Part shown: in pieces, positions 1 to 64,000 of the stretch | Position numbering within the stretch: position 1 is the first letter of the stretch | Layout of the letters: each line of letters opens with the position of its first letter | Source of the DNA: Eubacterium sp. An11 | Lineage (GTDB): Bacteria > Bacillota > Clostridia > Lachnospirales > Lachnospiraceae | Reading direction: 5' to 3' | Length of the DNA: 64,000 bases | Assembly: GCF_002161065.1 (NCBI RefSeq) | Contig: NZ_NFLV01000006.1 | Span: forward strand, 117,858-181,857 | Made by a program: the position numbers and the translations under genes | Notes under the pieces: generated by a model | What the model was told of the DNA's origin: nothing | Seen by the model: the letters and a program-made list of their open reading frames with translations, nothing else | Databases searched by the model: none

Positions 1-1287
1 GAATTTGATATTGTTCTCGATGGTATCAGCAAAAAGATACACATTCTGAAATACCATACTGATCTGATCCATGAGCGATTCCAGGGTATATTCCCTCACA
101 TCTTTTCCGTCAATGCGGATGCTTCCCTGATTTACGTCCCAGAAACGGGCAATGAGATTACACATCGTCGTTTTGCCGGAGCCGCTGGGACCGACGATGG
201 CCGTAGTGGTCTTATCCGGCAGATGCACGGTGATGCCGCGGAGAATCTCTTTATTTCCATAAGAAAAATGTACATTTTCCAACATGATATCATGACTCTC
301 CGGGTGAATTGCACTGCCGCCCTCATCCATCTGCGGTATGACGTCAGTCTGATTGGCGTGGTCAATGGAACTTCCCACCAGCCGGAGCATGGCCATGCCG
401 CTTCCGGCCGACTCAATCTGGCTGAATACCAGAAATGAAATGATGATAGACATCAGAGTATTGGCAAGGCTCATGGTGCCATGGAGATAAAAGTATACCG
501 CCGCCAGCATGATCAGTACCCCGAATGCCTGCAGGACAAATCCCTGAGCCATGGTATACGAGGTAAAAAGCCTCTCCATGGCAAAATTGTATCTGCGGTT
601 TTCTTCCAGGGCGTCTCTCACTTTTTTATCTCCTTTTCCTGTCAGATTAAAAGATTTGATAACGCTCATCCCCTGAATCTGTTCCAGCACAGCGCTGACC
701 ATCCTGGCTTCGGAGGCCTGCCTTTTCGGCGCGATCTTTGCGGACTTTCTTTCCATGGAAGAGGTGATCAACAGATAGAGGATTGTTCCTGCCACTGCCA
801 GCAGACCGACGCGCCAGTCAAAGATAAGCACCAGCTCAAGAAACACCAGCGCATTCATCAATCCGCCCAGCATGTTAACCAGCACCACTGGCCCGGTATT
901 TTCCAATTCTTCCAGCACCGTGGTGACCACGCCGGTAATCTCTCCCAGATTACTGCTGTTAAAATATCCCATGGGTACAGTTTTTAATTTATTGCCGATG
1001 GCCACCCGCTTATTGGCCACCATAAAATATCCGGCGTGGGTCTGCTGCAGCTGGGAAAAATAGTTGGTCACCGTCTTCCCCGCAATACTGATGACCAGCA
1101 GAAGAAGCGCTGTCCAGGCTGCGCTATATCCCTGCTCATGTTCTGTCAGAGCCAGCACCACGTAGTAGATGGCCCCCACCTGAAACATATGGAACACCGC
1201 ATAGAGAAATCCCATCCCAATGGATGCATTTACATTTTTTCGTTCCTCCCCGGCAAAGTCCCAGAGCTTTTTTAAAATATTCAGCAT
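1..1287 (-). CDS. ABC exporter half-transporter, partial (runs off left edge)
   Basis: This is a membrane-spanning ABC transporter subunit with the permease part first and the nucleotide-binding part last. The ATG at 1287 overlaps the stop of the upstream ABC gene (ATGCTGA), so the two are translationally coupled. I translate 429 codons before the left edge cuts it. The Walker A (AIVGPSGSGKTTMCNLI) is seen near residues 363-380; the signature and Walker B lie outside the window. With its partner it should form a heterodimeric type IV exporter in the cytoplasmic membrane. The substrate cannot be told. It belongs to the host chromosome, not to the prophage. Confidence 0.9.
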   Translation of the reverse strand, partial: MLNILKKLWDFAGEERKNVNASIGMGFLYAVFHMFQVGAIYYVVLALTEHEQGYSAAWTALLLLVISIAGKTVTNYFSQLQQTHAGYFMVANKRVAIGNKLKTVPMGYFNSSNLGEITGVVTTVLEELENTGPVVLVNMLGGLMNALVFLELVLIFDWRVGLLAVAGTILYLLITSSMERKSAKIAPKRQASEARMVSAVLEQIQGMSVIKSFNLTGKGDKKVRDALEENRRYNFAMERLFTSYTMAQGFVLQAFGVLIMLAAVYFYLHGTMSLANTLMSIIISFLVFSQIESAGSGMAMLRLVGSSIDHANQTDVIPQMDEGGSAIHPESHDIMLENVHFSYGNKEILRGITVHLPDKTTTAIVGPSGSGKTTMCNLIARFWDVNQGSIRIDGKDVREYTLESLMDQISMVFQNVYLFADTIENNIKF

Positions 1288-3092
1288 GCTTTTCCACCGT
1301 CCTTTCCTTCGCCGCAGGCTGCGTTTTCGTCCGTCGCCGGGCGGATGTCTGCTTCCGTCCGGTTATCTTTTGCTCCCAGATGCGCCTGCCACATGGAGCG
1401 GTACAAAGCGCAGCCGGAAAGAAGCTCCTCATGGGTGCCGCCCGCCTCAATTCTCCCGTCTTTCACCACGATGATCTGGTCGGCGTCGGTGATGGTGGAC
1501 AGCCGGTGGGCAATGACAATGACGGTCTTTCCCTGCACAAGCTCTGCCACTGCTCTCTGGATGAGAGCCTCATTCTCGGGATCGATGTATGCGGTCGCCT
1601 CATCAAAAATCACTATCGGCGCGTCTTTTAAGAGAGCTCTGGCAATAGCAATCCGCTGCCGCTCACCGCCGGACAGATGAGCGCCGCCCTCACCGACTCT
1701 GGTCTCATAGCCATTTTCCAGCTGGCGGATGAAACCGTCGCAGCCAGCTCTTTTGGCCACTTCCTCCACCTTCCTGTCGGTGGCCCGCACATTTCCCATA
1801 CGGATATTTTCCCGTATGGTATCATCGAAGAGATAATTATCCTGAGACACAAAGGCAATCTGGTCATAAAGTTCTGTGAGGGGAATCTCCTGCAGATCAT
1901 GGTCCCCCATAGTGATCCTGCCTTTCTTCACATCCCAGAATCCTGCGATCAGTCTCGTGATGGTGGATTTGCCGCCGCCGGACGGCCCCACAAAGGCTGT
2001 CATGGTTCCTTCCGGAATCCGCAGGCTCACATCATGAAGAATCTCTTTGTCCTCGTGATAGCCGAAGGACACATGATCCACCACGATATTCCGGTTGTCA
2101 AACCGTACATTTTCTGTGCCGTGCTCCTGCTCCTCTCCGTCAAGAATCTCATCCACCGAACCGACGATGGTTCCTACCCTGGCCAGACTGTCCACAAAAT
2201 TCATCGCCGCCAGCAGTGGTCCCGCAATTCCAAGAGAGAGCACCACCGTGGTAATAAATGTCTCCACCGGCAGACTCCCGCTTTGATACAACAACCAGCC
2301 CACCGGAAGAACGGTAATCATAGTGGCCGGCGCCACCGCCTTGGACAGGGATACCGGAAACTGACAGCTCTTCATCCAATTATAAAAATATGCGGCGTTT
2401 GCCATGATTTTATCTGTAAACTTCGCATAAGAACTGTTTCCCTGGTTGAACGCCTTAATCACCTCAATGCCGCCGATGTACTCCACAATGGCAGAATTCA
2501 TGGCCTGGGTGGTCCGCACGGAACCCTCATACTGTTTCCCGTAGCCGGCCATGACCATCATCATAAATGCCATGCCCACCGGAATGGATACCAGAGACAG
2601 CAGTGCCATGCGCCAGTCCAGGATAAACAGATAGATAAAAATGCACACCGGCCCGAAAATATTCGACATCATCTCCGGCAGCAGATGGGCCAGCGGCGTT
2701 TCCATACTCTCCACCTGGTCCACGATAATCTGTTTGATTTTGCCGCTGGACGTATCCAGGATCGTCCCCAAAGGCATTTTCGGCAATTTTTCCAGCACTC
2801 GCTCCCGGATATTTTTCAGGATGGAGAACGTTGCGTGATGCGACATGGACAACGCCAGATTATAGAGCAGCGTGCGCATCAGATATCCCGCCAGAGCAAT
2901 GACACACCATCTGACATAAAAATTCCAGTCCCGGTTTCCGCCCAGCAGGGCGATGATCATCTGCGCCGCCGCAAAATAGGGCAGCATCCCCAAAAGCACT
3001 CCGGCCGCCGCCGAGATCATTGCCCGTACCAAACCTCCGTGCTCGCTTTTTCCCAGCTCCCACAACCGGAGCATCGGACTTTTGCTTTGCAT
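1281..3092 (-). CDS. ABC exporter half-transporter (permease plus ATPase)
   Basis: The 603-residue protein has a multi-helix permease domain (about residues 15-310) followed by an ATPase domain. Walker A is FVGPSGGGKST (about residue 365), the signature is LSGGERQRIAIARALL and the Walker B is APIVIFDEATAYIDPEN. It is of normal length for an exporter half-subunit. It lies downstream of a TetR-family gene on the same strand and overlaps the next ABC gene by a few bases, so the three look like a TetR-controlled efflux operon. A GGGAGG ribosome site precedes the ATG. Substrate unknown; drug or peptide efflux is a guess from the arrangement. Confidence 0.93.
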   Translation of the reverse strand: MQSKSPMLRLWELGKSEHGGLVRAMISAAAGVLLGMLPYFAAAQMIIALLGGNRDWNFYVRWCVIALAGYLMRTLLYNLALSMSHHATFSILKNIRERVLEKLPKMPLGTILDTSSGKIKQIIVDQVESMETPLAHLLPEMMSNIFGPVCIFIYLFILDWRMALLSLVSIPVGMAFMMMVMAGYGKQYEGSVRTTQAMNSAIVEYIGGIEVIKAFNQGNSSYAKFTDKIMANAAYFYNWMKSCQFPVSLSKAVAPATMITVLPVGWLLYQSGSLPVETFITTVVLSLGIAGPLLAAMNFVDSLARVGTIVGSVDEILDGEEQEHGTENVRFDNRNIVVDHVSFGYHEDKEILHDVSLRIPEGTMTAFVGPSGGGKSTITRLIAGFWDVKKGRITMGDHDLQEIPLTELYDQIAFVSQDNYLFDDTIRENIRMGNVRATDRKVEEVAKRAGCDGFIRQLENGYETRVGEGGAHLSGGERQRIAIARALLKDAPIVIFDEATAYIDPENEALIQRAVAELVQGKTVIVIAHRLSTITDADQIIVVKDGRIEAGGTHEELLSGCALYRSMWQAHLGAKDNRTEADIRPATDENAACGEGKDGGKAC

Positions 3093-3130
3093 ACATATAC
3101 CTCCCTTTTATTAGTTTTTCCTTTCTTTGA

Positions 3131-3144
3131 TTAGTTCAAGCTAA
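3131..3144. promoter_or_regulatory. Possible weak operator in tetR-ABC intergenic gap
   Basis: The 126-bp gap between the TetR gene and the ABC operon holds an imperfect inverted repeat with outer arms TTAG and CTAA. It is far weaker than the palindrome upstream of the TetR gene and may be chance. Confidence 0.2.
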
Positions 3145-3218
3145 CCAAAAGGATTTATTTTAAGACTGCCGGTTTTGGTCCGGCAGCCCCATTGACGCAC
3201 AATTCAATATAAAACCTC

Positions 3219-3851
3219 TCACCCTTCATATTTTTCCGGCGAAAAAATGGTATCGAACCCCGCCATATGATATCGCTCCAGCATCTTCACATAGCGTTTG
3301 GCGTCCTCCTTTTTCATCCGATGGCGCACAATCTCAAATATGCTGTCAAAATAGGCATTGGTCACAATATGCAGAAATTCCTCCGTCACCTGTCCGGATC
3401 TAATACTCTCACATCCGATAACCTCCATGTACTTATAAGTGTATTCCACCTCAATGCGGGTCAGATCATCCACAAAATTCTGGAATTCCGTTCCGTAGGA
3501 AGCGTCCAGCACCAGCCGGAAAGCGTCAAAATTCTCATAAATATAATCAATAATATTCTCCATCCCGTCTGCAGTGTACTTTCCCATGGTTTCCACCTGC
3601 TTCTGCTCATCAAACTGATGAAAGGTCTCCTGAATATCCATGAACATCTTCATCATGCCGTCCACCGCCGGCTCCACGATAGCCCGGAACAGCCCCTGCT
3701 TATCTTTAAACCGCACATAGATGGAATTGGTGCTGGTACCTGCCGCCGCAGCGATCACCCGCAGGGAAGCATCCTTGTACCCGTTTTTTAAAAATTCTTC
3801 TTTGGCGCATTGAAGAATCCTCTCCGAAACGCCCTCGATCTGTTTTGCCAT
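3219..3851 (-). CDS. TetR/AcrR-family transcriptional regulator
   Basis: The 210-residue protein begins with a TetR-type helix-turn-helix (about residues 10-55: ILQCAKEEFLKNGY, then the recognition part GTSTNSIYVRFKDK). The rest is the all-helical ligand-binding and dimer domain. It stands directly upstream of the ABC exporter genes and has a perfect palindrome in front of it, so it probably represses itself and perhaps the exporter. Length is usual for the family. The ligand is not evident. Confidence 0.9.
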   Translation of the reverse strand: MAKQIEGVSERILQCAKEEFLKNGYKDASLRVIAAAAGTSTNSIYVRFKDKQGLFRAIVEPAVDGMMKMFMDIQETFHQFDEQKQVETMGKYTADGMENIIDYIYENFDAFRLVLDASYGTEFQNFVDDLTRIEVEYTYKYMEVIGCESIRSGQVTEEFLHIVTNAYFDSIFEIVRHRMKKEDAKRYVKMLERYHMAGFDTIFSPEKYEG

Positions 3852-3902
3852 ATATGATTCTCCTGTCTGTATGATTTTATTGTCTGTGTCTTCGCATCAT
3901 CA

Positions 3903-3936
3903 ATTCATAACATCGTTTCATAACACTGTTATGAAA
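3903..3936. promoter_or_regulatory. TetR-type operator upstream of the TetR gene
   Basis: Arms TTTCATAACA (3916-3925) and TGTTATGAAA (3927-3936) are perfect inverted repeats around one base. A third half-site, ATTCATAACA, lies just before at 3903-3912. The site is 50-85 bp upstream of the TetR start codon, where an autoregulatory operator is expected. Confidence 0.75.
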
Positions 3937-3951
3937 TTAGCACAAAAAAAT

Positions 3952-3975
3952 CCGGGTGTCAATATTGACACCCGG
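3952..3975 (-). terminator. Intrinsic terminator (minus strand)
   Basis: Perfect 12-bp arms, CCGGGTGTCAAT and ATTGACACCCGG, abut with no loop spacer; on the minus strand they are followed by ATTTTTTTG. It would stop minus-strand transcripts arriving from the prophage side before they reach the TetR gene. Confidence 0.75.
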
Positions 3976-4110
3976 GGAAAATGGGTAGTTGAGAAACTTT
4001 CTTAATTTTTAATTGTTTTAATATGTTTTATATTTTATTGATAGATTTTTGTCCTTTTATATGTTATCATAAACATGCTGTCGTACCTCCAGCAGAAAGG
4101 GGGTGGATGC

Positions 4111-4200
4111 ATGGAAGATATTCTCTCATTATTGCTTGTCACTGTCGCAGCGGATGTAATTAGCTATTACATACGCAAATGGCTGGACAGTGACAAATAG
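4111..4200 (+). CDS. Small hydrophobic type I toxin-like peptide, copy 1 (29 aa)
   Basis: ATG at 4111 follows an AAAGGGGG ribosome site. The peptide starts MEDILSLLLVTVAADVIS, continues as one short membrane helix and ends with a charged tail KWLDSDK. This is the build of a type I toxin-antitoxin peptide: one membrane span and a charged C-terminus. A second copy at 20041-20130 has the same length, the same ribosome-site context and the same VIS...I.(R/K)WLD(S/N)D ending. Both are followed by a hairpin and face a convergent antisense promoter. Toxicity is inferred from arrangement, not shown. Confidence 0.7.
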   Translation: MEDILSLLLVTVAADVISYYIRKWLDSDK

Positions 4201-4234
4201 ACAGCAAACAGCCTAAGCGGCATAGCTCACCGTA

Positions 4235-4314
4235 AAGAGCGAGAAATCCCTCAGAGGTGCCACTCTGAGGGATTTCGTTTCTTCATGGAAGCTAACTCTC
4301 TTTATTGCTTAGCT
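4235..4314 (-). ncRNA. Candidate antisense RNA to toxin-like peptide, copy 1
   Basis: A minus-strand promoter (-35 TTGACT at 4344-4349, 17-bp spacer, -10 TATTAT at 4321-4326) would start an RNA near 4314 that runs into the hairpin at 4243-4276, which also ends the peptide mRNA. The two transcripts would overlap at their 3' ends, as in known type I antitoxin RNAs. The ends given are estimates. Confidence 0.5.
4243..4276. terminator. Bidirectional hairpin terminator, copy 1 of toxin unit
   Basis: A perfect 14-bp stem (GAAATCCCTCAGAG / CTCTGAGGGATTTC) has a 6-nt loop; GTTTCTT follows on the plus strand and a weaker T-rich run on the minus strand. It lies 42 bp after the stop of the small peptide gene. 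Confidence 0.8.
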
Positions 4315-4320
4315 GATATT

Positions 4321-4349
4321 ATAATATGCGATTCTGGCGAAAAAGTCAA
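4321..4349 (-). promoter_or_regulatory. Promoter for antisense RNA, copy 1
   Basis: -35 TTGACT (4344-4349), 17-bp spacer, -10 TATTAT (4321-4326), read on the minus strand towards the toxin-unit hairpin. Confidence 0.6.
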
Positions 4350-4358
4350 CATCTTTTC

Positions 4359-4402
4359 TAAAGTAATATCAACAAATTTTTTGTAAAGCAATATCAACAA
4401 AT
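4359..4402. repeat. 19-bp direct repeat pair near the left prophage end
   Basis: TAAAGTAATATCAACAAAT (4359-4377) and TAAAGCAATATCAACAAAT (4384-4402) match at 18 of 19 positions and start 25 bp apart. They lie between the toxin unit and the last phage gene (ssb), in the zone where the left attachment site should be. Role unknown. Confidence 0.6.
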
Positions 4403-4473
4403 AAACATCGCATCCCACATGTTAATGGGTTACAACTGAAATCTAACATTTGTTTAGTTTATTATTTAATAGG

Positions 4474-4490
4474 AAGATATTCCATATCTT
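4474..4490 (-). terminator. Weak hairpin after ssb
   Basis: AAGATAT and ATATCTT arms with a 3-nt loop lie directly after the ssb stop. The stem is short and AT-rich and no clear T-run follows on the minus strand, so a terminator role is doubtful. Confidence 0.3.
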
Positions 4491-4493
4491 TTA

Positions 4494-5003
4494 TCAATGA
4501 AATGGAAGCTGTTCATCTATCTCATCCGATACTTTCATGAACCCATCATTGTAAGTAGGAAATGATTGCTGCTGATATTGTTGTTCTTCCCTTTGCTGGT
4601 TTTGGCTATGTTGGTACCCTCCCGAACTTTGGCCTCCATATTGTTCATCACCGTATTGTCTTCCGGAATTTAGTTCACTTGCGCTTTTACTCTCCGCGAA
4701 CTCCTGATCTTCAACCACGACATCCGTTGTATATACCTTCCTCCCATCTCTATTTGTATACGAACCAGTCTGTATTCTCCCGGTAATTACAATTTTTGTT
4801 CCCTGTCGGAAATATTTTCCCGCAAACTCGGCCGTCTTCCCAAATGCCACGCATGAAACAAAATCTGCATCCGGTTCCCCCTCCCGTTTGAAACGTCTCG
4901 GCACAGCAAGAGTGTATCTCGCAACAGCCATAGGATTCTCCCCGGCAGTATATCTCATCTCAATATCTCTGGTCAATCTTCCCATCAAAATTACTTTATT
5001 CAT
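4494..5003 (-). CDS. ssb: Single-stranded DNA-binding protein
   Basis: The start is set at MNKVILMGRLTRDIE, the standard SSB N-terminus. The OB-fold covers about residues 1-105 (VSCVAFGKTAEFAGKYF..GTKIVITGRIQTGSY). A Gln/Gly/Ser-rich linker follows and the acidic tip reads DEIDEQLPFH, a variant of the usual DDDIPF tip with one extra residue. The 169-residue length is usual. It binds ssDNA during phage replication and recombination. It is the last gene of the left-arm minus-strand cluster, far from the replication genes at 54-60 kb. Confidence 0.95.
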   Translation of the reverse strand: MNKVILMGRLTRDIEMRYTAGENPMAVARYTLAVPRRFKREGEPDADFVSCVAFGKTAEFAGKYFRQGTKIVITGRIQTGSYTNRDGRKVYTTDVVVEDQEFAESKSASELNSGRQYGDEQYGGQSSGGYQHSQNQQREEQQYQQQSFPTYNDGFMKVSDEIDEQLPFH

Positions 5004-5013
5004 CGCCACCCTC

Positions 5014-5190
5014 CTACTCTTTGTATTTCCTTCCACCGCACCAGCAATAATCTTTTGTCGGTACCCACTCTTCTGTTACCCATTTAGGCCCCTCTTTGCT
5101 TTCCATACATGCATGACTTCCATCTCCGCAATATATTGCATTGCTGCAATTCTCACATGTTTTCTTTTCTCTTTTCTTTTTCTTTGACAC
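5014..5190 (-). CDS. Small Cys-rich protein, unknown function
   Basis: A GTG start at 5190 has AGGAG 8 nt upstream and gives 58 residues: a Lys-rich head (SKKKKREKK) followed by several Cys (CENCSNAIYC, then CWCGG near the end), suggesting a small metal-binding fold. It overlaps the 3' end of the upstream gene. Not recognised beyond that. Confidence 0.6.
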   Translation of the reverse strand: MSKKKKREKKTCENCSNAIYCGDGSHACMESKEGPKWVTEEWVPTKDYCWCGGRKYKE

Positions 5191-5602
5191 TTTTTCCACT
5201 CCTTTCTGGCCAATATGGCTCCGGCACATAATATGGTTGCCATGCAGAGACAACGCTTAACCGCCTGAACCCATCCGAACACACAAATCCTTCTATCCTG
5301 GTAGGACCATAACGATTTGTATACATCCCACGGACAACCTTTCCCACATTCGTGCTGATCCAAACTTCTTGGCCTTCTTCCGGCTGATATTCCTTCGTCA
5401 AAATCCAATCGTTATTCACATACTTGCAAATGATATCTTCTACGCATTTGAGACAATACTCCCAAGATTTTTTCATATAAAAATCCTCAGATATGCATTC
5501 GCTTCCAACTTTTCCATGTAAATCTTGTATCTCTTCCAGAATTTTCTCTAACACTTGCACGTCAGCCTCCTCTTTCCTGATATGTTCCGTCCAGAAGCTC
5601 AT
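5153..5602 (-). CDS. DUF551-like phage protein
   Basis: The 149-residue protein has an acidic helical N-terminal half and a C-terminal part with the pattern 'PEEGQEVWIST ... VVSAWQPYYVPEPYWPE', which resembles the DUF551 domain (G..V.... then W.P.P.P) found in phage-borne proteins. Function unknown. It sits in the run of small left-arm genes, overlapping its downstream neighbour by 38 nt. Confidence 0.7.
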   Translation of the reverse strand: MSFWTEHIRKEEADVQVLEKILEEIQDLHGKVGSECISEDFYMKKSWEYCLKCVEDIICKYVNNDWILTKEYQPEEGQEVWISTNVGKVVRGMYTNRYGPTRIEGFVCSDGFRRLSVVSAWQPYYVPEPYWPERSGKSVKEKEKRKENM

Positions 5603-5609
5603 TTGTCAT

Positions 5610-6155
5610 CTACTCATTGTCCCACTCTTCCATTTGTGGGAAAAACTTTATCCTTAATTCCTCCATTCGCTTTTTAGCCGCCTCTCTTTCTTCTTGGCTG
5701 ATTTTTGTCCAATCTATGGCTTGTCCACATCTGGAACAAAAATTGGATTTCCGTTGGCTGCGCATCCTTGGAATATATCTTTCTCCTACAAACCATCCGC
5801 ACGTAGGACAAATCCAGTCTGCATACCTGATTCTTTTTATCTCTCCGGATCCGTCATCATAATCAATCGCCTGTGTGCTTTCGTATTCCTTGAACATTGG
5901 CGGTTTTTCTTTCATCCTACTGTCATCTTCTTTCCTGATAGATTGCACTGTTTTCGGCGTATCTCGTTGCCGTAGCTCCGCTACTTCCCTGCATTTCTCT
6001 GTATACAACCGGTCCATCTCAAGAATCTGTTCCGACGTCAATCCGGTGTTTTCATATCCTGCCAAACGGTCTACTGCCTGCCATTCTTTTATGCCTTTAT
6101 TTAGTTTGTATCCTGCTTCGTATTTGGCTTTATGTGTTAATCTTTCCACTATCAT
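5610..6155 (-). CDS. Phage protein with C-terminal zinc ribbon
   Basis: 181 residues. The N-terminal stretch (AVDRLAGYENTGLTSEQIL) is a familiar short phage module of unknown role. A zinc ribbon follows: CPTCGWF near residue 116 and CSRCG near residue 141, spaced like a rubredoxin-type knuckle pair. The C-terminus is a charged helix. It may bind nucleic acid or protein; no enzyme motif is seen. Confidence 0.75.
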   Translation of the reverse strand: MIVERLTHKAKYEAGYKLNKGIKEWQAVDRLAGYENTGLTSEQILEMDRLYTEKCREVAELRQRDTPKTVQSIRKEDDSRMKEKPPMFKEYESTQAIDYDDGSGEIKRIRYADWICPTCGWFVGERYIPRMRSQRKSNFCSRCGQAIDWTKISQEEREAAKKRMEELRIKFFPQMEEWDNE

Positions 6156-6229
6156 TCCTCCCCTTTTACTAATGATCTTCCACTGTCATTCTATTCTTAT
6201 TTCTCTTCTTCGTGCTCTTGATGGTTTCC

Positions 6230-6901
6230 TTATTCCATATTTTCTATAAATATCAATCCCCCCCCCGCAGGATTTTTCCTTGAGGTAACGTATGCGGTTT
6301 TCCTGGTGTTGAGCCGAATTTTCACTATATCTCCACAATTTATGCATTTATAATTAAAATTATCTTCGTCCATATTTGTGTAGTATTTAAAATCTTCCCC
6401 GCATTCACAGTGGACGTACATCGGCTTTAAATCTTCCAGCGGAACCTTATTGCCGCATTCGCACCTGTGCTCCGTTATATCTGATTTTGTGCAAAATCCT
6501 TTTATTTCCCCACAAGCAGGGCATTTTATGTACAAAAATCCTTTGTATCCATCTACGCTTTGCTCGTAATCACTCCGCGCTTCAGAGCCTCTTGAAATTA
6601 TATCTCTCCACCCTTCGCCAAACAGACTGTCATTCCGGCTTTTTTTCGGTACTCTATGGGCGTCGCTATTCGCCATTTCAGACGGTTTCTGTGTTTCCTT
6701 AATCTTTTCCATTTCTTTCTCTGCAACAACACCCCATGCTGCCGCAACCGCGTCCTGAAGCGTCTCGGGTTTGCTTTCTTCCAGCATATTTTCTCTTCCC
6801 AGTTCGGAATATTTATATGCCATCTGGATAAGAGCAGTAACCTTGTTTACATCAAGATCAAATCGGTTATTTCCGTATGGCGTTACAATATCAATCTTCA
6901 T
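6230..6901 (-). CDS. Multi-zinc-ribbon phage protein with 9-G tract near the C-terminus
   Basis: The start MKIDIVTPYGNNRFD is preceded by GAGGAG. The 223-residue protein has three Cys clusters (CPACGEIKGFC, HCECG, CINCG) in its second half, so it probably binds two zinc ions. A run of nine G (minus strand; 6258-6266) encodes the Gly residues 11-13 codons before the stop. A length change there would replace the last dozen residues. Unknown function. Confidence 0.75.
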   Translation of the reverse strand: MKIDIVTPYGNNRFDLDVNKVTALIQMAYKYSELGRENMLEESKPETLQDAVAAAWGVVAEKEMEKIKETQKPSEMANSDAHRVPKKSRNDSLFGEGWRDIISRGSEARSDYEQSVDGYKGFLYIKCPACGEIKGFCTKSDITEHRCECGNKVPLEDLKPMYVHCECGEDFKYYTNMDEDNFNYKCINCGDIVKIRLNTRKTAYVTSRKNPAGGGLIFIENME

Positions 6902-7064
6902 TCTCGTTCTCCTCGCTTTCTCCTGCGTCCGGTCCTTCTCCATACCGTTCTGCACATGCCCTACTGTCGGGAAACAAAAACATGCACGCGCCTCCAGTTA
7001 TTTCACATCCATATCCGTGCTGCTCATTGGTATGATAAGCAGCCTTACATTTTCCTGCCGCCAT
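6891..7064 (-). CDS. Small Cys-rich protein, 57 aa
   Basis: ATG at 7064 follows AAGGAG with good spacing. The product has four Cys (residues 6, 20, 27, 37) and an acidic tail. Its 3' end overlaps the start of the next gene (6901), which points to coupled translation. Unknown function. Confidence 0.65.
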   Translation of the reverse strand: MAAGKCKAAYHTNEQHGYGCEITGGACMFLFPDSRACAERYGEGPDAGESEENENED

Positions 7065-7067
7065 TTT

Positions 7068-7679
7068 CTATTCTCCTTCCATATCATCTAAGCACGCCTG
7101 CACCAGTTCATCATAATGGAATTTCTTTCCCTTTTTTCTATACTCCTGATACCTTTGATACCTCTTTGCCATAGCCGTAATATACTCACTGCGAAAGTGA
7201 CACCAGAACCTATATCCGTCCTCATCCTCTGCGCATACTCCAATGTCTAACAAATCTCCACCGAACATAGCGTGCTTCGGCACAATGTCCCGGCAATGTC
7301 CAATCACAGTGACTTTCTTTGCTTTGCATAACTGAGCCATTTCCCACGGATTTGGTGAAAGCCACACATTCCACATTTCTTTTTCGCCGATTTCATCATG
7401 GTGCATCGGATTCTGGATGGCTTCGATTATCTTCCCGGCTGCATTATTATATTTTTCAATGATTTCATCTTCTGTCATGGGAAGCAGAAAGAGCGCTCTT
7501 GAATCAATCCTCTCCTCATCTCCTCCTTTTCTCCATTTTTCCACGGTCACAAACGCAGGGGTTATATCTTTCACATACGCAACAAATCCAGAATGGCAGT
7601 TTCCATATTCTGTTCCCTTTATCATCTGTCCCACTTTTAAATGCTTATATGTTACTTTCCTGTTTTCTTCCATATCCAT
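7068..7679 (-). CDS. Hypothetical phage protein
   Basis: About 203 residues, no family recognised. It is soluble-looking, with an N-terminal part that reads like a small beta domain (VGQMIKGTEYGNCHSGFVAYVKDI) and a charged helical C-terminus (KRYQRYQEYRKKGKKFHYDEL). It lies directly downstream of the second DGR target gene and its hairpin, so it could be co-transcribed with that target. The start may be 7679 or 7673 (both ATG after GAGG). Confidence 0.7.
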   Translation of the reverse strand: MDMEENRKVTYKHLKVGQMIKGTEYGNCHSGFVAYVKDITPAFVTVEKWRKGGDEERIDSRALFLLPMTEDEIIEKYNNAAGKIIEAIQNPMHHDEIGEKEMWNVWLSPNPWEMAQLCKAKKVTVIGHCRDIVPKHAMFGGDLLDIGVCAEDEDGYRFWCHFRSEYITAMAKRYQRYQEYRKKGKKFHYDELVQACLDDMEGE

Positions 7680-7688
7680 CACCTCTTT

Positions 7689-7710
7689 CTGGCGACTTTC
7701 CAGCCGCCAG
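7689..7710 (-). promoter_or_regulatory. DGR target hairpin downstream of VR2
   Basis: On the coding strand CTGGCGGCT and AGTCGCCAG pair (9 bp with one G-T wobble) around the loop GGAA, which fits the GRNA tetraloop seen at DGR target sites. It is 40 nt past the end of VR2 (7751). VR1 has a matching hairpin at almost the same distance. Confidence 0.75.
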
Positions 7711-7726
7711 TTCAGATATACAGTTA

Positions 7727-8875
7727 TCAGTCATTCAGTTTTCTGTAATAAGCGGAGCGGAACCCGATGTAGGAGATGGAATACGCACGAGAGTAGCCCA
7801 AGCTCACGCAGAACACACCCGCATTGGACGTGTAGTTGCAGCTGCCGCCACAAAGCGGCACATATTCTCCGTCCGTGCTGTCAACATACAAGTAAGCATT
7901 TTCTTCACCATCCCACAACCCCAGCTCTCCCAGCTGTTCGGATGCACAAGCTATACTGACATTTCTCCATCTGACACCAGCATATCCCTGTGAGAAATCA
8001 TCATCCGTTGTAAAGGTGATTTCTCCATCTGCCACATTGACATGTATAGGTTTCCCTCTATCATCTACTACATTCCGCCAATCATCGCCCTCTGCTGTCA
8101 GATCAATGTCCAACGCTGCATCATTATTATTCGCCGCCTGCAACACGCTGTTTTTAATACGGAATCCTCTGACCATCTCCCAGACATTGCCGCAAAGGTC
8201 ATGGATGCCGTCTTTTTTATGATTGTGCGTCCATGTCTCCGGTCCAGATCCCGTCAGGACAATTCCGCCACCTTCATATATAATTCCTTCTTCATCTCCA
8301 TCTGCGTAATATTGTCCATAATTTGTATTCCCATGCGGTAAAATGCCGCTCATCCCACAAATCCCGGAAACAAGTCCCCATTCTGCCCTCGTCATAAGAT
8401 GCCATCCTTCTCCTTTTGAGAAGCACACCCTTGCCGCCTCATCATTGGTGATGTTTGTCCACGGTTTCTGCATTGGCAGGCTGTACGGCTTTCCATTTAT
8501 GTTGCAGTTCTCGTAAACAGAAATATATATTTCATCATATTCTTTATTTCCGATGATAAATGCTGGGTGAACTTTATCACTTCCTCCAGGGAAAAGTTCG
8601 CAATTTCTCTTTTTCGTGATCCGATACATAAAAGACGGGATTCCCACATCGTCATAAATAGCAACAACGTCCTCTTTTAACCCCGGTGCTGGTTCCGGCA
8701 TGTCAGCTACCTTCGCAGTGGCTCCATGGATTGCGATGCCCGATTTGTTCCCGTATTCATTCAGGAATTTCTCACACATTTTCTGTGCAAAGGCTTCCTC
8801 CCCTTCTGCTTTGTAGATAATCTCTTCCTGATAATCTCCGCAGTTATCCCTCTTTGTCATGATTACTTTTGCCAT
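7727..8875 (-). CDS. DGR variable protein 2 (remote target; FGE-sulfatase / C-type-lectin fold)
   Basis: The start is set at the second in-frame ATG (8875), 8-9 nt after GAGGGG. In the 382-residue protein, residues about 1-65 are unlike the other target; from about residue 66 on it follows the formylglycine-generating-enzyme-like fold: a SKGEGWHLMTRAEW segment, HGNTNYGQYY, LTGSGPETW and the fold signature DLCGNVWEMVRGFR. The last 40 residues (VPLCGG..., then NAGVF and IGFRSAYY) are encoded by VR2 and vary at template-adenine codons. Cys appears at two variable positions. The gene is 16.8 kb from the reverse transcriptase and lies among small early-type genes, so it may not be a tail-tip protein. 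Ligand unknown. Confidence 0.92.
   Translation of the reverse strand: MAKVIMTKRDNCGDYQEEIIYKAEGEEAFAQKMCEKFLNEYGNKSGIAIHGATAKVADMPEPAPGLKEDVVAIYDDVGIPSFMYRITKKRNCELFPGGSDKVHPAFIIGNKEYDEIYISVYENCNINGKPYSLPMQKPWTNITNDEAARVCFSKGEGWHLMTRAEWGLVSGICGMSGILPHGNTNYGQYYADGDEEGIIYEGGGIVLTGSGPETWTHNHKKDGIHDLCGNVWEMVRGFRIKNSVLQAANNNDAALDIDLTAEGDDWRNVVDDRGKPIHVNVADGEITFTTDDDFSQGYAGVRWRNVSIACASEQLGELGLWDGEENAYLYVDSTDGEYVPLCGGSCNYTSNAGVFCVSLGYSRAYSISYIGFRSAYYRKLND
7751..7862 (-). repeat. DGR variable repeat VR2
   Basis: This 112-bp stretch aligns without gaps to the template repeat (24564-24675). Read on the coding strand there are 13 differences: 12 at template A and one G-to-C. It ends, 3' on the coding strand, with the invariant GC-rich block GGGTTCCGCTCCGCT, which should be the initiation-of-mutagenic-homing site. 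Confidence 0.95.
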
Positions 8876-8892
8876 ATCCATCGCCCCTCTCT

Positions 8893-10230
8893 TTAATCAA
8901 TCTCTACCTCCGTGTAAAGTTCATGTGTTCCGTTTAACAGTTTGAACTCATTGTCAGAACTGTATGTATGTCCATAAAGAGCCAAAACATTGTAAAATTC
9001 CTGTAAAATCTTCCCGTTTTTCTCATTGTGCTTCACAGGCCATTCTGTCAGTTCCATATCTGCTGTACCTATATATGCCGCAATCAGCGTCTGCTCCATC
9101 GCATTAAGGCGTTCCACTGTTTCCTTGGCTTCCTGTATCTCGTTCTCCTCAGCGTTATAATATTTTTTCCCGAGAATAAATCCGATAAAATCTCCATCGG
9201 TAAGATATGCGCCGCTTTTTCTTATCACTTTCCAGAGAGAAAGCATTGCACCCTCCGTATTCTCCAACGGCTTTATTTTCCCTGCGATAATATCCATGAT
9301 GAAATCTCTCCGGCATGTCGCCATCTCTTTTGCCATAGCCTTAATCTTTTTCCTCCGGCTGTCCCTCTCAGACCTGCGTTTTTCCTCCGGCGTCAGCTCC
9401 CGTTTTTGCTTTTTTGCTTTACGGATTATTCTGACTTCACTCCAGTATTTTAGGTAATACAATTTTTCCTTTCCGTCTGGTTTTACATCAAATTTCTTTG
9501 GCGGTTCTTCCCTCAAAGAATAGCTCTTTACTGTCTCCCACTTACTTGTATAGATTTCCTGCCTGGCTTTATCCGGTGCCTCCTCAATACCGTTCTTTTT
9601 CAGCATGGCAACGATTTTCTTTTCGTTTGCCTTCTGCTTTTCTTCCTGGATAATTCTCTGAACACTGCTCGTAATTTCCCTGGAATTTCTTGCGTCTTTC
9701 AATATCTGATTCCGTTTCTTCAAGCTTTTAATCTTTTCCAGCTCATATAAGTCAGTAAGGGAAATCTGAAATCCGTCCTCCTCCTGTTTCTCCTGTAATA
9801 ACTTCTGGTCAAGCTTTGCGATATTCAATCTGCGGCGCACAGTAGTTTTACTGAACCCAGTTTTCTTGGCAATCCCTTCCTCTGTTTCTCCCAAATCAAG
9901 AACCATTTGAAATCCTTGTGCCTGCTCATAAATTGTCAGATCATCCCTCTGCATATTCTCAAGCAGCATGGTCTCCAACTGTTCTTTTTCATCCATCTCT
10001 GCCACTTCGCATGGGGCTGTCTCTATCCCGGCCTTAATTGCAGCCTTTAATCTCCTGTTTCCGATCACCACCAAGTATGTATCGTCTTCTTCTGGATTTT
10101 TCACCACGGTTAAATTCTGTCTGATCCCCTGAGCCTTGATGCTCTCCGCCAGTTCATCAATCCCTTTATAGGTTTTCCTCACATTTCTCGGATGGACTTT
10201 TAATTTGCTAAGTTCAATCTCCTGTATCAT
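8893..10230 (-). CDS. ParB/Noc-like DNA-binding protein
   Basis: The 445-residue protein starts with a ParB N-terminal domain (IELSKLKVHPRNVRK, then VIGNRRLKAAIKAG and LLENMQRDDLTIYEQAQGFQ) followed by a helix-turn-helix (EEGIAKKTGFSKTTVRRRLNIA). The long C-terminal half is Lys/Glu-rich and does not look like a canonical ParB dimer domain. No parA is seen beside it, so plasmid-type partition is unproven; it could be a regulator or a CTP-dependent clamp with another role. It overlaps the upstream HNH gene by 17 nt. Confidence 0.85.
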   Translation of the reverse strand: MIQEIELSKLKVHPRNVRKTYKGIDELAESIKAQGIRQNLTVVKNPEEDDTYLVVIGNRRLKAAIKAGIETAPCEVAEMDEKEQLETMLLENMQRDDLTIYEQAQGFQMVLDLGETEEGIAKKTGFSKTTVRRRLNIAKLDQKLLQEKQEEDGFQISLTDLYELEKIKSLKKRNQILKDARNSREITSSVQRIIQEEKQKANEKKIVAMLKKNGIEEAPDKARQEIYTSKWETVKSYSLREEPPKKFDVKPDGKEKLYYLKYWSEVRIIRKAKKQKRELTPEEKRRSERDSRRKKIKAMAKEMATCRRDFIMDIIAGKIKPLENTEGAMLSLWKVIRKSGAYLTDGDFIGFILGKKYYNAEENEIQEAKETVERLNAMEQTLIAAYIGTADMELTEWPVKHNEKNGKILQEFYNVLALYGHTYSSDNEFKLLNGTHELYTEVEID

Positions 10231-10858
10231 CTCTGCTTTTTCTCCTCTCTTTTCTACTTTTCTTTGCTTTGGATATGGAGATTTTCAATGCCGCTGTATT
10301 TGCGGCTGCCTCCATCAGTTCTCTGTTACTTCCCTTTAAATTCCATCTGTTCATCACCACAAGTTGAGAACGATCTACCATAATCAGATTACTTATATCA
10401 GTGTTAGTCGTATCCCCATCAACAAATATGATTGCCTTCCCTTTCGGAACCGGACCGTGATGCTTCTCCCATTCCAGAATATGCTTCATTCTCCACACAT
10501 TCGGCTCGGCTACTTTTTCATACACATATTTCTGGCCACGCCTATAATTATGCCGGATACTCACTGTTCCAATAGGCTTGCGGTTTTTCGGGATATGTCC
10601 TTTTTTAAATTGTGTCTCTGCCATTTTCCCCTTCGTCGGAGGATGTTTCCCCTTATTGGCCGGAACATGGCCTTTTTCAAATTTCCCAGTCCTCCCGGTT
10701 GTGATTTTATGGTTTTTAAGGCATGACCGTATCTGGTTCACTCCCAAGGAAAGACCAAACTCTGCATTTATCGCATCCGTGACTTCTTTATAGCTATGCC
10801 CGTAAGCAAAGTTTCTGAGAAAATCCAGTTCCTCGTCGGAATAATAATGAATTTTCAA
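10214..10858 (-). CDS. HNH endonuclease, homing-type
   Basis: The N-terminus has a helix-turn-helix-like segment (YSDEELDFLRNFAYGHSYKEV), then NUMOD-like repeats around KGH.P.NKGK. The HNH core is near residues 125-162: KHILEWEKHHGPVP, then IIFVDGDTTNTDISNLIMV, which fits the H..H-N-N pattern of phage HNH nucleases. The C-terminus is very basic. Such proteins are often free-standing homing endonucleases or packaging-linked nucleases. Its place here is among early left-arm genes. Confidence 0.85.
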   Translation of the reverse strand: MKIHYYSDEELDFLRNFAYGHSYKEVTDAINAEFGLSLGVNQIRSCLKNHKITTGRTGKFEKGHVPANKGKHPPTKGKMAETQFKKGHIPKNRKPIGTVSIRHNYRRGQKYVYEKVAEPNVWRMKHILEWEKHHGPVPKGKAIIFVDGDTTNTDISNLIMVDRSQLVVMNRWNLKGSNRELMEAAANTAALKISISKAKKSRKERRKSRDDTGD

Positions 10859-11091
10859 CTCTTATCCTCCAAAAATCCAAAAGCTGCGGCTGTTCCAAGG
10901 CCATATTCCTGTTTCATTTTCTCTGCTCTGAGAGCCAGGCTTCCATTGTCAATAATCTGTGTTGCCACATTGCACACTGCCTCCGCCCGTCTGATTTCCT
11001 CGTCCAAGTCTTCTCCCTTTATATCCTCATCAGATAACCTCTCCAACTGTGCAAACAAATGATTGTTCAAATCTGAAAGCTTATTTTTCAT
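10855..11091 (-). CDS. Small helical phage protein
   Basis: 78 residues, acidic helical N-terminus (LNNHLFAQLERLSDEDIKGEDLDEEIRRAEA) and a short conserved-looking stretch on CNVATQIIDNGSLALRAEK. It resembles small phage proteins of unknown function. ATGA-type overlaps with both neighbours indicate an operon. Confidence 0.75.
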   Translation of the reverse strand: MKNKLSDLNNHLFAQLERLSDEDIKGEDLDEEIRRAEAVCNVATQIIDNGSLALRAEKMKQEYGLGTAAAFGFLEDKS

Positions 11092-11338
11092 TCTCTTTCA
11101 CCTCACTTTTTTGAAACAGATCATTAACTGCGGCTTTTATTTTCCCCGCCAGCGCCGGGCCTACACCTCTCACATCGGATACGGCTTTCAAAATTTCCTC
11201 TACATCCACTCCTGGGACTGCTTTTTTCCCGTCTTCGTACCCGTTCATATAAACCCTTGTGCAGAAATCATCAAACTGCTGATGGTCGTATTTTTTCACT
11301 GCTTTATACACTTTTCTTGTGGTGACATATTTCTTCAC
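11081..11338 (-). CDS. Small helix-hairpin-helix protein
   Basis: 85 residues. The C-terminal half carries a helix-hairpin-helix signature (VRGVGPALAGKIKAAV), a non-specific DNA-binding element. It overlaps both neighbours by a few bases. Probably a DNA-binding accessory protein; nothing more specific can be said. Confidence 0.75.
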   Translation of the reverse strand: MKKYVTTRKVYKAVKKYDHQQFDDFCTRVYMNGYEDGKKAVPGVDVEEILKAVSDVRGVGPALAGKIKAAVNDLFQKSEVKENEK

Positions 11339-12255
11339 TTTTCGTCCTCCTCTAAAGATTTCAGTACCTGTTTCATAGCATATCTGGCATTATTGGTGAG
11401 CTGTCTCTGCCAACATTTGTTGCGGGGCGACCAGCGGAAACCATTCTTTTTCAGAATATCCCTGATATCAGAATCTGGCTTTTCATCAAAGAAAAGCTGT
11501 AACCGCATGATTTCCGTATTTTCTACTGAGCGGAAATACTTATTATCGCTTTCAGAGTTTTCCCGTTCTTTTGCCGCTTTCAGAGCTTTCAAGCGTCCTT
11601 CCACTCTGTGGATATTCTGGTTATTATTTGCCAGGGCGTAAGACGGATATCCTACTCTTCCGCAAAAATCAGGTTTTCGCAATTCAGCAATCTGCCTGTC
11701 CGTATACCCCAATTCCCGCAATGCCGCATCCCCCTTCTCTGTGTCCTTCATGCGGATTGCCTTGTTCGCCGCTTTCATTTTCTCCTGGTTTTCTTTTAAT
11801 CCAGCCAGCTTCTTCTCCAGTTTCTCCACGGCATCCTTGTCCCCGGATTTAATAATATCTTTTCCGTTGGCAATGCTCTGGATTTTATCAATAATTTTCT
11901 GGATTTCCTGAAATTCTTTATAATTTCTGTCGGATGCGGCGTTCTGCCGCTCCTTTTTCTTCACAGAGAAGTTCCCGGCTCCGGAAATCATTACAGACGG
12001 GCACATGCAACCAATCCTACTCCGTTCATTCAAATTATCGGCCATCTTCTTGGAATACCTCGCCGCAAGACCGTAAATCCTCTCTTCCGCATCCGGTCTT
12101 TCTTCTACGGCCTTATCTGCAATTTTATATGCACTGTCTACATATCCCTTGTATTCCGCTTTCAGAGATCCGGTTTTGTATTCCCGGAATGACATCATGT
12201 CGTGCGCCTGTTTTGCCAGCTCTTCGTTGATTGGATAATAAATTCTCTCCGCCAT
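11335..12255 (-). CDS. Phage/plasmid DUF3560-like protein
   Basis: 306 residues. The middle is a coiled-coil (EFQEIQKIIDKIQS ... EKLEKKLAGLKENQEKMKAANKAIRMKD). The C-terminal part (LQLFFDEKPDSDIRDILKKN, then GFRWSPRNKCWQRQLTNNAR) matches the end module often seen in DUF3560-type and large polyvalent proteins of mobile elements. Function unknown. Confidence 0.7.
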   Translation of the reverse strand: MAERIYYPINEELAKQAHDMMSFREYKTGSLKAEYKGYVDSAYKIADKAVEERPDAEERIYGLAARYSKKMADNLNERSRIGCMCPSVMISGAGNFSVKKKERQNAASDRNYKEFQEIQKIIDKIQSIANGKDIIKSGDKDAVEKLEKKLAGLKENQEKMKAANKAIRMKDTEKGDAALRELGYTDRQIAELRKPDFCGRVGYPSYALANNNQNIHRVEGRLKALKAAKERENSESDNKYFRSVENTEIMRLQLFFDEKPDSDIRDILKKNGFRWSPRNKCWQRQLTNNARYAMKQVLKSLEEDEK

Positions 12256-12257
12256 AA

Positions 12258-13388
12258 TCAGCCCTCCTCTTTTGCCTCGTATGCTGCAATCTCATCCAAA
12301 AATCCATACAGCTCTACGACCTCATCTTCATCAAGCTTTCTCTCAATTTCCTCGATAAACTCGCACAATCTATCGGTAAGTGGTCTCTGCATTTCTCTTA
12401 TTTTTCTGTTCTCCTCCTCTACATCCTGGAAATATTCGGAACCCAGAATAACCTTTTTCTTTGATTCGCTCACGATCACTGGCTTATATCCCCGTTTTTT
12501 CATTCCTTCCATATCAGACTGGCTTGATACAGGAACCGCCTTTGCTCCAAACTCATTAATAAAATCCTCAGCAATCTCGTTTTTCAAATCCATTGGTACA
12601 CATTCCTGTGTAATGTAATATCCACTGTAAGAGGACAAGGATTTTTTCAGCATTTCCGCATCTTTTACTTGCTCCATCATTCTTGACGCATACCACTGAA
12701 CATCAAAGGAATTTACCATACTCCTGTCTCTTTCCAGGCGGACGTAGCAAGGTTTAAAATCAATCCCTATTTCGAGCCTCGGTTCATCGCAGATATACAA
12801 TCCACCGACAAATACTTTTCCAATGAATCTTTCATCCTTCAGGATGTCTCCATACATCGTGTGTACTCTTTCGTAATCTTCTTGCAAATGGAGATTTGCC
12901 CCTTTTATCTGGTCATATTCTTCTGACGTAATCCCTCCGATTTCAATAATCAGGCTGTGCTCCGGCACTTTTTCCCATATGGCTGATGTTTCTACGAAAA
13001 ATGTCGGAACTAAAACGCCGCCATATTTCTTCGATTTCACCAGTCTCGGTCTCCATATCTCGCGGCGGCAGTAATTATAAAATGTCACCTGCTTGTTATT
13101 CCTCAGCAAAACCACTGTGGCGATTTTATATCCCTCGCCGTGGTTTCCGATCATCTCCGCATCTTTATCCTTGGTCGTATTCCCGAACAGTAAGGATTTG
13201 ATATCCAGCTCGCTGTGCTTATTTCCAATCTGAAGGACTTCCCTGTCAGCATCATACGAAAGCATCATTTTATTGCTGCTATCTCTTGTTTCCTCGTCAA
13301 TCGCATTCTGGAAGAACTCTCTCACCCCTTCCACGATTCCCCATGACGGAACATAATCCGCGCTTATACTCAGTTCATATTTACGCAT
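12258..13388 (-). CDS. GHKL-superfamily ATPase
   Basis: 376 residues. The N-terminal 150 residues show Hsp90/GyrB/MutL/histidine-kinase-type ATP motifs: N-box VREFFQNAIDE (about residues 22-32) and G-box GNHGEGYKIA (about 82-91), with ATP-contact residues Asn and Gly kept. No histidine-kinase dimer domain, no sensor and no MutL or topoisomerase partner follow; the C-terminal half is unique and helical. It should bind ATP and change shape on dimerising, but its client is unknown. The genes on each side are small phage proteins, with a 7-nt overlap to the upstream zinc-finger gene. Confidence 0.85.
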   Translation of the reverse strand: MRKYELSISADYVPSWGIVEGVREFFQNAIDEETRDSSNKMMLSYDADREVLQIGNKHSELDIKSLLFGNTTKDKDAEMIGNHGEGYKIATVVLLRNNKQVTFYNYCRREIWRPRLVKSKKYGGVLVPTFFVETSAIWEKVPEHSLIIEIGGITSEEYDQIKGANLHLQEDYERVHTMYGDILKDERFIGKVFVGGLYICDEPRLEIGIDFKPCYVRLERDRSMVNSFDVQWYASRMMEQVKDAEMLKKSLSSYSGYYITQECVPMDLKNEIAEDFINEFGAKAVPVSSQSDMEGMKKRGYKPVIVSESKKKVILGSEYFQDVEEENRKIREMQRPLTDRLCEFIEEIERKLDEDEVVELYGFLDEIAAYEAKEEG

Positions 13389-13590
13389 TTTCCACGCCCT
13401 CCTGTGCTTCGTATTCTTCTCTGGTTGGCCTTTTCCCGTTCAGGTCATCCCATATGTAATCGCTTCCCATCCTTAATTCCAGCTCTGTTTTGTAACAGTC
13501 CCTGCACATACATTTTCCGGAAAGCCATATCATCTCGCCCCAGTATTCAGGCTTTCCACAGGATTTGCAAATAACTATCTTTTCAGACAT
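13381..13590 (-). CDS. Small zinc-finger protein
   Basis: 69 residues with CKSCG and CMCRDC pairs that form a four-Cys zinc site; AAGGAGG precedes the ATG. It overlaps the GHKL ATPase gene downstream, so the two may act together. Unknown function. Confidence 0.75.
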   Translation of the reverse strand: MSEKIVICKSCGKPEYWGEMIWLSGKCMCRDCYKTELELRMGSDYIWDDLNGKRPTREEYEAQEGVENA

Positions 13591-13616
13591 TGCATAACCT
13601 CCTTTTTACATTGTTT

Positions 13617-13901
13617 TCAATGATTAAAAAGCTCTACTAATCCGGCCGAAATATCCACTGTCTTGAGGTCTGCATCCCCATTATCGAATAATTCAAACAG
13701 GAAACTACCCATATCGAAGTCTGTTCTTTTTATCAGAGCTTCTAACTTGTGACTCAGTCCGTTTTCATGCGCTGCTCTCCACACATCCTGTTCTCTGTCT
13801 TCCCAATATCTATCTGCTCTTCTGATATCTTCCATTGTGATTTCTTTCGTTTCGGTTTTCACCTTCCTCTTGATTTTCTCCTGCCTCTGTGATACTATCA
13901 A
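13617..13901 (-). CDS. Hypothetical protein
   Basis: The open frame gives 94 residues from a TTG at 13901; the ATG at 13835 would give 72 residues (MEDIRRADRYWEDREQDVW...). Neither start has an ideal ribosome site. The core (VWRAAHENGLSHKLEALIKRT) looks helical and soluble. No family recognised. Confidence 0.55.
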   Translation of the reverse strand: MIVSQRQEKIKRKVKTETKEITMEDIRRADRYWEDREQDVWRAAHENGLSHKLEALIKRTDFDMGSFLFELFDNGDADLKTVDISAGLVELFNH

Positions 13902-13902
13902 G

Positions 13903-13979
13903 CCGAGGCGGCGGCAGGTGGATACCGCCCCGGCTTATGGATTTATGGCTCCGGTTCTATTTCTCAGGTAGGCCCCGGA
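13903..13979. other. GC-rich paired-hairpin intergenic segment
   Basis: Two inverted repeats lie side by side: GGCTCCGG/CCGGAGCC and AGCCG.GGCGG/CCGCC.CGGCT. No T-run follows, so this is more likely an mRNA-structure or processing element than a terminator. Confidence 0.4.
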
Positions 13980-13982
13980 GCC

Positions 13983-14138
13983 TTATTCTTTTTCTTGTGG
14001 TCTCTCTGCCTTTACTGGCTTCTGTGCTATAAAATCCAAGAATTCAATTACCTCTGCATCGGTATGTCCGTGTACCTTTAACCACTCTGCTGCTAAACTC
14101 ATTTCTTTGGTGTTCATGTTTTCTTTTATAACCTCCAT
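13983..14138 (-). CDS. Small hypothetical protein, 51 aa
   Basis: First gene after the 14.2-kb promoter. Three in-frame ATGs compete (14165, 14138, 14117); the first lies inside the operator, so 14138, preceded by AAAGG, is preferred. The product contains MSLAAEWLKVHGHTDAEVIE, a helical segment. Unknown function. Confidence 0.5.
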   Translation of the reverse strand: MEVIKENMNTKEMSLAAEWLKVHGHTDAEVIEFLDFIAQKPVKAERPQEKE

Positions 14139-14159
14139 TTTCTCACTCGCCTTTCCAAA

Positions 14160-14247
14160 ACTCATTATATTGAGTTTATGGTTATAATTTAACACGTGTA
14201 GGTAGTCTGTCAATACCCTTTTTTACTTTTTCCTCATTTTGTTGAGT
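14160..14247 (-). promoter_or_regulatory. Left-arm promoter with repressor-type operators (14.2 kb)
   Basis: On the minus strand: -35 TTGACA (14208-14213), 16-bp spacer, -10 TAAATT (14186-14191). The upstream block AGTAAAAAAGGGTATTGACA is shared with the promoters at 15.95 and 18.43 kb. A palindromic operator ACTCATTATATTGAGT covers the start region (14160-14175) and a variant lies upstream (14232-14247). The promoter sits inside the 3' end of the upstream HTH gene. Confidence 0.75.
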
Positions 14248-14565
14248 TTTCATTTTTAATTCATATCCCATTGCCGCCAGCAGCTCCTCAATGCAGTCAT
14301 AGCTCACCTGCTCCAACTCTGCGACCTCAAAAAACTGTTCCGTATCTGCCTGCACCGGCTCCCTGCCGTCCATCTTCTTTTCGATAGATAATTCGTATCC
14401 CAGACCGGCCAGTATTTTTCTTACATTCCCAAAATTAGGATATACTCTCTTGTTCAGTTTGTCCCATAAGTTCTGCCTGCTCATTCCGCATTTTTCTGAC
14501 AGAATGTCATAGGTCATTCCTCTTGCCGCCATCTCATTTTTTATGAATTCCACAATATTCTGCAC
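14182..14565 (-). CDS. XRE-type helix-turn-helix protein
   Basis: GTG start at 14565 with AGGAGG upstream; 127 residues. The N-terminal 60 residues form a lambda-repressor-like HTH (MAARGMTYDILSEKCGMSRQ, then NLWDKLNKR..PNFGNVRKIL). The C-terminal half is helical and acidic. Because the next promoter lies in its 3' end, it could regulate that promoter. The target is not known. Confidence 0.8.
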   Translation of the reverse strand: MQNIVEFIKNEMAARGMTYDILSEKCGMSRQNLWDKLNKRVYPNFGNVRKILAGLGYELSIEKKMDGREPVQADTEQFFEVAELEQVSYDCIEELLAAMGYELKMKTQQNEEKVKKGIDRLPTRVKL

Positions 14566-14872
14566 TTTCTTTTTCCTCCTGTTTCACAATCACGGTATAG
14601 TCAATAGCATCAAACTCTGGCCTCCAGACAGCCGTTTCAGCTATAATTCCTTTTGTATCTTCCAATACTTCAAGCAGATCCCCTTCTGTCAGCTCATCCA
14701 TTAAATACCCCTTTTGAGCTTCAATCTCCTCGATTTCCTCATCCAGATATACAGTGCCGGACTCATATCCCGGCTCAACCTCATCCCAAGGATATTTTCC
14801 GAATATATTTCGATTTTCCCATTCTTCCCGGCGTCTCTCCCAGTATGTATCCTCGTTTGGAATCTCCCGCAT
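14534..14872 (-). CDS. Hypothetical acidic protein
   Basis: 112 residues, starting MREIPNEDTYWERRREEWEN. Rich in Glu/Asp with Trp/Tyr. It overlaps the downstream HTH gene by 32 nt and the upstream 31-codon gene by TGATG. No family recognised. Confidence 0.65.
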   Translation of the reverse strand: MREIPNEDTYWERRREEWENRNIFGKYPWDEVEPGYESGTVYLDEEIEEIEAQKGYLMDELTEGDLLEVLEDTKGIIAETAVWRPEFDAIDYTVIVKQEEKESAEYCGIHKK

Positions 14873-14967
14873 CACAATTCCTCCTGTTCTCTGGAGGAAG
14901 GTATATAATCATACCGTGTATGCCAATGGTACTGATATAATCCAGTCTCTCGCTTTACTCCTTTCAT
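14872..14967 (-). CDS. Very small protein, 31 aa
   Basis: ATG at 14967 after GAGGGAAAGA. The peptide (MKGVKRETGLYQYHWHTRYD...) ends in TGATG, overlapping the start of the next gene. Coupling supports translation, but a leader peptide or chance frame is possible. Confidence 0.45.
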   Translation of the reverse strand: MKGVKRETGLYQYHWHTRYDYIPSSREQEEL

Positions 14968-15020
14968 TCTTTCCCTCGCTTTCTGCCGGAGAACAACCGC
15001 TCCGGCCCGGCTCCTTTTGT

Positions 15021-15539
15021 TTAATCCAGCAGTCTTTCCATGCTGATACTGTACTGTTCTTTCAGTTTTGCAAAAGCATTTTTCGTTACTCTGTATTCGT
15101 ACCACCCTACCCTATAATTTCCCGGAGTACAGAAATCCTTTTCCTCATACTGCTTTATCAGGGTGATTCCCCTGCCTTTCAGTTTGAGCGGTGTGTCCAC
15201 AAAATAGTACTTGCCGTAATAAGAAAGCTGCGCTTCCATCTGACAATCCGGTTTCTGGTCTCCCATCTCTGGTGTATAGGAATACACGCCGGTTCCTTCC
15301 ACCTTCTCAGGCTCGTTCGGCTCCGGAGCTGAAATTTCCAGCCGCTTTGCCCATCCCTGTTCGGTCAACCTCTTTCCCTCCCCGTCAAGGAGACGTCCCT
15401 GTTCCTCCAGTTCCCCGATACTCTCAATATAAAAATTGAGCGTGTCAAGCGTAGTGGCGGCCGCAATCAACCTCGCTAAGTTATCATATCCATTACTGAC
15501 CTCCTGCTTTTTAACCGGAAATTGAATTATTTTTGCCAT
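15021..15539 (-). CDS. Hypothetical phage protein
   Basis: 172 residues from MAKIIQFPVKK, with AAGGAGGAGG upstream. The middle (GELEEQGRLLDGEGKRLTEQGWAKRLEI) is helical; the C-terminal part (YGKYYFVDTPLKLKGRGI) reads like a beta-rich small domain. The IIQFP opening is common in small phage proteins. Function unknown. Confidence 0.7.
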   Translation of the reverse strand: MAKIIQFPVKKQEVSNGYDNLARLIAAATTLDTLNFYIESIGELEEQGRLLDGEGKRLTEQGWAKRLEISAPEPNEPEKVEGTGVYSYTPEMGDQKPDCQMEAQLSYYGKYYFVDTPLKLKGRGITLIKQYEEKDFCTPGNYRVGWYEYRVTKNAFAKLKEQYSISMERLLD

Positions 15540-15557
15540 CGTCATGCCCTCCTCCTT

Positions 15558-15698
15558 TTATTTCATGCTCTCTATATATCTACGACATCCGGAATATGTA
15601 CCGGAATAAACAACTGTTCCATCTTTCACTACTGTGCAACCATCTGGCCACCGTATGATCTCAAATACCTTGCCATTCTCAAGTTCGTACCGTTCCAT
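15558..15698 (-). CDS. Small protein, 46 aa
   Basis: ATG at 15698 preceded by AGGAGG. MERYELENGKVFEIIRWPDG, then CTVVKDGTVVYSGTYSGCR, looks like a small beta hairpin protein. Unknown function. Confidence 0.7.
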   Translation of the reverse strand: MERYELENGKVFEIIRWPDGCTVVKDGTVVYSGTYSGCRRYIESMK

Positions 15699-15713
15699 CA
15701 ATAGTCCTCCTGT

Positions 15714-15893
15714 CTACTTCTTAATCCAGTTCCATCCACAATCCATCGCATGCTGCCTCTCTTCAGCATCCTTCGCTGGATAATACTCTCCATCGAGTTC
15801 AAGCACATACCCCTCCCAGCTCTGATACCATCCTGAATTTCTTCTTCTCTCAATCTCCTCCATGCATTCTTCGTAACTTTCAAATCTCTTCAT
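15714..15893 (-). CDS. Small protein, 59 aa
   Basis: ATG at 15893 has AAGGAG upstream. The core FESYEECMEEIERRRNSGWYQSW resembles small phage proteins that start with an E/R-rich helix. It is the first gene after the 15.95-kb promoter. Confidence 0.7.
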   Translation of the reverse strand: MKRFESYEECMEEIERRRNSGWYQSWEGYVLELDGEYYPAKDAEERQHAMDCGWNWIKK

Positions 15894-15939
15894 CTTTATT
15901 CTCCTTTGGCTCATGTTAATGTGTTTTTGTCTTTCCTTA

Positions 15940-15985
15940 ACTCGTTTTATTGAGTTTATAATACCACGTAGATAGATAGTGTCAA
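15940..15985 (-). promoter_or_regulatory. Left-arm promoter with operator (15.95 kb)
   Basis: -35 TTGACA (15980-15985), 16-bp spacer, -10 TATTAT (15958-15963), minus strand. The operator ACTCGTTTTATTGAGT (15940-15955) lies across the expected start point. The upstream block GTAAAAAAGGGTATTGACA matches the other two left-arm promoters. Confidence 0.8.
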
Positions 15986-16059
15986 TACCCTTTTTTACAA
16001 AAATTGAGTAAAAAATAGAGGACAGCTCATTTTTTTGAGTGTCCTCACATTTCATTGGT

Positions 16060-16308
16060 TTATTCACCTTCCTGCATGTTCTTCAATAATTCCCATGCCA
16101 TCCGGAAGCCTGCCATAAACCCGGTTTTTTCCGCCTCCATACCGTATTCACTGACCATCTCCATAATAGTACCGGAATACTTTACCTTCTGAAGCTCCAA
16201 TTCTTTAATCAGCCCTGTATGTACCTCCTGCATCCCAGCCGAGTCTGGCTTACCGCCGTCCAGCCGCTCCTCATAATACCCCTGAAAGATTTTTTCTAAA
16301 GCGTTCAT
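16060..16308 (-). CDS. Small helical phage protein (DUF6809-like)
   Basis: 82 residues from MNALEKIFQGYYEER, with AAAGGAG upstream. The C-terminal GFMAGFRMAWELLKN segment is like the end of the DUF6809 family; assignment is tentative. Unknown function. Confidence 0.65.
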   Translation of the reverse strand: MNALEKIFQGYYEERLDGGKPDSAGMQEVHTGLIKELELQKVKYSGTIMEMVSEYGMEAEKTGFMAGFRMAWELLKNMQEGE

Positions 16309-16328
16309 TTCTGACTCCTTTCGCATAT

Positions 16329-16628
16329 TTACAGGTCAAACCTGTATGTTCTCACATCTTCCGCCCCGGACAATTTAATGTCTCCATTATGCGTATATGC
16401 TTTACACCGGAAGAACGCTTCACTGTGGTCGAGGGACTCCTCCACTTGATTTTCTTTAATGTTAACCTCTATCACGCACATTTCCCTTATTCCTCTTATC
16501 ACCAAAAACTTACATGCGTCCAAAGGTTTTTTGCAAAGATAAACCACGTTTCCGACAGAATGCTTTATGCATCCGTCTTCCAGGATTTTCTCCATATTTT
16601 CCTCAGTCGTTGCATGATAAAATTTCAC
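16329..16628 (-). CDS. Small ADP-ribosyltransferase-like protein (tentative)
   Basis: GTG start at 16628 with GGAGG upstream; 99 residues. The opening FYHATTEENMEKILEDGCI followed by VVYLCKKPLDACKFL recalls the ART/RES-type fold, in which a YH.T motif binds NAD and an L/V-YL strand follows. DHSEAFFRCKAYTHNGDI lies where the third catalytic element could be. If it is active it could modify host or phage targets, but no catalytic Glu can be fixed by eye. Confidence 0.45.
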   Translation of the reverse strand: MKFYHATTEENMEKILEDGCIKHSVGNVVYLCKKPLDACKFLVIRGIREMCVIEVNIKENQVEESLDHSEAFFRCKAYTHNGDIKLSGAEDVRTYRFDL

Positions 16629-17068
16629 TGCCTTACCTCCATTTCGTTTCCGAGCATCATTATCACGATTCGTTTCAGGAATACATTTTCTGCTTTTATT
16701 TGCTCATATTTCTGCTGAATCTTTTCAAGCTTCTTGGATTTTTCCTGTAATTTTGTCCGATTCTCATATCTCGCATCGCTGCACCATTTTGTGATGGTCG
16801 CCTTTGATACGCCGTAACGCGCAATAATCTGCGGAGTAGTCCAACCTTCTTCCATTTTCAATTTGACCACCATTTTCTTGAATTCTGGACTATATCTCTT
16901 CTTATGGTCGTGATTCGGTTCTACACAGTGTCCAGCCGGCCACATCTCTTTCTTTTCCTCTTCTCCTGCTTCCTGCCTTTCTTCTCCTGCACTTAATTGC
17001 GCCGGTTCCGTCAACTCGTCAATCTGCTCCAGAATATCAAACAATCTTTTTCTGTACTCTTTATTCAT
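16625..17068 (-). CDS. Helix-turn-helix protein with transposase-type HTH
   Basis: 147 residues. The middle (KKRYSPEFKKMVVKLKMEEG, then WTTPQIIARYGVSKATITKW) is an IS3/IS911 OrfA-like HTH. It is followed by a coiled-coil leucine-rich stretch (LQEKSKKLEKIQQKYEQI). No inverted repeats and no OrfB are present, so this is a phage DNA-binding protein rather than an insertion sequence. It overlaps the next gene by 4 nt. Confidence 0.75.
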   Translation of the reverse strand: MNKEYRKRLFDILEQIDELTEPAQLSAGEERQEAGEEEKKEMWPAGHCVEPNHDHKKRYSPEFKKMVVKLKMEEGWTTPQIIARYGVSKATITKWCSDARYENRTKLQEKSKKLEKIQQKYEQIKAENVFLKRIVIMMLGNEMEVRQ

Positions 17069-17083
17069 AGGCTTTTCTCCTCT

Positions 17084-17275
17084 CTACTGCTCAACAATCA
17101 CAAAGCACTTTTTTATCTCTTCCAGATCATGGCAGCAATCTCCGCCTGGGTATCTGTAAATCCCCATATAATCCCCGTCAAATAATGGCTGACACCCCAC
17201 CAGCGTTGCCGGGTAACCGCCGTTCCCTATAATCTTCAACGGCCAGCCATCTTTTCTCATATCATCAACTGGCAT
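17084..17275 (-). CDS. Small hypothetical protein, 63 aa
   Basis: ATG at 17275 after GAGGAGG. Contains GWPLKIIGNGGYPATLVGC and a CC pair (GGDCCHDL). Unknown function. Confidence 0.6.
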   Translation of the reverse strand: MPVDDMRKDGWPLKIIGNGGYPATLVGCQPLFDGDYMGIYRYPGGDCCHDLEEIKKCFVIVEQ

Positions 17276-17498
17276 TTTCCTGATTCCTCCTCTGTTTTCT
17301 TATCTTCTGGCAGACTCCCGTACCTCCAGGGACACGGATTGTAGTTCCGTGAAGGATTTCGTTTCCTGCCGTGGATGAATATGCGATTGGGTGCGTACTG
17401 TTCAAGCGGCCTCGCACGCTCCGCCGGAGGGTTTCTTTCTGGCCCTGCCTTTCCCTATCTGATTTCTCCTTAAAACCAGCAAACCTGTTATCCATCAT
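17265..17498 (-). CDS. Uncertain small basic protein
   Basis: 77-codon frame with an Arg/Lys-rich product and no clear ribosome site. It fills a gap between two likely genes, but the composition is odd and it may not be expressed. Confidence 0.3.
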   Translation of the reverse strand: MMDNRFAGFKEKSDRERQGQKETLRRSVRGRLNSTHPIAYSSTAGNEILHGTTIRVPGGTGVCQKIRKQRRNQENAS

Positions 17499-17507
17499 TG
17501 AGCATTT

Positions 17508-17660
17508 TCAGGCGTTCTCTGCTCTATATTTACCGCCTCCGGCTTTCTCATTAAAAACCGGCAAAACCTGTTGACCAATACCAATCGCTGTCCTCTGACT
17601 TCTTCCTGCGGACTTGGAACCGCTATACAGTGCATTACAGCGCCGAAACGTATCCGACAT
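17508..17660 (-). CDS. Small basic protein, 50 aa
   Basis: The ATG at 17660 overlaps the stop of the upstream gene (TGATG), so translation is probably coupled. Product MSDTFRRCNALYSGSKSAGR... is basic with no recognised motif. Confidence 0.4.
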   Translation of the reverse strand: MSDTFRRCNALYSGSKSAGRSQRTAIGIGQQVLPVFNEKAGGGKYRAENA

Positions 17661-17827
17661 CATTTTAAATTAAAAACTACCTGTTTCCCATTTTCAATAA
17701 ATACGGGATATTCGTTTTTTCTCTTTTTGAATCCTTTTCTTGCTACCCTTTCAGCTTGTTTCATGTCTTGTGTTTGCCCGATCTTATGGCACCTTCCATA
17801 ATAATCGACTTCAAATACTGTATACAT
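17660..17827 (-). CDS. Small protein, 55 aa
   Basis: ATG at 17827 after GAAAGGAAG. MYTVFEVDYYGRCHKIGQTQ, then KRKNEYPVFIENGKQVVFN, reads like a compact beta protein. A CCGG-rich hairpin (17841-17865) sits directly before its ribosome site. Confidence 0.7.
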   Translation of the reverse strand: MYTVFEVDYYGRCHKIGQTQDMKQAERVARKGFKKRKNEYPVFIENGKQVVFNLK

Positions 17828-17840
17828 ATTCTTCCTTTCT

Positions 17841-17865
17841 CCCGGCTTTACCCGGCCGGGGCGGG
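17841..17865 (-). promoter_or_regulatory. CCGG-rich leader hairpin, copy A
   Basis: The mRNA leader holds CCCGCCCCGGCCGGGT then GCCGGGAGAAAGG, which can fold just before the ribosome site. A close relative lies at 18143-18169, before the next gene upstream. Confidence 0.4.
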
Positions 17866-17892
17866 ACTATGCGTTTCTATTACGCGTCTGTT

Positions 17893-18129
17893 TTAGATAT
17901 AATCATAAATTCTCTCAAGACTTCGAGTTGTGAGCTTTTTAAGATAATCTAATGAGTAATCCGGCTGGATTTTCAGAATGTCTTCAATCAAGCTTTCCTT
18001 GTAGCTTTTTAATCTGTTCTTTTCATCTTCCACTTTCTCCGCCTCTTCGGCGTGCCTCTTTTCCATATGCCTGAAATATATTTCCTTCTCCTGCGGAGTC
18101 ATTCCCATTGTGATTTCATTGATATTCAT
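17893..18129 (-). CDS. Small coiled-coil protein, 78 aa
   Basis: ATG at 18129 with GAAAGGA upstream. After MNINEITMGMTPQEK the protein is a charged helix (HMEKRHAEEAEKVEDEKNRL) and a short C-terminal helical part. Function unknown. Confidence 0.6.
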   Translation of the reverse strand: MNINEITMGMTPQEKEIYFRHMEKRHAEEAEKVEDEKNRLKSYKESLIEDILKIQPDYSLDYLKKLTTRSLERIYDYI

Positions 18130-18142
18130 ACGTATCCTTTCT

Positions 18143-18169
18143 CCCGATCATCACCCGGACCGGAGCGGG
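18143..18169 (-). promoter_or_regulatory. CCGG-rich leader hairpin, copy B
   Basis: CCCGCTCCGGTCCGGGT then GATCGGGAGAAAGG. Same frame of bases and position as copy A, directly ahead of a ribosome site. Confidence 0.4.
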
Positions 18170-18218
18170 ATGTGATTAATAAACTTTTACAAACCGTTTC
18201 ACTCTCTTACACCCTCCT

Positions 18219-18362
18219 TTATGCGATTGCTAAAATTGCACTATTCTGGCTTTCCATGATATGAGCAAATTTCTCTGCGGTCATTGTCCCGGCCTCTGTT
18301 TCCTTTTTGATAACCTCTGCGGTTGCATCCATGATATTTCTGATTTTTTCTTCTCTTGTCAT
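18219..18362 (-). CDS. Small protein, 47 aa
   Basis: ATG at 18362 after AAAGGGAG. MTREEKIRNIMDATAEVIKK, then TAEKFAHIMESQNSA, is all-helical. It is the first gene downstream of the 18.43-kb promoter. Unknown function. Confidence 0.65.
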   Translation of the reverse strand: MTREEKIRNIMDATAEVIKKETEAGTMTAEKFAHIMESQNSAILAIA

Positions 18363-18381
18363 TCTTATCTCCCTTTCCTCG

Positions 18382-18449
18382 ACTCGTTTTATTGTGTTTT
18401 GTAACTCGTTTTATTGAGTTTAATATAACACGTGTAGATAGTCTGTCAA
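18382..18449 (-). promoter_or_regulatory. Left-arm promoter with two operators (18.43 kb)
   Basis: -35 TTGACA (18444-18449), 16-bp spacer, -10 TATATT (18422-18427), minus strand. Operators ACTCGTTTTATTGAGT (18404-18419) and ACTCGTTTTATTGTGT (18382-18397) are 22 bp apart just downstream. It faces away from the lipoprotein gene. Confidence 0.8.
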
Positions 18450-18501
18450 TACCCTTTTTTACTTTTTCTGAGTTTTTTCAAAAGTAACACTCAATTTATT
18501 G

Positions 18502-18550
18502 TAGTTTAAAATAATCATGTATTATGATATTATTTTTTATAAAAAAGGAG
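18502..18550 (+). promoter_or_regulatory. Promoter of the lipoprotein gene
   Basis: -35-like TTGTAG, 18-bp spacer, -10 TATGAT, then AAAGGAG 9 nt before the ATG. No full operator palindrome overlaps it, which fits expression in the lysogen. Confidence 0.5.
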
Positions 18551-18559
18551 TTCTTGTAT

Positions 18560-19570
18560 ATGAAAAAATTAAATTTTATTATTACCCCCCCCCACAATAT
18601 TTTTTGTAATAAAACAATAAAAAAAGTTATTATATATTCTTCTATAACGTTGTGTCTTTTTTTATCTGCTTGTGGGCGCACATCTCAATCTCCAGAAGAT
18701 AATACTTCTTCAGAAATTTCGTCTACGGAACTTTCCCCAGAAGGTAATATATCTTCATCGGAATCTAACGCCTCTCCAAATACGCAATTGAAAGACATAT
18801 CGCAATACATCTCATCGGTTTTTCCTAATGCCGAAATTACTACCGATGAAAATAGTATGAATATTGATTTGAGCGATTGTTATACTTCCTCATCCACTGA
18901 ATATGTGCAAGAAGTTCTGTCTGCTTGCGCTTATATTTTAGGAACCAGTGGATTTGAGAACGAGTTTTCAAATATTTCATTTGGGTATAATTGTGACAAA
19001 GTGTTTATGGCATTGACTATTACGGATTTTAAAAGTATTTCAGATTTTACATCCACTTTATTTTGCACTGGGGAAGATGCAAACCACGTAACAGCATTTA
19101 ATATTCTATACGATAAAATTTTTTATAACCATGACACAAAAAACAAACAGTTAATTGCACAAGGAGATCTCGCAAAACAATACGGGATTGACGGCGGGGA
19201 TTCTGTTGCGGAACGCCAACCAGAGGATGATTTATGGTTTTATTCATCATTCAATGGCTCCATCATCCATGAATTGCAGGAATCGACATATGTTATTAAT
19301 TATAGATACGATACAGAGGATACCTATTCTTATGGTCAATCCGTTGGAAATGACATTAACAACGCTGCAAAAAATTTAAGAACTTATTTAAGCAAATCGG
19401 AATTATTATCGTTTGATAAAATACTGATTATTTGTTTTGATGGGGAGTCCAATAATGCATATAGCAGATATAGTCTTGAAAAAAATAATAACGGTTCTTG
19501 GTATGTGGGAGAATATGAGATAGGTGATGAAAAATTCAAAGAAGGATTAGAAAGTGTTTTGGGTAATTGA
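18560..19570 (+). CDS. Secreted lipoprotein, prophage 'moron'
   Basis: 336 residues. A basic start, a hydrophobic stretch (VIIYSSITLCLFLSACG) and a lipobox LSAC with Cys38 mark a lipoprotein anchored on the outer face of the membrane. A Ser/Pro/Glu-rich linker follows (about 40-72). The rest is a soluble domain I do not recognise. The gene is AT-rich, on the opposite strand to its neighbours, and has its own promoter, all typical of a lysogenic-conversion gene. Nine C (18585-18593) lie at codons 9-12, ahead of the lipobox; a slip there would abolish the protein. A role in superinfection exclusion is only a guess. Confidence 0.8.
   Translation: MKKLNFIITPPHNIFCNKTIKKVIIYSSITLCLFLSACGRTSQSPEDNTSSEISSTELSPEGNISSSESNASPNTQLKDISQYISSVFPNAEITTDENSMNIDLSDCYTSSSTEYVQEVLSACAYILGTSGFENEFSNISFGYNCDKVFMALTITDFKSISDFTSTLFCTGEDANHVTAFNILYDKIFYNHDTKNKQLIAQGDLAKQYGIDGGDSVAERQPEDDLWFYSSFNGSIIHELQESTYVINYRYDTEDTYSYGQSVGNDINNAAKNLRTYLSKSELLSFDKILIICFDGESNNAYSRYSLEKNNNGSWYVGEYEIGDEKFKEGLESVLGN
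18585..18593 (+). repeat. Poly-C(9) tract in the lipoprotein coding start
   Basis: Nine consecutive C at codons 9-12 of an AT-rich gene. Such tracts are prone to slipped-strand length change. Confidence 0.9.
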
Positions 19571-19894
19571 TATCACATACAGCTCACTTTATCGCTTTGC
19601 AGTACCGTGGCGCAAATTTGTCAGCCATTGGCTGTCAATTGGCTGGCTCAGATTTAGGTTTAGATTAAGATTAAGTATTAGATAATAATATATGGTCAAA
19701 CTTCCTGGTGTATATCAGATTTATCTCCAAAAATGAGCAGGGACAAATTGGCTTACAAGAGGCTTTACAACGGCTCTCCGAGATAGAGTATTAGAGATAG
19801 AGTATTAAATTTAGTATTATATATATATGCTCATTTACTCCGGCTTTTCCAGGCTTAATCGCAGGAAAACACCAAATTTACACTGGACAGTATA
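19571..19894. other. AT-rich gap without a convincing gene
   Basis: About 320 bp hold no supported coding frame. Degenerate AT repeats occur: a GATTAAG..TATTAGATAATAA block near 19660-19695 and a perfect tandem pair of GAGATAGAGTATTA (19780-19793 and 19794-19807). It may be a decayed insertion. The promoter of an antisense RNA follows. Confidence 0.5.
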
Positions 19895-19923
19895 TTGAAA
19901 TCCTCATCTGCATATGCTATAAT
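19895..19923 (+). promoter_or_regulatory. Promoter for antisense RNA, copy 2
   Basis: -35 TTGAAA (19895-19900), 17-bp spacer, -10 TATAAT (19918-19923), reading towards the toxin-unit hairpin. Confidence 0.7.
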
Positions 19924-19929
19924 GCCGAT

Positions 19930-20015
19930 AGGCTAAGAGAAATGAGGTATCCATGCTGGACACCAACAAAAACCCCAGTGTTGCCGCACTGGGGTTTTCT
20001 ATGCCGTTTTTTATG
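19930..20015 (+). ncRNA. Candidate antisense RNA to toxin-like peptide, copy 2
   Basis: From the promoter at 19895-19923 an RNA would begin near 19930 and stop after the hairpin and the T-run GCCGTTTTTT (end near 20011). It overlaps the 3' part of the minus-strand peptide mRNA, as in copy 1. Ends are estimates. Confidence 0.5.
19969..19998. terminator. Bidirectional hairpin terminator, copy 2 of toxin unit
   Basis: A perfect 12-bp stem (AAAACCCCAGTG / CACTGGGGTTTT) with a 6-nt loop. On the minus strand GGGGTTTTTG gives the T-run. Confidence 0.8.
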
Positions 20016-20040
20016 GTGGCTTATGCCATAGGCTGATTAC

Positions 20041-20130
20041 CTACTTTTCGTCGTTGTCCAACCATCTGCAGATGAGATGGCTAATCACACCTGCCACGAC
20101 AGCGATAATAAGAGATATGAGGAACTCCAT
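20041..20130 (-). CDS. Small hydrophobic type I toxin-like peptide, copy 2 (29 aa)
   Basis: ATG at 20130 follows AGAAAGGGGGCG, nearly the same leader as copy 1. The peptide starts MEFLISLIIAVVAGVISHL and ends CRWLDNDEK: one membrane helix and a charged tail. It shares length, VIS motif, WLD.D end, downstream hairpin and convergent antisense promoter with copy 1 at 4111-4200. The -10 TATAAT of its own promoter (20178-20183) lies just past the lysozyme stop codon. Confidence 0.7.
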   Translation of the reverse strand: MEFLISLIIAVVAGVISHLICRWLDNDEK

Positions 20131-20196
20131 ACTGTACGCCCCCTTTCTGTTACCAGATTTGGGGAGGTAACAGGCGAATTATAACATACTCATCTG

Positions 20197-20880
20197 CTAT
20201 TTTCCATCCCACTCATTCAGATTATCCGGCTTTTTGAGGTCGCCGGTCTGTGCCAGTGCGAACATCGCCGGTTTAAGTCCCTTCCAGTTTTCTGCGGCAA
20301 TCTTTCGCAAATTATTTTCACCAGCTCCAAATCCTCTGTTATGGAGAAATTCATTCAAGTTTTTTGCACTTTTATTGTTGCTAAAAAATCCCTTTTTCTT
20401 GATATCTTTCACTTCTTTTTCCTCCGTTTCTGACATAGGTGTTAAAAATAATTTCCGTTCCGCTTCCCGGCGGCGTGTCAATCCGCGGTATATGGTTCCG
20501 CCGGCTTTGTTGTATTCCAACATCTTGTTGGCAATAGTGTCGCGGCTCCGGGCTCCATTTGCCGTGAGCTGGTCAATCGACCCGATATTGTATGCAAATG
20601 ATGTCAATGCATCAATCTCATTTTGACTCCAGCCGTACTTATCATCGTACTTCATGACCAGCGGCAGATACTTCTGATTGAGAGATTCCTCCAGCCACTT
20701 TTCTGCGGTAGACTGCGATATTTTTAAGCCACGTTTGATAGTTGTCCCAGTGATAGATTTATCTGCATTGGTGATGCCATATCCGATAGTCCAGACGCCC
20801 ACTTCATCTTGGTACGCTGTCAGGCGACAACCTTCAAATTCTTTTATCAAGTCAATTCCTTTGTCACTTATTTTTGCCAT
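20197..20880 (-). CDS. Endolysin, GH24 phage lysozyme
   Basis: The start MAKISDKGIDLIKEFEG has AGGAGGG upstream. The GH24 domain covers about residues 1-150: the catalytic Glu is in KEFEGCRLTAYQDEVG and the WTIGYG motif follows; later NQNEIDALTSFAYNIG-type and TRRREAERKLF motifs fit T4/P22-type lysozymes. It cleaves the MurNAc-GlcNAc bond of peptidoglycan. The last 75 residues (NEFLHNRGFGAGENNLRKIA...) are a separate small domain, perhaps for wall binding. There is no signal peptide, so it needs the holin. It lies at the end of the late operon. Confidence 0.92.
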   Translation of the reverse strand: MAKISDKGIDLIKEFEGCRLTAYQDEVGVWTIGYGITNADKSITGTTIKRGLKISQSTAEKWLEESLNQKYLPLVMKYDDKYGWSQNEIDALTSFAYNIGSIDQLTANGARSRDTIANKMLEYNKAGGTIYRGLTRRREAERKLFLTPMSETEEKEVKDIKKKGFFSNNKSAKNLNEFLHNRGFGAGENNLRKIAAENWKGLKPAMFALAQTGDLKKPDNLNEWDGK

Positions 20881-21376
20881 AGTTTCCCTCCTCTTCTGCG
20901 AACGTCCAATCCGTAGCGAAAACATCTTCTTGCGATGCATTCCATGGAATGCTTCTGGCGCCATTCGTTTGTGCTATAAATGGCCCAACCTCTATGAGAT
21001 TAAGATCGGGTCTGGAAACATTAGAAAATTCCCAGCTCTGGGCCTCGGCAGCTTTGATGCAAATATTTCCATTCCATGATCTGCGTCTGAGGCCGAATCC
21101 TCTCTTCAAATATTTGAGAGCTGTATCAAACCCGAAAGAGGGGGTACCACCCAACACAGTACAATTACCTTCGTATGCTGGAATCCATTCATCAGATGCC
21201 ACATTTTTCAGGGTGTATTCCACTCTCTGGGTATCCCTTATGTCCATGACTTCTCCGTCTCTCATATGCATCATGACTGTTTTCTTTTCATTGTCCCAGC
21301 ACCAATATCCACCCCACGAAGGCAGCTTCATCTTGTCCCCTTTTTTCATCAACTGTAATGCCTGGTCAAATTTCAA
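20864..21376 (-). CDS. Tandem DUF2829 protein, Tad2-like anti-Thoeris candidate
   Basis: TTG start at 21376 with GGGAGG 8 nt upstream; 170 residues. Two repeats of the DUF2829 fold are seen. Domain 1 (about 1-70) reads FDQALQLMKKGDKMKLPSWG and ends NVASDEWIPAY. Domain 2 (about 80-160) reads FDTALKYLKRGFGLRRRSWNG and ends WNASQEDVFATDW, the family signature. DUF2829 includes Tad2, a phage protein that binds the signal molecule of Thoeris immunity and so blocks defence. Most Tad2 proteins are single-domain; this one is a fusion of two. It overlaps the lysozyme gene and lies between it and a C39-like peptidase. Anti-defence function is inferred from the family. Confidence 0.8.
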   Translation of the reverse strand: MKFDQALQLMKKGDKMKLPSWGGYWCWDNEKKTVMMHMRDGEVMDIRDTQRVEYTLKNVASDEWIPAYEGNCTVLGGTPSFGFDTALKYLKRGFGLRRRSWNGNICIKAAEAQSWEFSNVSRPDLNLIEVGPFIAQTNGARSIPWNASQEDVFATDWTFAEEEGNYGKNK

Positions 21377-21391
21377 TCTTCTCGCCTCCCT

Positions 21392-21934
21392 CTACTTCTT
21401 CCGCACGACTACGCAGCCGCCGTACCATGAGTCACTGCAGCGTTTTCGGATTTCCTGGGCTACTGTGACCGTCTTGTATTTCCCGTTGGAAAATCTGACG
21501 ACCTTTTTTCCGTTCCACATTAATACCGCCGTGTGGATCGGGTTCCGCTCCGTGAACAAAGTCATATGCCCGGCTTTCAGGGCTTTCTTCATTTTCTCCT
21601 TTGTGATTTTTTTGTAAAATTTTGCCGGGGTGTCCGGCGCCAGCCGATTGATTGCTTTGCAGATAATCTCCAAATTATAGTTTTTGCGATTACCTTTGTC
21701 ATAATTGACTTGCAGGTATTTTAAACACTGCGCCATAGATTTCTTAACACCCACAAAGCGCAGGCCCATGTAAAACGCAGCAATGATACATCCTTTTGAC
21801 CGGATGTAACTATTATCAAAATCATATTGGGACGGCAACGGGATTACCAGCCCGTCTGATAATTTGATCTTATACGGGTATATTTTCTTTCGCTTCTCAT
21901 TTTTTACTGGTCTTATTTCAAATAATTTTTTCAC
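21392..21934 (-). CDS. C39-like papain-fold cysteine peptidase
   Basis: 180 residues, no signal peptide. A likely catalytic Cys is in RSKGCIIAAFYMGLRF (about residue 49) and the partner His in ERNPIHTAVLMWNGKKVVRF (about residue 140), the usual spacing of the peptidase C39-like fold. Two further Cys lie near the end (RKRCSDSWYGGC). It sits in the lysis/host-interaction block between holin and Tad2-like gene. It may be a second wall hydrolase or a host-factor protease; substrate unknown. Confidence 0.65.
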   Translation of the reverse strand: MKKLFEIRPVKNEKRKKIYPYKIKLSDGLVIPLPSQYDFDNSYIRSKGCIIAAFYMGLRFVGVKKSMAQCLKYLQVNYDKGNRKNYNLEIICKAINRLAPDTPAKFYKKITKEKMKKALKAGHMTLFTERNPIHTAVLMWNGKKVVRFSNGKYKTVTVAQEIRKRCSDSWYGGCVVVRKK

Positions 21935-21986
21935 CGACTCACCTCCAAAAAAAGCGGCGAGGATAAATTCCCGCCGCCCATGTACA

Positions 21987-22298
21987 TTATTTTGATTTAT
22001 TCAATTTCATCTGTGTGACAGCCTGCATCACTTTATCATAGCCAACCATGGCACATAACCATGACAGTAATACCAGGGCAATCAGCATGACTGCCATTTT
22101 GGAATTCAGTAGTGCATCTGTCATGATAATATATCCGGCATCGACGCATACTGCCAATACCGTTGCCACGGCTCCGGACATCAGGTTTGCATTGCATTTC
22201 ATTCCTACACTGTCCAGCACTTTTTTAATGGCCTCCGTGAAAAGCCCTGTCAGTACAGACACCGCCAGCATTAAAAATAAAAACACATCTACGCTCAT
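21987..22298 (-). CDS. Holin
   Basis: 103 residues with three hydrophobic segments (about 4-22, 40-60, 66-85; for example MAVMLIALVLLSWLCAMVGY) and a short Lys-rich tail. Size, place before the endolysin and membrane layout fit a phage holin that makes lesions in the membrane for lysozyme release. Confidence 0.8.
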   Translation of the reverse strand: MSVDVFLFLMLAVSVLTGLFTEAIKKVLDSVGMKCNANLMSGAVATVLAVCVDAGYIIMTDALLNSKMAVMLIALVLLSWLCAMVGYDKVMQAVTQMKLNKSK

Positions 22299-22447
22299 TC
22301 TTATAATCTCCCTTCGTAATAATGATTATGACCGCCATATAGCCCCGTGCGGCGTTTCTAATGGTTTTGTCCTTAAATCCTATGCCTTTAACTTCAAAAC
22401 ATCTGTATGAGTCTATCTCCGAGCATTTACTTAACTTAATGAGTAAA

Positions 22448-23002
22448 TCATTTTCTGCTCTGCATCAATTCAGATATCCGAGCGGTCTCGTGCATCGGTA
22501 TCACTTCCAGATCATTCATGGCAGGCTGCACCTCGGTATGTACATAACCATTGCCTTTTAACTCTTCGTAGTCTTTGAAAATCTTCCAAAAAGCCTCTGC
22601 CTCCATTTCTGACCATGCCTTCAACGGATTTTTTTCCATGCTAGTGTAATACCGATACGACTGTAGGAGCCGGTCCCGGAGCTTGTTTCTTTCCCTGCGC
22701 TGTATCTCGTCTTCCAGGCTTTGCAGACGCTGTATCGTTTCCTTCTGGGATTCTCTCAGGTCTTCAATGGCACCTGTAAACCTCCTCTGGATATCTACAG
22801 ACTGTTGATGCCAGGCAGGATATTTCTTTGCCTGGTCGATCACGTCTTGTATCTGCTCATCCTTATTTTTTTCCCGGATAGCCTTGTCGGAAAAATATGC
22901 TTCCACTTTCTTGTAACACAGATACAAAAATATAAGCGCCCCAATAACAGCGACCGCCCAACTTATGCTATGGTCGCCAAATAATTGTAAAAAATATTCC
23001 AT
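22448..23002 (-). CDS. Single-span membrane protein with coiled coil
   Basis: 184 residues. One N-terminal membrane helix (WAVAVIGALIFLYLCYK, about 15-31) is followed by a long charged coiled coil (about 40-120, including AIEDLRESQKETIQRLQSLE) and a soluble tail. It is next to the holin, so a holin partner or spanin-like or tail-associated role is possible; none can be shown. Confidence 0.6.
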   Translation of the reverse strand: MEYFLQLFGDHSISWAVAVIGALIFLYLCYKKVEAYFSDKAIREKNKDEQIQDVIDQAKKYPAWHQQSVDIQRRFTGAIEDLRESQKETIQRLQSLEDEIQRRERNKLRDRLLQSYRYYTSMEKNPLKAWSEMEAEAFWKIFKDYEELKGNGYVHTEVQPAMNDLEVIPMHETARISELMQSRK

Positions 23003-23080
23003 CTTCTTTTTGCCCTCCCGTTTTTATGTATGTGATGTCCCCCTCTGGTCCTGCCCGACGGTCAATCCGCGCCTGAGGCT

Positions 23081-23248
23081 TCATGACTGCAATTCCTTTT
23101 GCAGCATGGCCGCTTCTTTGATTTTCAGTAAATCTTTCTCCGTCACGACTCCGCCCTGCAGAAGTTCCAAGGCGAGGGTATCAATAATATCTGTTTGCAG
23201 CTTAATCACCTCAGACTGCTTTTCTAGGATTTTCAATATGGCTTCCAT
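23081..23248 (-). CDS. Small coiled-coil protein overlapping the RT gene end
   Basis: 55 residues from MEAILKILEKQSEVIKL, all-helical. Its start lies 38 nt inside the 3' end of the reverse transcriptase gene, so it is read from the same mRNA. Similar small helical proteins are common between tail and lysis genes. Unknown function; a DGR accessory role cannot be excluded. Confidence 0.6.
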   Translation of the reverse strand: MEAILKILEKQSEVIKLQTDIIDTLALELLQGGVVTEKDLLKIKEAAMLQKELQS

Positions 23249-24353
23249 GTTTCTTCCCTCCCATCCTTTTTTCGACCCCATCGCGGGTCAGCACAAAATC
23301 TTCTATTAACCTTTTCCGGAACATTTTGCAATCACAATGTTTCAGCATCCCCAGATAGCACTCCAAGGTGGTAAATGCTTCTTTCATAGATATCTTTCCC
23401 CGGCGATACTCCTCCTGCCGCCGCCGGAGATTGCGTCGCATCTGCAATGTTGTACTCTTCCGGATCGTTACATAGTGCGGCCATATCCGGTAGCCGACAA
23501 ATTCTATCCCCTGCGACACCGGACGGATGCAGGTTTTCTGGTTCAGTGACAGTCTCAGTTTCCTTTCAAGAAAATCGTTAATAAGAGACTTCCATTCGTG
23601 CAACTGCGCTTTGCTGTCAGATAATATAATCACATCATCCATATACCGGATATAAAAATGGATGCGTAAGGTTCGTTTACAATACTGGTCCAACGCATCC
23701 AGATAGATATTTGCAAAAACCTGTGACAACAGATTCCCTATCGGCATCCCGGTGTCATACAACCTTTCTTCAACCGGCACCTCCCCGGGAGACTTCCCGG
23801 GCGGCAGTCCAAACGGTGTATGTTTGCAGTCAATAATGCTGTACAGCACATTGAGCAGGCGCCGGTCCTTTATCTTCTTGGCAATTATCTTTTTAAGCAC
23901 CTCATGAGAGATGCGGTAAAAATATTTGCTGATGTCCAATTTGAGGTAATACCACTTCTCTGGCTTATTATTCGTCAGGTTTACCCAGTATTTCAACCTC
24001 TCCATGGCAGACAAGGCTCCTTTCCCGGGCACGCAGCCGTAAGAATCCCGGATATATCCTTTCACCAGCAAAGGATTCAACACCCTGTATATGGCCCATT
24101 GGACAATCCGGTGATAGAACGTGATGGACATTATCATCCGCTTTTTCGGCTCATACACATAGAAAATGTAATACCGATCAACAGTATAATGGCCAGAATA
24201 AACGTCCTGCTGTATCCTGCGGATGATATTCCAGCAGTCAAACTGTGCCGCCAGTACGTCTTTGTGGTAACGCCGTCCTCTGGACGCATCCTGTATCGCC
24301 CCATAAAGGTTTTCATCCGAAAAAATTTGGTCGAAAAGATTTTTGATTTTCAT
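23211..24353 (-). CDS. DGR reverse transcriptase
   Basis: 380 residues. RT motifs run in order: LKLDISKYF with the first catalytic Asp (about residue 140), GMPIGNLLSQVFANIYLD (about 202-219) and YMDD (237-240, in HFYIRYMDDVIILSD), then the thumb region (GIEFVGYRI). The SQ motif and the lack of a maturase or HNH domain separate it from group II intron enzymes. In DGRs this enzyme, with Avd, copies the TR RNA and misincorporates at adenines; the cDNA replaces the variable repeat. Gene order target-avd-TR-RT on one strand is the standard DGR layout. No strong ribosome site precedes the ATG. Confidence 0.96.
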   Translation of the reverse strand: MKIKNLFDQIFSDENLYGAIQDASRGRRYHKDVLAAQFDCWNIIRRIQQDVYSGHYTVDRYYIFYVYEPKKRMIMSITFYHRIVQWAIYRVLNPLLVKGYIRDSYGCVPGKGALSAMERLKYWVNLTNNKPEKWYYLKLDISKYFYRISHEVLKKIIAKKIKDRRLLNVLYSIIDCKHTPFGLPPGKSPGEVPVEERLYDTGMPIGNLLSQVFANIYLDALDQYCKRTLRIHFYIRYMDDVIILSDSKAQLHEWKSLINDFLERKLRLSLNQKTCIRPVSQGIEFVGYRIWPHYVTIRKSTTLQMRRNLRRRQEEYRRGKISMKEAFTTLECYLGMLKHCDCKMFRKRLIEDFVLTRDGVEKRMGGKKHGSHIENPRKAV

Positions 24354-24563
24354 ATTACTTTTTTAGTTTCTTTATTTCTGCGTTTGACGTGTTTCATAAA
24401 AAAATTACTCCCGGTCTCCGCAGCTGTCCTCTTCCCCGCAGCCATGGCCACCGTCAGGAAGATTCCGTTTTTCTCCACACTATCGGCGGAGTGGAAGTGG
24501 GTTCCTTTATCCCTCGCGCTGCCGGCAGGTTCGTAAACATGCCGGTTCTGGCATTGAGGGTAG

Positions 24564-24679
24564 AGCGGAGCGGAACCCGATGTTGGAGTTGGAATTCGTA
24601 CGAGAGTTGTTCAAGTTCACGTAGAACACACCCGCATTGGACGTGTTGTTCCAGTTGCCGCCACAAATCGGCACACGCT
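24564..24679 (-). repeat. DGR template repeat (TR)
   Basis: 116 bp lie in the 344-nt gap between avd and the RT gene. Read in the target frame the TR would encode ten Asn codons (eight AAC, two AAT), the sign of an adenine-rich template built for mutagenesis. It aligns without gaps to VR1 over 116 bp and VR2 over 112 bp. Past its 3' end no GRNA hairpin is found, unlike at both VRs. The surrounding gap has no supported protein gene; the TR RNA is expected to be read through to the RT gene. Confidence 0.96.
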
Positions 24680-24697
24680 ACAACCCACTCCCAAAGT

Positions 24698-25141
24698 TTA
24701 TCTACTATATCGGCCACGTGAAGACCGGGATGCTTTCTGCTGCTGGTTAGCCGTATTCCCGGCAGCAGTGCCATTTACTGTCTGGATATATCCTCCAATG
24801 AGCTTTCCTATCTCCTGTGATCGCCTTGTCCACTCCTTGTAGCTGGATATCCCTTTCAGGATTTTCAATTCAAATGCATCTTTGATATACACCTGCAAAG
24901 TCTTGTTCTTGATATCCAGGTCTGTGAGCGTTGTTTTCTTGAAATGTTTCCATCGCACGGCGACCGCCAGCTCTAGCAATTCATTCATGCAGTGCATCAT
25001 ATCATTGCCGACAGCGTATTTTTCTGCGATGCTCCATCGCATCATGATAGGGTATGCATACCGGCGCATATCCTGTATTTTCTGTAAAATGATAAATGTA
25101 TCATTTTCCGTTATTTCAGATGTATTCTGGCTTCCATCCAT
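24698..25141 (-). CDS. avd: DGR accessory variability determinant, four-helix-bundle protein
   Basis: The ATG at 25141 (12 nt after GGAGG) is preferred over an upstream TTG at 25165. The 147-residue protein has four predicted helices (for example ILQKIQDMRRYAYPIMMRWS; MHCMNELLELAVAVRW) and ends its core with RRSQEIGKLIGGYIQTV, close to the EIGRLLGGWI motif of Avd proteins. The basic C-terminal tail (RSSRGRYSR) fits RNA binding. Avd forms a pentameric barrel that binds the RT and is required for mutagenic homing. It is encoded just downstream of VR1. Confidence 0.92.
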   Translation of the reverse strand: MDGSQNTSEITENDTFIILQKIQDMRRYAYPIMMRWSIAEKYAVGNDMMHCMNELLELAVAVRWKHFKKTTLTDLDIKNKTLQVYIKDAFELKILKGISSYKEWTRRSQEIGKLIGGYIQTVNGTAAGNTANQQQKASRSSRGRYSR

Positions 25142-25168
25142 AGTCTTTCGCAGCCTCCATTTCAAAAT

Positions 25169-25186
25169 GCCCTGCTACCGCAGGGC
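25169..25186 (-). promoter_or_regulatory. DGR target hairpin downstream of VR1
   Basis: On the coding strand GCCCTGC and GCAGGGC form a perfect 7-bp stem around loop GGTA, which fits GRNA. It lies 38 nt past the end of VR1 (25225). VR2 has the same element at 40 nt. Confidence 0.8.
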
Positions 25187-25209
25187 GGTCAGTAAGCCAG
25201 TTGCCAGTA

Positions 25210-26262
25210 TTACAGTTCGCAGAAAGCGGAGCGGAACCCGATGCTGGAGTAGGAATTCGTACGAGAGCTGCGCAAGTCCACGTAGAACACACCCGCAGCG
25301 GACGCGCTGTACCAGTAGCCGCCACAAAGCGGCACACGCTCACCCTCCGAATTGAAATAATGATAGTCACCACCATAATCACCACCAGGTTCATCCGGAT
25401 ACAGCAGCAACGCTTCTGCAATCTCCGGAGCAGCACTCAATCCGGAGTTCAGTGTCATATCTTTATACTGGCAATAGTGTTCTCCAGTCGTAACGGTTAA
25501 ACTGCCAGACGTCAACTGAATCTTGCTGGACACCCAATCCCATTTCAATGTTCCGTCAGTCCCCGGCTCAACCAGTGAGCCATCCGCCTTTATGGCCTTC
25601 CAGAGAGTGGATTCGGCGGACACGCTTGCATCAGGGGACATGCAGTTCGCATATGGGATAATCTGGATTTCTCCATCGTCCAGCCGCATCCCGGCGCACC
25701 ACTCCCACACGTTACCGTTCAGGTCAGCAATACCATCCGGCATCCAGTTATGGTACCATGTGGCCGGGCCGGACCCGGTCAGGCATCGCGCCGTCCTTCC
25801 ATCAGACTCATACGAACACGGGACGCCCTTTTCGTGCGGGTATCCGTGGTCGGCGCCATAATTATTGTTTCCCCGTGGCATTGTTTCGTTCTTGCGGCAC
25901 CACAACGCAATCGCGCACCACAGAGAATATGGCATCAGCCCCCAGCCTTCCCCTTTGTTCCGGCAGTAATTGACTGCCTGGTCAAAATTGAGATTCACTT
26001 TCGGGTCACGCATCGGAAGAGAATACGCCCTGTCTTCCAGAACGATATTCTGGAATTTAGAAACATACATCACATCTTTTTCCACGTTATCCACCATAAA
26101 AGCCGGATGGATGTTTTGGCTGCCTCCCTCGATCAGATCGGACATTTTCATCTTCGGGAAAGGCACCATCACGGACGGCATCCCCCGGTCATCAAAAAGG
26201 ATGGTATTCTTACCGCCAGACATTGCTTCAATCGCCAGTTTAAAATCATCAAAATTTGGCAT
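25210..26262 (-). CDS. DGR variable protein 1 (main target; FGE-sulfatase / C-type-lectin fold)
   Basis: 350 residues. From about residue 50 it follows the formylglycine-generating-enzyme-like fold (NYCRNKGEGWGLMPYSLW; PRGNNNYGADHG; CLTGSGPATWYHNW; ADLNGNVWEWCAGMRL). The last 40 residues, VPLCGGYWYSASAAGVFY to IGFRSAFCEL, are encoded by VR1 and hold the variable ligand-binding loops. It is the last gene of the tail operon, after fiber-type genes, so it is probably displayed at the tail tip and changes host-receptor binding. This placement is inferred from Bordetella-phage-type DGRs. No enzymatic activity is expected. Confidence 0.95.
   Translation of the reverse strand: MPNFDDFKLAIEAMSGGKNTILFDDRGMPSVMVPFPKMKMSDLIEGGSQNIHPAFMVDNVEKDVMYVSKFQNIVLEDRAYSLPMRDPKVNLNFDQAVNYCRNKGEGWGLMPYSLWCAIALWCRKNETMPRGNNNYGADHGYPHEKGVPCSYESDGRTARCLTGSGPATWYHNWMPDGIADLNGNVWEWCAGMRLDDGEIQIIPYANCMSPDASVSAESTLWKAIKADGSLVEPGTDGTLKWDWVSSKIQLTSGSLTVTTGEHYCQYKDMTLNSGLSAAPEIAEALLLYPDEPGGDYGGDYHYFNSEGERVPLCGGYWYSASAAGVFYVDLRSSRTNSYSSIGFRSAFCEL
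25225..25340 (-). repeat. DGR variable repeat VR1
   Basis: 116 bp, aligned without gaps to the TR (24564-24679). There are 13 differences, all at adenines of the coding strand of the TR; nine of ten template Asn codons are changed. The 3' GC-rich block GGGTTCCGCTCCGCT is identical in TR, VR1 and VR2. Confidence 0.97.
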
Positions 26263-26271
26263 ATCTTCTCT

Positions 26272-26637
26272 TTAAACCTCCATTTCCCACAGTCTCAGCT
26301 CGCAGTTATCAATATCAAAAGGAACCGGCTCCCTTGTTGTGGTCGTAGGGGATTCGGTTCCTTCCGCTGTATCCGCATCATATCTCGGATTATCTGATTC
26401 AGTTTCAATATATTCTCTGGCCGGGATGACCAGCTGAGCGATATACTTTTCTCCGTTGCCGGCTCCCATCACCAGCCCGCCGGTATAATCCTGGCAGATA
26501 TCAATGATTACCTCATAATCTCTTTCTTTCTTGGATGCATCAAACATCAGCTCCGAGTCGTTAAAGCTGATGATTTTCCCCATGACTTCATATGGGATAA
26601 AATTTGTGCCGGTCTCTGGCATATGAACTACATTCAT
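26272..26637 (-). CDS. Phage tail-region hypothetical protein
   Basis: 121 residues from MNVVHMPETGTNFIPYEVMG, with AAGGAGG upstream. Beta-rich first part and a Thr/Glu linker (EGTESPTTTTREP) before a short end. It lies between the fiber-type genes and the DGR target, so it may be a tail-tip or target-display protein. No family named. Confidence 0.7.
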   Translation of the reverse strand: MNVVHMPETGTNFIPYEVMGKIISFNDSELMFDASKKERDYEVIIDICQDYTGGLVMGAGNGEKYIAQLVIPAREYIETESDNPRYDADTAEGTESPTTTTREPVPFDIDNCELRLWEMEV

Positions 26638-26638
26638 C

Positions 26639-26809
26639 TCAATAATACCTCCTTCTTTCCCCAGCCGCCTTCACAGCCTCATCCGTGCGGGCCGCCGCCA
26701 CTTCCGCAGCCTCACGCATTGCCGGGTCTTTTGTATTGATGCCGTACTTTTTGGCAATATACATCGCCGTTTCCCTCCTTCCGGCATTTGGGATAATCAC
26801 ATTCGCCAT
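26639..26809 (-). CDS. Small tail-region protein, 56 aa
   Basis: MANVIIPNAGRRETAMYIAK with AGGAGG upstream; then an Ala-rich helix (REAAEVAAARTDEAVKAAG). Co-directional with and tightly packed between tail genes. Unknown function. Confidence 0.65.
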   Translation of the reverse strand: MANVIIPNAGRRETAMYIAKKYGINTKDPAMREAAEVAAARTDEAVKAAGERRRYY

Positions 26810-26811
26810 GG

Positions 26812-27300
26812 TCAAATACCTCCTCTCACATAGCACCGGACCGTAACGCTGTCGGCAGAACCGGTGTATTGAATCTTGAATCCATTCAGCAACTTATCGC
26901 TGATTTCAAAATCCCCAACAGCTCCGCCGCTTACGCTCACGATCTCTGGCACAACGGTATAATCTTTTGTGTTCCGGGGCGTTGTAATCTGTAATGTCTG
27001 CTGGGAATTATTGAAAGGATACTCCTGCGTATTGGTCAGGGTAGCCTCAATAACTTCACCCTGGAGCCCGGTCACCGAATCATCCAGATGATTTATATTC
27101 CGGGTACATTCCGACGCCATCAACATGGCCTCAAACGCCGCCAGATCCATTGTATTGAAATTGGTCGCATTCTGCGGCGTCCCCTGCTGTTGTATCGTTC
27201 CTGGTGCTTTCTCAAGAGTGGTATATCCACCAGATTCACTCTGTGTAAAACGGTTCGGATATTCCACAACATGGTCTTTCCAGTTTACAAGGTCTCTCAT
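26812..27300 (-). CDS. Tail-fiber-type protein
   Basis: 162 residues from MRDLVNWKDHVVEYPNRF, an opening shared by many Bacillota phage fiber-region proteins; AAGGAGGTG precedes it. After a Gln-rich stretch comes FNTMDLAAFEAMLMA and a beta-rich C-terminus (TADSVTVRCYVRG-like). It may be part of the tail tip that carries the variable protein. Confidence 0.7.
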   Translation of the reverse strand: MRDLVNWKDHVVEYPNRFTQSESGGYTTLEKAPGTIQQQGTPQNATNFNTMDLAAFEAMLMASECTRNINHLDDSVTGLQGEVIEATLTNTQEYPFNNSQQTLQITTPRNTKDYTVVPEIVSVSGGAVGDFEISDKLLNGFKIQYTGSADSVTVRCYVRGGI

Positions 27301-27324
27301 TTTGCCTGTCACCTCCTTTCTGCA

Positions 27325-27639
27325 TTATGATGTCACTTCTGCAATATCGAGCTGCACGACATAATAAAAGCCCTCCGCCACGGAATCCATCTGTAAATTT
27401 TCCGTCTTGGAAAGCCAAAGCTGATTGTCGGTGTCATATAAACTAATCTGGGATACCGTCCCGGATCCGGAAGCAAGCTCAATCTTGAACGCAATCTCCA
27501 CCGTCCCGCTATCCGTGACCTTCACCGACTCAATATTTGTTTTGTATTCCGTGGAACCGACTTTAAATTTTGCATAAGCAATCCGGCGCATCGTATAGTC
27601 CCGATATCCTTTGATTGCAGCGCTCGTAAGTAATGCCAT
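27325..27639 (-). CDS. Tail-region protein, beta-sandwich-like
   Basis: 104 residues from MALLTSAAIKGYRDYTMRRI; GGGAGGTGG precedes the ATG. The pattern (YAKFKVGSTEYKTNIESV ... VSQISLYDTDNQLW) is common in PBSX-like baseplate/fiber regions. Structural role inferred from place. Confidence 0.7.
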   Translation of the reverse strand: MALLTSAAIKGYRDYTMRRIAYAKFKVGSTEYKTNIESVKVTDSGTVEIAFKIELASGSGTVSQISLYDTDNQLWLSKTENLQMDSVAEGFYYVVQLDIAEVTS

Positions 27640-27659
27640 CTCTACCACCTCCCTCTGTT

Positions 27660-28655
27660 CTAAAGTCCGGAATCATCACCGCAAAGTGTAAAATCTACCT
27701 GCCAGCTTTCTGTTTTCACTTCCGGCAGCACTCCTCCTTCCGATTCATCATATCCTGTGGATGTCTTCGGCTCCGTACCCGCCTCTGCGCTACTCACCAG
27801 GTAGCTTTCGGCGCCAGGCTGAACTTCAACACCTTCATGCGCAACAGCAAGGCCGGTGCTGGTCCGTGGCTCCATCCCAGTTTCCGTGTCTTCGCCCGAC
27901 GGGATATACTCCACTTTATAACCTTCTGTATCCGGCAGCACTTCAACGTCATTTTTGAGAATGGATAAAGCGGTGCTGAGAATCGGATATACCCCAGCCG
28001 GACCAGATTCACCAGCTTTGGGATACCGCGCCCTGTGTCCGGTTCCTTCGCTCTGAATCTCTATGTCTGCGGCTCTTATGGAGAGTCCGGTGCTGGTCTT
28101 TGGAAGTGTGCCTGTCAACACGAAAACCACATTCCACGGTATTTTGCTTGCCTTTATCCCCAATTTGACGCGACATGTACACATAGTCCTGTAATCAATA
28201 TGGGCAGGCATACGTCGGTCAAGAATTTTTTGTAACAATGCGATAGATATTTTGCGTGTACTGCTGTTATCAAAGGCAATGCACAATCGTAAACCATCCC
28301 AGTAAACCTCTCCATCATGTCCGGTATACGTTTTTATTAACGATAAAATAACGCTCCTGCTCAGATGTCCTGTACCGGAATAATATGCGGCGACAGTTCG
28401 CCTCCTCTCATCAAGGGACATTTCCGCATCATATTCTATTCTCAGCAGCCTTTCAAACATGGCTATGGTATTTTCATCTGCCTGCATCGGAAACTGGTTC
28501 TTAATCGTCTGTTCAAGAAAATATGCCATGAGGTCCAGAGTCCATCCGGCGAACCGGTAATTTGCATCCATTTCCCTGTACTCTGTCCACCATCGCGGCC
28601 CATAGCTGACTATTTCTTCATAATTTGGCCGTACATTGTTATAAAATATTTCCAT
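27660..28655 (-). CDS. Baseplate protein, YmfQ/XkdU-like (DUF2313) with repeat tail
   Basis: 331 residues. Residues 1-190 fit the XkdU/YmfQ family (RFAGWTLDLMAYFLEQTIK, then ERLLRIEYDAEMSLDERRR). From about 180 on there are four degenerate units built on P(K/R)TSTG or P.LSTA followed by an acidic strand (DIEIQ, DVEVLP, GVEVQP), about 35-40 residues each. This tail is not part of the usual family and may be a stalk for fiber attachment. It sits after the baseplate J gene. Confidence 0.85.
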   Translation of the reverse strand: MEIFYNNVRPNYEEIVSYGPRWWTEYREMDANYRFAGWTLDLMAYFLEQTIKNQFPMQADENTIAMFERLLRIEYDAEMSLDERRRTVAAYYSGTGHLSRSVILSLIKTYTGHDGEVYWDGLRLCIAFDNSSTRKISIALLQKILDRRMPAHIDYRTMCTCRVKLGIKASKIPWNVVFVLTGTLPKTSTGLSIRAADIEIQSEGTGHRARYPKAGESGPAGVYPILSTALSILKNDVEVLPDTEGYKVEYIPSGEDTETGMEPRTSTGLAVAHEGVEVQPGAESYLVSSAEAGTEPKTSTGYDESEGGVLPEVKTESWQVDFTLCGDDSGL

Positions 28656-29754
28656 CCACAGTCACCTCTCCTATAACTGGTATCTGATAAATAGTAAAGG
28701 GGACATTTTCATCTTGGCCGTTCAGTTTGAGATTATCATAATCAATCACATCCTCCATACCATCCAATAACGCTCCGACATGGGCAATACGAACAGACAT
28801 CGCATCGGAATAATCTTCCAGTGCAAGTCCAGTTATATAATTTTCAACAAGTTCTTTGAATCCCTCCTGTATTCCAGAATATGTGGCCTCTGCCTTTTTC
28901 AACACAGATACAGCTATATTAATCGTTACCGCCTCCGCAGCCACGGCGGTGAAAAACTGCCCGATATTTGCAACTCCCTCCCCCATTCCCTCACCGCCAG
29001 GGTCTACATAGTTCTGTACATCACTCACAATTTTCTCCGTGGGTACATCTCCATTGCCATCAATGATGACGGCCATTACCGTATTTGGACCGTTCCAAAG
29101 CGGAATAATCCTTGCACATCCGACTCCTTTCACAGATTCACACCACGTTTTCACCTGGCTTTTATTTCCGTTTTCGTCCGGGCCGGAAATTCTGTTAATC
29201 AGCCTTTCTCTTGCCGATTCATCATCCTCGATATCTATGGCCGGGGTTGCTAATTCCCCAAGGGTTGCGCTGACAAGTCCGGGAATATCAATATCGGGTA
29301 TCACGGCAAGCCCAGGTACCAGATTATTCATCTCTGTCCCCAGGTCATCAGAAACGATCACATACTCACCGTCGAGCATATCCAGCGTAAACATATAATC
29401 TTCACAGCTCATCACCGCCCCGATATCCGGCATGGTATCACCAACAAAATCCACATAATATTTTGCCGGGGTTGCTTCGGCCGGATTGCGTGTCAGACCT
29501 CTTTCCATCAGCTTTTCATCCAGAACGTCCCCAGTGCATGTCTGTAAGGATATAATTTCTGCCACCTGTCGCAAATCGCTGAAAAACTTTGCTGTTCTTA
29601 TGATGTGTCCGTCTGCTGCATCCCGGTATATACTCCCCTGCCGGGTATCGACATTAAGGTCATCGCCCATATCAATACATTCTTCAAGCAGAAATTCCTC
29701 CGTAATATCATCAAGCGACAAGTCTTCGATATTGCGAATATCGTCAGCCATCAT
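28639..29754 (-). CDS. Baseplate J-like protein (XkdT family)
   Basis: 371 residues. The N-terminal ADDIRNIEDLSLDDITEEF part and the centre (NRISGPDENGNKSQVKTWCE, then VKGVGCARIIPLWNGPNTV, then VIIDGNGDVPTEKIVSDVQN) fit the gpJ/XkdT wedge. It builds the baseplate of a contractile tail. It overlaps the upstream XkdS-like gene by 11 nt. Confidence 0.92.
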   Translation of the reverse strand: MMADDIRNIEDLSLDDITEEFLLEECIDMGDDLNVDTRQGSIYRDAADGHIIRTAKFFSDLRQVAEIISLQTCTGDVLDEKLMERGLTRNPAEATPAKYYVDFVGDTMPDIGAVMSCEDYMFTLDMLDGEYVIVSDDLGTEMNNLVPGLAVIPDIDIPGLVSATLGELATPAIDIEDDESARERLINRISGPDENGNKSQVKTWCESVKGVGCARIIPLWNGPNTVMAVIIDGNGDVPTEKIVSDVQNYVDPGGEGMGEGVANIGQFFTAVAAEAVTINIAVSVLKKAEATYSGIQEGFKELVENYITGLALEDYSDAMSVRIAHVGALLDGMEDVIDYDNLKLNGQDENVPFTIYQIPVIGEVTVDGNIL

Positions 29755-30187
29755 TTATCACCCCTTCCAGGTTCACATCTCCAAATATCGTCGAAGCAAA
29801 CAGTTGGATTCTCACGCTGTCCCCGTCGACAATTTCATAGTCCATATCGCTGAACCCTTGTATCATATCTTCGTTCTGAAACGTATCTTCAATCATGGCA
29901 GGTATATCAGTATCAAGATAGCTTTGTGTGAGGCTCAGATTTCCGATTTTATTGAATATATCGCATCCGTACTGGTCGTCATAAATGATATGTGCAAACC
30001 TCCGCGTCTGCAATGCCTTGAATATCGCCTGTACAGCGGCATCTATCCCATCTACCATGCCGATAATCCGTTTATTTTTAAAATCCATCCGGTAAGTCCG
30101 ATATATGATTTCTTCTTCGATTTCATCGCTGTCCCCGTCTTCATCTTCGGTTTCTTCCAAATCCATAAATAATTCATCTTCGTCCAT
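29744..30187 (-). CDS. Baseplate wedge protein, XkdS-like (DUF2634)
   Basis: 147 residues. A very acidic start (DEDELFMDLEETEDEDGDSD) is followed by the gp25-like core (YRMDFKNKRIIGMVDGIDA, then ALQTRRFAHIIYDDQYG). Length and order (after XkdR, before XkdT) fit DUF2634. Confidence 0.9.
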   Translation of the reverse strand: MDEDELFMDLEETEDEDGDSDEIEEEIIYRTYRMDFKNKRIIGMVDGIDAAVQAIFKALQTRRFAHIIYDDQYGCDIFNKIGNLSLTQSYLDTDIPAMIEDTFQNEDMIQGFSDMDYEIVDGDSVRIQLFASTIFGDVNLEGVINDG

Positions 30188-30191
30188 GCAC

Positions 30192-30431
30192 TCACACCCT
30201 ATCTAATACATAATAAATTTTCCCTTTGTTCATGGAAAGCAGATACAGCTCTTCTCCTTCTTTCAGCGGCTGCTTTCCGGACGGAATCACAAGTGATGAT
30301 TCTGATATATTGATTTTGGCATCATCTTCCAGTGTAATACGCAATGGCTCCGCACTGGTAACGATTCCAATGTCGAGTCCTGGCATTTCTATCTGTACAC
30401 ATTTCTGAATCAATTCTTTTATGCTCCCCAT
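30192..30431 (-). CDS. XkdR-like tail protein (DUF2577)
   Basis: 79 residues from MGSIKELIQKCVQIEMPGLD, with GGAGGAGG upstream. The C-terminal part (LKEGEELYLLSMNKGKIYYV) matches the DUF2577 small beta barrel found between XkdQ and XkdS. Confidence 0.85.
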   Translation of the reverse strand: MGSIKELIQKCVQIEMPGLDIGIVTSAEPLRITLEDDAKINISESSLVIPSGKQPLKEGEELYLLSMNKGKIYYVLDRV

Positions 30432-30453
30432 AATTACCGCCTCCTCCAGAATC

Positions 30454-31659
30454 TTAACTGAATGTATCCTCATCAACCCACCCGTATACGCGGGAACTAC
30501 TATCCGTATGAATAAGATGATACGGATGTTTTGCATTTTTGCTGATTTTCGTAATCTTTGCTTTTCCGGCAGCACATTTCGACCCGGCCGGATTTTTGGC
30601 ATCACTGCTGGAGTAATGATATCCACCCTTAAAGCGAACAATATCTCCCACTTTATAATCTTTAGATTTACCGGAAGATGATCCGGAATTTTCCTTTACT
30701 TCCACAGCATCGTAACTTAACGTCAAAGACATTGTATGTTTGCCGCCTTCAAAGGTATGGGTATCCTCATCTATGTACATCATTCGGCTGATATTTAACT
30801 CCGGTATCTTCACATACGCACACGCCCCAGAGACGCATGATATATCTCCAATAGCAGTAATTTTGAGGGTTTTTGACACTTTCCCTTTCTCTTCTTTGAA
30901 AACGCTGATTCTCTCTTTGATTTCACTTTTCTTGATATCATCGTCCACGGTCTCCACTTCCTGAAAGCGTCCTATCTTCTTTTCCAGTGATGATTTAACT
31001 ACGCTCCCTTTCTTTTTGCCTTTGGATGTGGTCAGTTTCAAACGTGTTCTGGTATCATAAATCGACCGGCTGAAATCATATGATATAATGTTTGTCTCCT
31101 GAGACAATATCGGCATGGTTTTCTTGGCCTGCCGTTTCTTGAGGTAAATTTTGCCCTTCTTTGCATACACATAATATCTGACTCCAGTCGCTTTGTATGT
31201 CTGACTGAGGGCATCTTCGATCACGTCCCAGTATGTTGTCCCCTTTTTGACCAGCTCTGAAATACTATGTCCGGTTTTCACGGATCCGCCTACGCTAAGG
31301 CCCAGCTTTTTTACGCAGTCTTTAAAAATATATTGTGCTGTCTTATTTTTGTAGGAAAAACTGTCTTTATTATTGCAAAGCCGCACACAATCATCATACG
31401 CTTTTAAGGCCAATGCCTTTTTATTACTTCTTCCATCCGTCATCAACAGCCCCCGAAAAATCTCCTTGCCATCCAAATACAAATAGCAATCAAGACCTTT
31501 TCGGCTGTTAACATATGAGGTATCCACCACATCTGCAATCTGTACATCTATCGTCCGGGGCGCCGCCCCTTTTCTTCCGCTAAATGTTACCTTGGTAATT
31601 AACCGAGAGTAATTATAAAGCGTGTCATCTCGCCCAATTTCCAATTTCAATTTATTCAT
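30454..31659 (-). CDS. XkdQ-like baseplate hub protein
   Basis: 401 residues from MNKLKLEIGRDDTLYNYSR (second ATG, GGAGG 7 nt upstream). It has the gp27/gpD-like hub layout: DLQIAD-type start, AYDDCVRLCNNKDSFSYKN, then ISYDFSRSIYDTRTRLKL. The end (VGDIVRFKGGYHYSSSD ... HLIHTDSSSRVYGWVDEDTF) is an SH3-like wall-binding type add-on. The hub connects tail tube and baseplate. Confidence 0.88.
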   Translation of the reverse strand: MNKLKLEIGRDDTLYNYSRLITKVTFSGRKGAAPRTIDVQIADVVDTSYVNSRKGLDCYLYLDGKEIFRGLLMTDGRSNKKALALKAYDDCVRLCNNKDSFSYKNKTAQYIFKDCVKKLGLSVGGSVKTGHSISELVKKGTTYWDVIEDALSQTYKATGVRYYVYAKKGKIYLKKRQAKKTMPILSQETNIISYDFSRSIYDTRTRLKLTTSKGKKKGSVVKSSLEKKIGRFQEVETVDDDIKKSEIKERISVFKEEKGKVSKTLKITAIGDISCVSGACAYVKIPELNISRMMYIDEDTHTFEGGKHTMSLTLSYDAVEVKENSGSSSGKSKDYKVGDIVRFKGGYHYSSSDAKNPAGSKCAAGKAKITKISKNAKHPYHLIHTDSSSRVYGWVDEDTFS

Positions 31660-31677
31660 GGCCATTCCTCCAAAAGT

Positions 31678-32406
31678 CTACGGTATGATAATTTGTGTCC
31701 CCGCGAAAATGAGATTCCCGTTTTTGCTGTTTGCATATCCGTGCTTCTTAGCTTCTTTATCGAGTTCGCTTTTATTTTTATTAAGGATTTTGGTATACTC
31801 TGCGCCGTTTCCATACATCATTTTTGCGATAGTGTAGAGACAGTCATTCGATTTTGTAACATAGCATTTAATTTTTGATTTATTATTCCCCCTTTTCCCA
31901 CTGGATGTTTTTTTCTTTTTGGTCTTTCCTTTTTTATTTTTTACTTTATATTTTTCCACCACGGGTACCCGATGTTCCTTCAATTCAACGGTGTAGGTTA
32001 TTGTCCCGACATCTCCGCCCTCTTCTTCACCAGAATATGACGTTATATCTGCGTACATATTGATAGCAAACGGGGAACCTTCCAGAACAAAATGACACGG
32101 GTTCGCTGCGTTTTCCAGGGAAATCATCCAATTATGCCAATCTGCCGGACTGCGAAAATCTTTTTGCAGGCAGGCACAGTAACTTGCTCCCCACGCTGCC
32201 GGAAAAAATGATGAAAACGAGATGGTAATCGCATCCCGTTTTCCTTTGCATAAAACTTCTCCAAATTTTTCAATATCAATGGATGTGGTCTGGCCCTTTG
32301 CAGATACTTTAATCTTTTCTGGAAGCACAGGAATTACATATACCTTCTGGTCATTATCATAATTAAAATACATCCTATATTTTGCGCTAACCTGATTAGT
32401 ACTCAT
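31678..32406 (-). CDS. XkdP-like tail protein with C-terminal LysM domain
   Basis: 242 residues. The first 150 residues fit XkdP (VYVIPVLPEKIKVSAKGQTT ... HFVLEGSPFAINMY). A Lys-rich linker follows, then a LysM-type module (YVTKSNDCLYTIAKMMYGNG ... LIFAGTQIIIP), which binds peptidoglycan. It overlaps the tape measure gene by 11 nt. Confidence 0.9.
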   Translation of the reverse strand: MSTNQVSAKYRMYFNYDNDQKVYVIPVLPEKIKVSAKGQTTSIDIEKFGEVLCKGKRDAITISFSSFFPAAWGASYCACLQKDFRSPADWHNWMISLENAANPCHFVLEGSPFAINMYADITSYSGEEEGGDVGTITYTVELKEHRVPVVEKYKVKNKKGKTKKKKTSSGKRGNNKSKIKCYVTKSNDCLYTIAKMMYGNGAEYTKILNKNKSELDKEAKKHGYANSKNGNLIFAGTQIIIP

Positions 32407-35400
32407 ATACTCCGTCCCCTTCCATCAAAATATCCTGCTCTACAATATCCGAGATGATATCCCGCGCTTTTTCCATCAGGATTGCCACAACATCATCTTT
32501 CGACATTCCGCCGCTTACCCGCAAATTACCGCTTCCATTAATGTTGATGTTAATATCTCTGCTGGTGCTTTTTTCACCGTCGCCTGAGCCTGTACCGGAC
32601 TCATGCGGCATGTTTGGCATAGTGGTTATCGGAGCATCTCCTCCGATCATCCCAAGATGCTCTCCGGCTTGCGCCCAAAGACTCATAGCATTGTCAGAAC
32701 CATCCAAAGGAATAATCGCTTCTGGTCCGGCCTCAGCCACCAAACCGTAGTGAGGCTCATCGAATATACCACCGCTGGCATGGGCGGTCACTGTTGCCGT
32801 TCCTGTTCCTCCACCCGAAAACGTAATGGTCTTCGTTGGGTTTGCAATGCTATAATTTACATGAATCCTTGCATTTGTGGTTGTCGTAAAAGTCTTTGCG
32901 AATGCCGCCGACAATGCGGACTGAAATTTTGACGCAAAGCTACTGGCAGTCGGGGTAAAATTATCTGTACCCATTTGAGAATTTACATTTACTGTGGCAG
33001 TGGTCTCATATGTCTGGCTTTCCGCCGACTGAGATGTCCCATCTGAAATAACATTTTCAGTAACGTATACATCCTGTTCCGCTGTTTTTGACGGAAGTTT
33101 CTCACTCTCCTCTCCGAGCTGTGACGTGTCTTTTTCTCCCACTTTATATTCTTGCGTGACATCTACATCTTGTGTGGTTTGTATGTCCTGGCCAGTCTGT
33201 TCCTGTGCCATTGCTTCGGCCTCCTGGCCAACCTGGGATGCCCCGGATGCATCTACTTCCCCGGCCTCTGTTTTTGCATCAACTTTGGCACTGGTTTCCA
33301 CATTCACTCCGTATTGGTTCAAATATGACTGCACTTCTTCTTCTGTCATTCCGGTTAACTCAGCTACCTGGCCGGCATCTAAATCCAATCCGGAAAGTGC
33401 TACTGATAAACCTTCCATCTCAACCGGTTCCGAAGTCGTTTCCATTGTGGCAATGTCTAACGCATTTCTCAATTCCTCCGGGGCATTCTGCGTTCCGTCC
33501 TGGATCGCCTGTATCAATGCGTTATTGGCCGGGTCTGCCACCATTTGGCTAGCATACATCTGCCATGCTGCATCGGCGTCTCCGGCTGCCGCCCCAAGTT
33601 TCATGGCCTCATTAAAAGAATCCATAAACTCTTGCGGCACTGCTTGTCCGGCTTTTTTGTATTCCTCCATTATGCCGGACATCGCTTCAACATCAGGCTG
33701 CATATTACTGTAAATATCAGATAATGCTTTCTGGTCACTGGAACTGAACATCCCTGAATAACTTTCTGCAATATTCCCGGCATACTCTAACTGCCGCGCC
33801 GTCTGCATAGTATCCCCAGATGCAAAAGTTTCTCGGATATCAGGCATAGCAGCCGCTATATCTGTCTTTGTGTCAAAATAGTTTCTGTCCAGTACATCTC
33901 CGTAAGTATCCTGAAGTGTATCTCTTTCAAAATCCACACTATTCTGGATAGTATCCGCTTCCATATTTCTGGCGGCCTCAGCCACCAGACCTTTATACCG
34001 GTCCCCTTCCGTCTCTGACAGTCTGCCTTTATTCACCTGGCTGTTGATGACCCCGTATGCTTCCGTCGACGCCTCATCCACGGCTTTCATGGCCTCTTCA
34101 CGTTGTTTTCCAAGCTCATCTATCAAATCTGTGAATGTATCAGACGTCAAATCTTCACCACTCATACTTCCGTACTTTTGAGCCATAAGGTCCATGGACG
34201 CCTCTGTGTCCGCCTCTTTCCAACTACTGAGGATATTATTCATTTTTGTCTGAAGAATGGATATTGCCGCCTGCTCGTTTGCATCGAGAACTCCGTCTGT
34301 CATAGCTTTCTCTACTGCGGTAGACAATTGCTCGGAGAGCGCATTCATCTCAAGCTGGTCCTCCCCGGCCCACTGCTCTAACTGCTCCGTAAATAATTGC
34401 CCTTCGTTTGTACCGCCGAGCATTGTCTGTACGGTAATCGTAGCGGCATAGGTGCGGCTTTCCAGCTCTGACACACTGCTCTCGATATAGGTGTTTATAT
34501 TATCCACATAATCATTGACATCGCCCTCGTCCCATTCGGCGCCGATACTGGCCTTCCACTCCAACGCATCATTGGCGGCAAGGGCTTCCTCTGCCTGCGC
34601 CGCAAGTTCATCGGCATTTTCAAATTCATTTAACGCCCCATTAACATTGACCAGATAATCTGCGTTGAGTATATGACTCGCTGCCTGCTCTATCTGTTCC
34701 GATGTCAGCTCGAGGTCTCCAAACCGTTCTCCCAAACTTCCTTTGATCTGTTTTTTATTATACTGGTCAATCGCCACGGCTACTCCGGCAACAGCCGCCG
34801 CAATGCCTCCAACAACAAGACCTATTTGCCCGGCTACCGGAATCATTGATAAAAGGCTGCTAAAAAAGGCTCCGACTGTTGGGGCTGCTTTTGCCGCAGT
34901 CCCTATTTCCCGTATCCCGGACGCTATCGGCTTCAATGTTTTTGCAAGGCTTCCGGCGCCACTTATCAGCGTGGTTCCGCCTTTGGCAATCAGCCCTGTA
35001 CTCAGCCACGAGGTCAACCCTGCTTCTTGCCCGCCAGGAAGTATTTTTACCGATTCCGAAAACAAAGTTGCCAAACCGTCAGAAATCATGCTCTTTCCAG
35101 TGGTCCCGGCCCATTCCTTGAATGGCTCAGCTATGATTTTATCCCATGCAATATTCACTTTTCCAATCAGGTCTGCGCTTTGCCATTCTTCCGAATCCAT
35201 CATCTCAGTGATGTTGTTTTTGAGACCTCCATACGCTTTGTCCAGTGTATCAAATACATCCAGGCCCATACGTTCAATAGCAGGCATGGCATTCGCCAGG
35301 GCATTTGCTCCATCCGTAATGTATGGCTCCATACGTTCTCCCCAGCTAAGCTCTACCGTCTCTATTGCACCACCTAGCTGTTCCAGTGTGCCGGCCATAT

Positions 35401-36928
35401 TATCTTGCATGGTTTCCGCCATTCGGTCGGCGGCGCCAGTTGAATTATCAATCTGTTCTTGTAATGACCGATAATCCTCTTCGGATGTATTGATAATTGA
35501 CAACATTCCAGCCATGGCCTCTTTGCCAAATAGCATGGACGCTGCTGCTGTCTGCTCCGATTCGCTGAGACCTCCCATTCCTTCGCGGAGATTGTCCAAA
35601 ACCTCACTGAGAGATTTCATATTTCCTTCATTATCCGTCAGACTGATTCCGTATTTGTCCATGACCTGTCTCATTTTATCGGTAGGGGCCGCAAGATTGG
35701 CCAGGGAACTTTTTAATGATGTGCCGGCCATGCTACCCTTAATACCGTTATTACTCATCAGCCCTAACGCTGTTGATACATCCTCAATGGCGTATCCCAT
35801 TGCTCCGGCGACAGGAGCTACATACTTAAACGCCTCACCTAACTGAGCGACGTCTGTGTTGGTTGCCGATGATGCCACCGCCAGCACATCAGCAAATCTT
35901 GATGTATCGCTCGCTGTCAGCCCAAACGATGTAAGGGCATTTGCCACAATATCCGTGGCATCAGCAAGTGCAATACCGTCACTGGCCGCCAGGCTCATAA
36001 TACCGCCGATACCATCAATCATGGACTGTGTATCCCATCCGGCCTGTGCCATGTATGTAAAGGCTTCTGCCGATTCTGTGCCGGAATATTTTGTGACGGC
36101 TCCCATCTCTTTCGCTTTTTCCGTGAGAGCATCCATTTCAGATCCACTCGCATTTGCCAGCGCCTGCACTCTGGACATCGTGGATTCAAAATCAGCATAT
36201 GTATCTTTAATATCGTTGACTCCTACTCCCACGCCAAGCATGGTTCCGGCCTGTGCTATTGGATTCCGTGCAAGGTTCACGAGAGAAGTCATAGGGGCTG
36301 TTACTCCGTCTACAATACTTACTGTCGCTTCCCAAACGCTGCCGTCCCATTCTGTGGCTTTATCCTTTACGCTGTCAAGAATAGGACTGGCGTTATCCTC
36401 GGCTCCGATTTGCGGAGATGCGGATATCCCATCAAGACCAGATATTTTATCTCTGACGCCATCTATAAGTGTGCTGGCGCTATCATCTACACCAAGTTCA
36501 GGGGATCCGGATTGTCCATCTAAATCAGACACTTTATCCTTTACTCCATCTATGATTGGACTGGCTCCATCATCGGCAGCAACACCTACGTCTACGCTTG
36601 TCCCGTCAAGTGCGGCGGCCCGATTTTCAATATCATCCAGCGCCGATGCTGCAGCGCTATTGACTTCAACTCCGATTTTTGCGTTTCCGGACGTTTTGAG
36701 TGCATCGTCAATAGCATTCCCAAGGCCTTCAACCTCTTTTCCGGCCTGCGATACAACTTTCCCAACTTTACTTGAAAAAGAATCAAGAGATGAGGTCTTA
36801 AAAGCTTTATCAATTTCTTTTCCTGCCGCGCTGATTTGTTGCGTTGCGGCCTTGGTGGCAGATGCCGCTTTTTTCATTTTCTGACTGACATCTTCTGTAA
36901 GTTTCAGCCGTACATTAATACCGCTCAA
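32396..36928 (-). CDS. Tail tape measure protein (TP901 type)
   Basis: 1510 residues; length sets tail length. N-terminal coiled coil, then three to four ~34-residue acidic repeats (GVDDSASTLIDGVRDKISGL type, about 115-210), then the TP901 core (DIKDTYADFESTMSRVQALA, ATKYSGTESAEAFTYMAQAG, NNGIKGSMAGTSLKSSL; about 230-480). A hydrophobic stretch at about 700-740 (IPVAGQIGLVVGGIAAAVAG) would cross the membrane on DNA entry. The C-terminus has HASGGIFDEPHYGLVAEAGP, the usual tape-measure end motif. Confidence 0.95.
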   Translation of the reverse strand: MSGINVRLKLTEDVSQKMKKAASATKAATQQISAAGKEIDKAFKTSSLDSFSSKVGKVVSQAGKEVEGLGNAIDDALKTSGNAKIGVEVNSAAASALDDIENRAAALDGTSVDVGVAADDGASPIIDGVKDKVSDLDGQSGSPELGVDDSASTLIDGVRDKISGLDGISASPQIGAEDNASPILDSVKDKATEWDGSVWEATVSIVDGVTAPMTSLVNLARNPIAQAGTMLGVGVGVNDIKDTYADFESTMSRVQALANASGSEMDALTEKAKEMGAVTKYSGTESAEAFTYMAQAGWDTQSMIDGIGGIMSLAASDGIALADATDIVANALTSFGLTASDTSRFADVLAVASSATNTDVAQLGEAFKYVAPVAGAMGYAIEDVSTALGLMSNNGIKGSMAGTSLKSSLANLAAPTDKMRQVMDKYGISLTDNEGNMKSLSEVLDNLREGMGGLSESEQTAAASMLFGKEAMAGMLSIINTSEEDYRSLQEQIDNSTGAADRMAETMQDNMAGTLEQLGGAIETVELSWGERMEPYITDGANALANAMPAIERMGLDVFDTLDKAYGGLKNNITEMMDSEEWQSADLIGKVNIAWDKIIAEPFKEWAGTTGKSMISDGLATLFSESVKILPGGQEAGLTSWLSTGLIAKGGTTLISGAGSLAKTLKPIASGIREIGTAAKAAPTVGAFFSSLLSMIPVAGQIGLVVGGIAAAVAGVAVAIDQYNKKQIKGSLGERFGDLELTSEQIEQAASHILNADYLVNVNGALNEFENADELAAQAEEALAANDALEWKASIGAEWDEGDVNDYVDNINTYIESSVSELESRTYAATITVQTMLGGTNEGQLFTEQLEQWAGEDQLEMNALSEQLSTAVEKAMTDGVLDANEQAAISILQTKMNNILSSWKEADTEASMDLMAQKYGSMSGEDLTSDTFTDLIDELGKQREEAMKAVDEASTEAYGVINSQVNKGRLSETEGDRYKGLVAEAARNMEADTIQNSVDFERDTLQDTYGDVLDRNYFDTKTDIAAAMPDIRETFASGDTMQTARQLEYAGNIAESYSGMFSSSDQKALSDIYSNMQPDVEAMSGIMEEYKKAGQAVPQEFMDSFNEAMKLGAAAGDADAAWQMYASQMVADPANNALIQAIQDGTQNAPEELRNALDIATMETTSEPVEMEGLSVALSGLDLDAGQVAELTGMTEEEVQSYLNQYGVNVETSAKVDAKTEAGEVDASGASQVGQEAEAMAQEQTGQDIQTTQDVDVTQEYKVGEKDTSQLGEESEKLPSKTAEQDVYVTENVISDGTSQSAESQTYETTATVNVNSQMGTDNFTPTASSFASKFQSALSAAFAKTFTTTTNARIHVNYSIANPTKTITFSGGGTGTATVTAHASGGIFDEPHYGLVAEAGPEAIIPLDGSDNAMSLWAQAGEHLGMIGGDAPITTMPNMPHESGTGSGDGEKSTSRDINININGSGNLRVSGGMSKDDVVAILMEKARDIISDIVEQDILMEGDGVYEY

Positions 36929-36935
36929 TTTCCTC

Positions 36936-37142
36936 TCACCTCTTTGTCTTGATATATACTTTCGCCAATCTATCCATGGAATTAACCGGCGCTTCCTTCG
37001 CGAGTTGTTCGGACGCTATATATGCCAATTGGACGTTCCGTGGCATTTCCGTAAAATCTTCCATGCGCAGCCCTCTATTCTGCCACAGTATATGCGCCCA
37101 CATCCATTCGCCCGCCTCGTCAAGCTCACTGTCACCGGACAT
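36936..37142 (-). CDS. Tail assembly chaperone, frameshift extension frame
   Basis: 68-codon frame whose ATG overlaps the stop of the upstream chaperone (TGATG). It is in the -1 frame with respect to it, and the slippery heptamer A AAA AAC ends just before the stop. It is therefore best read as the second half of a G-GT-type fusion made by -1 frameshifting. The product (MPRNVQLAYIASEQLAKEAP...) is the part expected to contact the tape measure protein. Confidence 0.8.
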   Translation of the reverse strand: MSGDSELDEAGEWMWAHILWQNRGLRMEDFTEMPRNVQLAYIASEQLAKEAPVNSMDRLAKVYIKTKR

Positions 37143-37612
37143 CAGTTTTTTAACTCTTCAATGACCTCGTTCTCATCTTCCTGCTCTTTAAGGCCGCAAG
37201 CAGCCATAACACAATCATCCGCATAGATGAAATCTTCTTTGTCTGAAAAAATGATTTGCGGCATATCCAGGCGGTCTACGACTCCGTAATATTCCATCAG
37301 TTCAGGGTCATCCAATTTCGGCTGCACAAATGCCTCTACCATAATTGCCAGTCCGGCAGAATCAGCATCATAATCCTCGATGACCGCAACCTGCCCATTG
37401 GCTCCAATAACAGGTCTGTCTCTGTTTCTTTTATCCCGATAAACTTTCTTTGTTCTGTACATATCTCTAATGTCTTTTATTTCTTTTCTGGATAACCGTT
37501 TAAGGATAAATGGGATTGGCTTTCCCTTTTCGTCCTTAAATTTGTCAATTCCAGGGAACTCAATTGTTCCACGGTTTTTCAATTCTTCCTTCATAAACGC
37601 TTTCATATTCAT
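37142..37612 (-). CDS. Tail assembly chaperone, XkdN-like
   Basis: 156 residues from MNMKAFMKEELKNRGTIEFP, with AGGAGG upstream. Contains IPFILKRLSRKEIKDIRDMY and a C-terminal half MEYYGVVDRLDMPQIIFSD. Place between the tube and the tape measure genes fits XkdN. It ends ...EELKN with the slippery site A AAA AAC over the last three codons. Confidence 0.88.
   Translation of the reverse strand: MNMKAFMKEELKNRGTIEFPGIDKFKDEKGKPIPFILKRLSRKEIKDIRDMYRTKKVYRDKRNRDRPVIGANGQVAVIEDYDADSAGLAIMVEAFVQPKLDDPELMEYYGVVDRLDMPQIIFSDKEDFIYADDCVMAACGLKEQEDENEVIEELKN
37145..37151 (-). promoter_or_regulatory. -1 programmed frameshift slippery heptamer A AAA AAC
   Basis: In frame the codons are TTA AAA AAC TGA. 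Slippage by -1 on A AAA AAC bypasses the TGA and enters CTG ATG TCC, the frame of the 68-codon extension. A AAA AAC is one of the strongest known -1 sites in bacteria. Confidence 0.85.
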
Positions 37613-37712
37613 CTTTTTGGTCCTCCTGCACAAAAAAGGTGCATCACATGCAGGATTCGACCTTTCATGCAATACACCTCTCGTATCAATAAATCATCTA
37701 TTTTCAGTTTTT

Positions 37713-38153
37713 TTATGCAATCCGCTTTGCTCCGAATGTAATTTCTTCTTTAACCACATCACCCTCTGTGTCCATATCAATCAGATTGATATCTCCTGTT
37801 GGTACGCATCCAACACAGGTGACCTTCTCACTTTTATTGGTTGCGTAGAAATCGGAATTCTTATCGTCCTGAATTCCCTGAATCGTCATTTCCGGAGTTG
37901 TGCCATCCTTCAAATATTTGTCAATCATCGTGCGGTACATTCTATTTGTTTTCCATTGTGAAACCTGCACCTCGATATCATATCCAATCCATCTCCGATT
38001 TGTCCCGCGTTCTGAAAGCTGTTTTCCGGACCACACGTCCGGCTTGAACACGACTTTGAACTTGCAGGAATCCGCCACGAGAACGCCGTCAATATAGACC
38101 TTCCCTTCCCGGGCAGAAAGCGGGCTGCTGTTTACCCTTGTTCCGTTCGGCAT
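37713..38153 (-). CDS. Tail tube protein (XkdM-like)
   Basis: 146 residues. Opening NGTRVNSSPLSAREGKVYID, later WSGKQLSERGTNRRWIGYDI and the end EEITFGAKRIA are XkdM features. It follows the sheath gene and polymerises to form the inner tube of the contractile tail. Confidence 0.93.
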   Translation of the reverse strand: MPNGTRVNSSPLSAREGKVYIDGVLVADSCKFKVVFKPDVWSGKQLSERGTNRRWIGYDIEVQVSQWKTNRMYRTMIDKYLKDGTTPEMTIQGIQDDKNSDFYATNKSEKVTCVGCVPTGDINLIDMDTEGDVVKEEITFGAKRIA

Positions 38154-38175
38154 ATCTTATCTCTCCTTTCTGCCG

Positions 38176-39516
38176 TTACCGTGCAATCACATCAAAATAA
38201 TACTTGTCCGCACTGTCCACGGCCTGTAATCCAACCGTAATGTATACGCTGTCTCCAATGGATTTTCCCTGGTCAATGAGGAAATCAGAATCCAGCTCAA
38301 CATTGGTAATTGCGCCATCATCTTCATAATTCTGGAGCATGCTCCGGCCGAGGCCTTCCATAACTCCCCATCCGTCCTCATCGTTATCGAATTTTCCTGG
38401 TACAAAGGTGATGAGCAGATCATTGGCAAAGGTATCGTACACCCTAAGAGGCCGGTTTTTGCAGATATCCTGTGGAGTTTCACTATCAATGCTTACCCGG
38501 CTGTTGATATCATATTCAAGAATTACATTTCCAGATTCATCTACACTGAAAAATGTTTTACCAGCCTGGATTGCCGCAATGGACGCCTCATTGTTCATCT
38601 CCCCGACAACACCGGTCGCATTTGTTACCACGGTATATGTGAGGGATGTAACATAATCGGCCCCGGCGGTCATTCCTGCCAGCCAAGCACAAGCCTCTGA
38701 GATTGTTAAGTCTTTTCCTCCATAAGAAAACGAATTTACCAAATTAATAATGCCCTCATAATCGGCAGCATAATTCGGCGCCACAGCCTGACATTTCCAT
38801 CCGATACTCTCCCGGATGTATTTAATTTTAGTGAGGAGCGCTGTTTGCAAAGATGTTTCTGTGGACGGGAAGCACATGCAATTAAATCTGATTTTCTCAG
38901 ACTTATCCAAGAAATCAGACAATCCTGAATTTCCCGATACCGTATCATCACCATCTTCCAGTGAGGCGGATGCAAACGCCGCCATGGTTCCGGTTCCTGA
39001 GAAATCCACATATTCTGATTTCCCTGCAAGCTCTCCAATTGTTGTTATTCCCTCAAACAGTTCCACCTCAGAGCCATCCAAAATGACAGATACATCAAAC
39101 CCGTCCACCGGATTTGCCACCGAAACAATTTTTATTTTATTCCCAAGGGAGCCTTTATATTTTGCAGTCACGTTCATGGATCCGGAACCAACTGTAATAT
39201 CTGCCGATGCCGCGGTTCCTCCATCCGGGATATAAACGTATACCGTGGTGGCACCGATGAGCATAAGCTGTATCATTAACATAGCTGAATTTGTGTCATC
39301 ATAAATACTGCGGCCAAACTCCGCCTGGTGCTCATCTGGAGAGTCAACGGATACCACAATCCATTTTCCTCTCGGTCCCCAGTCATAGTCAATCAGCGGG
39401 ATAATCGCCGTACCTCTTGTGGACGACGCCGCCGTCGGCTGTCTTCCATTTTTTACATTCACATATGTGCCAGGCCGTACTTTTGACTGTGATAACTTAA
39501 ACGTGCCTCCTGCCAT
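38176..39516 (-). CDS. Tail sheath protein (XkdK-like)
   Basis: 446 residues. Conserved parts: GTYVNVKNGRQPTAASSTRG, GTAIIPLIDYDWGPRGKW near the start, and RPLRVYDTFANDLLITFVPG, then the C-terminal domain ending VDSADKYYFDVI. It shows the phage is a myovirus-type particle. The sheath contracts on adsorption. Confidence 0.95.
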   Translation of the reverse strand: MAGGTFKLSQSKVRPGTYVNVKNGRQPTAASSTRGTAIIPLIDYDWGPRGKWIVVSVDSPDEHQAEFGRSIYDDTNSAMLMIQLMLIGATTVYVYIPDGGTAASADITVGSGSMNVTAKYKGSLGNKIKIVSVANPVDGFDVSVILDGSEVELFEGITTIGELAGKSEYVDFSGTGTMAAFASASLEDGDDTVSGNSGLSDFLDKSEKIRFNCMCFPSTETSLQTALLTKIKYIRESIGWKCQAVAPNYAADYEGIINLVNSFSYGGKDLTISEACAWLAGMTAGADYVTSLTYTVVTNATGVVGEMNNEASIAAIQAGKTFFSVDESGNVILEYDINSRVSIDSETPQDICKNRPLRVYDTFANDLLITFVPGKFDNDEDGWGVMEGLGRSMLQNYEDDGAITNVELDSDFLIDQGKSIGDSVYITVGLQAVDSADKYYFDVIAR

Positions 39517-39774
39517 TTATTTTTTCCCTCCTTTTCCGTAAAGCCATTCGTCAATAATGCGTCTGGCCTCTGTGATTGTATATTCCTTTTCATCGTGTCC
39601 ATACATAGCTCCATCAAATGTACTTTGGGACACATCAAACAGGATTATACTTTTTTCTCTGAGCTTACTCTTTGTGTATTTCTGCTCTTTTACCTCTGCT
39701 TTTTCCGTATTCTGGTTTGATACTATGTCAGCCGCAGTATTCGGAGCAGATTCTGTTGTTGATTTCCTTGCCAT
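39517..39774 (-). CDS. Small tail-region protein
   Basis: 85 residues; a Thr/Glu/Lys-rich start then LREKSIILFDVSQSTFDGAM and ITEARRIIDEWLYGKGGKK. The same small gene is found before the sheath gene in PBSX-like clusters. Role unknown. Confidence 0.75.
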   Translation of the reverse strand: MARKSTTESAPNTAADIVSNQNTEKAEVKEQKYTKSKLREKSIILFDVSQSTFDGAMYGHDEKEYTITEARRIIDEWLYGKGGKK

Positions 39775-39790
39775 CCCTTCTTTTCTCCTC

Positions 39791-40264
39791 CTAACTATTC
39801 GTTACATTTCTAATCTTGTTCCATGCAGTATGTAAGGTCTGTATTTTTGTTTTCTGGTATTCAGGATGGAAATATACATCAATTGAAAATGATAATTGAT
39901 TAATACCCTCATCGATTCTTCTGGTATCAGGTTTATTAACTCTGATATATCTCTCCGTGTTTTTTCCGTCCGCAGCATATACTGGCATCTCGCAATTATC
40001 CAACATAATTTTGTCTCGCATTTCCGCCGCATTTGCATATGCGCTCCAGTCATCGGATGCCATAAACCATACGTTCATTGTGATTGTTGTGCAATATGAC
40101 CGAAGCGTCGCTTTCCTTCCGGAAGTTGTCGGAACCTGAAAATATATGGAAGGAACGTAAAAATCTTCTGGTATTTCATCAAAATACAACTTCGTGTTTG
40201 TTTCTGAATTATCCTGTATATACCGTACAGCCGCCGCAAGGCTCTGCTCTAATGTGATTTCCAT
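39791..40264 (-). CDS. Tail terminator-like protein (DUF6838 type)
   Basis: 157 residues (MEITLEQSLAAAVRYIQDNS; then FYVPSIYFQVPTTSGRKATL). Order (after HK97-gp10-like, before sheath) and size fit the tail completion/terminator protein of PBSX-like phages. Confidence 0.8.
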   Translation of the reverse strand: MEITLEQSLAAAVRYIQDNSETNTKLYFDEIPEDFYVPSIYFQVPTTSGRKATLRSYCTTITMNVWFMASDDWSAYANAAEMRDKIMLDNCEMPVYAADGKNTERYIRVNKPDTRRIDEGINQLSFSIDVYFHPEYQKTKIQTLHTAWNKIRNVTNS

Positions 40265-40278
40265 ACATCTCTGCCCTC

Positions 40279-40764
40279 CTATGGAAAATATCGCCGGAAG
40301 AACTGCTCAAACGCCTTGTCCGCCATATCCGGAAACATTCTTTCAAGCACCTGCACAGATTTGTCAAAATAATGAGAACCTGCTACGAATGATGCTTTCA
40401 GCACCATGCCGCTTTTTGCCCCAGGACTGTATCGAAAGTGGTTTCCCTCCCAAAATCCAGGAATAAATCTCCCTGGTTTCTGCCTATGTCCGTCATTTAC
40501 CCATTTTGCATACTTTACATTTGTTCCTATCGTCAGGGTAAGCCCGCCAAGGTTCAGCTCCCATATATTCCCGGACGCTCCTTTCGTGAACAAAGCAAGT
40601 AACTTTCCCGTGTCCACATTGCCGAGGCTCTCAATGTATGACTGAACAATATCGAGAAATTCCTCCCCGGCCTCTTCCAAAATCTTTCCGGCATACGGCT
40701 TCAAATCTGCCGCAGCCGCTTCACAGTTCTTTGCAAAATTCTCCAGTTCGCTGACGTCTATCAT
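40279..40764 (-). CDS. HK97 gp10-like head-tail joining protein
   Basis: 161 residues from MIDVSELENFAKNCEAAAAD. The features GEEFLDIVQSYIESLGNVDT and YAKWVNDGHRQKPGRFIPGF (the V..GH strand) fit HK97-gp10/XkdI. It joins tail to head. Confidence 0.85.
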   Translation of the reverse strand: MIDVSELENFAKNCEAAAADLKPYAGKILEEAGEEFLDIVQSYIESLGNVDTGKLLALFTKGASGNIWELNLGGLTLTIGTNVKYAKWVNDGHRQKPGRFIPGFWEGNHFRYSPGAKSGMVLKASFVAGSHYFDKSVQVLERMFPDMADKAFEQFFRRYFP

Positions 40765-41135
40765 ATTGCCGATTTCACCCCTTCCTGCCGCCTTATGTTC
40801 ACAATGATGTGATGTCCTCCATACACTTCTTTGGGAACATCTGCCCGGTATTTCAGACCGTTTCTGCAATCTTCCACAATGTCATTCATACGGATGTCCG
40901 TGCCAATGGGGAGAGACAATTTCGATTGCCCCTCCACACTGCTGTATGGCTCGTTCTGCACGACCGCCAATGTGCCGGCAGTGCTCTTGATGTGGAAATG
41001 GCATTTCACCCCGGCCTCATCCGGTTCTCTGTGTGCTGTTTTAACGTCTGACGCATGAATGCCATATCCCACGCTTACAGCCTCGTCATCCAGATGGTAA
41101 ATATTGCAGGTATGGTTCATGAAATCATCGAACAC
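40761..41135 (-). CDS. Connector protein, YqbH/XkdH-like (DUF3599)
   Basis: 124 residues (MFDDFMNHTCNIYHLDDEAV ... GVKCHFHIKSTAG ... GHHIIVNIRRQEG). Head-tail connector stopper by family and order. Confidence 0.82.
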   Translation of the reverse strand: MFDDFMNHTCNIYHLDDEAVSVGYGIHASDVKTAHREPDEAGVKCHFHIKSTAGTLAVVQNEPYSSVEGQSKLSLPIGTDIRMNDIVEDCRNGLKYRADVPKEVYGGHHIIVNIRRQEGVKSAI

Positions 41136-41162
41136 GCTTACACCTCCATTTCCATTCGCCGT

Positions 41163-41552
41163 TCAGAGGCTTCGGAGGACCATCTTCACTTTGCCGATGC
41201 CCTTCTCCACCACATAGTCTGACAGTAATTCATCCAGATCAAGACTGTCCAGATCAATGACTGAGGACTCCACCGTATAAGAATAATCATCAAAGGTCTC
41301 ACTCTTGATTTTCTTCTTTGCGGCCTCAATATCGTTTTTGGCATATGCCTCCGCCACAAGGATTGTGGCAATCTTTACAGGCTCCGGCAGCTCCTCATAA
41401 TCCTCAAATTTATTATTGGTGAGATGAATGATTTTCAATTCCGCCCTGGAAATATCAAAGGCCAACTTTTCGTCTGGCCTCTCTGATACGTCCTTATGAC
41501 TGGTGTAATTCTTTACATCTTCCGGGGCGATCCACGGTCTTGTAACTGCCAC
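41163..41552 (-). CDS. Connector protein, YqbG-like (DUF3199)
   Basis: 129 residues. RPWIAPEDVKNYTSHKDVSE then KLAFDISRAELKIIHLTNN match YqbG/gp6-type adaptor proteins that extend the portal. Confidence 0.85.
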   Translation of the reverse strand: MAVTRPWIAPEDVKNYTSHKDVSERPDEKLAFDISRAELKIIHLTNNKFEDYEELPEPVKIATILVAEAYAKNDIEAAKKKIKSETFDDYSYTVESSVIDLDSLDLDELLSDYVVEKGIGKVKMVLRSL

Positions 41553-41578
41553 GATTATTTTCCTCCATGATTCTTGTT

Positions 41579-41971
41579 CTATTCCGGAATGCGTACCACT
41601 CCAAGATAAATATTTGCTTCTCCTGCCGTTGCGGCAGTTCCCGTGGAGGTGTATTTTGCTTTTACTTTTATCGGCGCACCTTTACGGATTTCAAAAATGT
41701 TCTTCATATATGTTCCTGCCGTCCCCTCCGTGACGTCATCGGCGCCCAGCAAATCATCCACCGAGTCATTTGTTCCTACCGTAAGCACATTTGTCGTGGC
41801 TGCATTGAAGGCTTTTCCTACCACTGCCACAGCTTTTGTAATTATCATGTTTGCCGGAAGTTCAATCAGTTCCACTCCGTTTGCGATATCCTTTGTGTCA
41901 AAAGATACCTTCCCGGCATGGAGTAACTGCTCTACTCCGCATACGCCTAAGTCCATTGGTTTAAGATTCAT
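41579..41971 (-). CDS. Capsid-associated (decoration-like) protein
   Basis: 130 residues, beta-rich (ELIELPANMIITKAVAVVGK, then TYMKNIFEIRKGAPIKVKAK). It follows the capsid gene where head decoration proteins lie. Family not certain. Confidence 0.65.
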   Translation of the reverse strand: MNLKPMDLGVCGVEQLLHAGKVSFDTKDIANGVELIELPANMIITKAVAVVGKAFNAATTNVLTVGTNDSVDDLLGADDVTEGTAGTYMKNIFEIRKGAPIKVKAKYTSTGTAATAGEANIYLGVVRIPE

Positions 41972-41985
41972 GCTGTTTTTACCTC

Positions 41986-42384
41986 CTATTCCCTGATAGC
42001 CGCCCTCGCTTCATCGGCGCGCGCAATTGCGTCAATTACTCTCTGGAAAATATCATCTTTTGTTTTACATCCAGTGATGTCTATACCCTTTTTATCTGCA
42101 TATTCTGCCAGTTCAGCCTTTGTCATGCCCTGAAGTTCCATGATAATAGGTTTCTCCTGCGGTTCATCTTCTGCCTCATCAGAAAATAACTCTGTACTCT
42201 CCATATCATCAGGGTTTTTCTGCTCGACTTCCTGTTCTGCCTCTTCTCCCACCAGCGTGAAAAATCCTGTTTTTACAAGTCTGTCTGCCTTCTCTTTCTC
42301 CGGGACGAACACATCAGGTTCCTTCTCGGAAGCCTTGACAATTCCCCAATATGATTTCCCTTTTATCAATCTTAAATGATACAT
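41986..42384 (-). CDS. Head-region protein with SAP/HeH-like C-terminus
   Basis: 132 residues from MYHLRLIKGKSYWGIVKASE. An acidic centre is followed by GMTKAELAEYADKKGIDITG, then CKTKDDIFQRVIDAI, a helix-extended-loop-helix module. Small proteins of this build lie after the capsid gene in many phages. Confidence 0.72.
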   Translation of the reverse strand: MYHLRLIKGKSYWGIVKASEKEPDVFVPEKEKADRLVKTGFFTLVGEEAEQEVEQKNPDDMESTELFSDEAEDEPQEKPIIMELQGMTKAELAEYADKKGIDITGCKTKDDIFQRVIDAIARADEARAAIRE

Positions 42385-42400
42385 TGTCTTCACCCCCCTA

Positions 42401-43339
42401 TTAATCCATTTTAAAATCTGGAAGCCCGGTGATAATTGCAGTAGCATCCAGCTCTTCTACCAGGGCATCAAAATCAAAGTGGATTACATAGAATCGTTTA
42501 TCCTGCATGATAGCATCCTTGGATGTTGCATCTTTGCGGATTTTCACAGCGTATGTATTCACATTGATGATGTTCAGCGGCTCACAGAGAATAATCACGT
42601 CATTGGACAGCCCAGGAACCTGCATGGATGGAATAGCAACAGGAGATTTATACAGTTCTTCCGGCACTACACCGCCGTTATTAATCACCTTATTCAGCAG
42701 GAATAATTCCCACTGCTGTGCTCTGGTCGGACTCATAAGCCAGCGGAGACGCCCATTGTTGAAACGGTTCGGGATAGCGGCCACTGCTTTATAGAACATT
42801 TCCATGTCCATGTCATCGGCGCCGTCCACATCAACAATATGTCCTCCATTTGTGATAATCTTCTTGATGCCATCATTGAGCTTCAGGAAATCATAATCCG
42901 GATCCGTGTTCGGGGTGTCTTCATCACCATTGATGAGAAGATCCTCTGTATCAACACCCGTCTGCTTTGTCATAAGATCTGTAACTACCTTTTCAAAATT
43001 CTCACCCTCAATATTCTGACGGATGGTCTCTTCTGTGATCTCCCACGGAAGTCTCACTGCCTTTGTCTCGTAATGGATAGAGCCGAACTCCGGCTTTGCT
43101 CTGTACCCATCATCCACGTTTTCCACCTTTGCACGAAGCTTTCTTCTTCCGATTCCGATTTTATCAATCTCCCCGGACTTCTCTGTCCTCATCACATGGC
43201 GGATAGCCTGCATCAGCGGCGTTGCATCAAACGTCTGCTGTAAAAATCTCTTTGCCTGGTACGGCTGTAACAGACCACTGGTAACAACGGATGTCTCAAT
43301 GGTGCCTGCTTTATTTACGATCTGTCTATTCGTGTTCAT
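42401..43339 (-). CDS. Major capsid protein
   Basis: 312 residues. KRFLQQTFDATPLMQAIRHV, KAVRLPWEITEETIRQNIEG, DTEDLLINGDEDT and RLRWLMSPTRAQQWELFLLN fit the P2/PBSX-type HK97-fold capsid protein. Length and place after the prohead protease fit. Confidence 0.92.
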   Translation of the reverse strand: MNTNRQIVNKAGTIETSVVTSGLLQPYQAKRFLQQTFDATPLMQAIRHVMRTEKSGEIDKIGIGRRKLRAKVENVDDGYRAKPEFGSIHYETKAVRLPWEITEETIRQNIEGENFEKVVTDLMTKQTGVDTEDLLINGDEDTPNTDPDYDFLKLNDGIKKIITNGGHIVDVDGADDMDMEMFYKAVAAIPNRFNNGRLRWLMSPTRAQQWELFLLNKVINNGGVVPEELYKSPVAIPSMQVPGLSNDVIILCEPLNIINVNTYAVKIRKDATSKDAIMQDKRFYVIHFDFDALVEELDATAIITGLPDFKMD

Positions 43340-43360
43340 TCTCTTCTACCTCCCTGTATC

Positions 43361-44716
43361 TTAGATAAAGCCGTGAAGATAATGCTCTTCCTCAGAGCCT
43401 TTCTGCACAGTGTCATTCATGTTTGTAGGAAGTCCGGCGCTTTTCAGCACAGGCTCCATCGCTTTCGCAACGGAATCTTCGATCATTCTACCCACAGCTT
43501 CCATAGTCAGAGACTCCTCTTCCGGCTCCATCTGCTTCTTGATAGCATCCTGCACCATCTTCTCGATGGCTTTCACTGTAATCCCCTCTGAGGCTTCATT
43601 ACCGCCCCGTGCATCGTTTTTAGCAACGCCGTCTTTCTCCTCTTCCTCTTTTTTATTAGAACCACCTGTGGACGTATTCTGCACTCCACCCTTCATGGCC
43701 TTTTCGATTGCGTCCTGCACAATCTTTTCTACTTCGCTTTTATTCACTTCCTCTTCCTCCTCTTCATCATTGAATCTGGAAAGGAATTCACCGAGGTTCT
43801 CATGGATTGCCTCCAGTGTTTCCTTGTTTTTCGTGCTCATCTTCTTCCCGGCCTTTTCAATGGATTTAAAAACACCATCATCGCTGGTGAGCAAATCTGT
43901 GATGATAGAATTGAAATCCTCCAATGCCTCACGGATTTTGGTTTCATCGTGTATCGGCTCAAATCTGCCGGTTTCCGGGTTGTATGTTTCCAGCAAGTAA
44001 TCAGACAGAGAATAATAAGCCGTCCAGAAATTATCTCTCACGATTCTTTGTTTATAATTTTCTTTGACAGCACCCTTTTCCACTACGTCCATACCAAACA
44101 TGGATGCAAGTGCTTTCAGAATCCCCTTTTTGCCTCCTGCTTTCTCAACAGGGTTGTCAGGATCTGAAATATCCACATCCACATTGCTGTATGAACCTGT
44201 CCCTCCCATAGAGAGTCCTGTGATTTCACCTTTTTCGATTTTATCCCACACATCATTGTTAGAGACTTCCATCGTCATGAGCCAGGTCCCCTTTTTAATC
44301 GACTGGCCTTCAATCTCCATATCGCATTTCGCAACATAAGATTCTACAACCTCCACACCATCTGCCTTTTCAAAGCAGTGCTGGATGTCGGCATCTCCGG
44401 CATTTTTCATAAACCAATGTGCGGCCTTTGTTATCTCATCTTCCGTCATATAATTTCCGTCAGTATCTTCTGTCATCGGTTCATATACGACTCCAGTGAC
44501 ATAATGCTTTTCAGCATCGGTCTTGAGTATCCGGCCAAATGTCTGGAACTCAGCTTTGTTTCCTGCCGATTTTGTAATCAGGAACTCACGCCTGTTCGCA
44601 GCCTTATCAACCAGGGAGACAAACGCAATTTTCGCATCACTGATTGCATAAGATTTTGATATTTTATTCGGCAACACTCTCACTCCTTCCGTGTCATTTT
44701 TTACATTTTCAGGCAA
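43361..44716 (-). CDS. XkdF-like prohead protease with scaffold tail
   Basis: 451 residues. The first 180 residues fit the XkdF-type protease (FGRILKTDAEKHYVTGVVYE, AAHWFMKNAGDADIQHCFEK with the catalytic His, KKGTWLMTMEVSNNDVWDKI, KGEITGLSMGG). The remaining part is acidic and coiled coil (EEEEEEVNKSEVEKIVQDAI), the scaffold. The final residues should remain in the prohead until cleavage. Confidence 0.88.
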   Translation of the reverse strand: MPENVKNDTEGVRVLPNKISKSYAISDAKIAFVSLVDKAANRREFLITKSAGNKAEFQTFGRILKTDAEKHYVTGVVYEPMTEDTDGNYMTEDEITKAAHWFMKNAGDADIQHCFEKADGVEVVESYVAKCDMEIEGQSIKKGTWLMTMEVSNNDVWDKIEKGEITGLSMGGTGSYSNVDVDISDPDNPVEKAGGKKGILKALASMFGMDVVEKGAVKENYKQRIVRDNFWTAYYSLSDYLLETYNPETGRFEPIHDETKIREALEDFNSIITDLLTSDDGVFKSIEKAGKKMSTKNKETLEAIHENLGEFLSRFNDEEEEEEVNKSEVEKIVQDAIEKAMKGGVQNTSTGGSNKKEEEEKDGVAKNDARGGNEASEGITVKAIEKMVQDAIKKQMEPEEESLTMEAVGRMIEDSVAKAMEPVLKSAGLPTNMNDTVQKGSEEEHYLHGFI

Positions 44717-44758
44717 ATAAAAAACACGGCGCTCGTGTGCCGTGCTGTTTCATATATC

Positions 44759-45796
44759 TCATGCAATCTCTCCCTTTCTGTATGCTTCATAATAGGAATT
44801 GTATACTTCCCAAGTCACGCTTGGGTCATCCCTCGGTTCCTCGATTCCGTTATCCTCTTTGAATTTCTGTTCCCATGCATCATATTCCGCATTAACCTCA
44901 TCCATATACTGTTTCCGGAGATCTGCCATCTCATCCTTGCTCATTCCCATAGCGTTCTCATTCGCTATGGTCTCCATAAGACAGTGGCAATTCACGGTTT
45001 CAGACGCTGGAAGGCTCGTGTCTCTTGGACACAGTACAAGATACGTTCCTCCATCCTTCCCGGTCAGTTCAAAAAACTCGCGCTTATATACCTCCTGCCC
45101 ATCCATCGCAATATGATTTTCTCTTGGGTGTGCAGATGATGTATGAATCCATCTTTTTTTATACGCCAACGGATTCTGCACCATGTTTTCCTGCTGTGCA
45201 TAGCTTTCTACTCTTAACATTTCCGTAAGAGCCACCCTCCGGCTCCGGTACCCATGATTACGGATGCCGCTGTTTCCGATTTCCTCCGCCAGTTTATCCA
45301 CGGACCATTGTTTTTCCTGTGCTTTCAGCAGCAACCGTTCCATAGTGTCCTTTGTGTTCAGGTTCATAATCCGTGCCAGTTCCCCGGACCATCCTTCAAT
45401 GAACGCCTCGGCAGGTCTGGTAACTGCTTCATCCATTCCGGCGAGCACCGGATTCTCTGCGAGCATCCAATCATACGTGAATCCCTTCATCATCTCATCA
45501 AATTGCTCCCGGAATATCTGATACAGGGCATCCCTCAGATTATCCGCATTTTTAATCCCAGGCCATACATCTGTTATGAATCCGGGTACTTCCGTGGCTT
45601 CCTGCACTCTCTCCAAAAATTCAAGAGAATCCGTTTCAAGCGCCCCGTCCACAGCGTCCTCCAAAAGAGATGTCAGTTCCACGGCTCTTTTTGCTCCCGG
45701 ATAGCCTTCTTCCGTCAGTGTTTTTTCCAGTTCGTCATCTGCCTTTGCGATATATCTGTCGATGGCGTCCACGAGCGGATTTACATTGATTTCCAT
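44759..45796 (-). CDS. Head morphogenesis protein (Mu gpF/SPP1 gp7-like)
   Basis: 345 residues. The C-terminal domain has KKRWIHTSSAHPRENHIAMD, then TVNCHCLMETIA, typical of minor head proteins. The N-terminus is helical. It binds the portal and helps DNA ejection or head assembly. Confidence 0.9.
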   Translation of the reverse strand: MEINVNPLVDAIDRYIAKADDELEKTLTEEGYPGAKRAVELTSLLEDAVDGALETDSLEFLERVQEATEVPGFITDVWPGIKNADNLRDALYQIFREQFDEMMKGFTYDWMLAENPVLAGMDEAVTRPAEAFIEGWSGELARIMNLNTKDTMERLLLKAQEKQWSVDKLAEEIGNSGIRNHGYRSRRVALTEMLRVESYAQQENMVQNPLAYKKRWIHTSSAHPRENHIAMDGQEVYKREFFELTGKDGGTYLVLCPRDTSLPASETVNCHCLMETIANENAMGMSKDEMADLRKQYMDEVNAEYDAWEQKFKEDNGIEEPRDDPSVTWEVYNSYYEAYRKGEIA

Positions 45797-45800
45797 ACCA

Positions 45801-47375
45801 TCACCCCGCCTGCTTTTTAATATCCATCAGTACTTTGCGGACTTCTTTCATCACTGCCACAATTTCATCCGGCTCTCGATTCTCTTGCGCCTTCGCAATC
45901 TGCCCGGATAACTGCTGTACCACATCGGAATAATTGATATTGGTACCATTATTTTTGAGAACTGCCATCGGAATTTCTCCCCATTCTTCCTGGAAATCTT
46001 CCGATGGCTTTCCAGTCATTTCACAAATCAGTTCGTGTGCAAAATTCGGTGTTACTCCACCTGCGTTGTTTGCCGCCGTGAGCATCCGGTACAAATCATC
46101 CGGGTTGGAAATATCAGGAGCCATGAAATAAACTTCCACATACTTGAACTGGTAACAATTCAAAAGCCTATTATTAATCGCCCACGCCAGAGATTTCCTT
46201 TCCGGCTGGAAAACCTGTTCTTCGGTCACTTCCTGCGCCGTCTGTGCCGTTGCCCGGTTAAAATCCGTGGTGTATCCCACATACAAATCCGGCAACTGGA
46301 AAGCGGACTGCACCCGCTTACGGTTGTTCTCAAGATAATCCTGAAACAGCTCATCCTTCTGCAAAATACTGGCAAGGTCTTTCACTTCGATTTCCGGCTT
46401 TTTCTCATCCTCAAAATCAGAACGTCCGTCCACGCTCTCTGCCTCAAGCACCAGGAAAGAGTGCTGTCCGGCTTCTCCCTTAATGCCGTTCATGTACTCC
46501 TGCAATTTGGTAAAGCTCTCATCCGTGAGCGTGCCGCCCTTTACCATAATCATCAAAGGCGTATGCCTGCCGTTCTTGAAATAATTATTATTCAAGTTCT
46601 CTGCCGCCCGGGAACCGTCCACTCCAAGAATCTGACCTATCCAACGTACCTCGCCGTATGGTTCAGTTCCTATGGTGAACTCCATAATCTCATTGGCCTG
46701 ATGCCACCTTTCCAGCGCTTCGCCGTCCTTTATGTATTCACCGTTCCTGTTATCCATAACCCTCGGATCGCCGAACTCTTTAAAATACACAATATCAGCG
46801 CCTATCTGCTGTCTGTATTTCCTGTATTTCTTTCTGCGGGGAGTTTCTTTCCCGTGGTGGTAATACGGAGTCTCAATATACGGAGGTAACGGCCGAGTCT
46901 TCCGGATGGTAGGCGTCTCCCGGATAAATTCTATTTGAGAAACCTCCCCCGCAAGATTCCGCATCACTTCTATGTAGGCAATACCGTATGTCTCCCTTGC
47001 CTCAATCACATCCTCAAACACTTCTTTTGTGTCCTGCTCTGTATTCAGAAGCTCGATAATCTCTTCTGCCTTTTTGTATTCAGCCGCCATTTCTGGCGTT
47101 TCCTCGTTGTCCACGCAATACCGCACGCCAATTCCAAATCCAGCTATATTGTTCTTGTAAGCACGGATGCACTGCGGAAGAATAGAACTTCCGTTCACAA
47201 GCTGTTTAAGTCCCATAAGCTCCACCGGCGGCTCTATCCAATCTCCGGCGTTAAAGGCCGCCTCGGTGGTTACCTGGGTAGAGGCATCCGCTTTCTTGAT
47301 ATTGTGCCCGGCTGGGTTGTGCTCCTTAATCACGGTTGCTCTCACCCTTCCGCCTTTTCTATTTGCTTTTGCCAT
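45801..47375 (-). CDS. Portal protein (PBSX XkdE-like)
   Basis: 524 residues. WIEPPVELMGLKQLVNGSSI, then AYIEVMRNLAGEVSQIEFIR, KEFGDPRVMDNRNGEYI and QDYLENNRKRVQSAFQLPDL are portal features of the PBSX group. It forms the dodecameric ring at the head vertex. Confidence 0.93.
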   Translation of the reverse strand: MAKANRKGGRVRATVIKEHNPAGHNIKKADASTQVTTEAAFNAGDWIEPPVELMGLKQLVNGSSILPQCIRAYKNNIAGFGIGVRYCVDNEETPEMAAEYKKAEEIIELLNTEQDTKEVFEDVIEARETYGIAYIEVMRNLAGEVSQIEFIRETPTIRKTRPLPPYIETPYYHHGKETPRRKKYRKYRQQIGADIVYFKEFGDPRVMDNRNGEYIKDGEALERWHQANEIMEFTIGTEPYGEVRWIGQILGVDGSRAAENLNNNYFKNGRHTPLMIMVKGGTLTDESFTKLQEYMNGIKGEAGQHSFLVLEAESVDGRSDFEDEKKPEIEVKDLASILQKDELFQDYLENNRKRVQSAFQLPDLYVGYTTDFNRATAQTAQEVTEEQVFQPERKSLAWAINNRLLNCYQFKYVEVYFMAPDISNPDDLYRMLTAANNAGGVTPNFAHELICEMTGKPSEDFQEEWGEIPMAVLKNNGTNINYSDVVQQLSGQIAKAQENREPDEIVAVMKEVRKVLMDIKKQAG

Positions 47376-47381
47376 CCCTGA

Positions 47382-48794
47382 TTATCCCTCTTTCTTTTTC
47401 TTTGCCTTCGGTCTTTTTACAGGCATACATACGAGTAAAACGCAATCTGCCTCATCCGGTGACGGAACGCCCCTCGCCTTCATCACTTTTTTACTCTCAA
47501 CTCTGATTTTCCCGTTTTCTGTCATGCCGTATTTCCTGCCGGACAACTGCGCTACCAGCGCATCATCGTCGGGAAGTATAATCTCAACATCTTTCGGTTT
47601 TCCATCATCGTCATACGGCTGCAACAACTTTTTCAAATTCGCCATCATATATGTTGTGCTGTCATCATAAAATTTGTGCCTTATCTTCTGTCCAAATTTT
47701 ACCGGATAAATCTCCATCCACCACAGACGGTCAGGATTATTCCTCTTCATCTGCCTGAGACGATCCACAACTCCGCCTCCCACGCCCCCATCGTCAATCT
47801 TTATGGGAATGGGCAGATCCCTGTTTTTCTTCAATCCGTATTGGCTTACGAGAAGTGTTCCAAGAAGCACAATATCATCTGCTGTTTTCATGGTATCCTG
47901 GCCAACACGCTTTTTAAAAAATTGCACTTTCTCATCTGTTCGGAATCCGATTACTGTCTTATCTGTTCCAAATCGTGCAACGTCACATCCTATGTGAATA
48001 TTATCTGGTATCTTTCTCGGATAATATTCTGTCTGGATGCTTTTCTCCACCAGCGGTAACGGTATGAATATATCATCTTCTGCCAGGGGAAAATCTCCGG
48101 CCACACGGACTCGGAACACGTCGCTGTCCTCGCCATACATATTGACGATGGTCTGCACAAACTCATCGGACACCCGGCTGCTTTCCCTGCCGTCCACATG
48201 AAATGTTTTATACTGCTGCCGAAGCTTATTATGGCTGTCATAAAAAAATCCCGACAACTGCGTCGGGTTTCCGCACATCAAAAGCCTTGCCCCTGGTGTT
48301 GACAGTGCACCAAGAACAGGTTCAAATATTTTGTCATCTACACCGCTTGCCTCATCTATGATATAAAGCATATGTTCCGCATGGAATCCCTGCAATGCAT
48401 CCGGTGTACCGGCTGTACGTGCCACGGCGAACCATTCTTCCGAATGTCCCTTCATATACAGCTTTTCTTTTGTCCAAATCAATTCATTATCCAGAACTTT
48501 ATTGTTGCGCTTCCATTTGCTAATTTCGGCCCACAGGATGTCGTATAACTGATGTTGTGTTGGCGCTGTGCAAGGTATCTTCGGATACGGATGTGTAACA
48601 AGGAACCATATAACCGCCCACGCCTCAACTGTGCTCTTACCGATACCGTGGCCGGAACGAACACTGGTCATGGGGTTCACAACAAGGCTATTTAATATCT
48701 CCGCCTGCTTATCATCCGGTGTGGCTCTGATAATGTCTTGCACAAACTCCACGGGATGGACAGCGTAATATCTTATTGCCTCACTGCTCAGCAT
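47382..48794 (-). CDS. terL: Terminase large subunit
   Basis: 470 residues from MLSSEAIRYYAVHPVEFVQD (GGAGGAG upstream; a longer frame starts at 48845). Walker A SVRSGHGIGKST is near residue 48, Walker B MLYIIDEASG near residue 152; the nuclease domain has GCDVARFGTDKTVIGFR and KIDDGGVGGGVVDRL. It packages DNA into proheads and cuts it. It overlaps the small-subunit gene. Confidence 0.95.
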   Translation of the reverse strand: MLSSEAIRYYAVHPVEFVQDIIRATPDDKQAEILNSLVVNPMTSVRSGHGIGKSTVEAWAVIWFLVTHPYPKIPCTAPTQHQLYDILWAEISKWKRNNKVLDNELIWTKEKLYMKGHSEEWFAVARTAGTPDALQGFHAEHMLYIIDEASGVDDKIFEPVLGALSTPGARLLMCGNPTQLSGFFYDSHNKLRQQYKTFHVDGRESSRVSDEFVQTIVNMYGEDSDVFRVRVAGDFPLAEDDIFIPLPLVEKSIQTEYYPRKIPDNIHIGCDVARFGTDKTVIGFRTDEKVQFFKKRVGQDTMKTADDIVLLGTLLVSQYGLKKNRDLPIPIKIDDGGVGGGVVDRLRQMKRNNPDRLWWMEIYPVKFGQKIRHKFYDDSTTYMMANLKKLLQPYDDDGKPKDVEIILPDDDALVAQLSGRKYGMTENGKIRVESKKVMKARGVPSPDEADCVLLVCMPVKRPKAKKKKEG

Positions 48795-49206
48795 CTTCGC
48801 TCTCCTCCATCCTGTTTCTGTATGCTTCTTCAATTGCATCGGCAAGCGACGAACCTTCCTCTTCCATCAGCATAGGGTTTTCACCGACCGTATCCCGCAG
48901 GAAAGTCGCCGCCTTTGTATTCCCTTTCATGGCCTGATTCAGCACTGCCACCATAACCGCAGACTGGTATGTGAAGTCCTCCTCGGATATTCCCATCATT
49001 TTCAGTTTCGCTTTCAGTTCCTTCGCTGCATCCGGTATCTCCATGTCCAGGAGCATCCTTGCTGTCTCCTTCATAGTCTTTTTTCTTCTCCTGGCCTCAC
49101 CTGATGCAATACCTCCCCGCCTGGCTATCTCCACCTGTTGCTCTCCTGTTCGGAACCGATACGGCGCCCCTTTTTTCAGGTTTTCCTCATTCGCCAACTT
49201 CACCAC
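48781..49206 (-). CDS. Putative terminase small subunit
   Basis: 141 residues. N-terminal RTGEQQVEIARRGGIASGEA with basic residues suits DNA binding; the rest is helical (FTYQSAVMVAVLNQAMKGNT, KAATFLRDTVGENP). Assignment rests mainly on place directly upstream of terL. Confidence 0.75.
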   Translation of the reverse strand: MVKLANEENLKKGAPYRFRTGEQQVEIARRGGIASGEARRRKKTMKETARMLLDMEIPDAAKELKAKLKMMGISEEDFTYQSAVMVAVLNQAMKGNTKAATFLRDTVGENPMLMEEEGSSLADAIEEAYRNRMEESEDAEQ

Positions 49207-49234
49207 CTCTCTGTCCTGCTATCTCTCCATGCAC

Positions 49235-50194
49235 TCAGATAAAAAACGCATCCTTTCTCTCCTTTTCCATCTGTGCAACAAACATATTCGGCGCTGTCAT
49301 TCTGCACGGGATGTCGCACTGCCCCATATCTGTATACGCCGCTCTCTTCTTTTCCAGAATATCTTCATCCATCACATGGCCCACAATCTGGTACGGTTTA
49401 TGACAGCAGTACATCACTTCCCCGTGTTCATTCACGGCGATCTGCGCCCACTGTGCCGTGCATCTATCTTCCTGCCGGTCCAGCATTTCCCATTTAAAAT
49501 TAAGAGTTACTCTCTCATCTTCCTGTTTCAGCTTCTTTATTGCCTCGATACTCTGGTTTATATCTTTCTCAGCATACTCGTGATTATAAAAATCTCCTGC
49601 GGTAGACTCTGCAGGACGGAAGGATATGTAATCCACGGGAAGGTCTCTATTCGCATCATAAAAACGGTAAACCTCTTCATGGTCCTGCACGACAATCTGA
49701 ATCCCCAGTGATGTTTCAGGGCTGTTTATCCTCTTCCATGACGCATAGCGTGCTATATTATCCCTTACCTTTTCATAAGCTCTCACGCCTCTGCGCTTTT
49801 CATAGCTTTCCTCATCCCATCCATCGAGGGAGACTTTCAGATAATCCGGCTTTATATATACCAATCTGTTAAAGTTCGTGTTTATTCCGTAATGGATTCC
49901 CTTCCCTTCCATCCATGCTGTAATCTTCATAATATCCGGATTGATGGTAGGCTCTCCCCCTCCAGTCAGAATAAATCCCTCTACGCCCAGGCTCAGCAGT
50001 CTTTCCGCATAGGTGATAAATTCCTCATACTTCATCGAATATGCCTGTGCATCCAGCTCCCAGCGTCCATAGGTACAATACGGACATTTGTTATTACAGT
50101 AATTCGTGAGGAAAATATCTGCCGTGATCGGTCTCTGGTCGTTCAGCACTCTTCCAATATGGCTGAACATCTTATCCCCTGCTATATTTTCCAT
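49235..50194 (-). CDS. Radical SAM protein, predicted DNA-base modification enzyme
   Basis: 319 residues from MENIAGDKMFSHIG. The 4Fe-4S motif is FLTNYCNNKCPYC (CxxxCxxC, about residues 33-41); FILTGGGEPTINPDI (GGE motif) and VSLDGWDEESY follow. The C-terminus has extra Cys (CCHKPYQ, CDIPC), perhaps a second cluster as in SPASM-type enzymes. It lies next to a TAGT-type glycosyltransferase and a ParB-like gene, directly before the terminase. That triad is known from phage DNA-hypermodification clusters. Substrate and reaction are not known. Confidence 0.82.
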   Translation of the reverse strand: MENIAGDKMFSHIGRVLNDQRPITADIFLTNYCNNKCPYCTYGRWELDAQAYSMKYEEFITYAERLLSLGVEGFILTGGGEPTINPDIMKITAWMEGKGIHYGINTNFNRLVYIKPDYLKVSLDGWDEESYEKRRGVRAYEKVRDNIARYASWKRINSPETSLGIQIVVQDHEEVYRFYDANRDLPVDYISFRPAESTAGDFYNHEYAEKDINQSIEAIKKLKQEDERVTLNFKWEMLDRQEDRCTAQWAQIAVNEHGEVMYCCHKPYQIVGHVMDEDILEKKRAAYTDMGQCDIPCRMTAPNMFVAQMEKERKDAFFI

Positions 50195-50198
50195 CCTC

Positions 50199-51053
50199 TC
50201 AGACCACCTTCCTGTATTTCTCATTCAGTATTTTCGGAACACAGCACTCCCAATCTATCCGGTGGTGAATCCTTTTGTGCTTGCTGTACATCATCCCCAC
50301 CTTTATGCAGCTAGGCATCGCCATCACGGAATAGAATGTTTTCACGTATGTTCCTGTTTCCAGATACGCCTCTGTCATTCCTCCATCCAAAGATTGAGTA
50401 GGCAACTGAATAATGCACATATCGCATAATGTGAAGAATAACCTTCCCCTACTTCCCAATGTGGTATAGGTCGTAACATCTTCATTCATCGTGCCTCTGA
50501 AATCAATCGGCCTGTCCGTCCTGCAAAACAGGCTGTTCATTGCTTTCCTGAGGAGCCTTTTCTTAAAGTTTCCTCCATCCAGACCGCCGACGAAATCTCC
50601 TCCCTGTGCAAATGCCACGGTTGCCGCTCCGGACACATCCAAGAATTTCAGCATATCCTCAAATATTCTGTCCAGGTTCCTTGCAGGCTTCGCCGCAAGT
50701 TTCTTCCCCTCTGCATACCGGAAATCTATCTCTTTATAATCATCATCCATCATCAAGAAATAGGTCAGCCCAAGATCCTTTGCGATCCGGAAAGACTCAT
50801 TTCTCGCATAGATAATGGCTCGGTGATTATTGAAATTATCCATCGTGTCTGCCCGGTCGTATGCTTCCTGCTTATTAAACATGATCACATGATCTTTCCC
50901 GAAATTCTCCAGGTACTTTTCTGTATCACTGTCCTCATTGTCTATGATCATGTACCATCTTCCGGTGTAGCCGCCTCTCTGTAAGGCTCTCATCGTCACC
51001 ACATTGTCCGCACGGCCATGAGTTAATATGAATACTGCAAAATCATTACGCAT
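50199..51053 (-). CDS. TAGT-type glycosyltransferase (DNA base glycosylation, predicted)
   Basis: 284 residues from MRNDFAVFILTHGRADNVVT. A GT-A-type fold is suggested: FILTHGRADN, MIIDNEDSDT, then LTYFLMMDDDYKEIDF with a DDD metal motif and RGTMNEDVTTYTTLGSRG later, all marks of the TET/JBP-associated glycosyltransferase (TAGT) family. Such enzymes are predicted to add sugar to hydroxymethylated bases in phage DNA. No TET/JBP oxygenase or hydroxymethylase is found in the window, so what supplies the acceptor base is open. The stop of the upstream ParB-like gene overlaps its start. Confidence 0.85.
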   Translation of the reverse strand: MRNDFAVFILTHGRADNVVTMRALQRGGYTGRWYMIIDNEDSDTEKYLENFGKDHVIMFNKQEAYDRADTMDNFNNHRAIIYARNESFRIAKDLGLTYFLMMDDDYKEIDFRYAEGKKLAAKPARNLDRIFEDMLKFLDVSGAATVAFAQGGDFVGGLDGGNFKKRLLRKAMNSLFCRTDRPIDFRGTMNEDVTTYTTLGSRGRLFFTLCDMCIIQLPTQSLDGGMTEAYLETGTYVKTFYSVMAMPSCIKVGMMYSKHKRIHHRIDWECCVPKILNEKYRKVV

Positions 51054-51798
51054 CTTCCTCGCCCTCCATAACATCCAGGACATCGGAGAACAGGGCTGCG
51101 TACCCATTCGCAATCGCATTGTCCATATCAATAATGACGAGAGCTGATTTCTCCATCAGTCTCTGCATCTCCTGTGTGGCGTGTGCATAATACTCTGCGA
51201 TATTCCGGTAATTAAACACGTTATGCCTCCGGGCAGCCTGAATCAGAAATCTTCTTTCCTCTTCCGTGATCCCTTCCGCCTTCTCAATCTCAGAAATCAA
51301 CTGTTTCGACTTCTCTTCATCGAGCATTTCATCTATGGTAGGCTGCTCCCCTGTGATCTCGTACTGTGGTATGTTGGTGTTGAAGGTATACTTATCATCC
51401 GTGATCTCATCTGCGAAATCACTTTCCTCCCCATCAAATCCGAACAGCGACATATCAATGCTCATGATCTGAGCCAACTCCTGCTCTAACTTTTCCTCAT
51501 CCCACGTAGCAATCTCGGCAGATTTATTGTCTGCCAGACGGAACGCCCGAATCTGCTCTTCGTTCAGATCATCGGCAACAATACACGGCACTTCTTTCAT
51601 GCCCAGTTTCTTTGCCGCCTTTATTCTCGTATGCCCTGCCACTACTACATTATCGCCTGAGATCACAATAGGGATTTTGAAACCAAATTCCTGTATGCTC
51701 TCCGCTACCGCATCCACAGCCTCATCATTATTCCGTGGATTGTTTTCATACGGTAAGATCTCTTCGATCTTCTTATAAACCATTTTCAATTCGCCCAT
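51046..51798 (-). CDS. ParB-domain protein of the modification cassette
   Basis: 250 residues from MGELKMVYKKIEEILPYENN, with AAAGGAG 8 nt upstream. The ParB nuclease-like domain covers about 1-95 (VISGDNVVVAGHTRIKAAKK, then VPCIVADDLNEEQIRAFRLA). No helix-turn-helix like that of the other ParB protein (8893-10230) is seen; the C-terminus is helical and ends acidic. ParB-domain proteins of this kind accompany DNA methylases and hypermodification enzymes in phages. It may select DNA sites or nick DNA; not shown. Confidence 0.82.
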   Translation of the reverse strand: MGELKMVYKKIEEILPYENNPRNNDEAVDAVAESIQEFGFKIPIVISGDNVVVAGHTRIKAAKKLGMKEVPCIVADDLNEEQIRAFRLADNKSAEIATWDEEKLEQELAQIMSIDMSLFGFDGEESDFADEITDDKYTFNTNIPQYEITGEQPTIDEMLDEEKSKQLISEIEKAEGITEEERRFLIQAARRHNVFNYRNIAEYYAHATQEMQRLMEKSALVIIDMDNAIANGYAALFSDVLDVMEGEEDA

Positions 51799-52111
51799 GC
51801 CACCAGCTCCTTTCCCCATTCACGACAAAAAATAAAGGACTGCACTCTCCGTACAATCCTTATCATTTTCCATATTCGTTTTATGCTGTTTCTTCTTTCA
51901 ATGCCCCGCCCTGTCGGGCAGGGCTGAATGAGAAAGAATCGGCACAACACAGCCGACAACAGGTTTCCACAAGGGCATGTTTTGTTTCTTCCTGTTGCAG
52001 TTTACACTATATCACCCTTCCCCAGTGTCATTCCAGTGATATTTTATGTCATTTAGTGTCATTTTGCGAACTTTTGCGAACTTTCCATGAACAAAGGTGT
52101 CATTTGGTGAA
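51799..52111 (-). promoter_or_regulatory. Candidate late promoter and leader with direct repeats
   Basis: No gene is seen in this 313-bp stretch. On the minus strand a -10 TATAGT (52006-52011) lacks a consensus -35. Upstream are four copies of AATGACA(C/T) (plus strand 52024-52032, 52046-52054, 52055-52065, 52096-52105) and a tandem 10-bp repeat TTTGCGAACT (52064-52084). A GCCCTG/CAGGGC hairpin (51908-51924) lies in the leader. It precedes the whole late operon and follows the gene of a late-regulator-type protein. Confidence 0.55.
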
Positions 52112-52588
52112 CTAATGTGAACTGCACGAAACTGCCGCACTCTTTCCTGCATCCATTTCTGCAAGCATCTCCCCATGGATCTCCTGGAACTCCAACAGTG
52201 CATAACCGTGCATCTTCAAGATATGCCTCACAGTATACTTTACATCAAAAGCACTCTCCGCTATTTTCTCCCACGACATAAAGTGTATGTATCTGCAATT
52301 CAGCACGGTCATATACTTATCTGTTTTCAGCTCATTTATTTCCATAGACACTTTCAGTTGAAAGCGCATGAGATCCGTAATCTGGCTGTCAATTTCCCTC
52401 TCCATTTCATCAATCCGTCCATATAACGTTCCGAATTTATCATTATTCCTACTGCTCTGTACCCGTTCCCCCTCTCTAGCCCCTCCCAGGGAATAAAGCA
52501 TATTTACAATTCCCTCTCTGTCCCTGCGAAGATTCCTTATCCTCGCCTCTCTGCTTTTTACCTGGCCTAAATATTCTTTCGCATCCAT
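52112..52588 (-). CDS. DUF1492-like protein, probable late-gene regulator
   Basis: 158 residues from MDAKEYLGQVKSREARIRNL, with AGGAGGGG upstream. The N-terminal coiled-coil (RIDEMEREIDSQITDLMRF) and the sigma-region-4-like end (YMTVLNCRYIHFMSWEKIAE, then YTVRHILKMHGYALLEF) fit the ArpU/RinA-like DUF1492 group. It lies between early and late genes and next to the repeat-rich promoter region, as expected of the late switch. Confidence 0.8.
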   Translation of the reverse strand: MDAKEYLGQVKSREARIRNLRRDREGIVNMLYSLGGAREGERVQSSRNNDKFGTLYGRIDEMEREIDSQITDLMRFQLKVSMEINELKTDKYMTVLNCRYIHFMSWEKIAESAFDVKYTVRHILKMHGYALLEFQEIHGEMLAEMDAGKSAAVSCSSH

Positions 52589-52705
52589 TAAAACAGCCCC
52601 TCCTAAACAATCATTTGACAAAAATCTCTGTCCCGCTTATAATAGGGATACTCGTCATCGTGTGAGCCTTTGTCTGATGTGATTATTCAGCAGGGGCTTA
52701 CTTTT

Positions 52706-53059
52706 TTATATTACTTTTCCTCCGTGCATAAACGTCCGGTTCCGATTGAAATTGTTCTTTTCTTCAAGGCATCTTTCAATGTCAATACCCTCGTGACCAC
52801 AGTAATCTAAAATCCGCAGAATTACATCTGCCAATTCAAAGGGAATGCCCTGTGGCGCCCCATTTATTACATACGTTTCATTTGCTCCTTTTCCTTTTCT
52901 GTATTCCTCTAATGCCTCTGATAATTCAGAGTGACATAAAGCAATTACCTCCGGAAAGGAAGGAGGTTTTATCCACCACCCATGTTCCACTGCTATCTGA
53001 TGGACGTCTTCAGCAAAATCATTTAATCTCATTCTCTTTTTTTCTTTCAATTCGCACAT
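52706..53059 (-). CDS. MazG-like nucleotide pyrophosphohydrolase
   Basis: 117 residues. The metal motifs are ALCHSELSEALEEYR (ExxE) and PFELADVILRILDYCG (ExxD), as in all-alpha NTP pyrophosphatases. It may clear modified or aberrant dNTPs, or lower (p)ppGpp. It lies near the base-modification cassette, where control of the nucleotide pool makes sense. Confidence 0.85.
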   Translation of the reverse strand: MCELKEKKRMRLNDFAEDVHQIAVEHGWWIKPPSFPEVIALCHSELSEALEEYRKGKGANETYVINGAPQGIPFELADVILRILDYCGHEGIDIERCLEEKNNFNRNRTFMHGGKVI

Positions 53060-53322
53060 TTCTTCTTTTTCCTCCTAAACGCCTGTGAAAATTCACATGT
53101 GGCAAAATGTGAAATGAATCCAAATCCATCGGCAAGCTCCGGACCATTTACAATCGTTCCGACCACTACCTGTCCATTTGGAAGAACAATTCTGTCTTTT
53201 CCTTCTAGTTCTTCTTTGTAATATATAAAACCAGAATCACACGGCATACTCTTTCCTGCCGTGGTGCGGATAAACCTGATTTCTTTTCCGCATTTTTTAC
53301 ATCTTGTATTTCCTCTATTCAT
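53047..53322 (-). CDS. Small zinc-ribbon protein
   Basis: 91 residues with CKKCGKEI and further Cys/His (CDSG ... HFATCEFSQAF), likely one zinc site. AGGAGG precedes the ATG. Similar proteins are common in phage early regions; unknown function. Confidence 0.72.
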   Translation of the reverse strand: MNRGNTRCKKCGKEIRFIRTTAGKSMPCDSGFIYYKEELEGKDRIVLPNGQVVVGTIVNGPELADGFGFISHFATCEFSQAFRRKKKKCAN

Positions 53323-53390
53323 TCTATAAAACCTCCTGTGCGGCTCCCGTATTGCCTCGTGCGCCGTCTTTTTTCTTCTTCCGGCACTTC

Positions 53391-53906
53391 TTATTCTCTT
53401 TCTTCATCATCCTCTTCTGAATCGAAATAATCTCTTGAAGTATGTCCTTTATCCTCAAGCATCATATTGTTGACGGCGATTCCCTCCGGGGTGTTCTTGA
53501 TTTCCTCTGCCTCGCAATCTACAACGTCTTGAAAATCAGGGTCAAAAATACTTCTCTGCCGGCCGACAGAAACATATTTCAATACATATCTCTGTAAATC
53601 CTCATCAAACACGAGTTCCATCTCCGTGTTATTTTTTCCATCGAAACTATCTTTCACTGGAACTGTTGTTGTTATCTTGTGCTTTAATATTGGTTTTTCT
53701 ATTTTTCGTGCAATGCCATTTTCTCCAGGTATGTAATCTTCTACCATTTCAACATCTACTTTCAGGCTGATGCTTCCTTCATCGGAATTATTCTGCTGCA
53801 TCTTTTGGAACAATCTTTGCAAGAGCGTATCAAAATCATCTCTGACCTTTGCAAACGTATCACTGTCCATTGTAATTTCTTTCCAGTTTTGAATCTGCAT
53901 CTCCAT
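53391..53906 (-). CDS. Hypothetical early protein
   Basis: 171 residues; AGAGGAGG precedes ATG. ISLKVDVEMVEDYI, then KHKITTTVPVKDSFDGKNNT reads as a beta-rich domain, and the last 30 residues are acidic. Unknown function. Confidence 0.7.
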   Translation of the reverse strand: MEMQIQNWKEITMDSDTFAKVRDDFDTLLQRLFQKMQQNNSDEGSISLKVDVEMVEDYIPGENGIARKIEKPILKHKITTTVPVKDSFDGKNNTEMELVFDEDLQRYVLKYVSVGRQRSIFDPDFQDVVDCEAEEIKNTPEGIAVNNMMLEDKGHTSRDYFDSEEDDEERE

Positions 53907-53915
53907 TTCCTCCTC

Positions 53916-54287
53916 TTAATTCATGGTTTTTATCGTAATCTCTGTGCGTGGGAACTTCGGATCGTACAGCACTCGGCTCCCATCATGGGAAGTTATGATT
54001 TTACTGTTATCATCCTCCAGGATTCCATACTTTACCAGCACATCGTCCACAGCTTCCAGAAGATTTGTCAGGTCAACTTTTCTCCGCGTCTTCATATAAA
54101 ACAGGCATGTCACTTCACACTGCTCTGCTATCGGTGGCTCCACCCTCGTCAGATAATACCTGCAGTCCTTCTCATACTGCACATATCTCTTGCTTGGCAT
54201 AATTTTGCTATAACTCCCGCATCTCACAATCCTCTGTGAATTTTTTTTCGTTACTGGCTGTAACGGAATAGTAATTTTAAGCTCCAT
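53916..54287 (-). CDS. rusA: RusA-like Holliday junction resolvase
   Basis: 123 residues from MELKITIPLQPVTKKNSQRI. The Asp cluster TRRKVDLTNLLEAVDDVLV and YGILEDDNSKI are the RusA metal-binding motifs. It resolves four-way junctions made in phage recombination and replication. Fits the neighbouring replication and recombination genes. Confidence 0.88.
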   Translation of the reverse strand: MELKITIPLQPVTKKNSQRIVRCGSYSKIMPSKRYVQYEKDCRYYLTRVEPPIAEQCEVTCLFYMKTRRKVDLTNLLEAVDDVLVKYGILEDDNSKIITSHDGSRVLYDPKFPRTEITIKTMN

Positions 54288-54570
54288 CCCCCTGCACCCT
54301 TTCATATTCCTTTCTGAATTCTTTTTCTTTGCATATCCTTATTTCTCCGGACGGCTCCAGGATAATATAATCTCCGATTTTTGCTTTCATCTTTCCAGGC
54401 TTTGCATAGACAGTGCATCCATAAACATGTATTGCTCCATCCCTGACACACCTATCAATGAATATATTTTCTCTGTCCACTTCTTTCATGAACCATTCCG
54501 GAGCCATTATCTCCGCATCAGCATCAAACCGGAATGCCTCAACGACTGCCGGCTTTCTTTGATATTTCAT
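54277..54570 (-). CDS. Small beta-rich phage protein
   Basis: 97 residues. KPAVVEAFRFDADAEIMAP, then CTVYAKPGKMKAKIGDYIIL is a pattern of a common small phage protein with unknown function. It overlaps rusA. Confidence 0.75.
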   Translation of the reverse strand: MKYQRKPAVVEAFRFDADAEIMAPEWFMKEVDRENIFIDRCVRDGAIHVYGCTVYAKPGKMKAKIGDYIILEPSGEIRICKEKEFRKEYERVQGDGA

Positions 54571-54579
54571 AGTTCCCCC

Positions 54580-54996
54580 TTATTTGGAGGTGTCCGCATT
54601 CCCTTCTTTATCCGTTGCGTGGACATAATAAGCAACAGTTTTTCCGGTTGGCGTAACCTTCTTTTTGTGCTGCCCTACATCGTACCCATTCACGGCAAGA
54701 ATTGTCATGACCTGTTTCCGGTCCTCCAAATTGTAAATACGGAGTTCCGCATCCCATCCGGTATTTTCTTCCTTCGCTACCGGTCCCGTAATCAATTCCT
54801 CCGGGCGGATTTTTGCCGCCTCTGCAATTTTAAAAAGAACATCAATCGCAATACTGGTCTTTGCTGTTTCATACGCTCCGATTTGGCTCTCGCTCTTTCC
54901 TATCAGTGCCCCAAGCTCTTTCTGCGAAAGCCCCATCGCAGTTCGTACTCTCCGTATCTCTTGCCCTACTTTCTGTGTCGCTCTCATCTTTCTCAC
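54580..54996 (-). CDS. XRE-family HTH protein
   Basis: 138 residues. HTH at about 8-62 (VGQEIRRVRTAMGLSQKELG, then ALIGKSESQIGAYETAKTSI). The C-terminal part (LRIYNLEDRKQVMTILAVNG, then YDVGQHKKK) is not a peptidase or dimer domain I know. It may control early genes. It overlaps the loader gene by 4 nt. Confidence 0.82.
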   Translation of the reverse strand: MRKMRATQKVGQEIRRVRTAMGLSQKELGALIGKSESQIGAYETAKTSIAIDVLFKIAEAAKIRPEELITGPVAKEENTGWDAELRIYNLEDRKQVMTILAVNGYDVGQHKKKVTPTGKTVAYYVHATDKEGNADTSK

Positions 54997-55859
54997 TCCT
55001 CTACTTCAAAATAATGTTCCAGCCGCTTCTGCCGCTGTGCTGCCCTCATAATCCGGAAAGAGTTTCCAGATATCTCCACAGGAATGCATGTTTCAAATAT
55101 CCTGTCGTAAATCCTACGGTACCTGATATCAGGATTTCTCATCATTTCATCAAAAGAGAGATTTGTGGTTAATATCATCGGTTTATCTGCCCGCGCTCTT
55201 CCATCAATCACGTTATACACTTTTTCCAAAGCATAGTCCGTGTTCCTTTCTGCTCCCAGATCATCAATAATAAGTAGGCTGCACCCGTTCAGGATATTAA
55301 TATATTCTGCCTCATCCTCGCATCCCTGTATGTCCTGCAATATTTTTACGAATGATGTCATGATTACAGAAACTTTTTCATCAATCAAGGCGTTGGCAAT
55401 ACAGGCTGCCGTGTAACTTTTTCCGGTCCCTACTTTCCCATAAAAAACCAGACCAATATTTTTCTCTCCGGTTTTCGGATGGCCGTCATTTACCATCGTC
55501 CGGAAATCCCTGACATACGCTTTTGCAATCTGGAATGCCTTTCTGTTCTCGTTCCTTACCACATATGAGGAAAAACTGGCTTTTTGATATTTATTATCCA
55601 TCATGGAAGCATCCTTCAATCTTTGTATCCTCCGTATCTCCTCTTCATGTTCCTGCCGTCTTTTTTTCTCTTCAAGCACACTAAATTCGCAATCGCACAG
55701 GCACCATACGGTTTTATGGAATAATTCTGTGTCTATTCTTTTCTGCTTAGGCTTTCCACATTTTCCGCAATGCCAGATCCCCTTTTCGTCCTGATAATCT
55801 CCATTTTGTATATTTACACCAAGCTTTGGGCCGCTCGGCAAAAACTGTGTCGCATCCAT
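54993..55859 (-). CDS. DnaC-like helicase loader
   Basis: 288 residues. An N-terminal zinc site (CGKCGKPKQ ... CLCDC, about 31-55), then an AAA+ domain: Walker A FYGKVGTGKSYTAACIANAL (about 143-160), Walker B CSLLIIDDLGAERNTDYAL, and the arginine-finger end IRYRRIYDRIFETCIPVEI. It loads the host replicative helicase with the replisome organizer encoded just upstream. Confidence 0.92.
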   Translation of the reverse strand: MDATQFLPSGPKLGVNIQNGDYQDEKGIWHCGKCGKPKQKRIDTELFHKTVWCLCDCEFSVLEEKKRRQEHEEEIRRIQRLKDASMMDNKYQKASFSSYVVRNENRKAFQIAKAYVRDFRTMVNDGHPKTGEKNIGLVFYGKVGTGKSYTAACIANALIDEKVSVIMTSFVKILQDIQGCEDEAEYINILNGCSLLIIDDLGAERNTDYALEKVYNVIDGRARADKPMILTTNLSFDEMMRNPDIRYRRIYDRIFETCIPVEISGNSFRIMRAAQRQKRLEHYFEVEE

Positions 55860-55877
55860 ATCGCACCTCCTTAAAAT

Positions 55878-56642
55878 TTACAAATATTGCTCAAAATCAG
55901 CCGTTCCATTTTCTGCTGGTGCAGATGCATTGGGAATCTCTTTTGGCATATAATCTAAAAATGGAGTTGCATCTCCCAAAAACGTTTTGGCATGTTTGAT
56001 AAATTTCAATGGCGTATGTTCTCTCTCACACTCCGTCCTGTAATTACGCGCCGCCAGCAGCAATTCTTCCGGAGAAAATCCATCATTGATACGGGCCTGA
56101 TATTTTTTATATCCCTGTCCTTTATCAGCCTTCTTTGGATATTCGGCCCAAAATTCCTCAAATTCTGTGGGATAGTTGTTTCTCCTTTTCCCTGTCTCCT
56201 CCCCTTTCTTCTTATCCGGAAGAGCGGGTGTTGGTGGACTCTGTGCTTCAATAATTTTTTTATCATCCAGCGGCACTCCATGAGTCCTGGAATACGATTT
56301 ATTTTCCTTGAGAAGAAGCTGGCTTTTCTCATCTGTATATTGCGTCTCATGATAACGGTTCTGTGAAATACAGTTGTGCATCCTCCAGTGTTTTATTACG
56401 ATCACTCCATCTTCAAAGGTTAGAACAAACCGTTTCAAAATCAGCATTTTTAAATCGTCATCGTGACACCCGACTGTTCTCATTATCCTCTTCGGGTTCC
56501 CTATGAATCCATCATCATCAGCCCGCATATTCAGATGGAAATATAACGCCTGTGTTGACAGCGGCATATCAAGGAAAGCATCACTATCCACAATTTTCAT
56601 GGTAAACATCCGTTTCTGTGCCATCTCTTCCGCCTCCATCAT
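55878..56642 (-). CDS. Phage replisome organizer (initiator)
   Basis: 254 residues. The winged-helix N-terminus (MFTMKIVDSDAFLDMPLSTQ ... ALYFHLNMRADDDGFIGNPK) is the replisome-organizer domain. After a linker the end (EEFWAEYPKKADKGQGYKKY) fits the C-terminal helicase-loader contact. The start may be 56642 or the ATG before AQKRMFTM at 56624. It binds the phage origin. Confidence 0.88.
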   Translation of the reverse strand: MMEAEEMAQKRMFTMKIVDSDAFLDMPLSTQALYFHLNMRADDDGFIGNPKRIMRTVGCHDDDLKMLILKRFVLTFEDGVIVIKHWRMHNCISQNRYHETQYTDEKSQLLLKENKSYSRTHGVPLDDKKIIEAQSPPTPALPDKKKGEETGKRRNNYPTEFEEFWAEYPKKADKGQGYKKYQARINDGFSPEELLLAARNYRTECEREHTPLKFIKHAKTFLGDATPFLDYMPKEIPNASAPAENGTADFEQYL

Positions 56643-58198
56643 CCCGTGATATACCTTGTCGTGGCCTTCGCAAAATCAAGAAATTTCTCATCTCTCCATC
56701 TATCCCAAAAAGCGATTGTCCTGGACTGTGGCCTCTCCTTTGCCAGCCCAACATGAATCTTCATCGGAATCGGTACGGCGTCACCTATCACGAATACATC
56801 CCCAGGCTGAAACATCGCAGTTTCATCGATCACGCTTTCACTCCCATCTGGCATCATTCCTTTAATCATAGCCTTGTCGTTCTCGTTGTTCATTTTCCCC
56901 ACAATGAAATTCGCACACTGAGCCATAATGGTTTTATTCAGTCCTGACGGCCTCTGGCTTGCTACAAAAAGCGTGGTACCAAATTTCCTGCCCTCCTTCG
57001 CAATATCCTCGAATATTTCCACCATGCGCCGCTGTGATGCGGAAAGCTGGAAATCGTTTGGAATATATACATGGGCCTCATCGCACACCAGTGTAACTGG
57101 ATGGACCTCTGAAACAGGATATGTACGCTGTATCTCATACACCAGCTTCGTAATCACCCCGATGATTGGGATTGCCACATCGTGCGGGATTTCTGACAGG
57201 TCGATATTCTTCACGGGAACATCATTGTTCATAATCTCTGCTACAAAATCATAGAGATATTTCTGCGGCATATCCTCAAAGAGAAACCTGTACTTGCTAT
57301 CTGCCATCTTATCCACGAGCAGGTTCACCACATTGGTCAGCTTCCCGTTATAATCCCCTTTCGTCACTTTTTCCTGGCCGGCCTTCTCTCCGGATTTATA
57401 TACCTCCCCCGTGCCTATCATCTGTTCGTCCAGAAACTTCATCAGCTTCACAAACTCCACATAGCTGAAATATATTGGTTTATTTTCCTTCCCGTTCGGA
57501 CAAACTTTGTAATAGCATTTCCGCAGTGCTGTCATGGCCACGGTCGCTGATTCCTCTTTTATCTTCAGAATATTGGAAATCATATCCGAAAATCCGAACA
57601 TCCATATTGGGAAAGGCTTCTCCTTCCCAACGGAAATATTTCTGGCATAAGACAGATTCCGGTATTCCCCGTGAATATCAAAGACAATCACATTTGCGCC
57701 CGGCAGCTTGCTCACCTGCTCTAAAATCTTTGCCACAGTCTCTGACTTCCCGGCTCCAGTGTTTCCTACCACACAGGAATGCCGTTGAAAAAACTTATTG
57801 CCATCTACATATGCAGGAATCCCGTATGCCGTGTAATCACCGATATAGAACCCGTCCATATATTTTTTCAGCATGGATACAAATTCCTCCCGGCCAATCC
57901 TGTGCGCCTCCACCCTCATAGTCGGGTATCGGTCAACGGCTTTTTCAAAACTCCCATCCTTTACTGTTCCAATGATGGAACATTCCAACATCTTCACACT
58001 TCCACGTTCCATGATATAATCATTATCATCAATTTCAGGCTCATCTTCTGCGTCCGTATCAGTCAGCGCATTCACCATTGTCACCAGTTCCACATCTCCA
58101 TCCGATACAGATATCAAGTCATTAATCCTCACATCGTCAAACTCTTTATAATCAGACCTGATCTGCACCCTGTCGCTTAAGATTCTTATCAATTTCAT
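56639..58198 (-). CDS. HerA-like (DUF87) ATPase / DNA translocase
   Basis: 519 residues. The start holds a HAS-barrel-like beta region (about 1-130). Walker A is SCVVGNTGAGKSETVAKILE (about 140-158), Walker B VTLVCDEAHVYIPND (about 368-382), and AKEGRKFGTTLFVASQRPSG is the sensor with the Arg finger region. HerA ATPases form hexamers that drive DNA-end resection with a nuclease partner. The next gene upstream encodes a PD-(D/E)XK nuclease, so a HerA-nuclease pair is likely. HerA in phage early modules is not common. Confidence 0.88.
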   Translation of the reverse strand: MKLIRILSDRVQIRSDYKEFDDVRINDLISVSDGDVELVTMVNALTDTDAEDEPEIDDNDYIMERGSVKMLECSIIGTVKDGSFEKAVDRYPTMRVEAHRIGREEFVSMLKKYMDGFYIGDYTAYGIPAYVDGNKFFQRHSCVVGNTGAGKSETVAKILEQVSKLPGANVIVFDIHGEYRNLSYARNISVGKEKPFPIWMFGFSDMISNILKIKEESATVAMTALRKCYYKVCPNGKENKPIYFSYVEFVKLMKFLDEQMIGTGEVYKSGEKAGQEKVTKGDYNGKLTNVVNLLVDKMADSKYRFLFEDMPQKYLYDFVAEIMNNDVPVKNIDLSEIPHDVAIPIIGVITKLVYEIQRTYPVSEVHPVTLVCDEAHVYIPNDFQLSASQRRMVEIFEDIAKEGRKFGTTLFVASQRPSGLNKTIMAQCANFIVGKMNNENDKAMIKGMMPDGSESVIDETAMFQPGDVFVIGDAVPIPMKIHVGLAKERPQSRTIAFWDRWRDEKFLDFAKATTRYITG

Positions 58199-58201
58199 GT
58201 C

Positions 58202-58939
58202 CTATGCCTCCAATAATTCATTGTAATTCCGCACCCTTGCTTTTTTGATACTCTTACAGTAATCACACCTTCCACAATGTTCCGGCTCGATGTACCCTTC
58301 TTTTATATCCGCATATCTTCCGATGTTTTCTTCCACCTGCCTCAGTGCAAAGTCAAGTGTGGACTGCGGAATCTGCCAAATATCCCGGTCAAGCACCTTT
58401 TCTTTTGTCACCACAGCCAGGTAAAACGGAAGCTTTTCTCCAGTGCATATCTCCACGCCTTTCTGATATACAGCCCCTTGGATGTCATATCTCCACTGAG
58501 GAAGTCTGTCCATTCTGGCCACTACCTTCAAATCAGTAATAGCCTTTCCGGGATTATAGCTGTCCAGTTTAATTTTCCACGGTACCCCAAACATCTCAAA
58601 AGTAAAAATCTTCTGCTTTTCCCCGCTCATTGAATCCATAAACTTCGGGTCCGTTTTTACGATTTCAATGATCTGGTTTGCCCTTTTGAAATCCGCTCTC
58701 AGTTCCCGGCGCCTGGTGTATATTCCAGGATTCTCTTTCATGAACTCATCCAGTGTGCCTTCAAAGTAACGGTCCACAAAGCTTCCCACCAAAAGGGCTT
58801 TCGTCACCGGCCTCTCATACTCCCCGGAAAGCTCAGCCATTGCCCTTGCCTCGCAACTAATGAATGATTTGTATTGCGACACAGAGAAAAATTCCCTGTT
58901 TGCAGCTTCGCTATAATAATTATCCTGGTTAATCTGCAT
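58202..58939 (-). CDS. PD-(D/E)XK exonuclease with Fe-S Cys (RecE/Cas4-like)
   Basis: 245 residues. FFSVSQYKSFISCEARAMAE has the first Cys (about residue 30); the catalytic core is PWKIKLDSYNPGKAITDLKV (D ... DxK); HCGRCDYCKSIKK holds three more Cys, together a 4Fe-4S site as in Cas4/AddB. Such exonucleases resect double-strand ends for annealing. It lies between the HerA-like ATPase and the annealing-type protein. Confidence 0.88.
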   Translation of the reverse strand: MQINQDNYYSEAANREFFSVSQYKSFISCEARAMAELSGEYERPVTKALLVGSFVDRYFEGTLDEFMKENPGIYTRRRELRADFKRANQIIEIVKTDPKFMDSMSGEKQKIFTFEMFGVPWKIKLDSYNPGKAITDLKVVARMDRLPQWRYDIQGAVYQKGVEICTGEKLPFYLAVVTKEKVLDRDIWQIPQSTLDFALRQVEENIGRYADIKEGYIEPEHCGRCDYCKSIKKARVRNYNELLEA

Positions 58940-59813
58940 CCGTCACCGCCTCTTTCTCCGTGCCTTTCTTCTCCGTTTCTTTCTTTCCTCCGTCAAACGG
59001 ATCGCTAATTTCAGTTTCATCTGCCGGGAGGGCAATCTCAAAATAATCCTCACGTTTTGCCATCCCATCCCGCAAGGCAACATATACCTTTTTCAGTCGG
59101 ACAAAATCATTTTCAGAAAAGGCATCACTCCGGCATCCAAGATATTTTTCAATCATCGGAAGCGTAACAGAAAACTCTTTTTCAAACACTCTGGCCATCG
59201 TTCTTACTCTGTCAACAAGCGGCTCCTCATATCCTTCCCGGAGTGTTTTATTGCACTGCTCTACCGCCGCTTCTACAACATCGCCAGGGACAATGCCAAG
59301 GATACACGCCCTTACTCTCCTTGCTGCCTGATTTGCCACCATCTCATAAATATCTCTTGGATCTGTCAACGGGTAATCCCCCCTCCTGGTATGACGAATA
59401 TGTGGAACGCTGAACATTTTTGTTTGCCTTGCGTTGGTTTCCAAATCCCACGCATATGCCATAACCTGACTGACTCCGTTCCTCTGCTCCAGCTCCATGA
59501 ATCCAAAATCAATATTTCCCCAGTTCTGCGCAATCGCTTCCGCAAGACGGATAGACGGACCGGTAATCTTTTCTCCTCCTCTTGGGTACTCATACATGGA
59601 GCTTTCTGCCAGCTTCATTCTCTGACACGCCCTGATGATATTATTAAATGCAACGACCTGATCTCTTGGAAATTTCTTTGCGGCAAGCATCGCAACCTGC
59701 ACTTCCTGAGCCTGCCGTGCTACCATCATTTCAGTCTGTGATGTTCTTGGCACCTGTACCTTTTCCTGCTCCTGTGGCTGTCTCGTAAAATCTACGTTTG
59801 TCACTTCATTCAT
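58929..59813 (-). CDS. Phage recombination-module protein (annealase-type, tentative)
   Basis: 294 residues. The central part (GGEKITGPSIRLAEAIAQNW, then GNIDFGFMELEQRNG, YAWDLETNARQTKMFSVPHI, DPRDIYEMVANQAARRVRAC) is a phage family that travels with exonucleases and behaves like RecT/Rad52-type annealing proteins. The C-terminus is a charged tail. It overlaps the nuclease gene by 11 nt. Family name is not certain. Confidence 0.7.
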   Translation of the reverse strand: MNEVTNVDFTRQPQEQEKVQVPRTSQTEMMVARQAQEVQVAMLAAKKFPRDQVVAFNNIIRACQRMKLAESSMYEYPRGGEKITGPSIRLAEAIAQNWGNIDFGFMELEQRNGVSQVMAYAWDLETNARQTKMFSVPHIRHTRRGDYPLTDPRDIYEMVANQAARRVRACILGIVPGDVVEAAVEQCNKTLREGYEEPLVDRVRTMARVFEKEFSVTLPMIEKYLGCRSDAFSENDFVRLKKVYVALRDGMAKREDYFEIALPADETEISDPFDGGKKETEKKGTEKEAVTDAD

Positions 59814-59843
59814 TGTGTTGTACCTCCTTTTTCTCTGAAATTT

Positions 59844-60068
59844 TTATATATTCGAGCCTTCCACCGCCATCATTCCTGCCAGATTTATGTATGCTCTGAA
59901 AAAATATTCCTTTATCACATCTGGCAGCAGCAGCGGAAGGTAGCTCTCATCTTTCCCTGCAGCTTTTGCTTTCCTTCTGGCGTATTCCAGAAGATCCTCA
60001 TACTCTCCGTCTTGCAGTTTGTACCCCTCTTTTTCCATGCTCTCCCGTATTTCTCTGTAGTCCTGCAC
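59844..60068 (-). CDS. Small early protein
   Basis: GTG start at 60068 with GGAGGAG upstream; 74 residues, helical (YREIRESMEKEGYKLQDGEY). Unknown. Confidence 0.6.
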   Translation of the reverse strand: MQDYREIRESMEKEGYKLQDGEYEDLLEYARRKAKAAGKDESYLPLLLPDVIKEYFFRAYINLAGMMAVEGSNI

Positions 60069-60249
60069 CTTTTCTCCTCCTCATTTTTTTGATATATCCC
60101 TCAACCGCAAATACCGCTGGGATAATCAACCATTCACCCCCAAAAGCCATGTATCCCCGCTCTGCATACGCGATTCGTAATGCGATTCCCATTAATACAC
60201 ATCCCACGCATAATGCAATCCAATGCCTTATAATCCATTTTTCCAACAT
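59998..60249 (-). CDS. Small membrane protein
   Basis: 83 residues with GGGAGG upstream. Two hydrophobic segments (WIALCVGCVLMGIALRIAYA; GGEWLIIPAVFAVEGYI) and a very basic end. It overlaps the next gene by 71 nt. A membrane role in exclusion or immunity is possible but not shown. Confidence 0.55.
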   Translation of the reverse strand: MLEKWIIRHWIALCVGCVLMGIALRIAYAERGYMAFGGEWLIIPAVFAVEGYIKKMRRRKGAGLQRNTGEHGKRGVQTARRRV

Positions 60250-60280
60250 CTTTGTTTTCCTCCCTCGTTTTTCACCTTAT

Positions 60281-60376
60281 CTACCTCATTATGGATATAA
60301 TCTGGACTGCCAGAAATATCACGGCCGCATCAACGGCATATACCTTTAATGCTCTCACCACATCTTTTTTACGCAC
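60281..60376 (-). CDS. Very small membrane peptide, 31 aa
   Basis: GTG at 60376 with AAGGAGG 8 nt upstream. A basic start (RKKDVVRALK) and one hydrophobic helix (AVDAAVIFLAVQIISIM). It overlaps the end of the upstream gene. Confidence 0.5.
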   Translation of the reverse strand: MRKKDVVRALKVYAVDAAVIFLAVQIISIMR

Positions 60377-60521
60377 TTTTTATTTCCTCCTTTATCTCCG
60401 CATTTATGAATATTCCGAAATCAATTTCTGGCATGTGTTCCAGCTCCCTTGTCAAATCCTCATCGGTCTCAATTCCATATTTGTTTTTCAATATTTTTGC
60501 CAGTCTTTCTTTCAGTTCCAT
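60369..60521 (-). CDS. Small early protein, 50 aa
   Basis: ATG at 60521 after GGGGCGGATG. MELKERLAKILKNKYGIETD, acidic helical end. Unknown. Confidence 0.65.
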   Translation of the reverse strand: MELKERLAKILKNKYGIETDEDLTRELEHMPEIDFGIFINAEIKEEIKSA

Positions 60522-60533
60522 CCACATCCGCCC

Positions 60534-61010
60534 CTATCTCTTCTGATATTTCTCTGCAAGTATCCGAAGTTCTGAAATCGCACTCTCCAGTGTTTCCAGT
60601 GTTTTTACAATCTTGCTGAACTCTTCCTGCTCATCCGCTGATATTTCCCCGTCTGCCGCAATAGAAAGCAGGTTTTTCTTCATCTCCCTTATATCCTCAT
60701 CATCCAAGCTGTTCAGGATTTTTACCGTAATGCCCTGTAATCCGCTTTCTTGAACGGCAAGAGGAAAATCCTTTCCTATCGGACATTCGTGTTTGCAGTA
60801 ATAATTTTTTAATTCCGGCTTCCCGTATAAATCGCTCATCATTACAACACTATCCGGAGGAACATTCTTTGTAACTCCCAACTCATAATTGGCAAGTGTA
60901 GATGTGGAAACACCCAGCATCTCTGCGGCCATTTCTCTACTTTTCAGTTTATCGTTATGCTCTGCGGCTTCTTTTCTACAGGCAAGATATACATTTTCAA
61001 TCCCATTCAT
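60534..61010 (-). CDS. HTH regulator, early
   Basis: 158 residues from MNGIENVYLACRKEAAEHND (GGAG upstream; longer frames start at 61025 and 61067). HTH in SREMAAEMLGVSTSTLANYE. A Cys/His pair (YYCKHECPIG) and a C-terminal helical coil follow (LETLESAISELRILAEKY). Second gene of the rightward-to-left early operon. Confidence 0.8.
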   Translation of the reverse strand: MNGIENVYLACRKEAAEHNDKLKSREMAAEMLGVSTSTLANYELGVTKNVPPDSVVMMSDLYGKPELKNYYCKHECPIGKDFPLAVQESGLQGITVKILNSLDDEDIREMKKNLLSIAADGEISADEQEEFSKIVKTLETLESAISELRILAEKYQKR

Positions 61011-61063
61011 ATAGTCACACTCCATGTTTTTTTGCCATCCATTGTCATATAATTGAATCAAGG

Positions 61064-61270
61064 TCAATCATAATCATCATCCGCATCGGATATATTTAAA
61101 AAGTCACTGATACGTTTTCGGACTGGAGGGCTTATTACTCTTCCGTTTAACACGGACGATATATATGATCTGTTGTATTCCAGCTCAGCAGAGAGGTCTT
61201 TTACAGCAATATCATTTTCTATCATTGCAATTTTTGCCCGCTTACACCAAGGAGACAATTTTTCTGTCAT
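61064..61270 (-). CDS. Cro-like small HTH protein
   Basis: 68 residues. The HTH is AMIENDIAVKDLSAELEYNR, then SYISSVLNGR. First gene of the early operon, divergent from the repressor gene, the place of a Cro/antirepressor switch protein. Confidence 0.8.
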   Translation of the reverse strand: MTEKLSPWCKRAKIAMIENDIAVKDLSAELEYNRSYISSVLNGRVISPPVRKRISDFLNISDADDDYD

Positions 61271-61317
61271 ATCTTCTCACTCCTTTCTTTACATATTGGT
61301 GATTTTGCTTTAAAATG

Positions 61318-61358
61318 AAGATTGATTTAATCTTTATTTTCATCTTTAAATCAATCTT
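61318..61358. repeat. 13-bp inverted repeat in the early leader
   Basis: AAGATTGATTTAA (61318-61330) and TTAAATCAATCTT (61346-61358) are perfect inverted repeats 15 bp apart, 50-90 bp before the Cro-like gene. Could be an operator for Cro or an mRNA hairpin. Confidence 0.6.
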
Positions 61359-61385
61359 TAAAATCATCTTACATTTGTTATATTA

Positions 61386-61431
61386 ACTCATTTTATTGAG
61401 TAAGTCAATACATTTACTCAATTTTATGAGT
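61386..61431 (-). promoter_or_regulatory. Early promoter and paired operators between repressor and Cro-like gene
   Basis: Operators ACTCATTTTATTGAGT (61386-61401) and ACTCAATTTTATGAGT (61416-61431) are palindromes 30 bp apart. On the minus strand -35 TTGACT and -10 TAATAT are separated by 17 bp, and the first operator fills the spacer exactly. The second operator covers the repressor promoter/leader. Confidence 0.82.
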
Positions 61432-61449
61432 TTATTTTAAGGAGGTATT

Positions 61450-61803
61450 ATGTTTTACGATAACTTCAAATCTGCTTGTGAACGTCATGGAACGAATATA
61501 ACTGCGGTCCTAAAAGAATTGGGACGCGCAAGCGGAAATACTGGAACCTGGAAAATGGGGCGATATCCAAAATTGGATATCGTCATGGAAATTGCAGAGT
61601 ATCTCCATATCAGTACAGATGAACTTATCTATGGAATAGGACAGGCTCCATATTCAGAAACTCAAAATAATGAGCTGCCTATTGATAATGAGTGGATTGA
61701 GATTATCTCCCACATTCCTGCTGACCGTCAGCAGATGTGCAAAGACTTTCTCCGTACCCATATGGTTGTCCCGGAAAAATATACTGATTCCAAGAAAGCG
61801 TAA
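61450..61803 (+). CDS. Prophage repressor (CI-like HTH)
   Basis: 117 residues, AAGGAGG upstream. HTH in SACERHGTNITAVLKELGRA, then YPKLDIVMEIAEYLHISTDE; the C-terminus is short (IDNEWIEIISHIPADRQQMC). It lacks a LexA-type peptidase domain. It should bind the ACTC(A/G)..GAGT palindromes next to it and those at 14.2, 15.95 and 18.4 kb. First gene of the plus-strand lysogeny block. Confidence 0.85.
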   Translation: MFYDNFKSACERHGTNITAVLKELGRASGNTGTWKMGRYPKLDIVMEIAEYLHISTDELIYGIGQAPYSETQNNELPIDNEWIEIISHIPADRQQMCKDFLRTHMVVPEKYTDSKKA

Positions 61804-61857
61804 TATCAATGGAATACTTTAATTATTGTCTCAAAAACAGAAATGGAGGGAATGCAG

Positions 61858-62022
61858 ATGTCTGAACGTGTCACCGTCACGCCACAGGAACCCGCCGTCC
61901 CAGAGCAGGACGCTTTTATCCTGGAGCTCCAACGGCTCCTTGCCTGTTACCAGCTCGCCACAAAAGAGGACAGACAAATCGTATGGGCGGCACTCAATAA
62001 ATATGTGCCGCATATCATTTAA
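61858..62022 (+). CDS. Small protein between repressor and integrase, 54 aa
   Basis: ATG at 61858 after GGAGGG. MSERVTVTPQEPAVPEQDAF, then ILELQRLLACYQLATKEDRQ is acidic and helical. It could be a directionality or repressor-partner protein; no evidence beyond place. Confidence 0.65.
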   Translation: MSERVTVTPQEPAVPEQDAFILELQRLLACYQLATKEDRQIVWAALNKYVPHII

Positions 62023-62027
62023 GGACA

Positions 62028-62049
62028 GCCCCGTGCAGGGGCTTTTCTT
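62028..62049 (+). terminator. Intrinsic terminator between 54-aa gene and integrase
   Basis: GCCCC/GGGGC stem with 5-nt loop followed by TTTTCTT, 20 nt before the integrase start. Integrase would need read-through or its own promoter. Confidence 0.65.
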
Positions 62050-62069
62050 ATATAAGTGAGGAAATTATC

Positions 62070-63797
62070 ATGGCAAGAAAAAACAATCTCAAAATCATCC
62101 AGAACGCCTCCACAAAGCAAACAAAGGTTGCAATTTACCTCCGTGTCTCAACCTCTTATCAGGTTGATAAGGATTCTCTTCCTATGCAGAGAAAGGACCT
62201 CATAGCATACTGCAATCTCATCCTCGGCACGGATAATTACGAAGTCTTTGAGGACGCTGGATATTCAGGAAAGAATACGGACCGGCCGGCATTTCAAGAA
62301 ATGATGAAAAGAATACGCAATGGAGAATTTACTCATGTTCTGGTATGGAAAATCGACAGGATTTCAAGGAATCTCATTGACTTCGCAGAAATGTATGAGG
62401 AACTCCAATCACTCCGGGTGACCTTCGTAAGCAAAAATGAGCAGTTTGACACCTCAACCGCAATCGGTGAGGCTATGCTCAAAATCATCCTTGTGTTTGC
62501 AGAATTGGAACGTAACATGACTTCCGAGCGTGTCACCGCAACCATGATCTCCAGGGCAAACAATGGATTGTGGAACGGCGGGAGAATCCCCTTTGGATAT
62601 GACTATGATCCGGACAGTATGACGTTCTCCATCCGGGAAGATGAAGCCTCTATATGCCGGATGTTGAAAGACGATTATATCCAGAACAGATCACTTACCG
62701 GAACAGCCAGGATGCTCAATACCTCCGGACATCTCACCAGGGCAGGTGCCGAATGGACTCCCACTACTGTTTGGATTATCGCATCCAGTCCCTTCTATGC
62801 TGGTATCTACCGATACAACAGATACAAGGGTACCGAAAACAGAACCATAAACCCGGAAGATGAGTGGGTAATGATACCAAACCACCACCCGGCAATCTTC
62901 ACACTTGAAGAGCATGAAAAGATGCTTTTCATCCTCGAAGAAAACAGCAGACAGAAAAATTCTGTCGGGAAACAATGCAAACGCACAAACATCCACATCT
63001 TTTCCGGCATTGTATTCTGTGGGAAATGCGGAAATAAGCTGACGGCCACCCCGGGGAGAAAACATGCTGACGGCTACCGCACTTCCGTATACTCCTGCCC
63101 GATGAAGAGGAAATCCAGCGAGTGCGATAACCCGGCGGTCAATGATCTCATCATAGGGGAATTTGTTATCAACTATATCCTGAATATGCTCAATGCGAAG
63201 AAAACTTTCTCCAAAATCTACACGCCGGAAGAACTGGAAAGGCACCTTCTCCACGGCAGCACATTCTCTGATATCTCCCATATTGAGCAGGACGGACTGA
63301 ACGATTTCTTCAACCTCCTGTCCAGATACGGTTCCGATAATTCTTTCGTGTTCTCCATCAAAAAACCGCGAAAGAAACGTGCAGCCGTAAATCCAGAACT
63401 CAGCGCGCTCAGAAAGGAGAAAGAAAAACAGGAACGTGCCATGCAGAGGTTGCAAGATTTATATTTATATTCGGATAATGCCATCTCAGAAAAGGATTTT
63501 ATTTTGAGAAAAGCAGACATCTCCAAACGCCTTGACGATATTAACGCCCAGCTTGGAATGATCACAAGAAATTCAGATTCTATTCTCTCGGATGAAGATT
63601 TCATCAAACAGGCAAGCCACCTTCTCATCCAGAAAGAATTACAGAACAAAGAATATATTTATTTCAAAAACCTTGCCGCCAACGTATCACCGGAGATCCT
63701 TAAAGCCTACATGGACACGATTCTGGATTCCGTTTATATGGTGGATGGGCAGGTTTCCTCCATCGTTTTCAAGAATGGTCTGACTCATAAATTGTAA
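62070..63797 (+). CDS. int: Large serine integrase
   Basis: 575 residues. Resolvase domain (about 14-165): VAIYLRVSTSYQVDKDSLPM with the catalytic Ser in RVST, then DAGYSGKNTDRPAFQEMMKR, IDRISRNLIDF and RNMTSERV. Recombinase domain about 190-290 (NNGLWNGGRIPFGYDYDPD). Zinc ribbon CGKCGNKL ... SVYSCPMKRKSSEC near 320-360. Coiled coil about 440-500. It catalyses phage integration. The adjoining attachment site should lie just 3' of it. Confidence 0.96.
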   Translation: MARKNNLKIIQNASTKQTKVAIYLRVSTSYQVDKDSLPMQRKDLIAYCNLILGTDNYEVFEDAGYSGKNTDRPAFQEMMKRIRNGEFTHVLVWKIDRISRNLIDFAEMYEELQSLRVTFVSKNEQFDTSTAIGEAMLKIILVFAELERNMTSERVTATMISRANNGLWNGGRIPFGYDYDPDSMTFSIREDEASICRMLKDDYIQNRSLTGTARMLNTSGHLTRAGAEWTPTTVWIIASSPFYAGIYRYNRYKGTENRTINPEDEWVMIPNHHPAIFTLEEHEKMLFILEENSRQKNSVGKQCKRTNIHIFSGIVFCGKCGNKLTATPGRKHADGYRTSVYSCPMKRKSSECDNPAVNDLIIGEFVINYILNMLNAKKTFSKIYTPEELERHLLHGSTFSDISHIEQDGLNDFFNLLSRYGSDNSFVFSIKKPRKKRAAVNPELSALRKEKEKQERAMQRLQDLYLYSDNAISEKDFILRKADISKRLDDINAQLGMITRNSDSILSDEDFIKQASHLLIQKELQNKEYIYFKNLAANVSPEILKAYMDTILDSVYMVDGQVSSIVFKNGLTHKL

Positions 63798-63826
63798 ACG
63801 GTAGATATCTCGTACCTGTACAAATC

Positions 63827-63863
63827 TGGAGCAAACCTGTATGATAAGGACAGATTTGCTCCA
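63827..63863. repeat. Imperfect inverted repeat after the integrase gene
   Basis: TGGAGCAAACCTGT and ACAGATTTGCTCCA pair at 13 of 14 positions with a 9-nt loop. It stands between integrase and the converging right-edge gene: a terminator without a T-run, or part of the attachment site. Confidence 0.5.
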
Positions 63864-63867
63864 ATCT

Positions 63868-64000
63868 CTATTTCACTTCTCCTTTTCCGGATTTCCGGCA
63901 GTTCGCCGGCAGGTTCGGTGACCACGGGAGCAGGTCTTCCAGAAATCCACGGTCCGTGTCATCCAGATGTTTCGGGATCTCTGTGAGAAGATGCTCAAAA
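63868..64000 (-). CDS. 3' end of an unrecognised gene, partial (right edge)
   Basis: The last 43 codons of a frame that enters from the right edge and stops at TAG (63868-63870). The part has FEHLLTEIPKHLDDTDRGFL, then EDLLPWSPNLPANC. It lies outside the integrase and is taken as flanking chromosomal or other mobile DNA. Family not recognised. Confidence 0.5.
   Translation of the reverse strand, partial: FEHLLTEIPKHLDDTDRGFLEDLLPWSPNLPANCRKSGKGEVK

Follow-up and report, generated by a model that had tools for sequence, protein, structure and literature searches.

A second, distant target of a prophage diversity-generating retroelement belongs to a separate protein lineage and may act inside the cell

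Organization of the prophage and its retroelement

The window, i.e., the whole 64-kb stretch of DNA that was analyzed, harbors one prophage of a contractile-tailed phage. Its genes are ordered as serine integrase, HTH regulator, DnaC/DnaD/exonuclease, large terminase, portal, tail sheath, tape measure, and baseplate, followed by a diversity-generating retroelement (DGR; T1, Avd, TR, and RT) and an endolysin, and up to this point all except the integrase lie on the minus strand (Table 1). Past the endolysin, a divergent gene (18524-19570, +) is followed by a further minus-strand module, which contains the second target (T2) and ends at the SSB gene at 4494. Host-type genes (a TetR regulator and an ABC transporter) make up the left flank. 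At the left prophage boundary, relatives were homologous only to stretches between about 4000 and 4400, and the host TetR gene ends at 3851. A sister prophage in a Eubacteriales MAG (G200), whose T2 is 68% identical, is collinear with the window prophage from the integrase to SSB, and the possibility that 4.5-17 kb forms a separate mobile element beside the phage was hence rejected. Another sister prophage, that of Blautia sp. MSJ-19 (G207; T2 63% identical), is also collinear over the stretch compared (homologue of 56639-58198 through SSB); it shares most but has no matches to the ParB, HNH, and 6230-6955 genes or to 18524-19570. The T2 module is common to the window prophage and both sisters.

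Two minor features were observed in the prophage. Before the terminase, ParB-like, PHROG 842, and radical-SAM genes (49235-51819, -) form a block that is 82-86% identical in the G200 sister prophage and that could, as a guess, be a DNA-modification block. A short ORF of 29 codons (by eye) at 4111-4200 (+), with a hydrophobic stretch and a terminator-like hairpin behind it, looks like a small type I toxin, and the DNA around it has similar stretches in relatives.

Table 1. Coordinates of the retroelement, its two targets, and features of the second-target module
Feature	Position	Strand	Remarks
Serine integrase	62070-63797	+	Not on the minus strand, unlike the genes down to the endolysin
Target 1 (T1), 350 aa	25210-26262	-	Variable protein in tail module
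VR1	25225-25340	-	13/13 differences to TR at template A
Hairpin after VR1	25169-25186	-	7-bp stem, GGTA loop, 39 nt past VR1 end
Avd accessory protein	24698-25165	-	bAvd PF22296, 65 bits; phrog_3206 (Avd of DGR)
TR (template repeat)	24564-24679	-	From TR-VR alignment and assembly search
DGR reverse transcriptase (RT)	23211-24353	-	RVT_1, 80.5 bits; phrog_1423, 427 bits
Promoter-like repeat 1	18422-18449	-	TTGACA-16-TATATT; divergent from 18524-19570 (+) gene
Promoter-like repeat 2	15958-15985	-	TTGACA-16-TATTAT
Promoter-like repeat 3	14186-14213	-	TTGACA-16-TAAATT; TG before second hexamer
Primase-like protein	11335-12255	-	phrog_19458; same module as T2
HNH endonuclease	10214-10858	-	Same module as T2
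ParB-like protein	8893-10230	-	Directly upstream of T2, 17 bp before its ATG
Target 2 (T2), 382 aa	7727-8875	-	ATG 8875, stop 7727; N-terminal ~45 aa predicted beta-beta-alpha, linker, C-type-lectin (FGE/TaqVP-type) domain
VR2	7751-7862	-	112 bp; 12/13 differences to TR at template A
Hairpin after VR2	7689-7710	-	9-bp stem (one G-T), GGAA loop, 40 nt past VR2 end
Single-strand DNA-binding protein (SSB)	4494-5036	-	Downstream end of T2 module

VR1 departs from TR at 13 positions in 116 bp, each a template adenine. The alignment of VR2 with the same template (24564-24675) ran without gaps over 112 bp and gave 13 differences, 12 of them at TR adenines (hypergeometric P 1.3e-8), as the sequence-only reading of this DNA had claimed. 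The lone change off template A is G>C; the codon at 7838-7840 (-) reads TGG (Trp) in TR and VR1 and TGC (Cys) in VR2. VR2 lies 16,813 bp from TR, in agreement with the 16.8 kb given in that reading, and 17,474 bp from VR1. When TR was used as the query against the host assembly (E up to 0.001), three places were returned, TR, VR1, and VR2, with no further TR-like match. VR1 and VR2 share an identical 3' end, TCCGCT, and both are followed by a GC-rich hairpin with a four-base G..A loop; a GC-rich, short-loop hairpin just behind the VR is a defining mark of DGR targets. A DGR-type RT with Avd, near-identical TR and VRs differing at template A, and a hairpin after both VRs were thus all found, and the retroelement of T1 very likely has T2 as its second target. 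Among relatives, Dulem virus 37 and contig G146 carry such hairpins behind both of their VRs; in G029C10 and G037 one stands behind VR1, and in G076 behind the second target. The hairpins that follow VR1 of Lagaffe and of G029C19 have loops of 7 and 8, respectively. No hairpin was found behind Lagaffe VR2, which is internal to its gene, or behind G029C20, nor at either of the two genes of G029C88.

The second target protein and its gene module

T1 and T2 both match PHROG 2889 over most of their length (318 and 454 bits) and give weak Pfam FGE-sulfatase matches. The distinct N-terminus that had been ascribed to T2 was confirmed for its first ~70 residues, which are unlike T1; the distinction does not extend to the remaining protein, which is homologous, and T2 is hence a full-length paralogue of T1 with another N-terminus. 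VR2 encodes the C-terminal part of T2, and a lectin fold with a C-terminal VR is the arrangement of a TaqVP/FGE-type DGR target. The AlphaFold2 model of T2 (33-row alignment, mean pLDDT 84) showed a confident lectin-type domain from about residue 70, a linker of low confidence (44-66), and an N-terminal beta-beta-alpha unit of low to moderate confidence; modelled alone, this N-terminus was poor (pLDDT 57). With the T2 model, Foldseek returned as the best match the DGR variable protein of Thermus aquaticus, TaqVP (PDB 5vf4, E 2.9e-29), which T2 also matches at the profile level (E 9e-71) with 26-27% identity only. Next was Mtd of the Bordetella phage BPP-1 (E 2.2e-3), a weak fold match to the shared lectin fold.

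The N-terminal region separates the two kinds of targets. Among the loci listed, the residues before the lectin domain had a median of 19 in tail-module targets and of 65 in 59 second targets. An N-terminal FD/YD motif was present in 41 of the 44 tail-module targets listed; among the listed second targets the pattern occurred in 7/59, always where the lectin domain itself begins, and T2 lacks the T1-type N-terminal motif. A scripted count of the 59 second-target N-termini gave 37 long, 17 short, and 5 four-cysteine forms, with two of the 37 (L097 and L100) short by eye. On the basis of hydropathy only, 58 second targets contained no 19-residue window with a mean above 1.35, and no signal-peptide-like or membrane-like stretch. 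T2 might also be displayed on the surface of the lysogen or secreted by it, and the sequence-only reading had suggested a variable cell-surface factor. T2 is a prophage gene in a module with its own promoter-like repeats, as such a factor could be, but the hydropathy of the 58 relatives speaks against cell-surface display, and a lysogen surface protein is regarded as quite improbable. T2 matched none of the PADLOC defence families (E up to 0.01), and the neighbours tested gave no convincing match.

In place of a tail module with baseplate neighbours, T2 has ParB, HNH, primase-like, and SSB genes around it. This content, together with three promoter-like repeats, is in agreement with the early-type operon suggested earlier. 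The three repeats are alike also in the spacer and have matching places in all three prophages (the window, G200, and G207), which suggests that they could share one regulator. The proposed control of the module by a repressor could not be substantiated, as no repressor for the repeats was identified; the divergent 348-aa product of 18524-19570 had no convincing family match. A fixed operon partner of T2 was sought and not found, the commonest adjacent family (with 6230-6955) being present at just 17 of 59 loci. That one RT and TR serve two proteins differing in N-terminus and gene module is supported.

Lineage, neighbourhood, and natural variation of second targets

A search with T2 in 200 genomes of the family gave matches in 6, the source genome included. 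An alignment of five T2 sequences, used to search genome and viral collections, yielded 25 and 78 loci, respectively, the viral set being drawn from the best 80 of 479 matches. The loci for the tree were drawn with T2-based patterns, and the numbers are hence no census; the labels 'remote' and 'local' follow from genes within 3-4.5 kb and can be misassigned on short contigs. The tree, computed on the target body minus the N-terminus and VR (103 of 118 sequences after removal of repeats, 266 columns, midpoint-rooted), split second targets from tail-module targets with a support of 0.905 and one label mismatch among the 103. The mismatch comes from Gemmiger, whose second target groups with second targets although it and its T1 are about 3.5 kb apart. 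Six loci labelled as second targets branch near the base (L066, L095, L097, L100, L102, and L105). A recent duplication inside the window phage was rejected, as T2 groups with the second targets of other phages and not with T1.

Among the matches listed, 41 of the 56 second-target loci had a same-strand SSB, DnaC, RecU, ParB, or primase-like gene within the stretch, and none of the 37 tail-module loci did; 15 of the 56 lacked any replication-type marker within the stretch examined. In the set, only the Gemmiger second target was seen to have nearby the baseplate-side genes that stand ahead of T1. These observations bear on a reading of T2 as a second virion adhesin, i.e., an alternative or additional receptor-binding head on the tail, through which one template would double the attachment repertoire. 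T2 is of the same fold and family as T1, and the authors describing Lagaffe_CP suggest such a role for its two targets in the available part of their report (PMC11792537), but the replication-type neighbours, the near absence of T1-type baseplate-side neighbours, and the missing T1 N-terminal motif argue otherwise, and an adhesin is considered possible but doubtful.

T2 was absent from all 16 tail-target virus records picked (6 of them 40 kb or longer), and is therefore an optional extra. An optional gene could be no more than a side effect of duplication, with the extra target copy drifting and the retroelement overwriting it while it has no function; this is highly unlikely, since T2 belongs to a separate lineage with 29 relatives at 43-68% identity and a recurring neighbourhood, which argues for selection on it.

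Second targets were examined for signs of diversification. The RT search covered 37 picked loci, comprising 17 of the 25 genome-set loci (in 16 genomes) and 20 of the 78 virus records. At E up to 1e-10, an RT match was present in 12 of 16 genomes and 10 of 20 virus records, a few of these matches being weak and possibly of other RT kinds; T2 occurred without an RT match in 4/16 genomes and 10/20 virus records, among draft genomes and several short records. Eight virus records carry T2 and RT on a single contig, at distances of 26.9 to 38.9 kb. Of 23 second targets found alongside an RT, 21 had a candidate template near the RT of the same genome or record and 18 showed an adenine-specific difference (P < 1e-3). 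For this count, the candidate template with the smallest P was retained out of at most four, which biases the result towards small P; L049 rests on a poor ungapped alignment, and two negatives (L048 and L075) are the same sequence. The differences fell at template A in 17/17 cases in G146, 11/11 in Lagaffe, and 16/20 in Dulem virus 37. In one genome two T2-like genes lie in tandem (L034, G029:C88, 128-2430); for one of them the VR has a matching template on a different contig of the genome (6/8 differences at A), and the VR of the other fits neither of the tested templates well.

The earlier proposal had named a VR2 that stays unchanged where VR1 changes as evidence against it; comparison of relatives contradicts such constancy. 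Three near-identical pairs of second targets differed at 0/1024, 1/1018, and 5/1024 positions of the body and at 17/113, 21/113, and 17/113 positions of the VR, respectively, and in the first pair 15 of the 17 VR differences fall at adenines of the template known for one partner. With bodies 0-5 bases apart and VR2 17-21 bases apart, VR2 therefore varies in nature. Four less close pairs showed 3- to 4-fold more change inside the VR. Six listed pairs had zero change inside and outside the VR; three of these (L060/G146, L062/G029C88 for both genes, and L048/L075) pair a sequence with itself or compare entries of one strain, and three come from differently named records (L073/L074, L063/L084, and L095/L096). 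In one sister-phage pair both VRs vary more than the bodies, VR1 at 14/112 vs 27/968 for T1 and VR2 at 16/112 vs 81/1019 for T2.

Proposed function and relation to known systems

From what is seen in the family, RT and Avd would copy the single TR RNA with errors at A, and the cDNA would replace the VR of either target, VR1 in the tail module or VR2 in the early module, with the shared 3' end and the downstream hairpin, both present in the sequence, presumably marking each VR. T1 may be read as a receptor-binding tip owing to its short N-terminal motif and the adjoining baseplate genes. For T2, gene position, the absent T1 N-terminal motif, and the lack of export signals (by hydropathy only) point to an intracellular protein. 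It is proposed that T2, the second adenine-mutated target of the TR and a member of a separate paralogue lineage found mostly in replication-type modules, is a hypervariable binding protein of the cell interior, during infection or lysogeny, and not a tail-tip adhesin, a reading to which we assign a probability of about 0.58. The intracellular partners of T2 would themselves vary; they might be host defence proteins, in which case T2 would act in counter-defence, or belong to competing phages, with superinfection exclusion as the outcome, and such a role is tentatively the best reading of the sequence data. A lectin face of this variability would suit partners in the cell that change quickly, as rival phages or the defence proteins of a host do. 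In conflict systems, DGR targets of bacteria have been proposed to act as antigen sensors (PMC10907252, as far as its available text goes), and in other gut phages the distal second targets have defence or counter-defence genes nearby (PMC8008677, PMC12629997). Several points weigh against the proposed reading: the product of an early-module gene can still reach virions, the lectin fold and template held in common with T1 fit a common ligand class, no described defence family was matched, replication-type markers are missing at some second-target loci, T2 is optional and in some genomes and records comes with no RT match, VR2 has one change off template A, and the identical second targets in three pairs of differently named records do not differ in their VRs either. 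More tentatively, temperate phages of Clostridia might maintain an early protein dedicated to the cell interior and comparable to an antibody; the retroelement that rewrites the tail tip would also rewrite the binding face of this protein, one template serving both attachment and the intracellular fight against host defences or rival phages.

The window DGR resembles that of BPP-1 in its RT, Avd, A-specific TR/VR differences, and post-VR hairpin. The BPP-1 DGR has one target, a tail-fibre protein; the window DGR differs in having two, one of them far away. Distal or second VRs have been described, in the parts of the reports available, for Lagaffe_CP, CP11, and Lelie (PMC11792537, which also cites the Roseburia phage Shimadzu), for Quimbyvirus (PMC8008677), and for four gut prophage species (PMC12629997), and phages with two targets in one cassette are also on record (PMC10743442, likewise in part). 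In Quimbyvirus and the four gut prophage species the second VR is far from RT, as in the window phage, and lies near methyltransferase or counter-defence genes according to the portions available (PMC8008677, PMC12629997); a tblastn search with T2 matched 52 phage records with no Bacteroides phage among them, and no relation of those targets to the T2 lineage was seen. Prophage 3 of C. clostridioforme LM41 has two PHROG 2889 genes, Orf13 and Orf71, listed as host metabolism in the accessible part of the report (PMC11318856), and these may represent the same two-target arrangement. Distal second VRs are thus already known, and what appears to be new here is the separate early-module target lineage, of which no description was found in the open-licence literature on second, distal, or early targets.

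The usual view of phage DGRs is that they act on tail tips and serve host range. With a further lineage of targets that is found repeatedly in replication-type modules and is variable in nature, hypermutation by phages would extend to a non-tail protein. Surveys confined to the vicinity of RT miss such distal targets, and one survey, in the part available, itself states that looking only near RT leaves them out (PMC8144416). Two-target phages can be named in which the non-tail reading is testable, e.g., FP_Lagaffe, from which virions were produced in one study (PMC5883640), while Lagaffe_CP was not induced in another (PMC11792537), as the available parts of both indicate. This Faecalibacterium phage (FP_Lagaffe/Lagaffe_CP), like the window phage, has two FGE-type targets of one TR, and its second target, gp40, is immediately followed by an exonuclease gene and has Gam, ERF, and SSB genes in its vicinity. 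Unlike the window T2, the Lagaffe T2 (L042, 31798-33060) has almost no N-terminal domain and runs on for >100 residues past the VR, and VR2 is hence internal. Dulem virus 37 (PP511443.1) has a T2 52.7% identical over 99% of the query, its own RT/Avd/T1 cassette, and the same hairpin behind VR1 and VR2. In this virus, T1 and T2 have in common a 183-bp block (80% identity; L041, 9159-9340 and 20258-20440) made up of the VR, the gene end, and the hairpin, as if the whole landing site had been copied.
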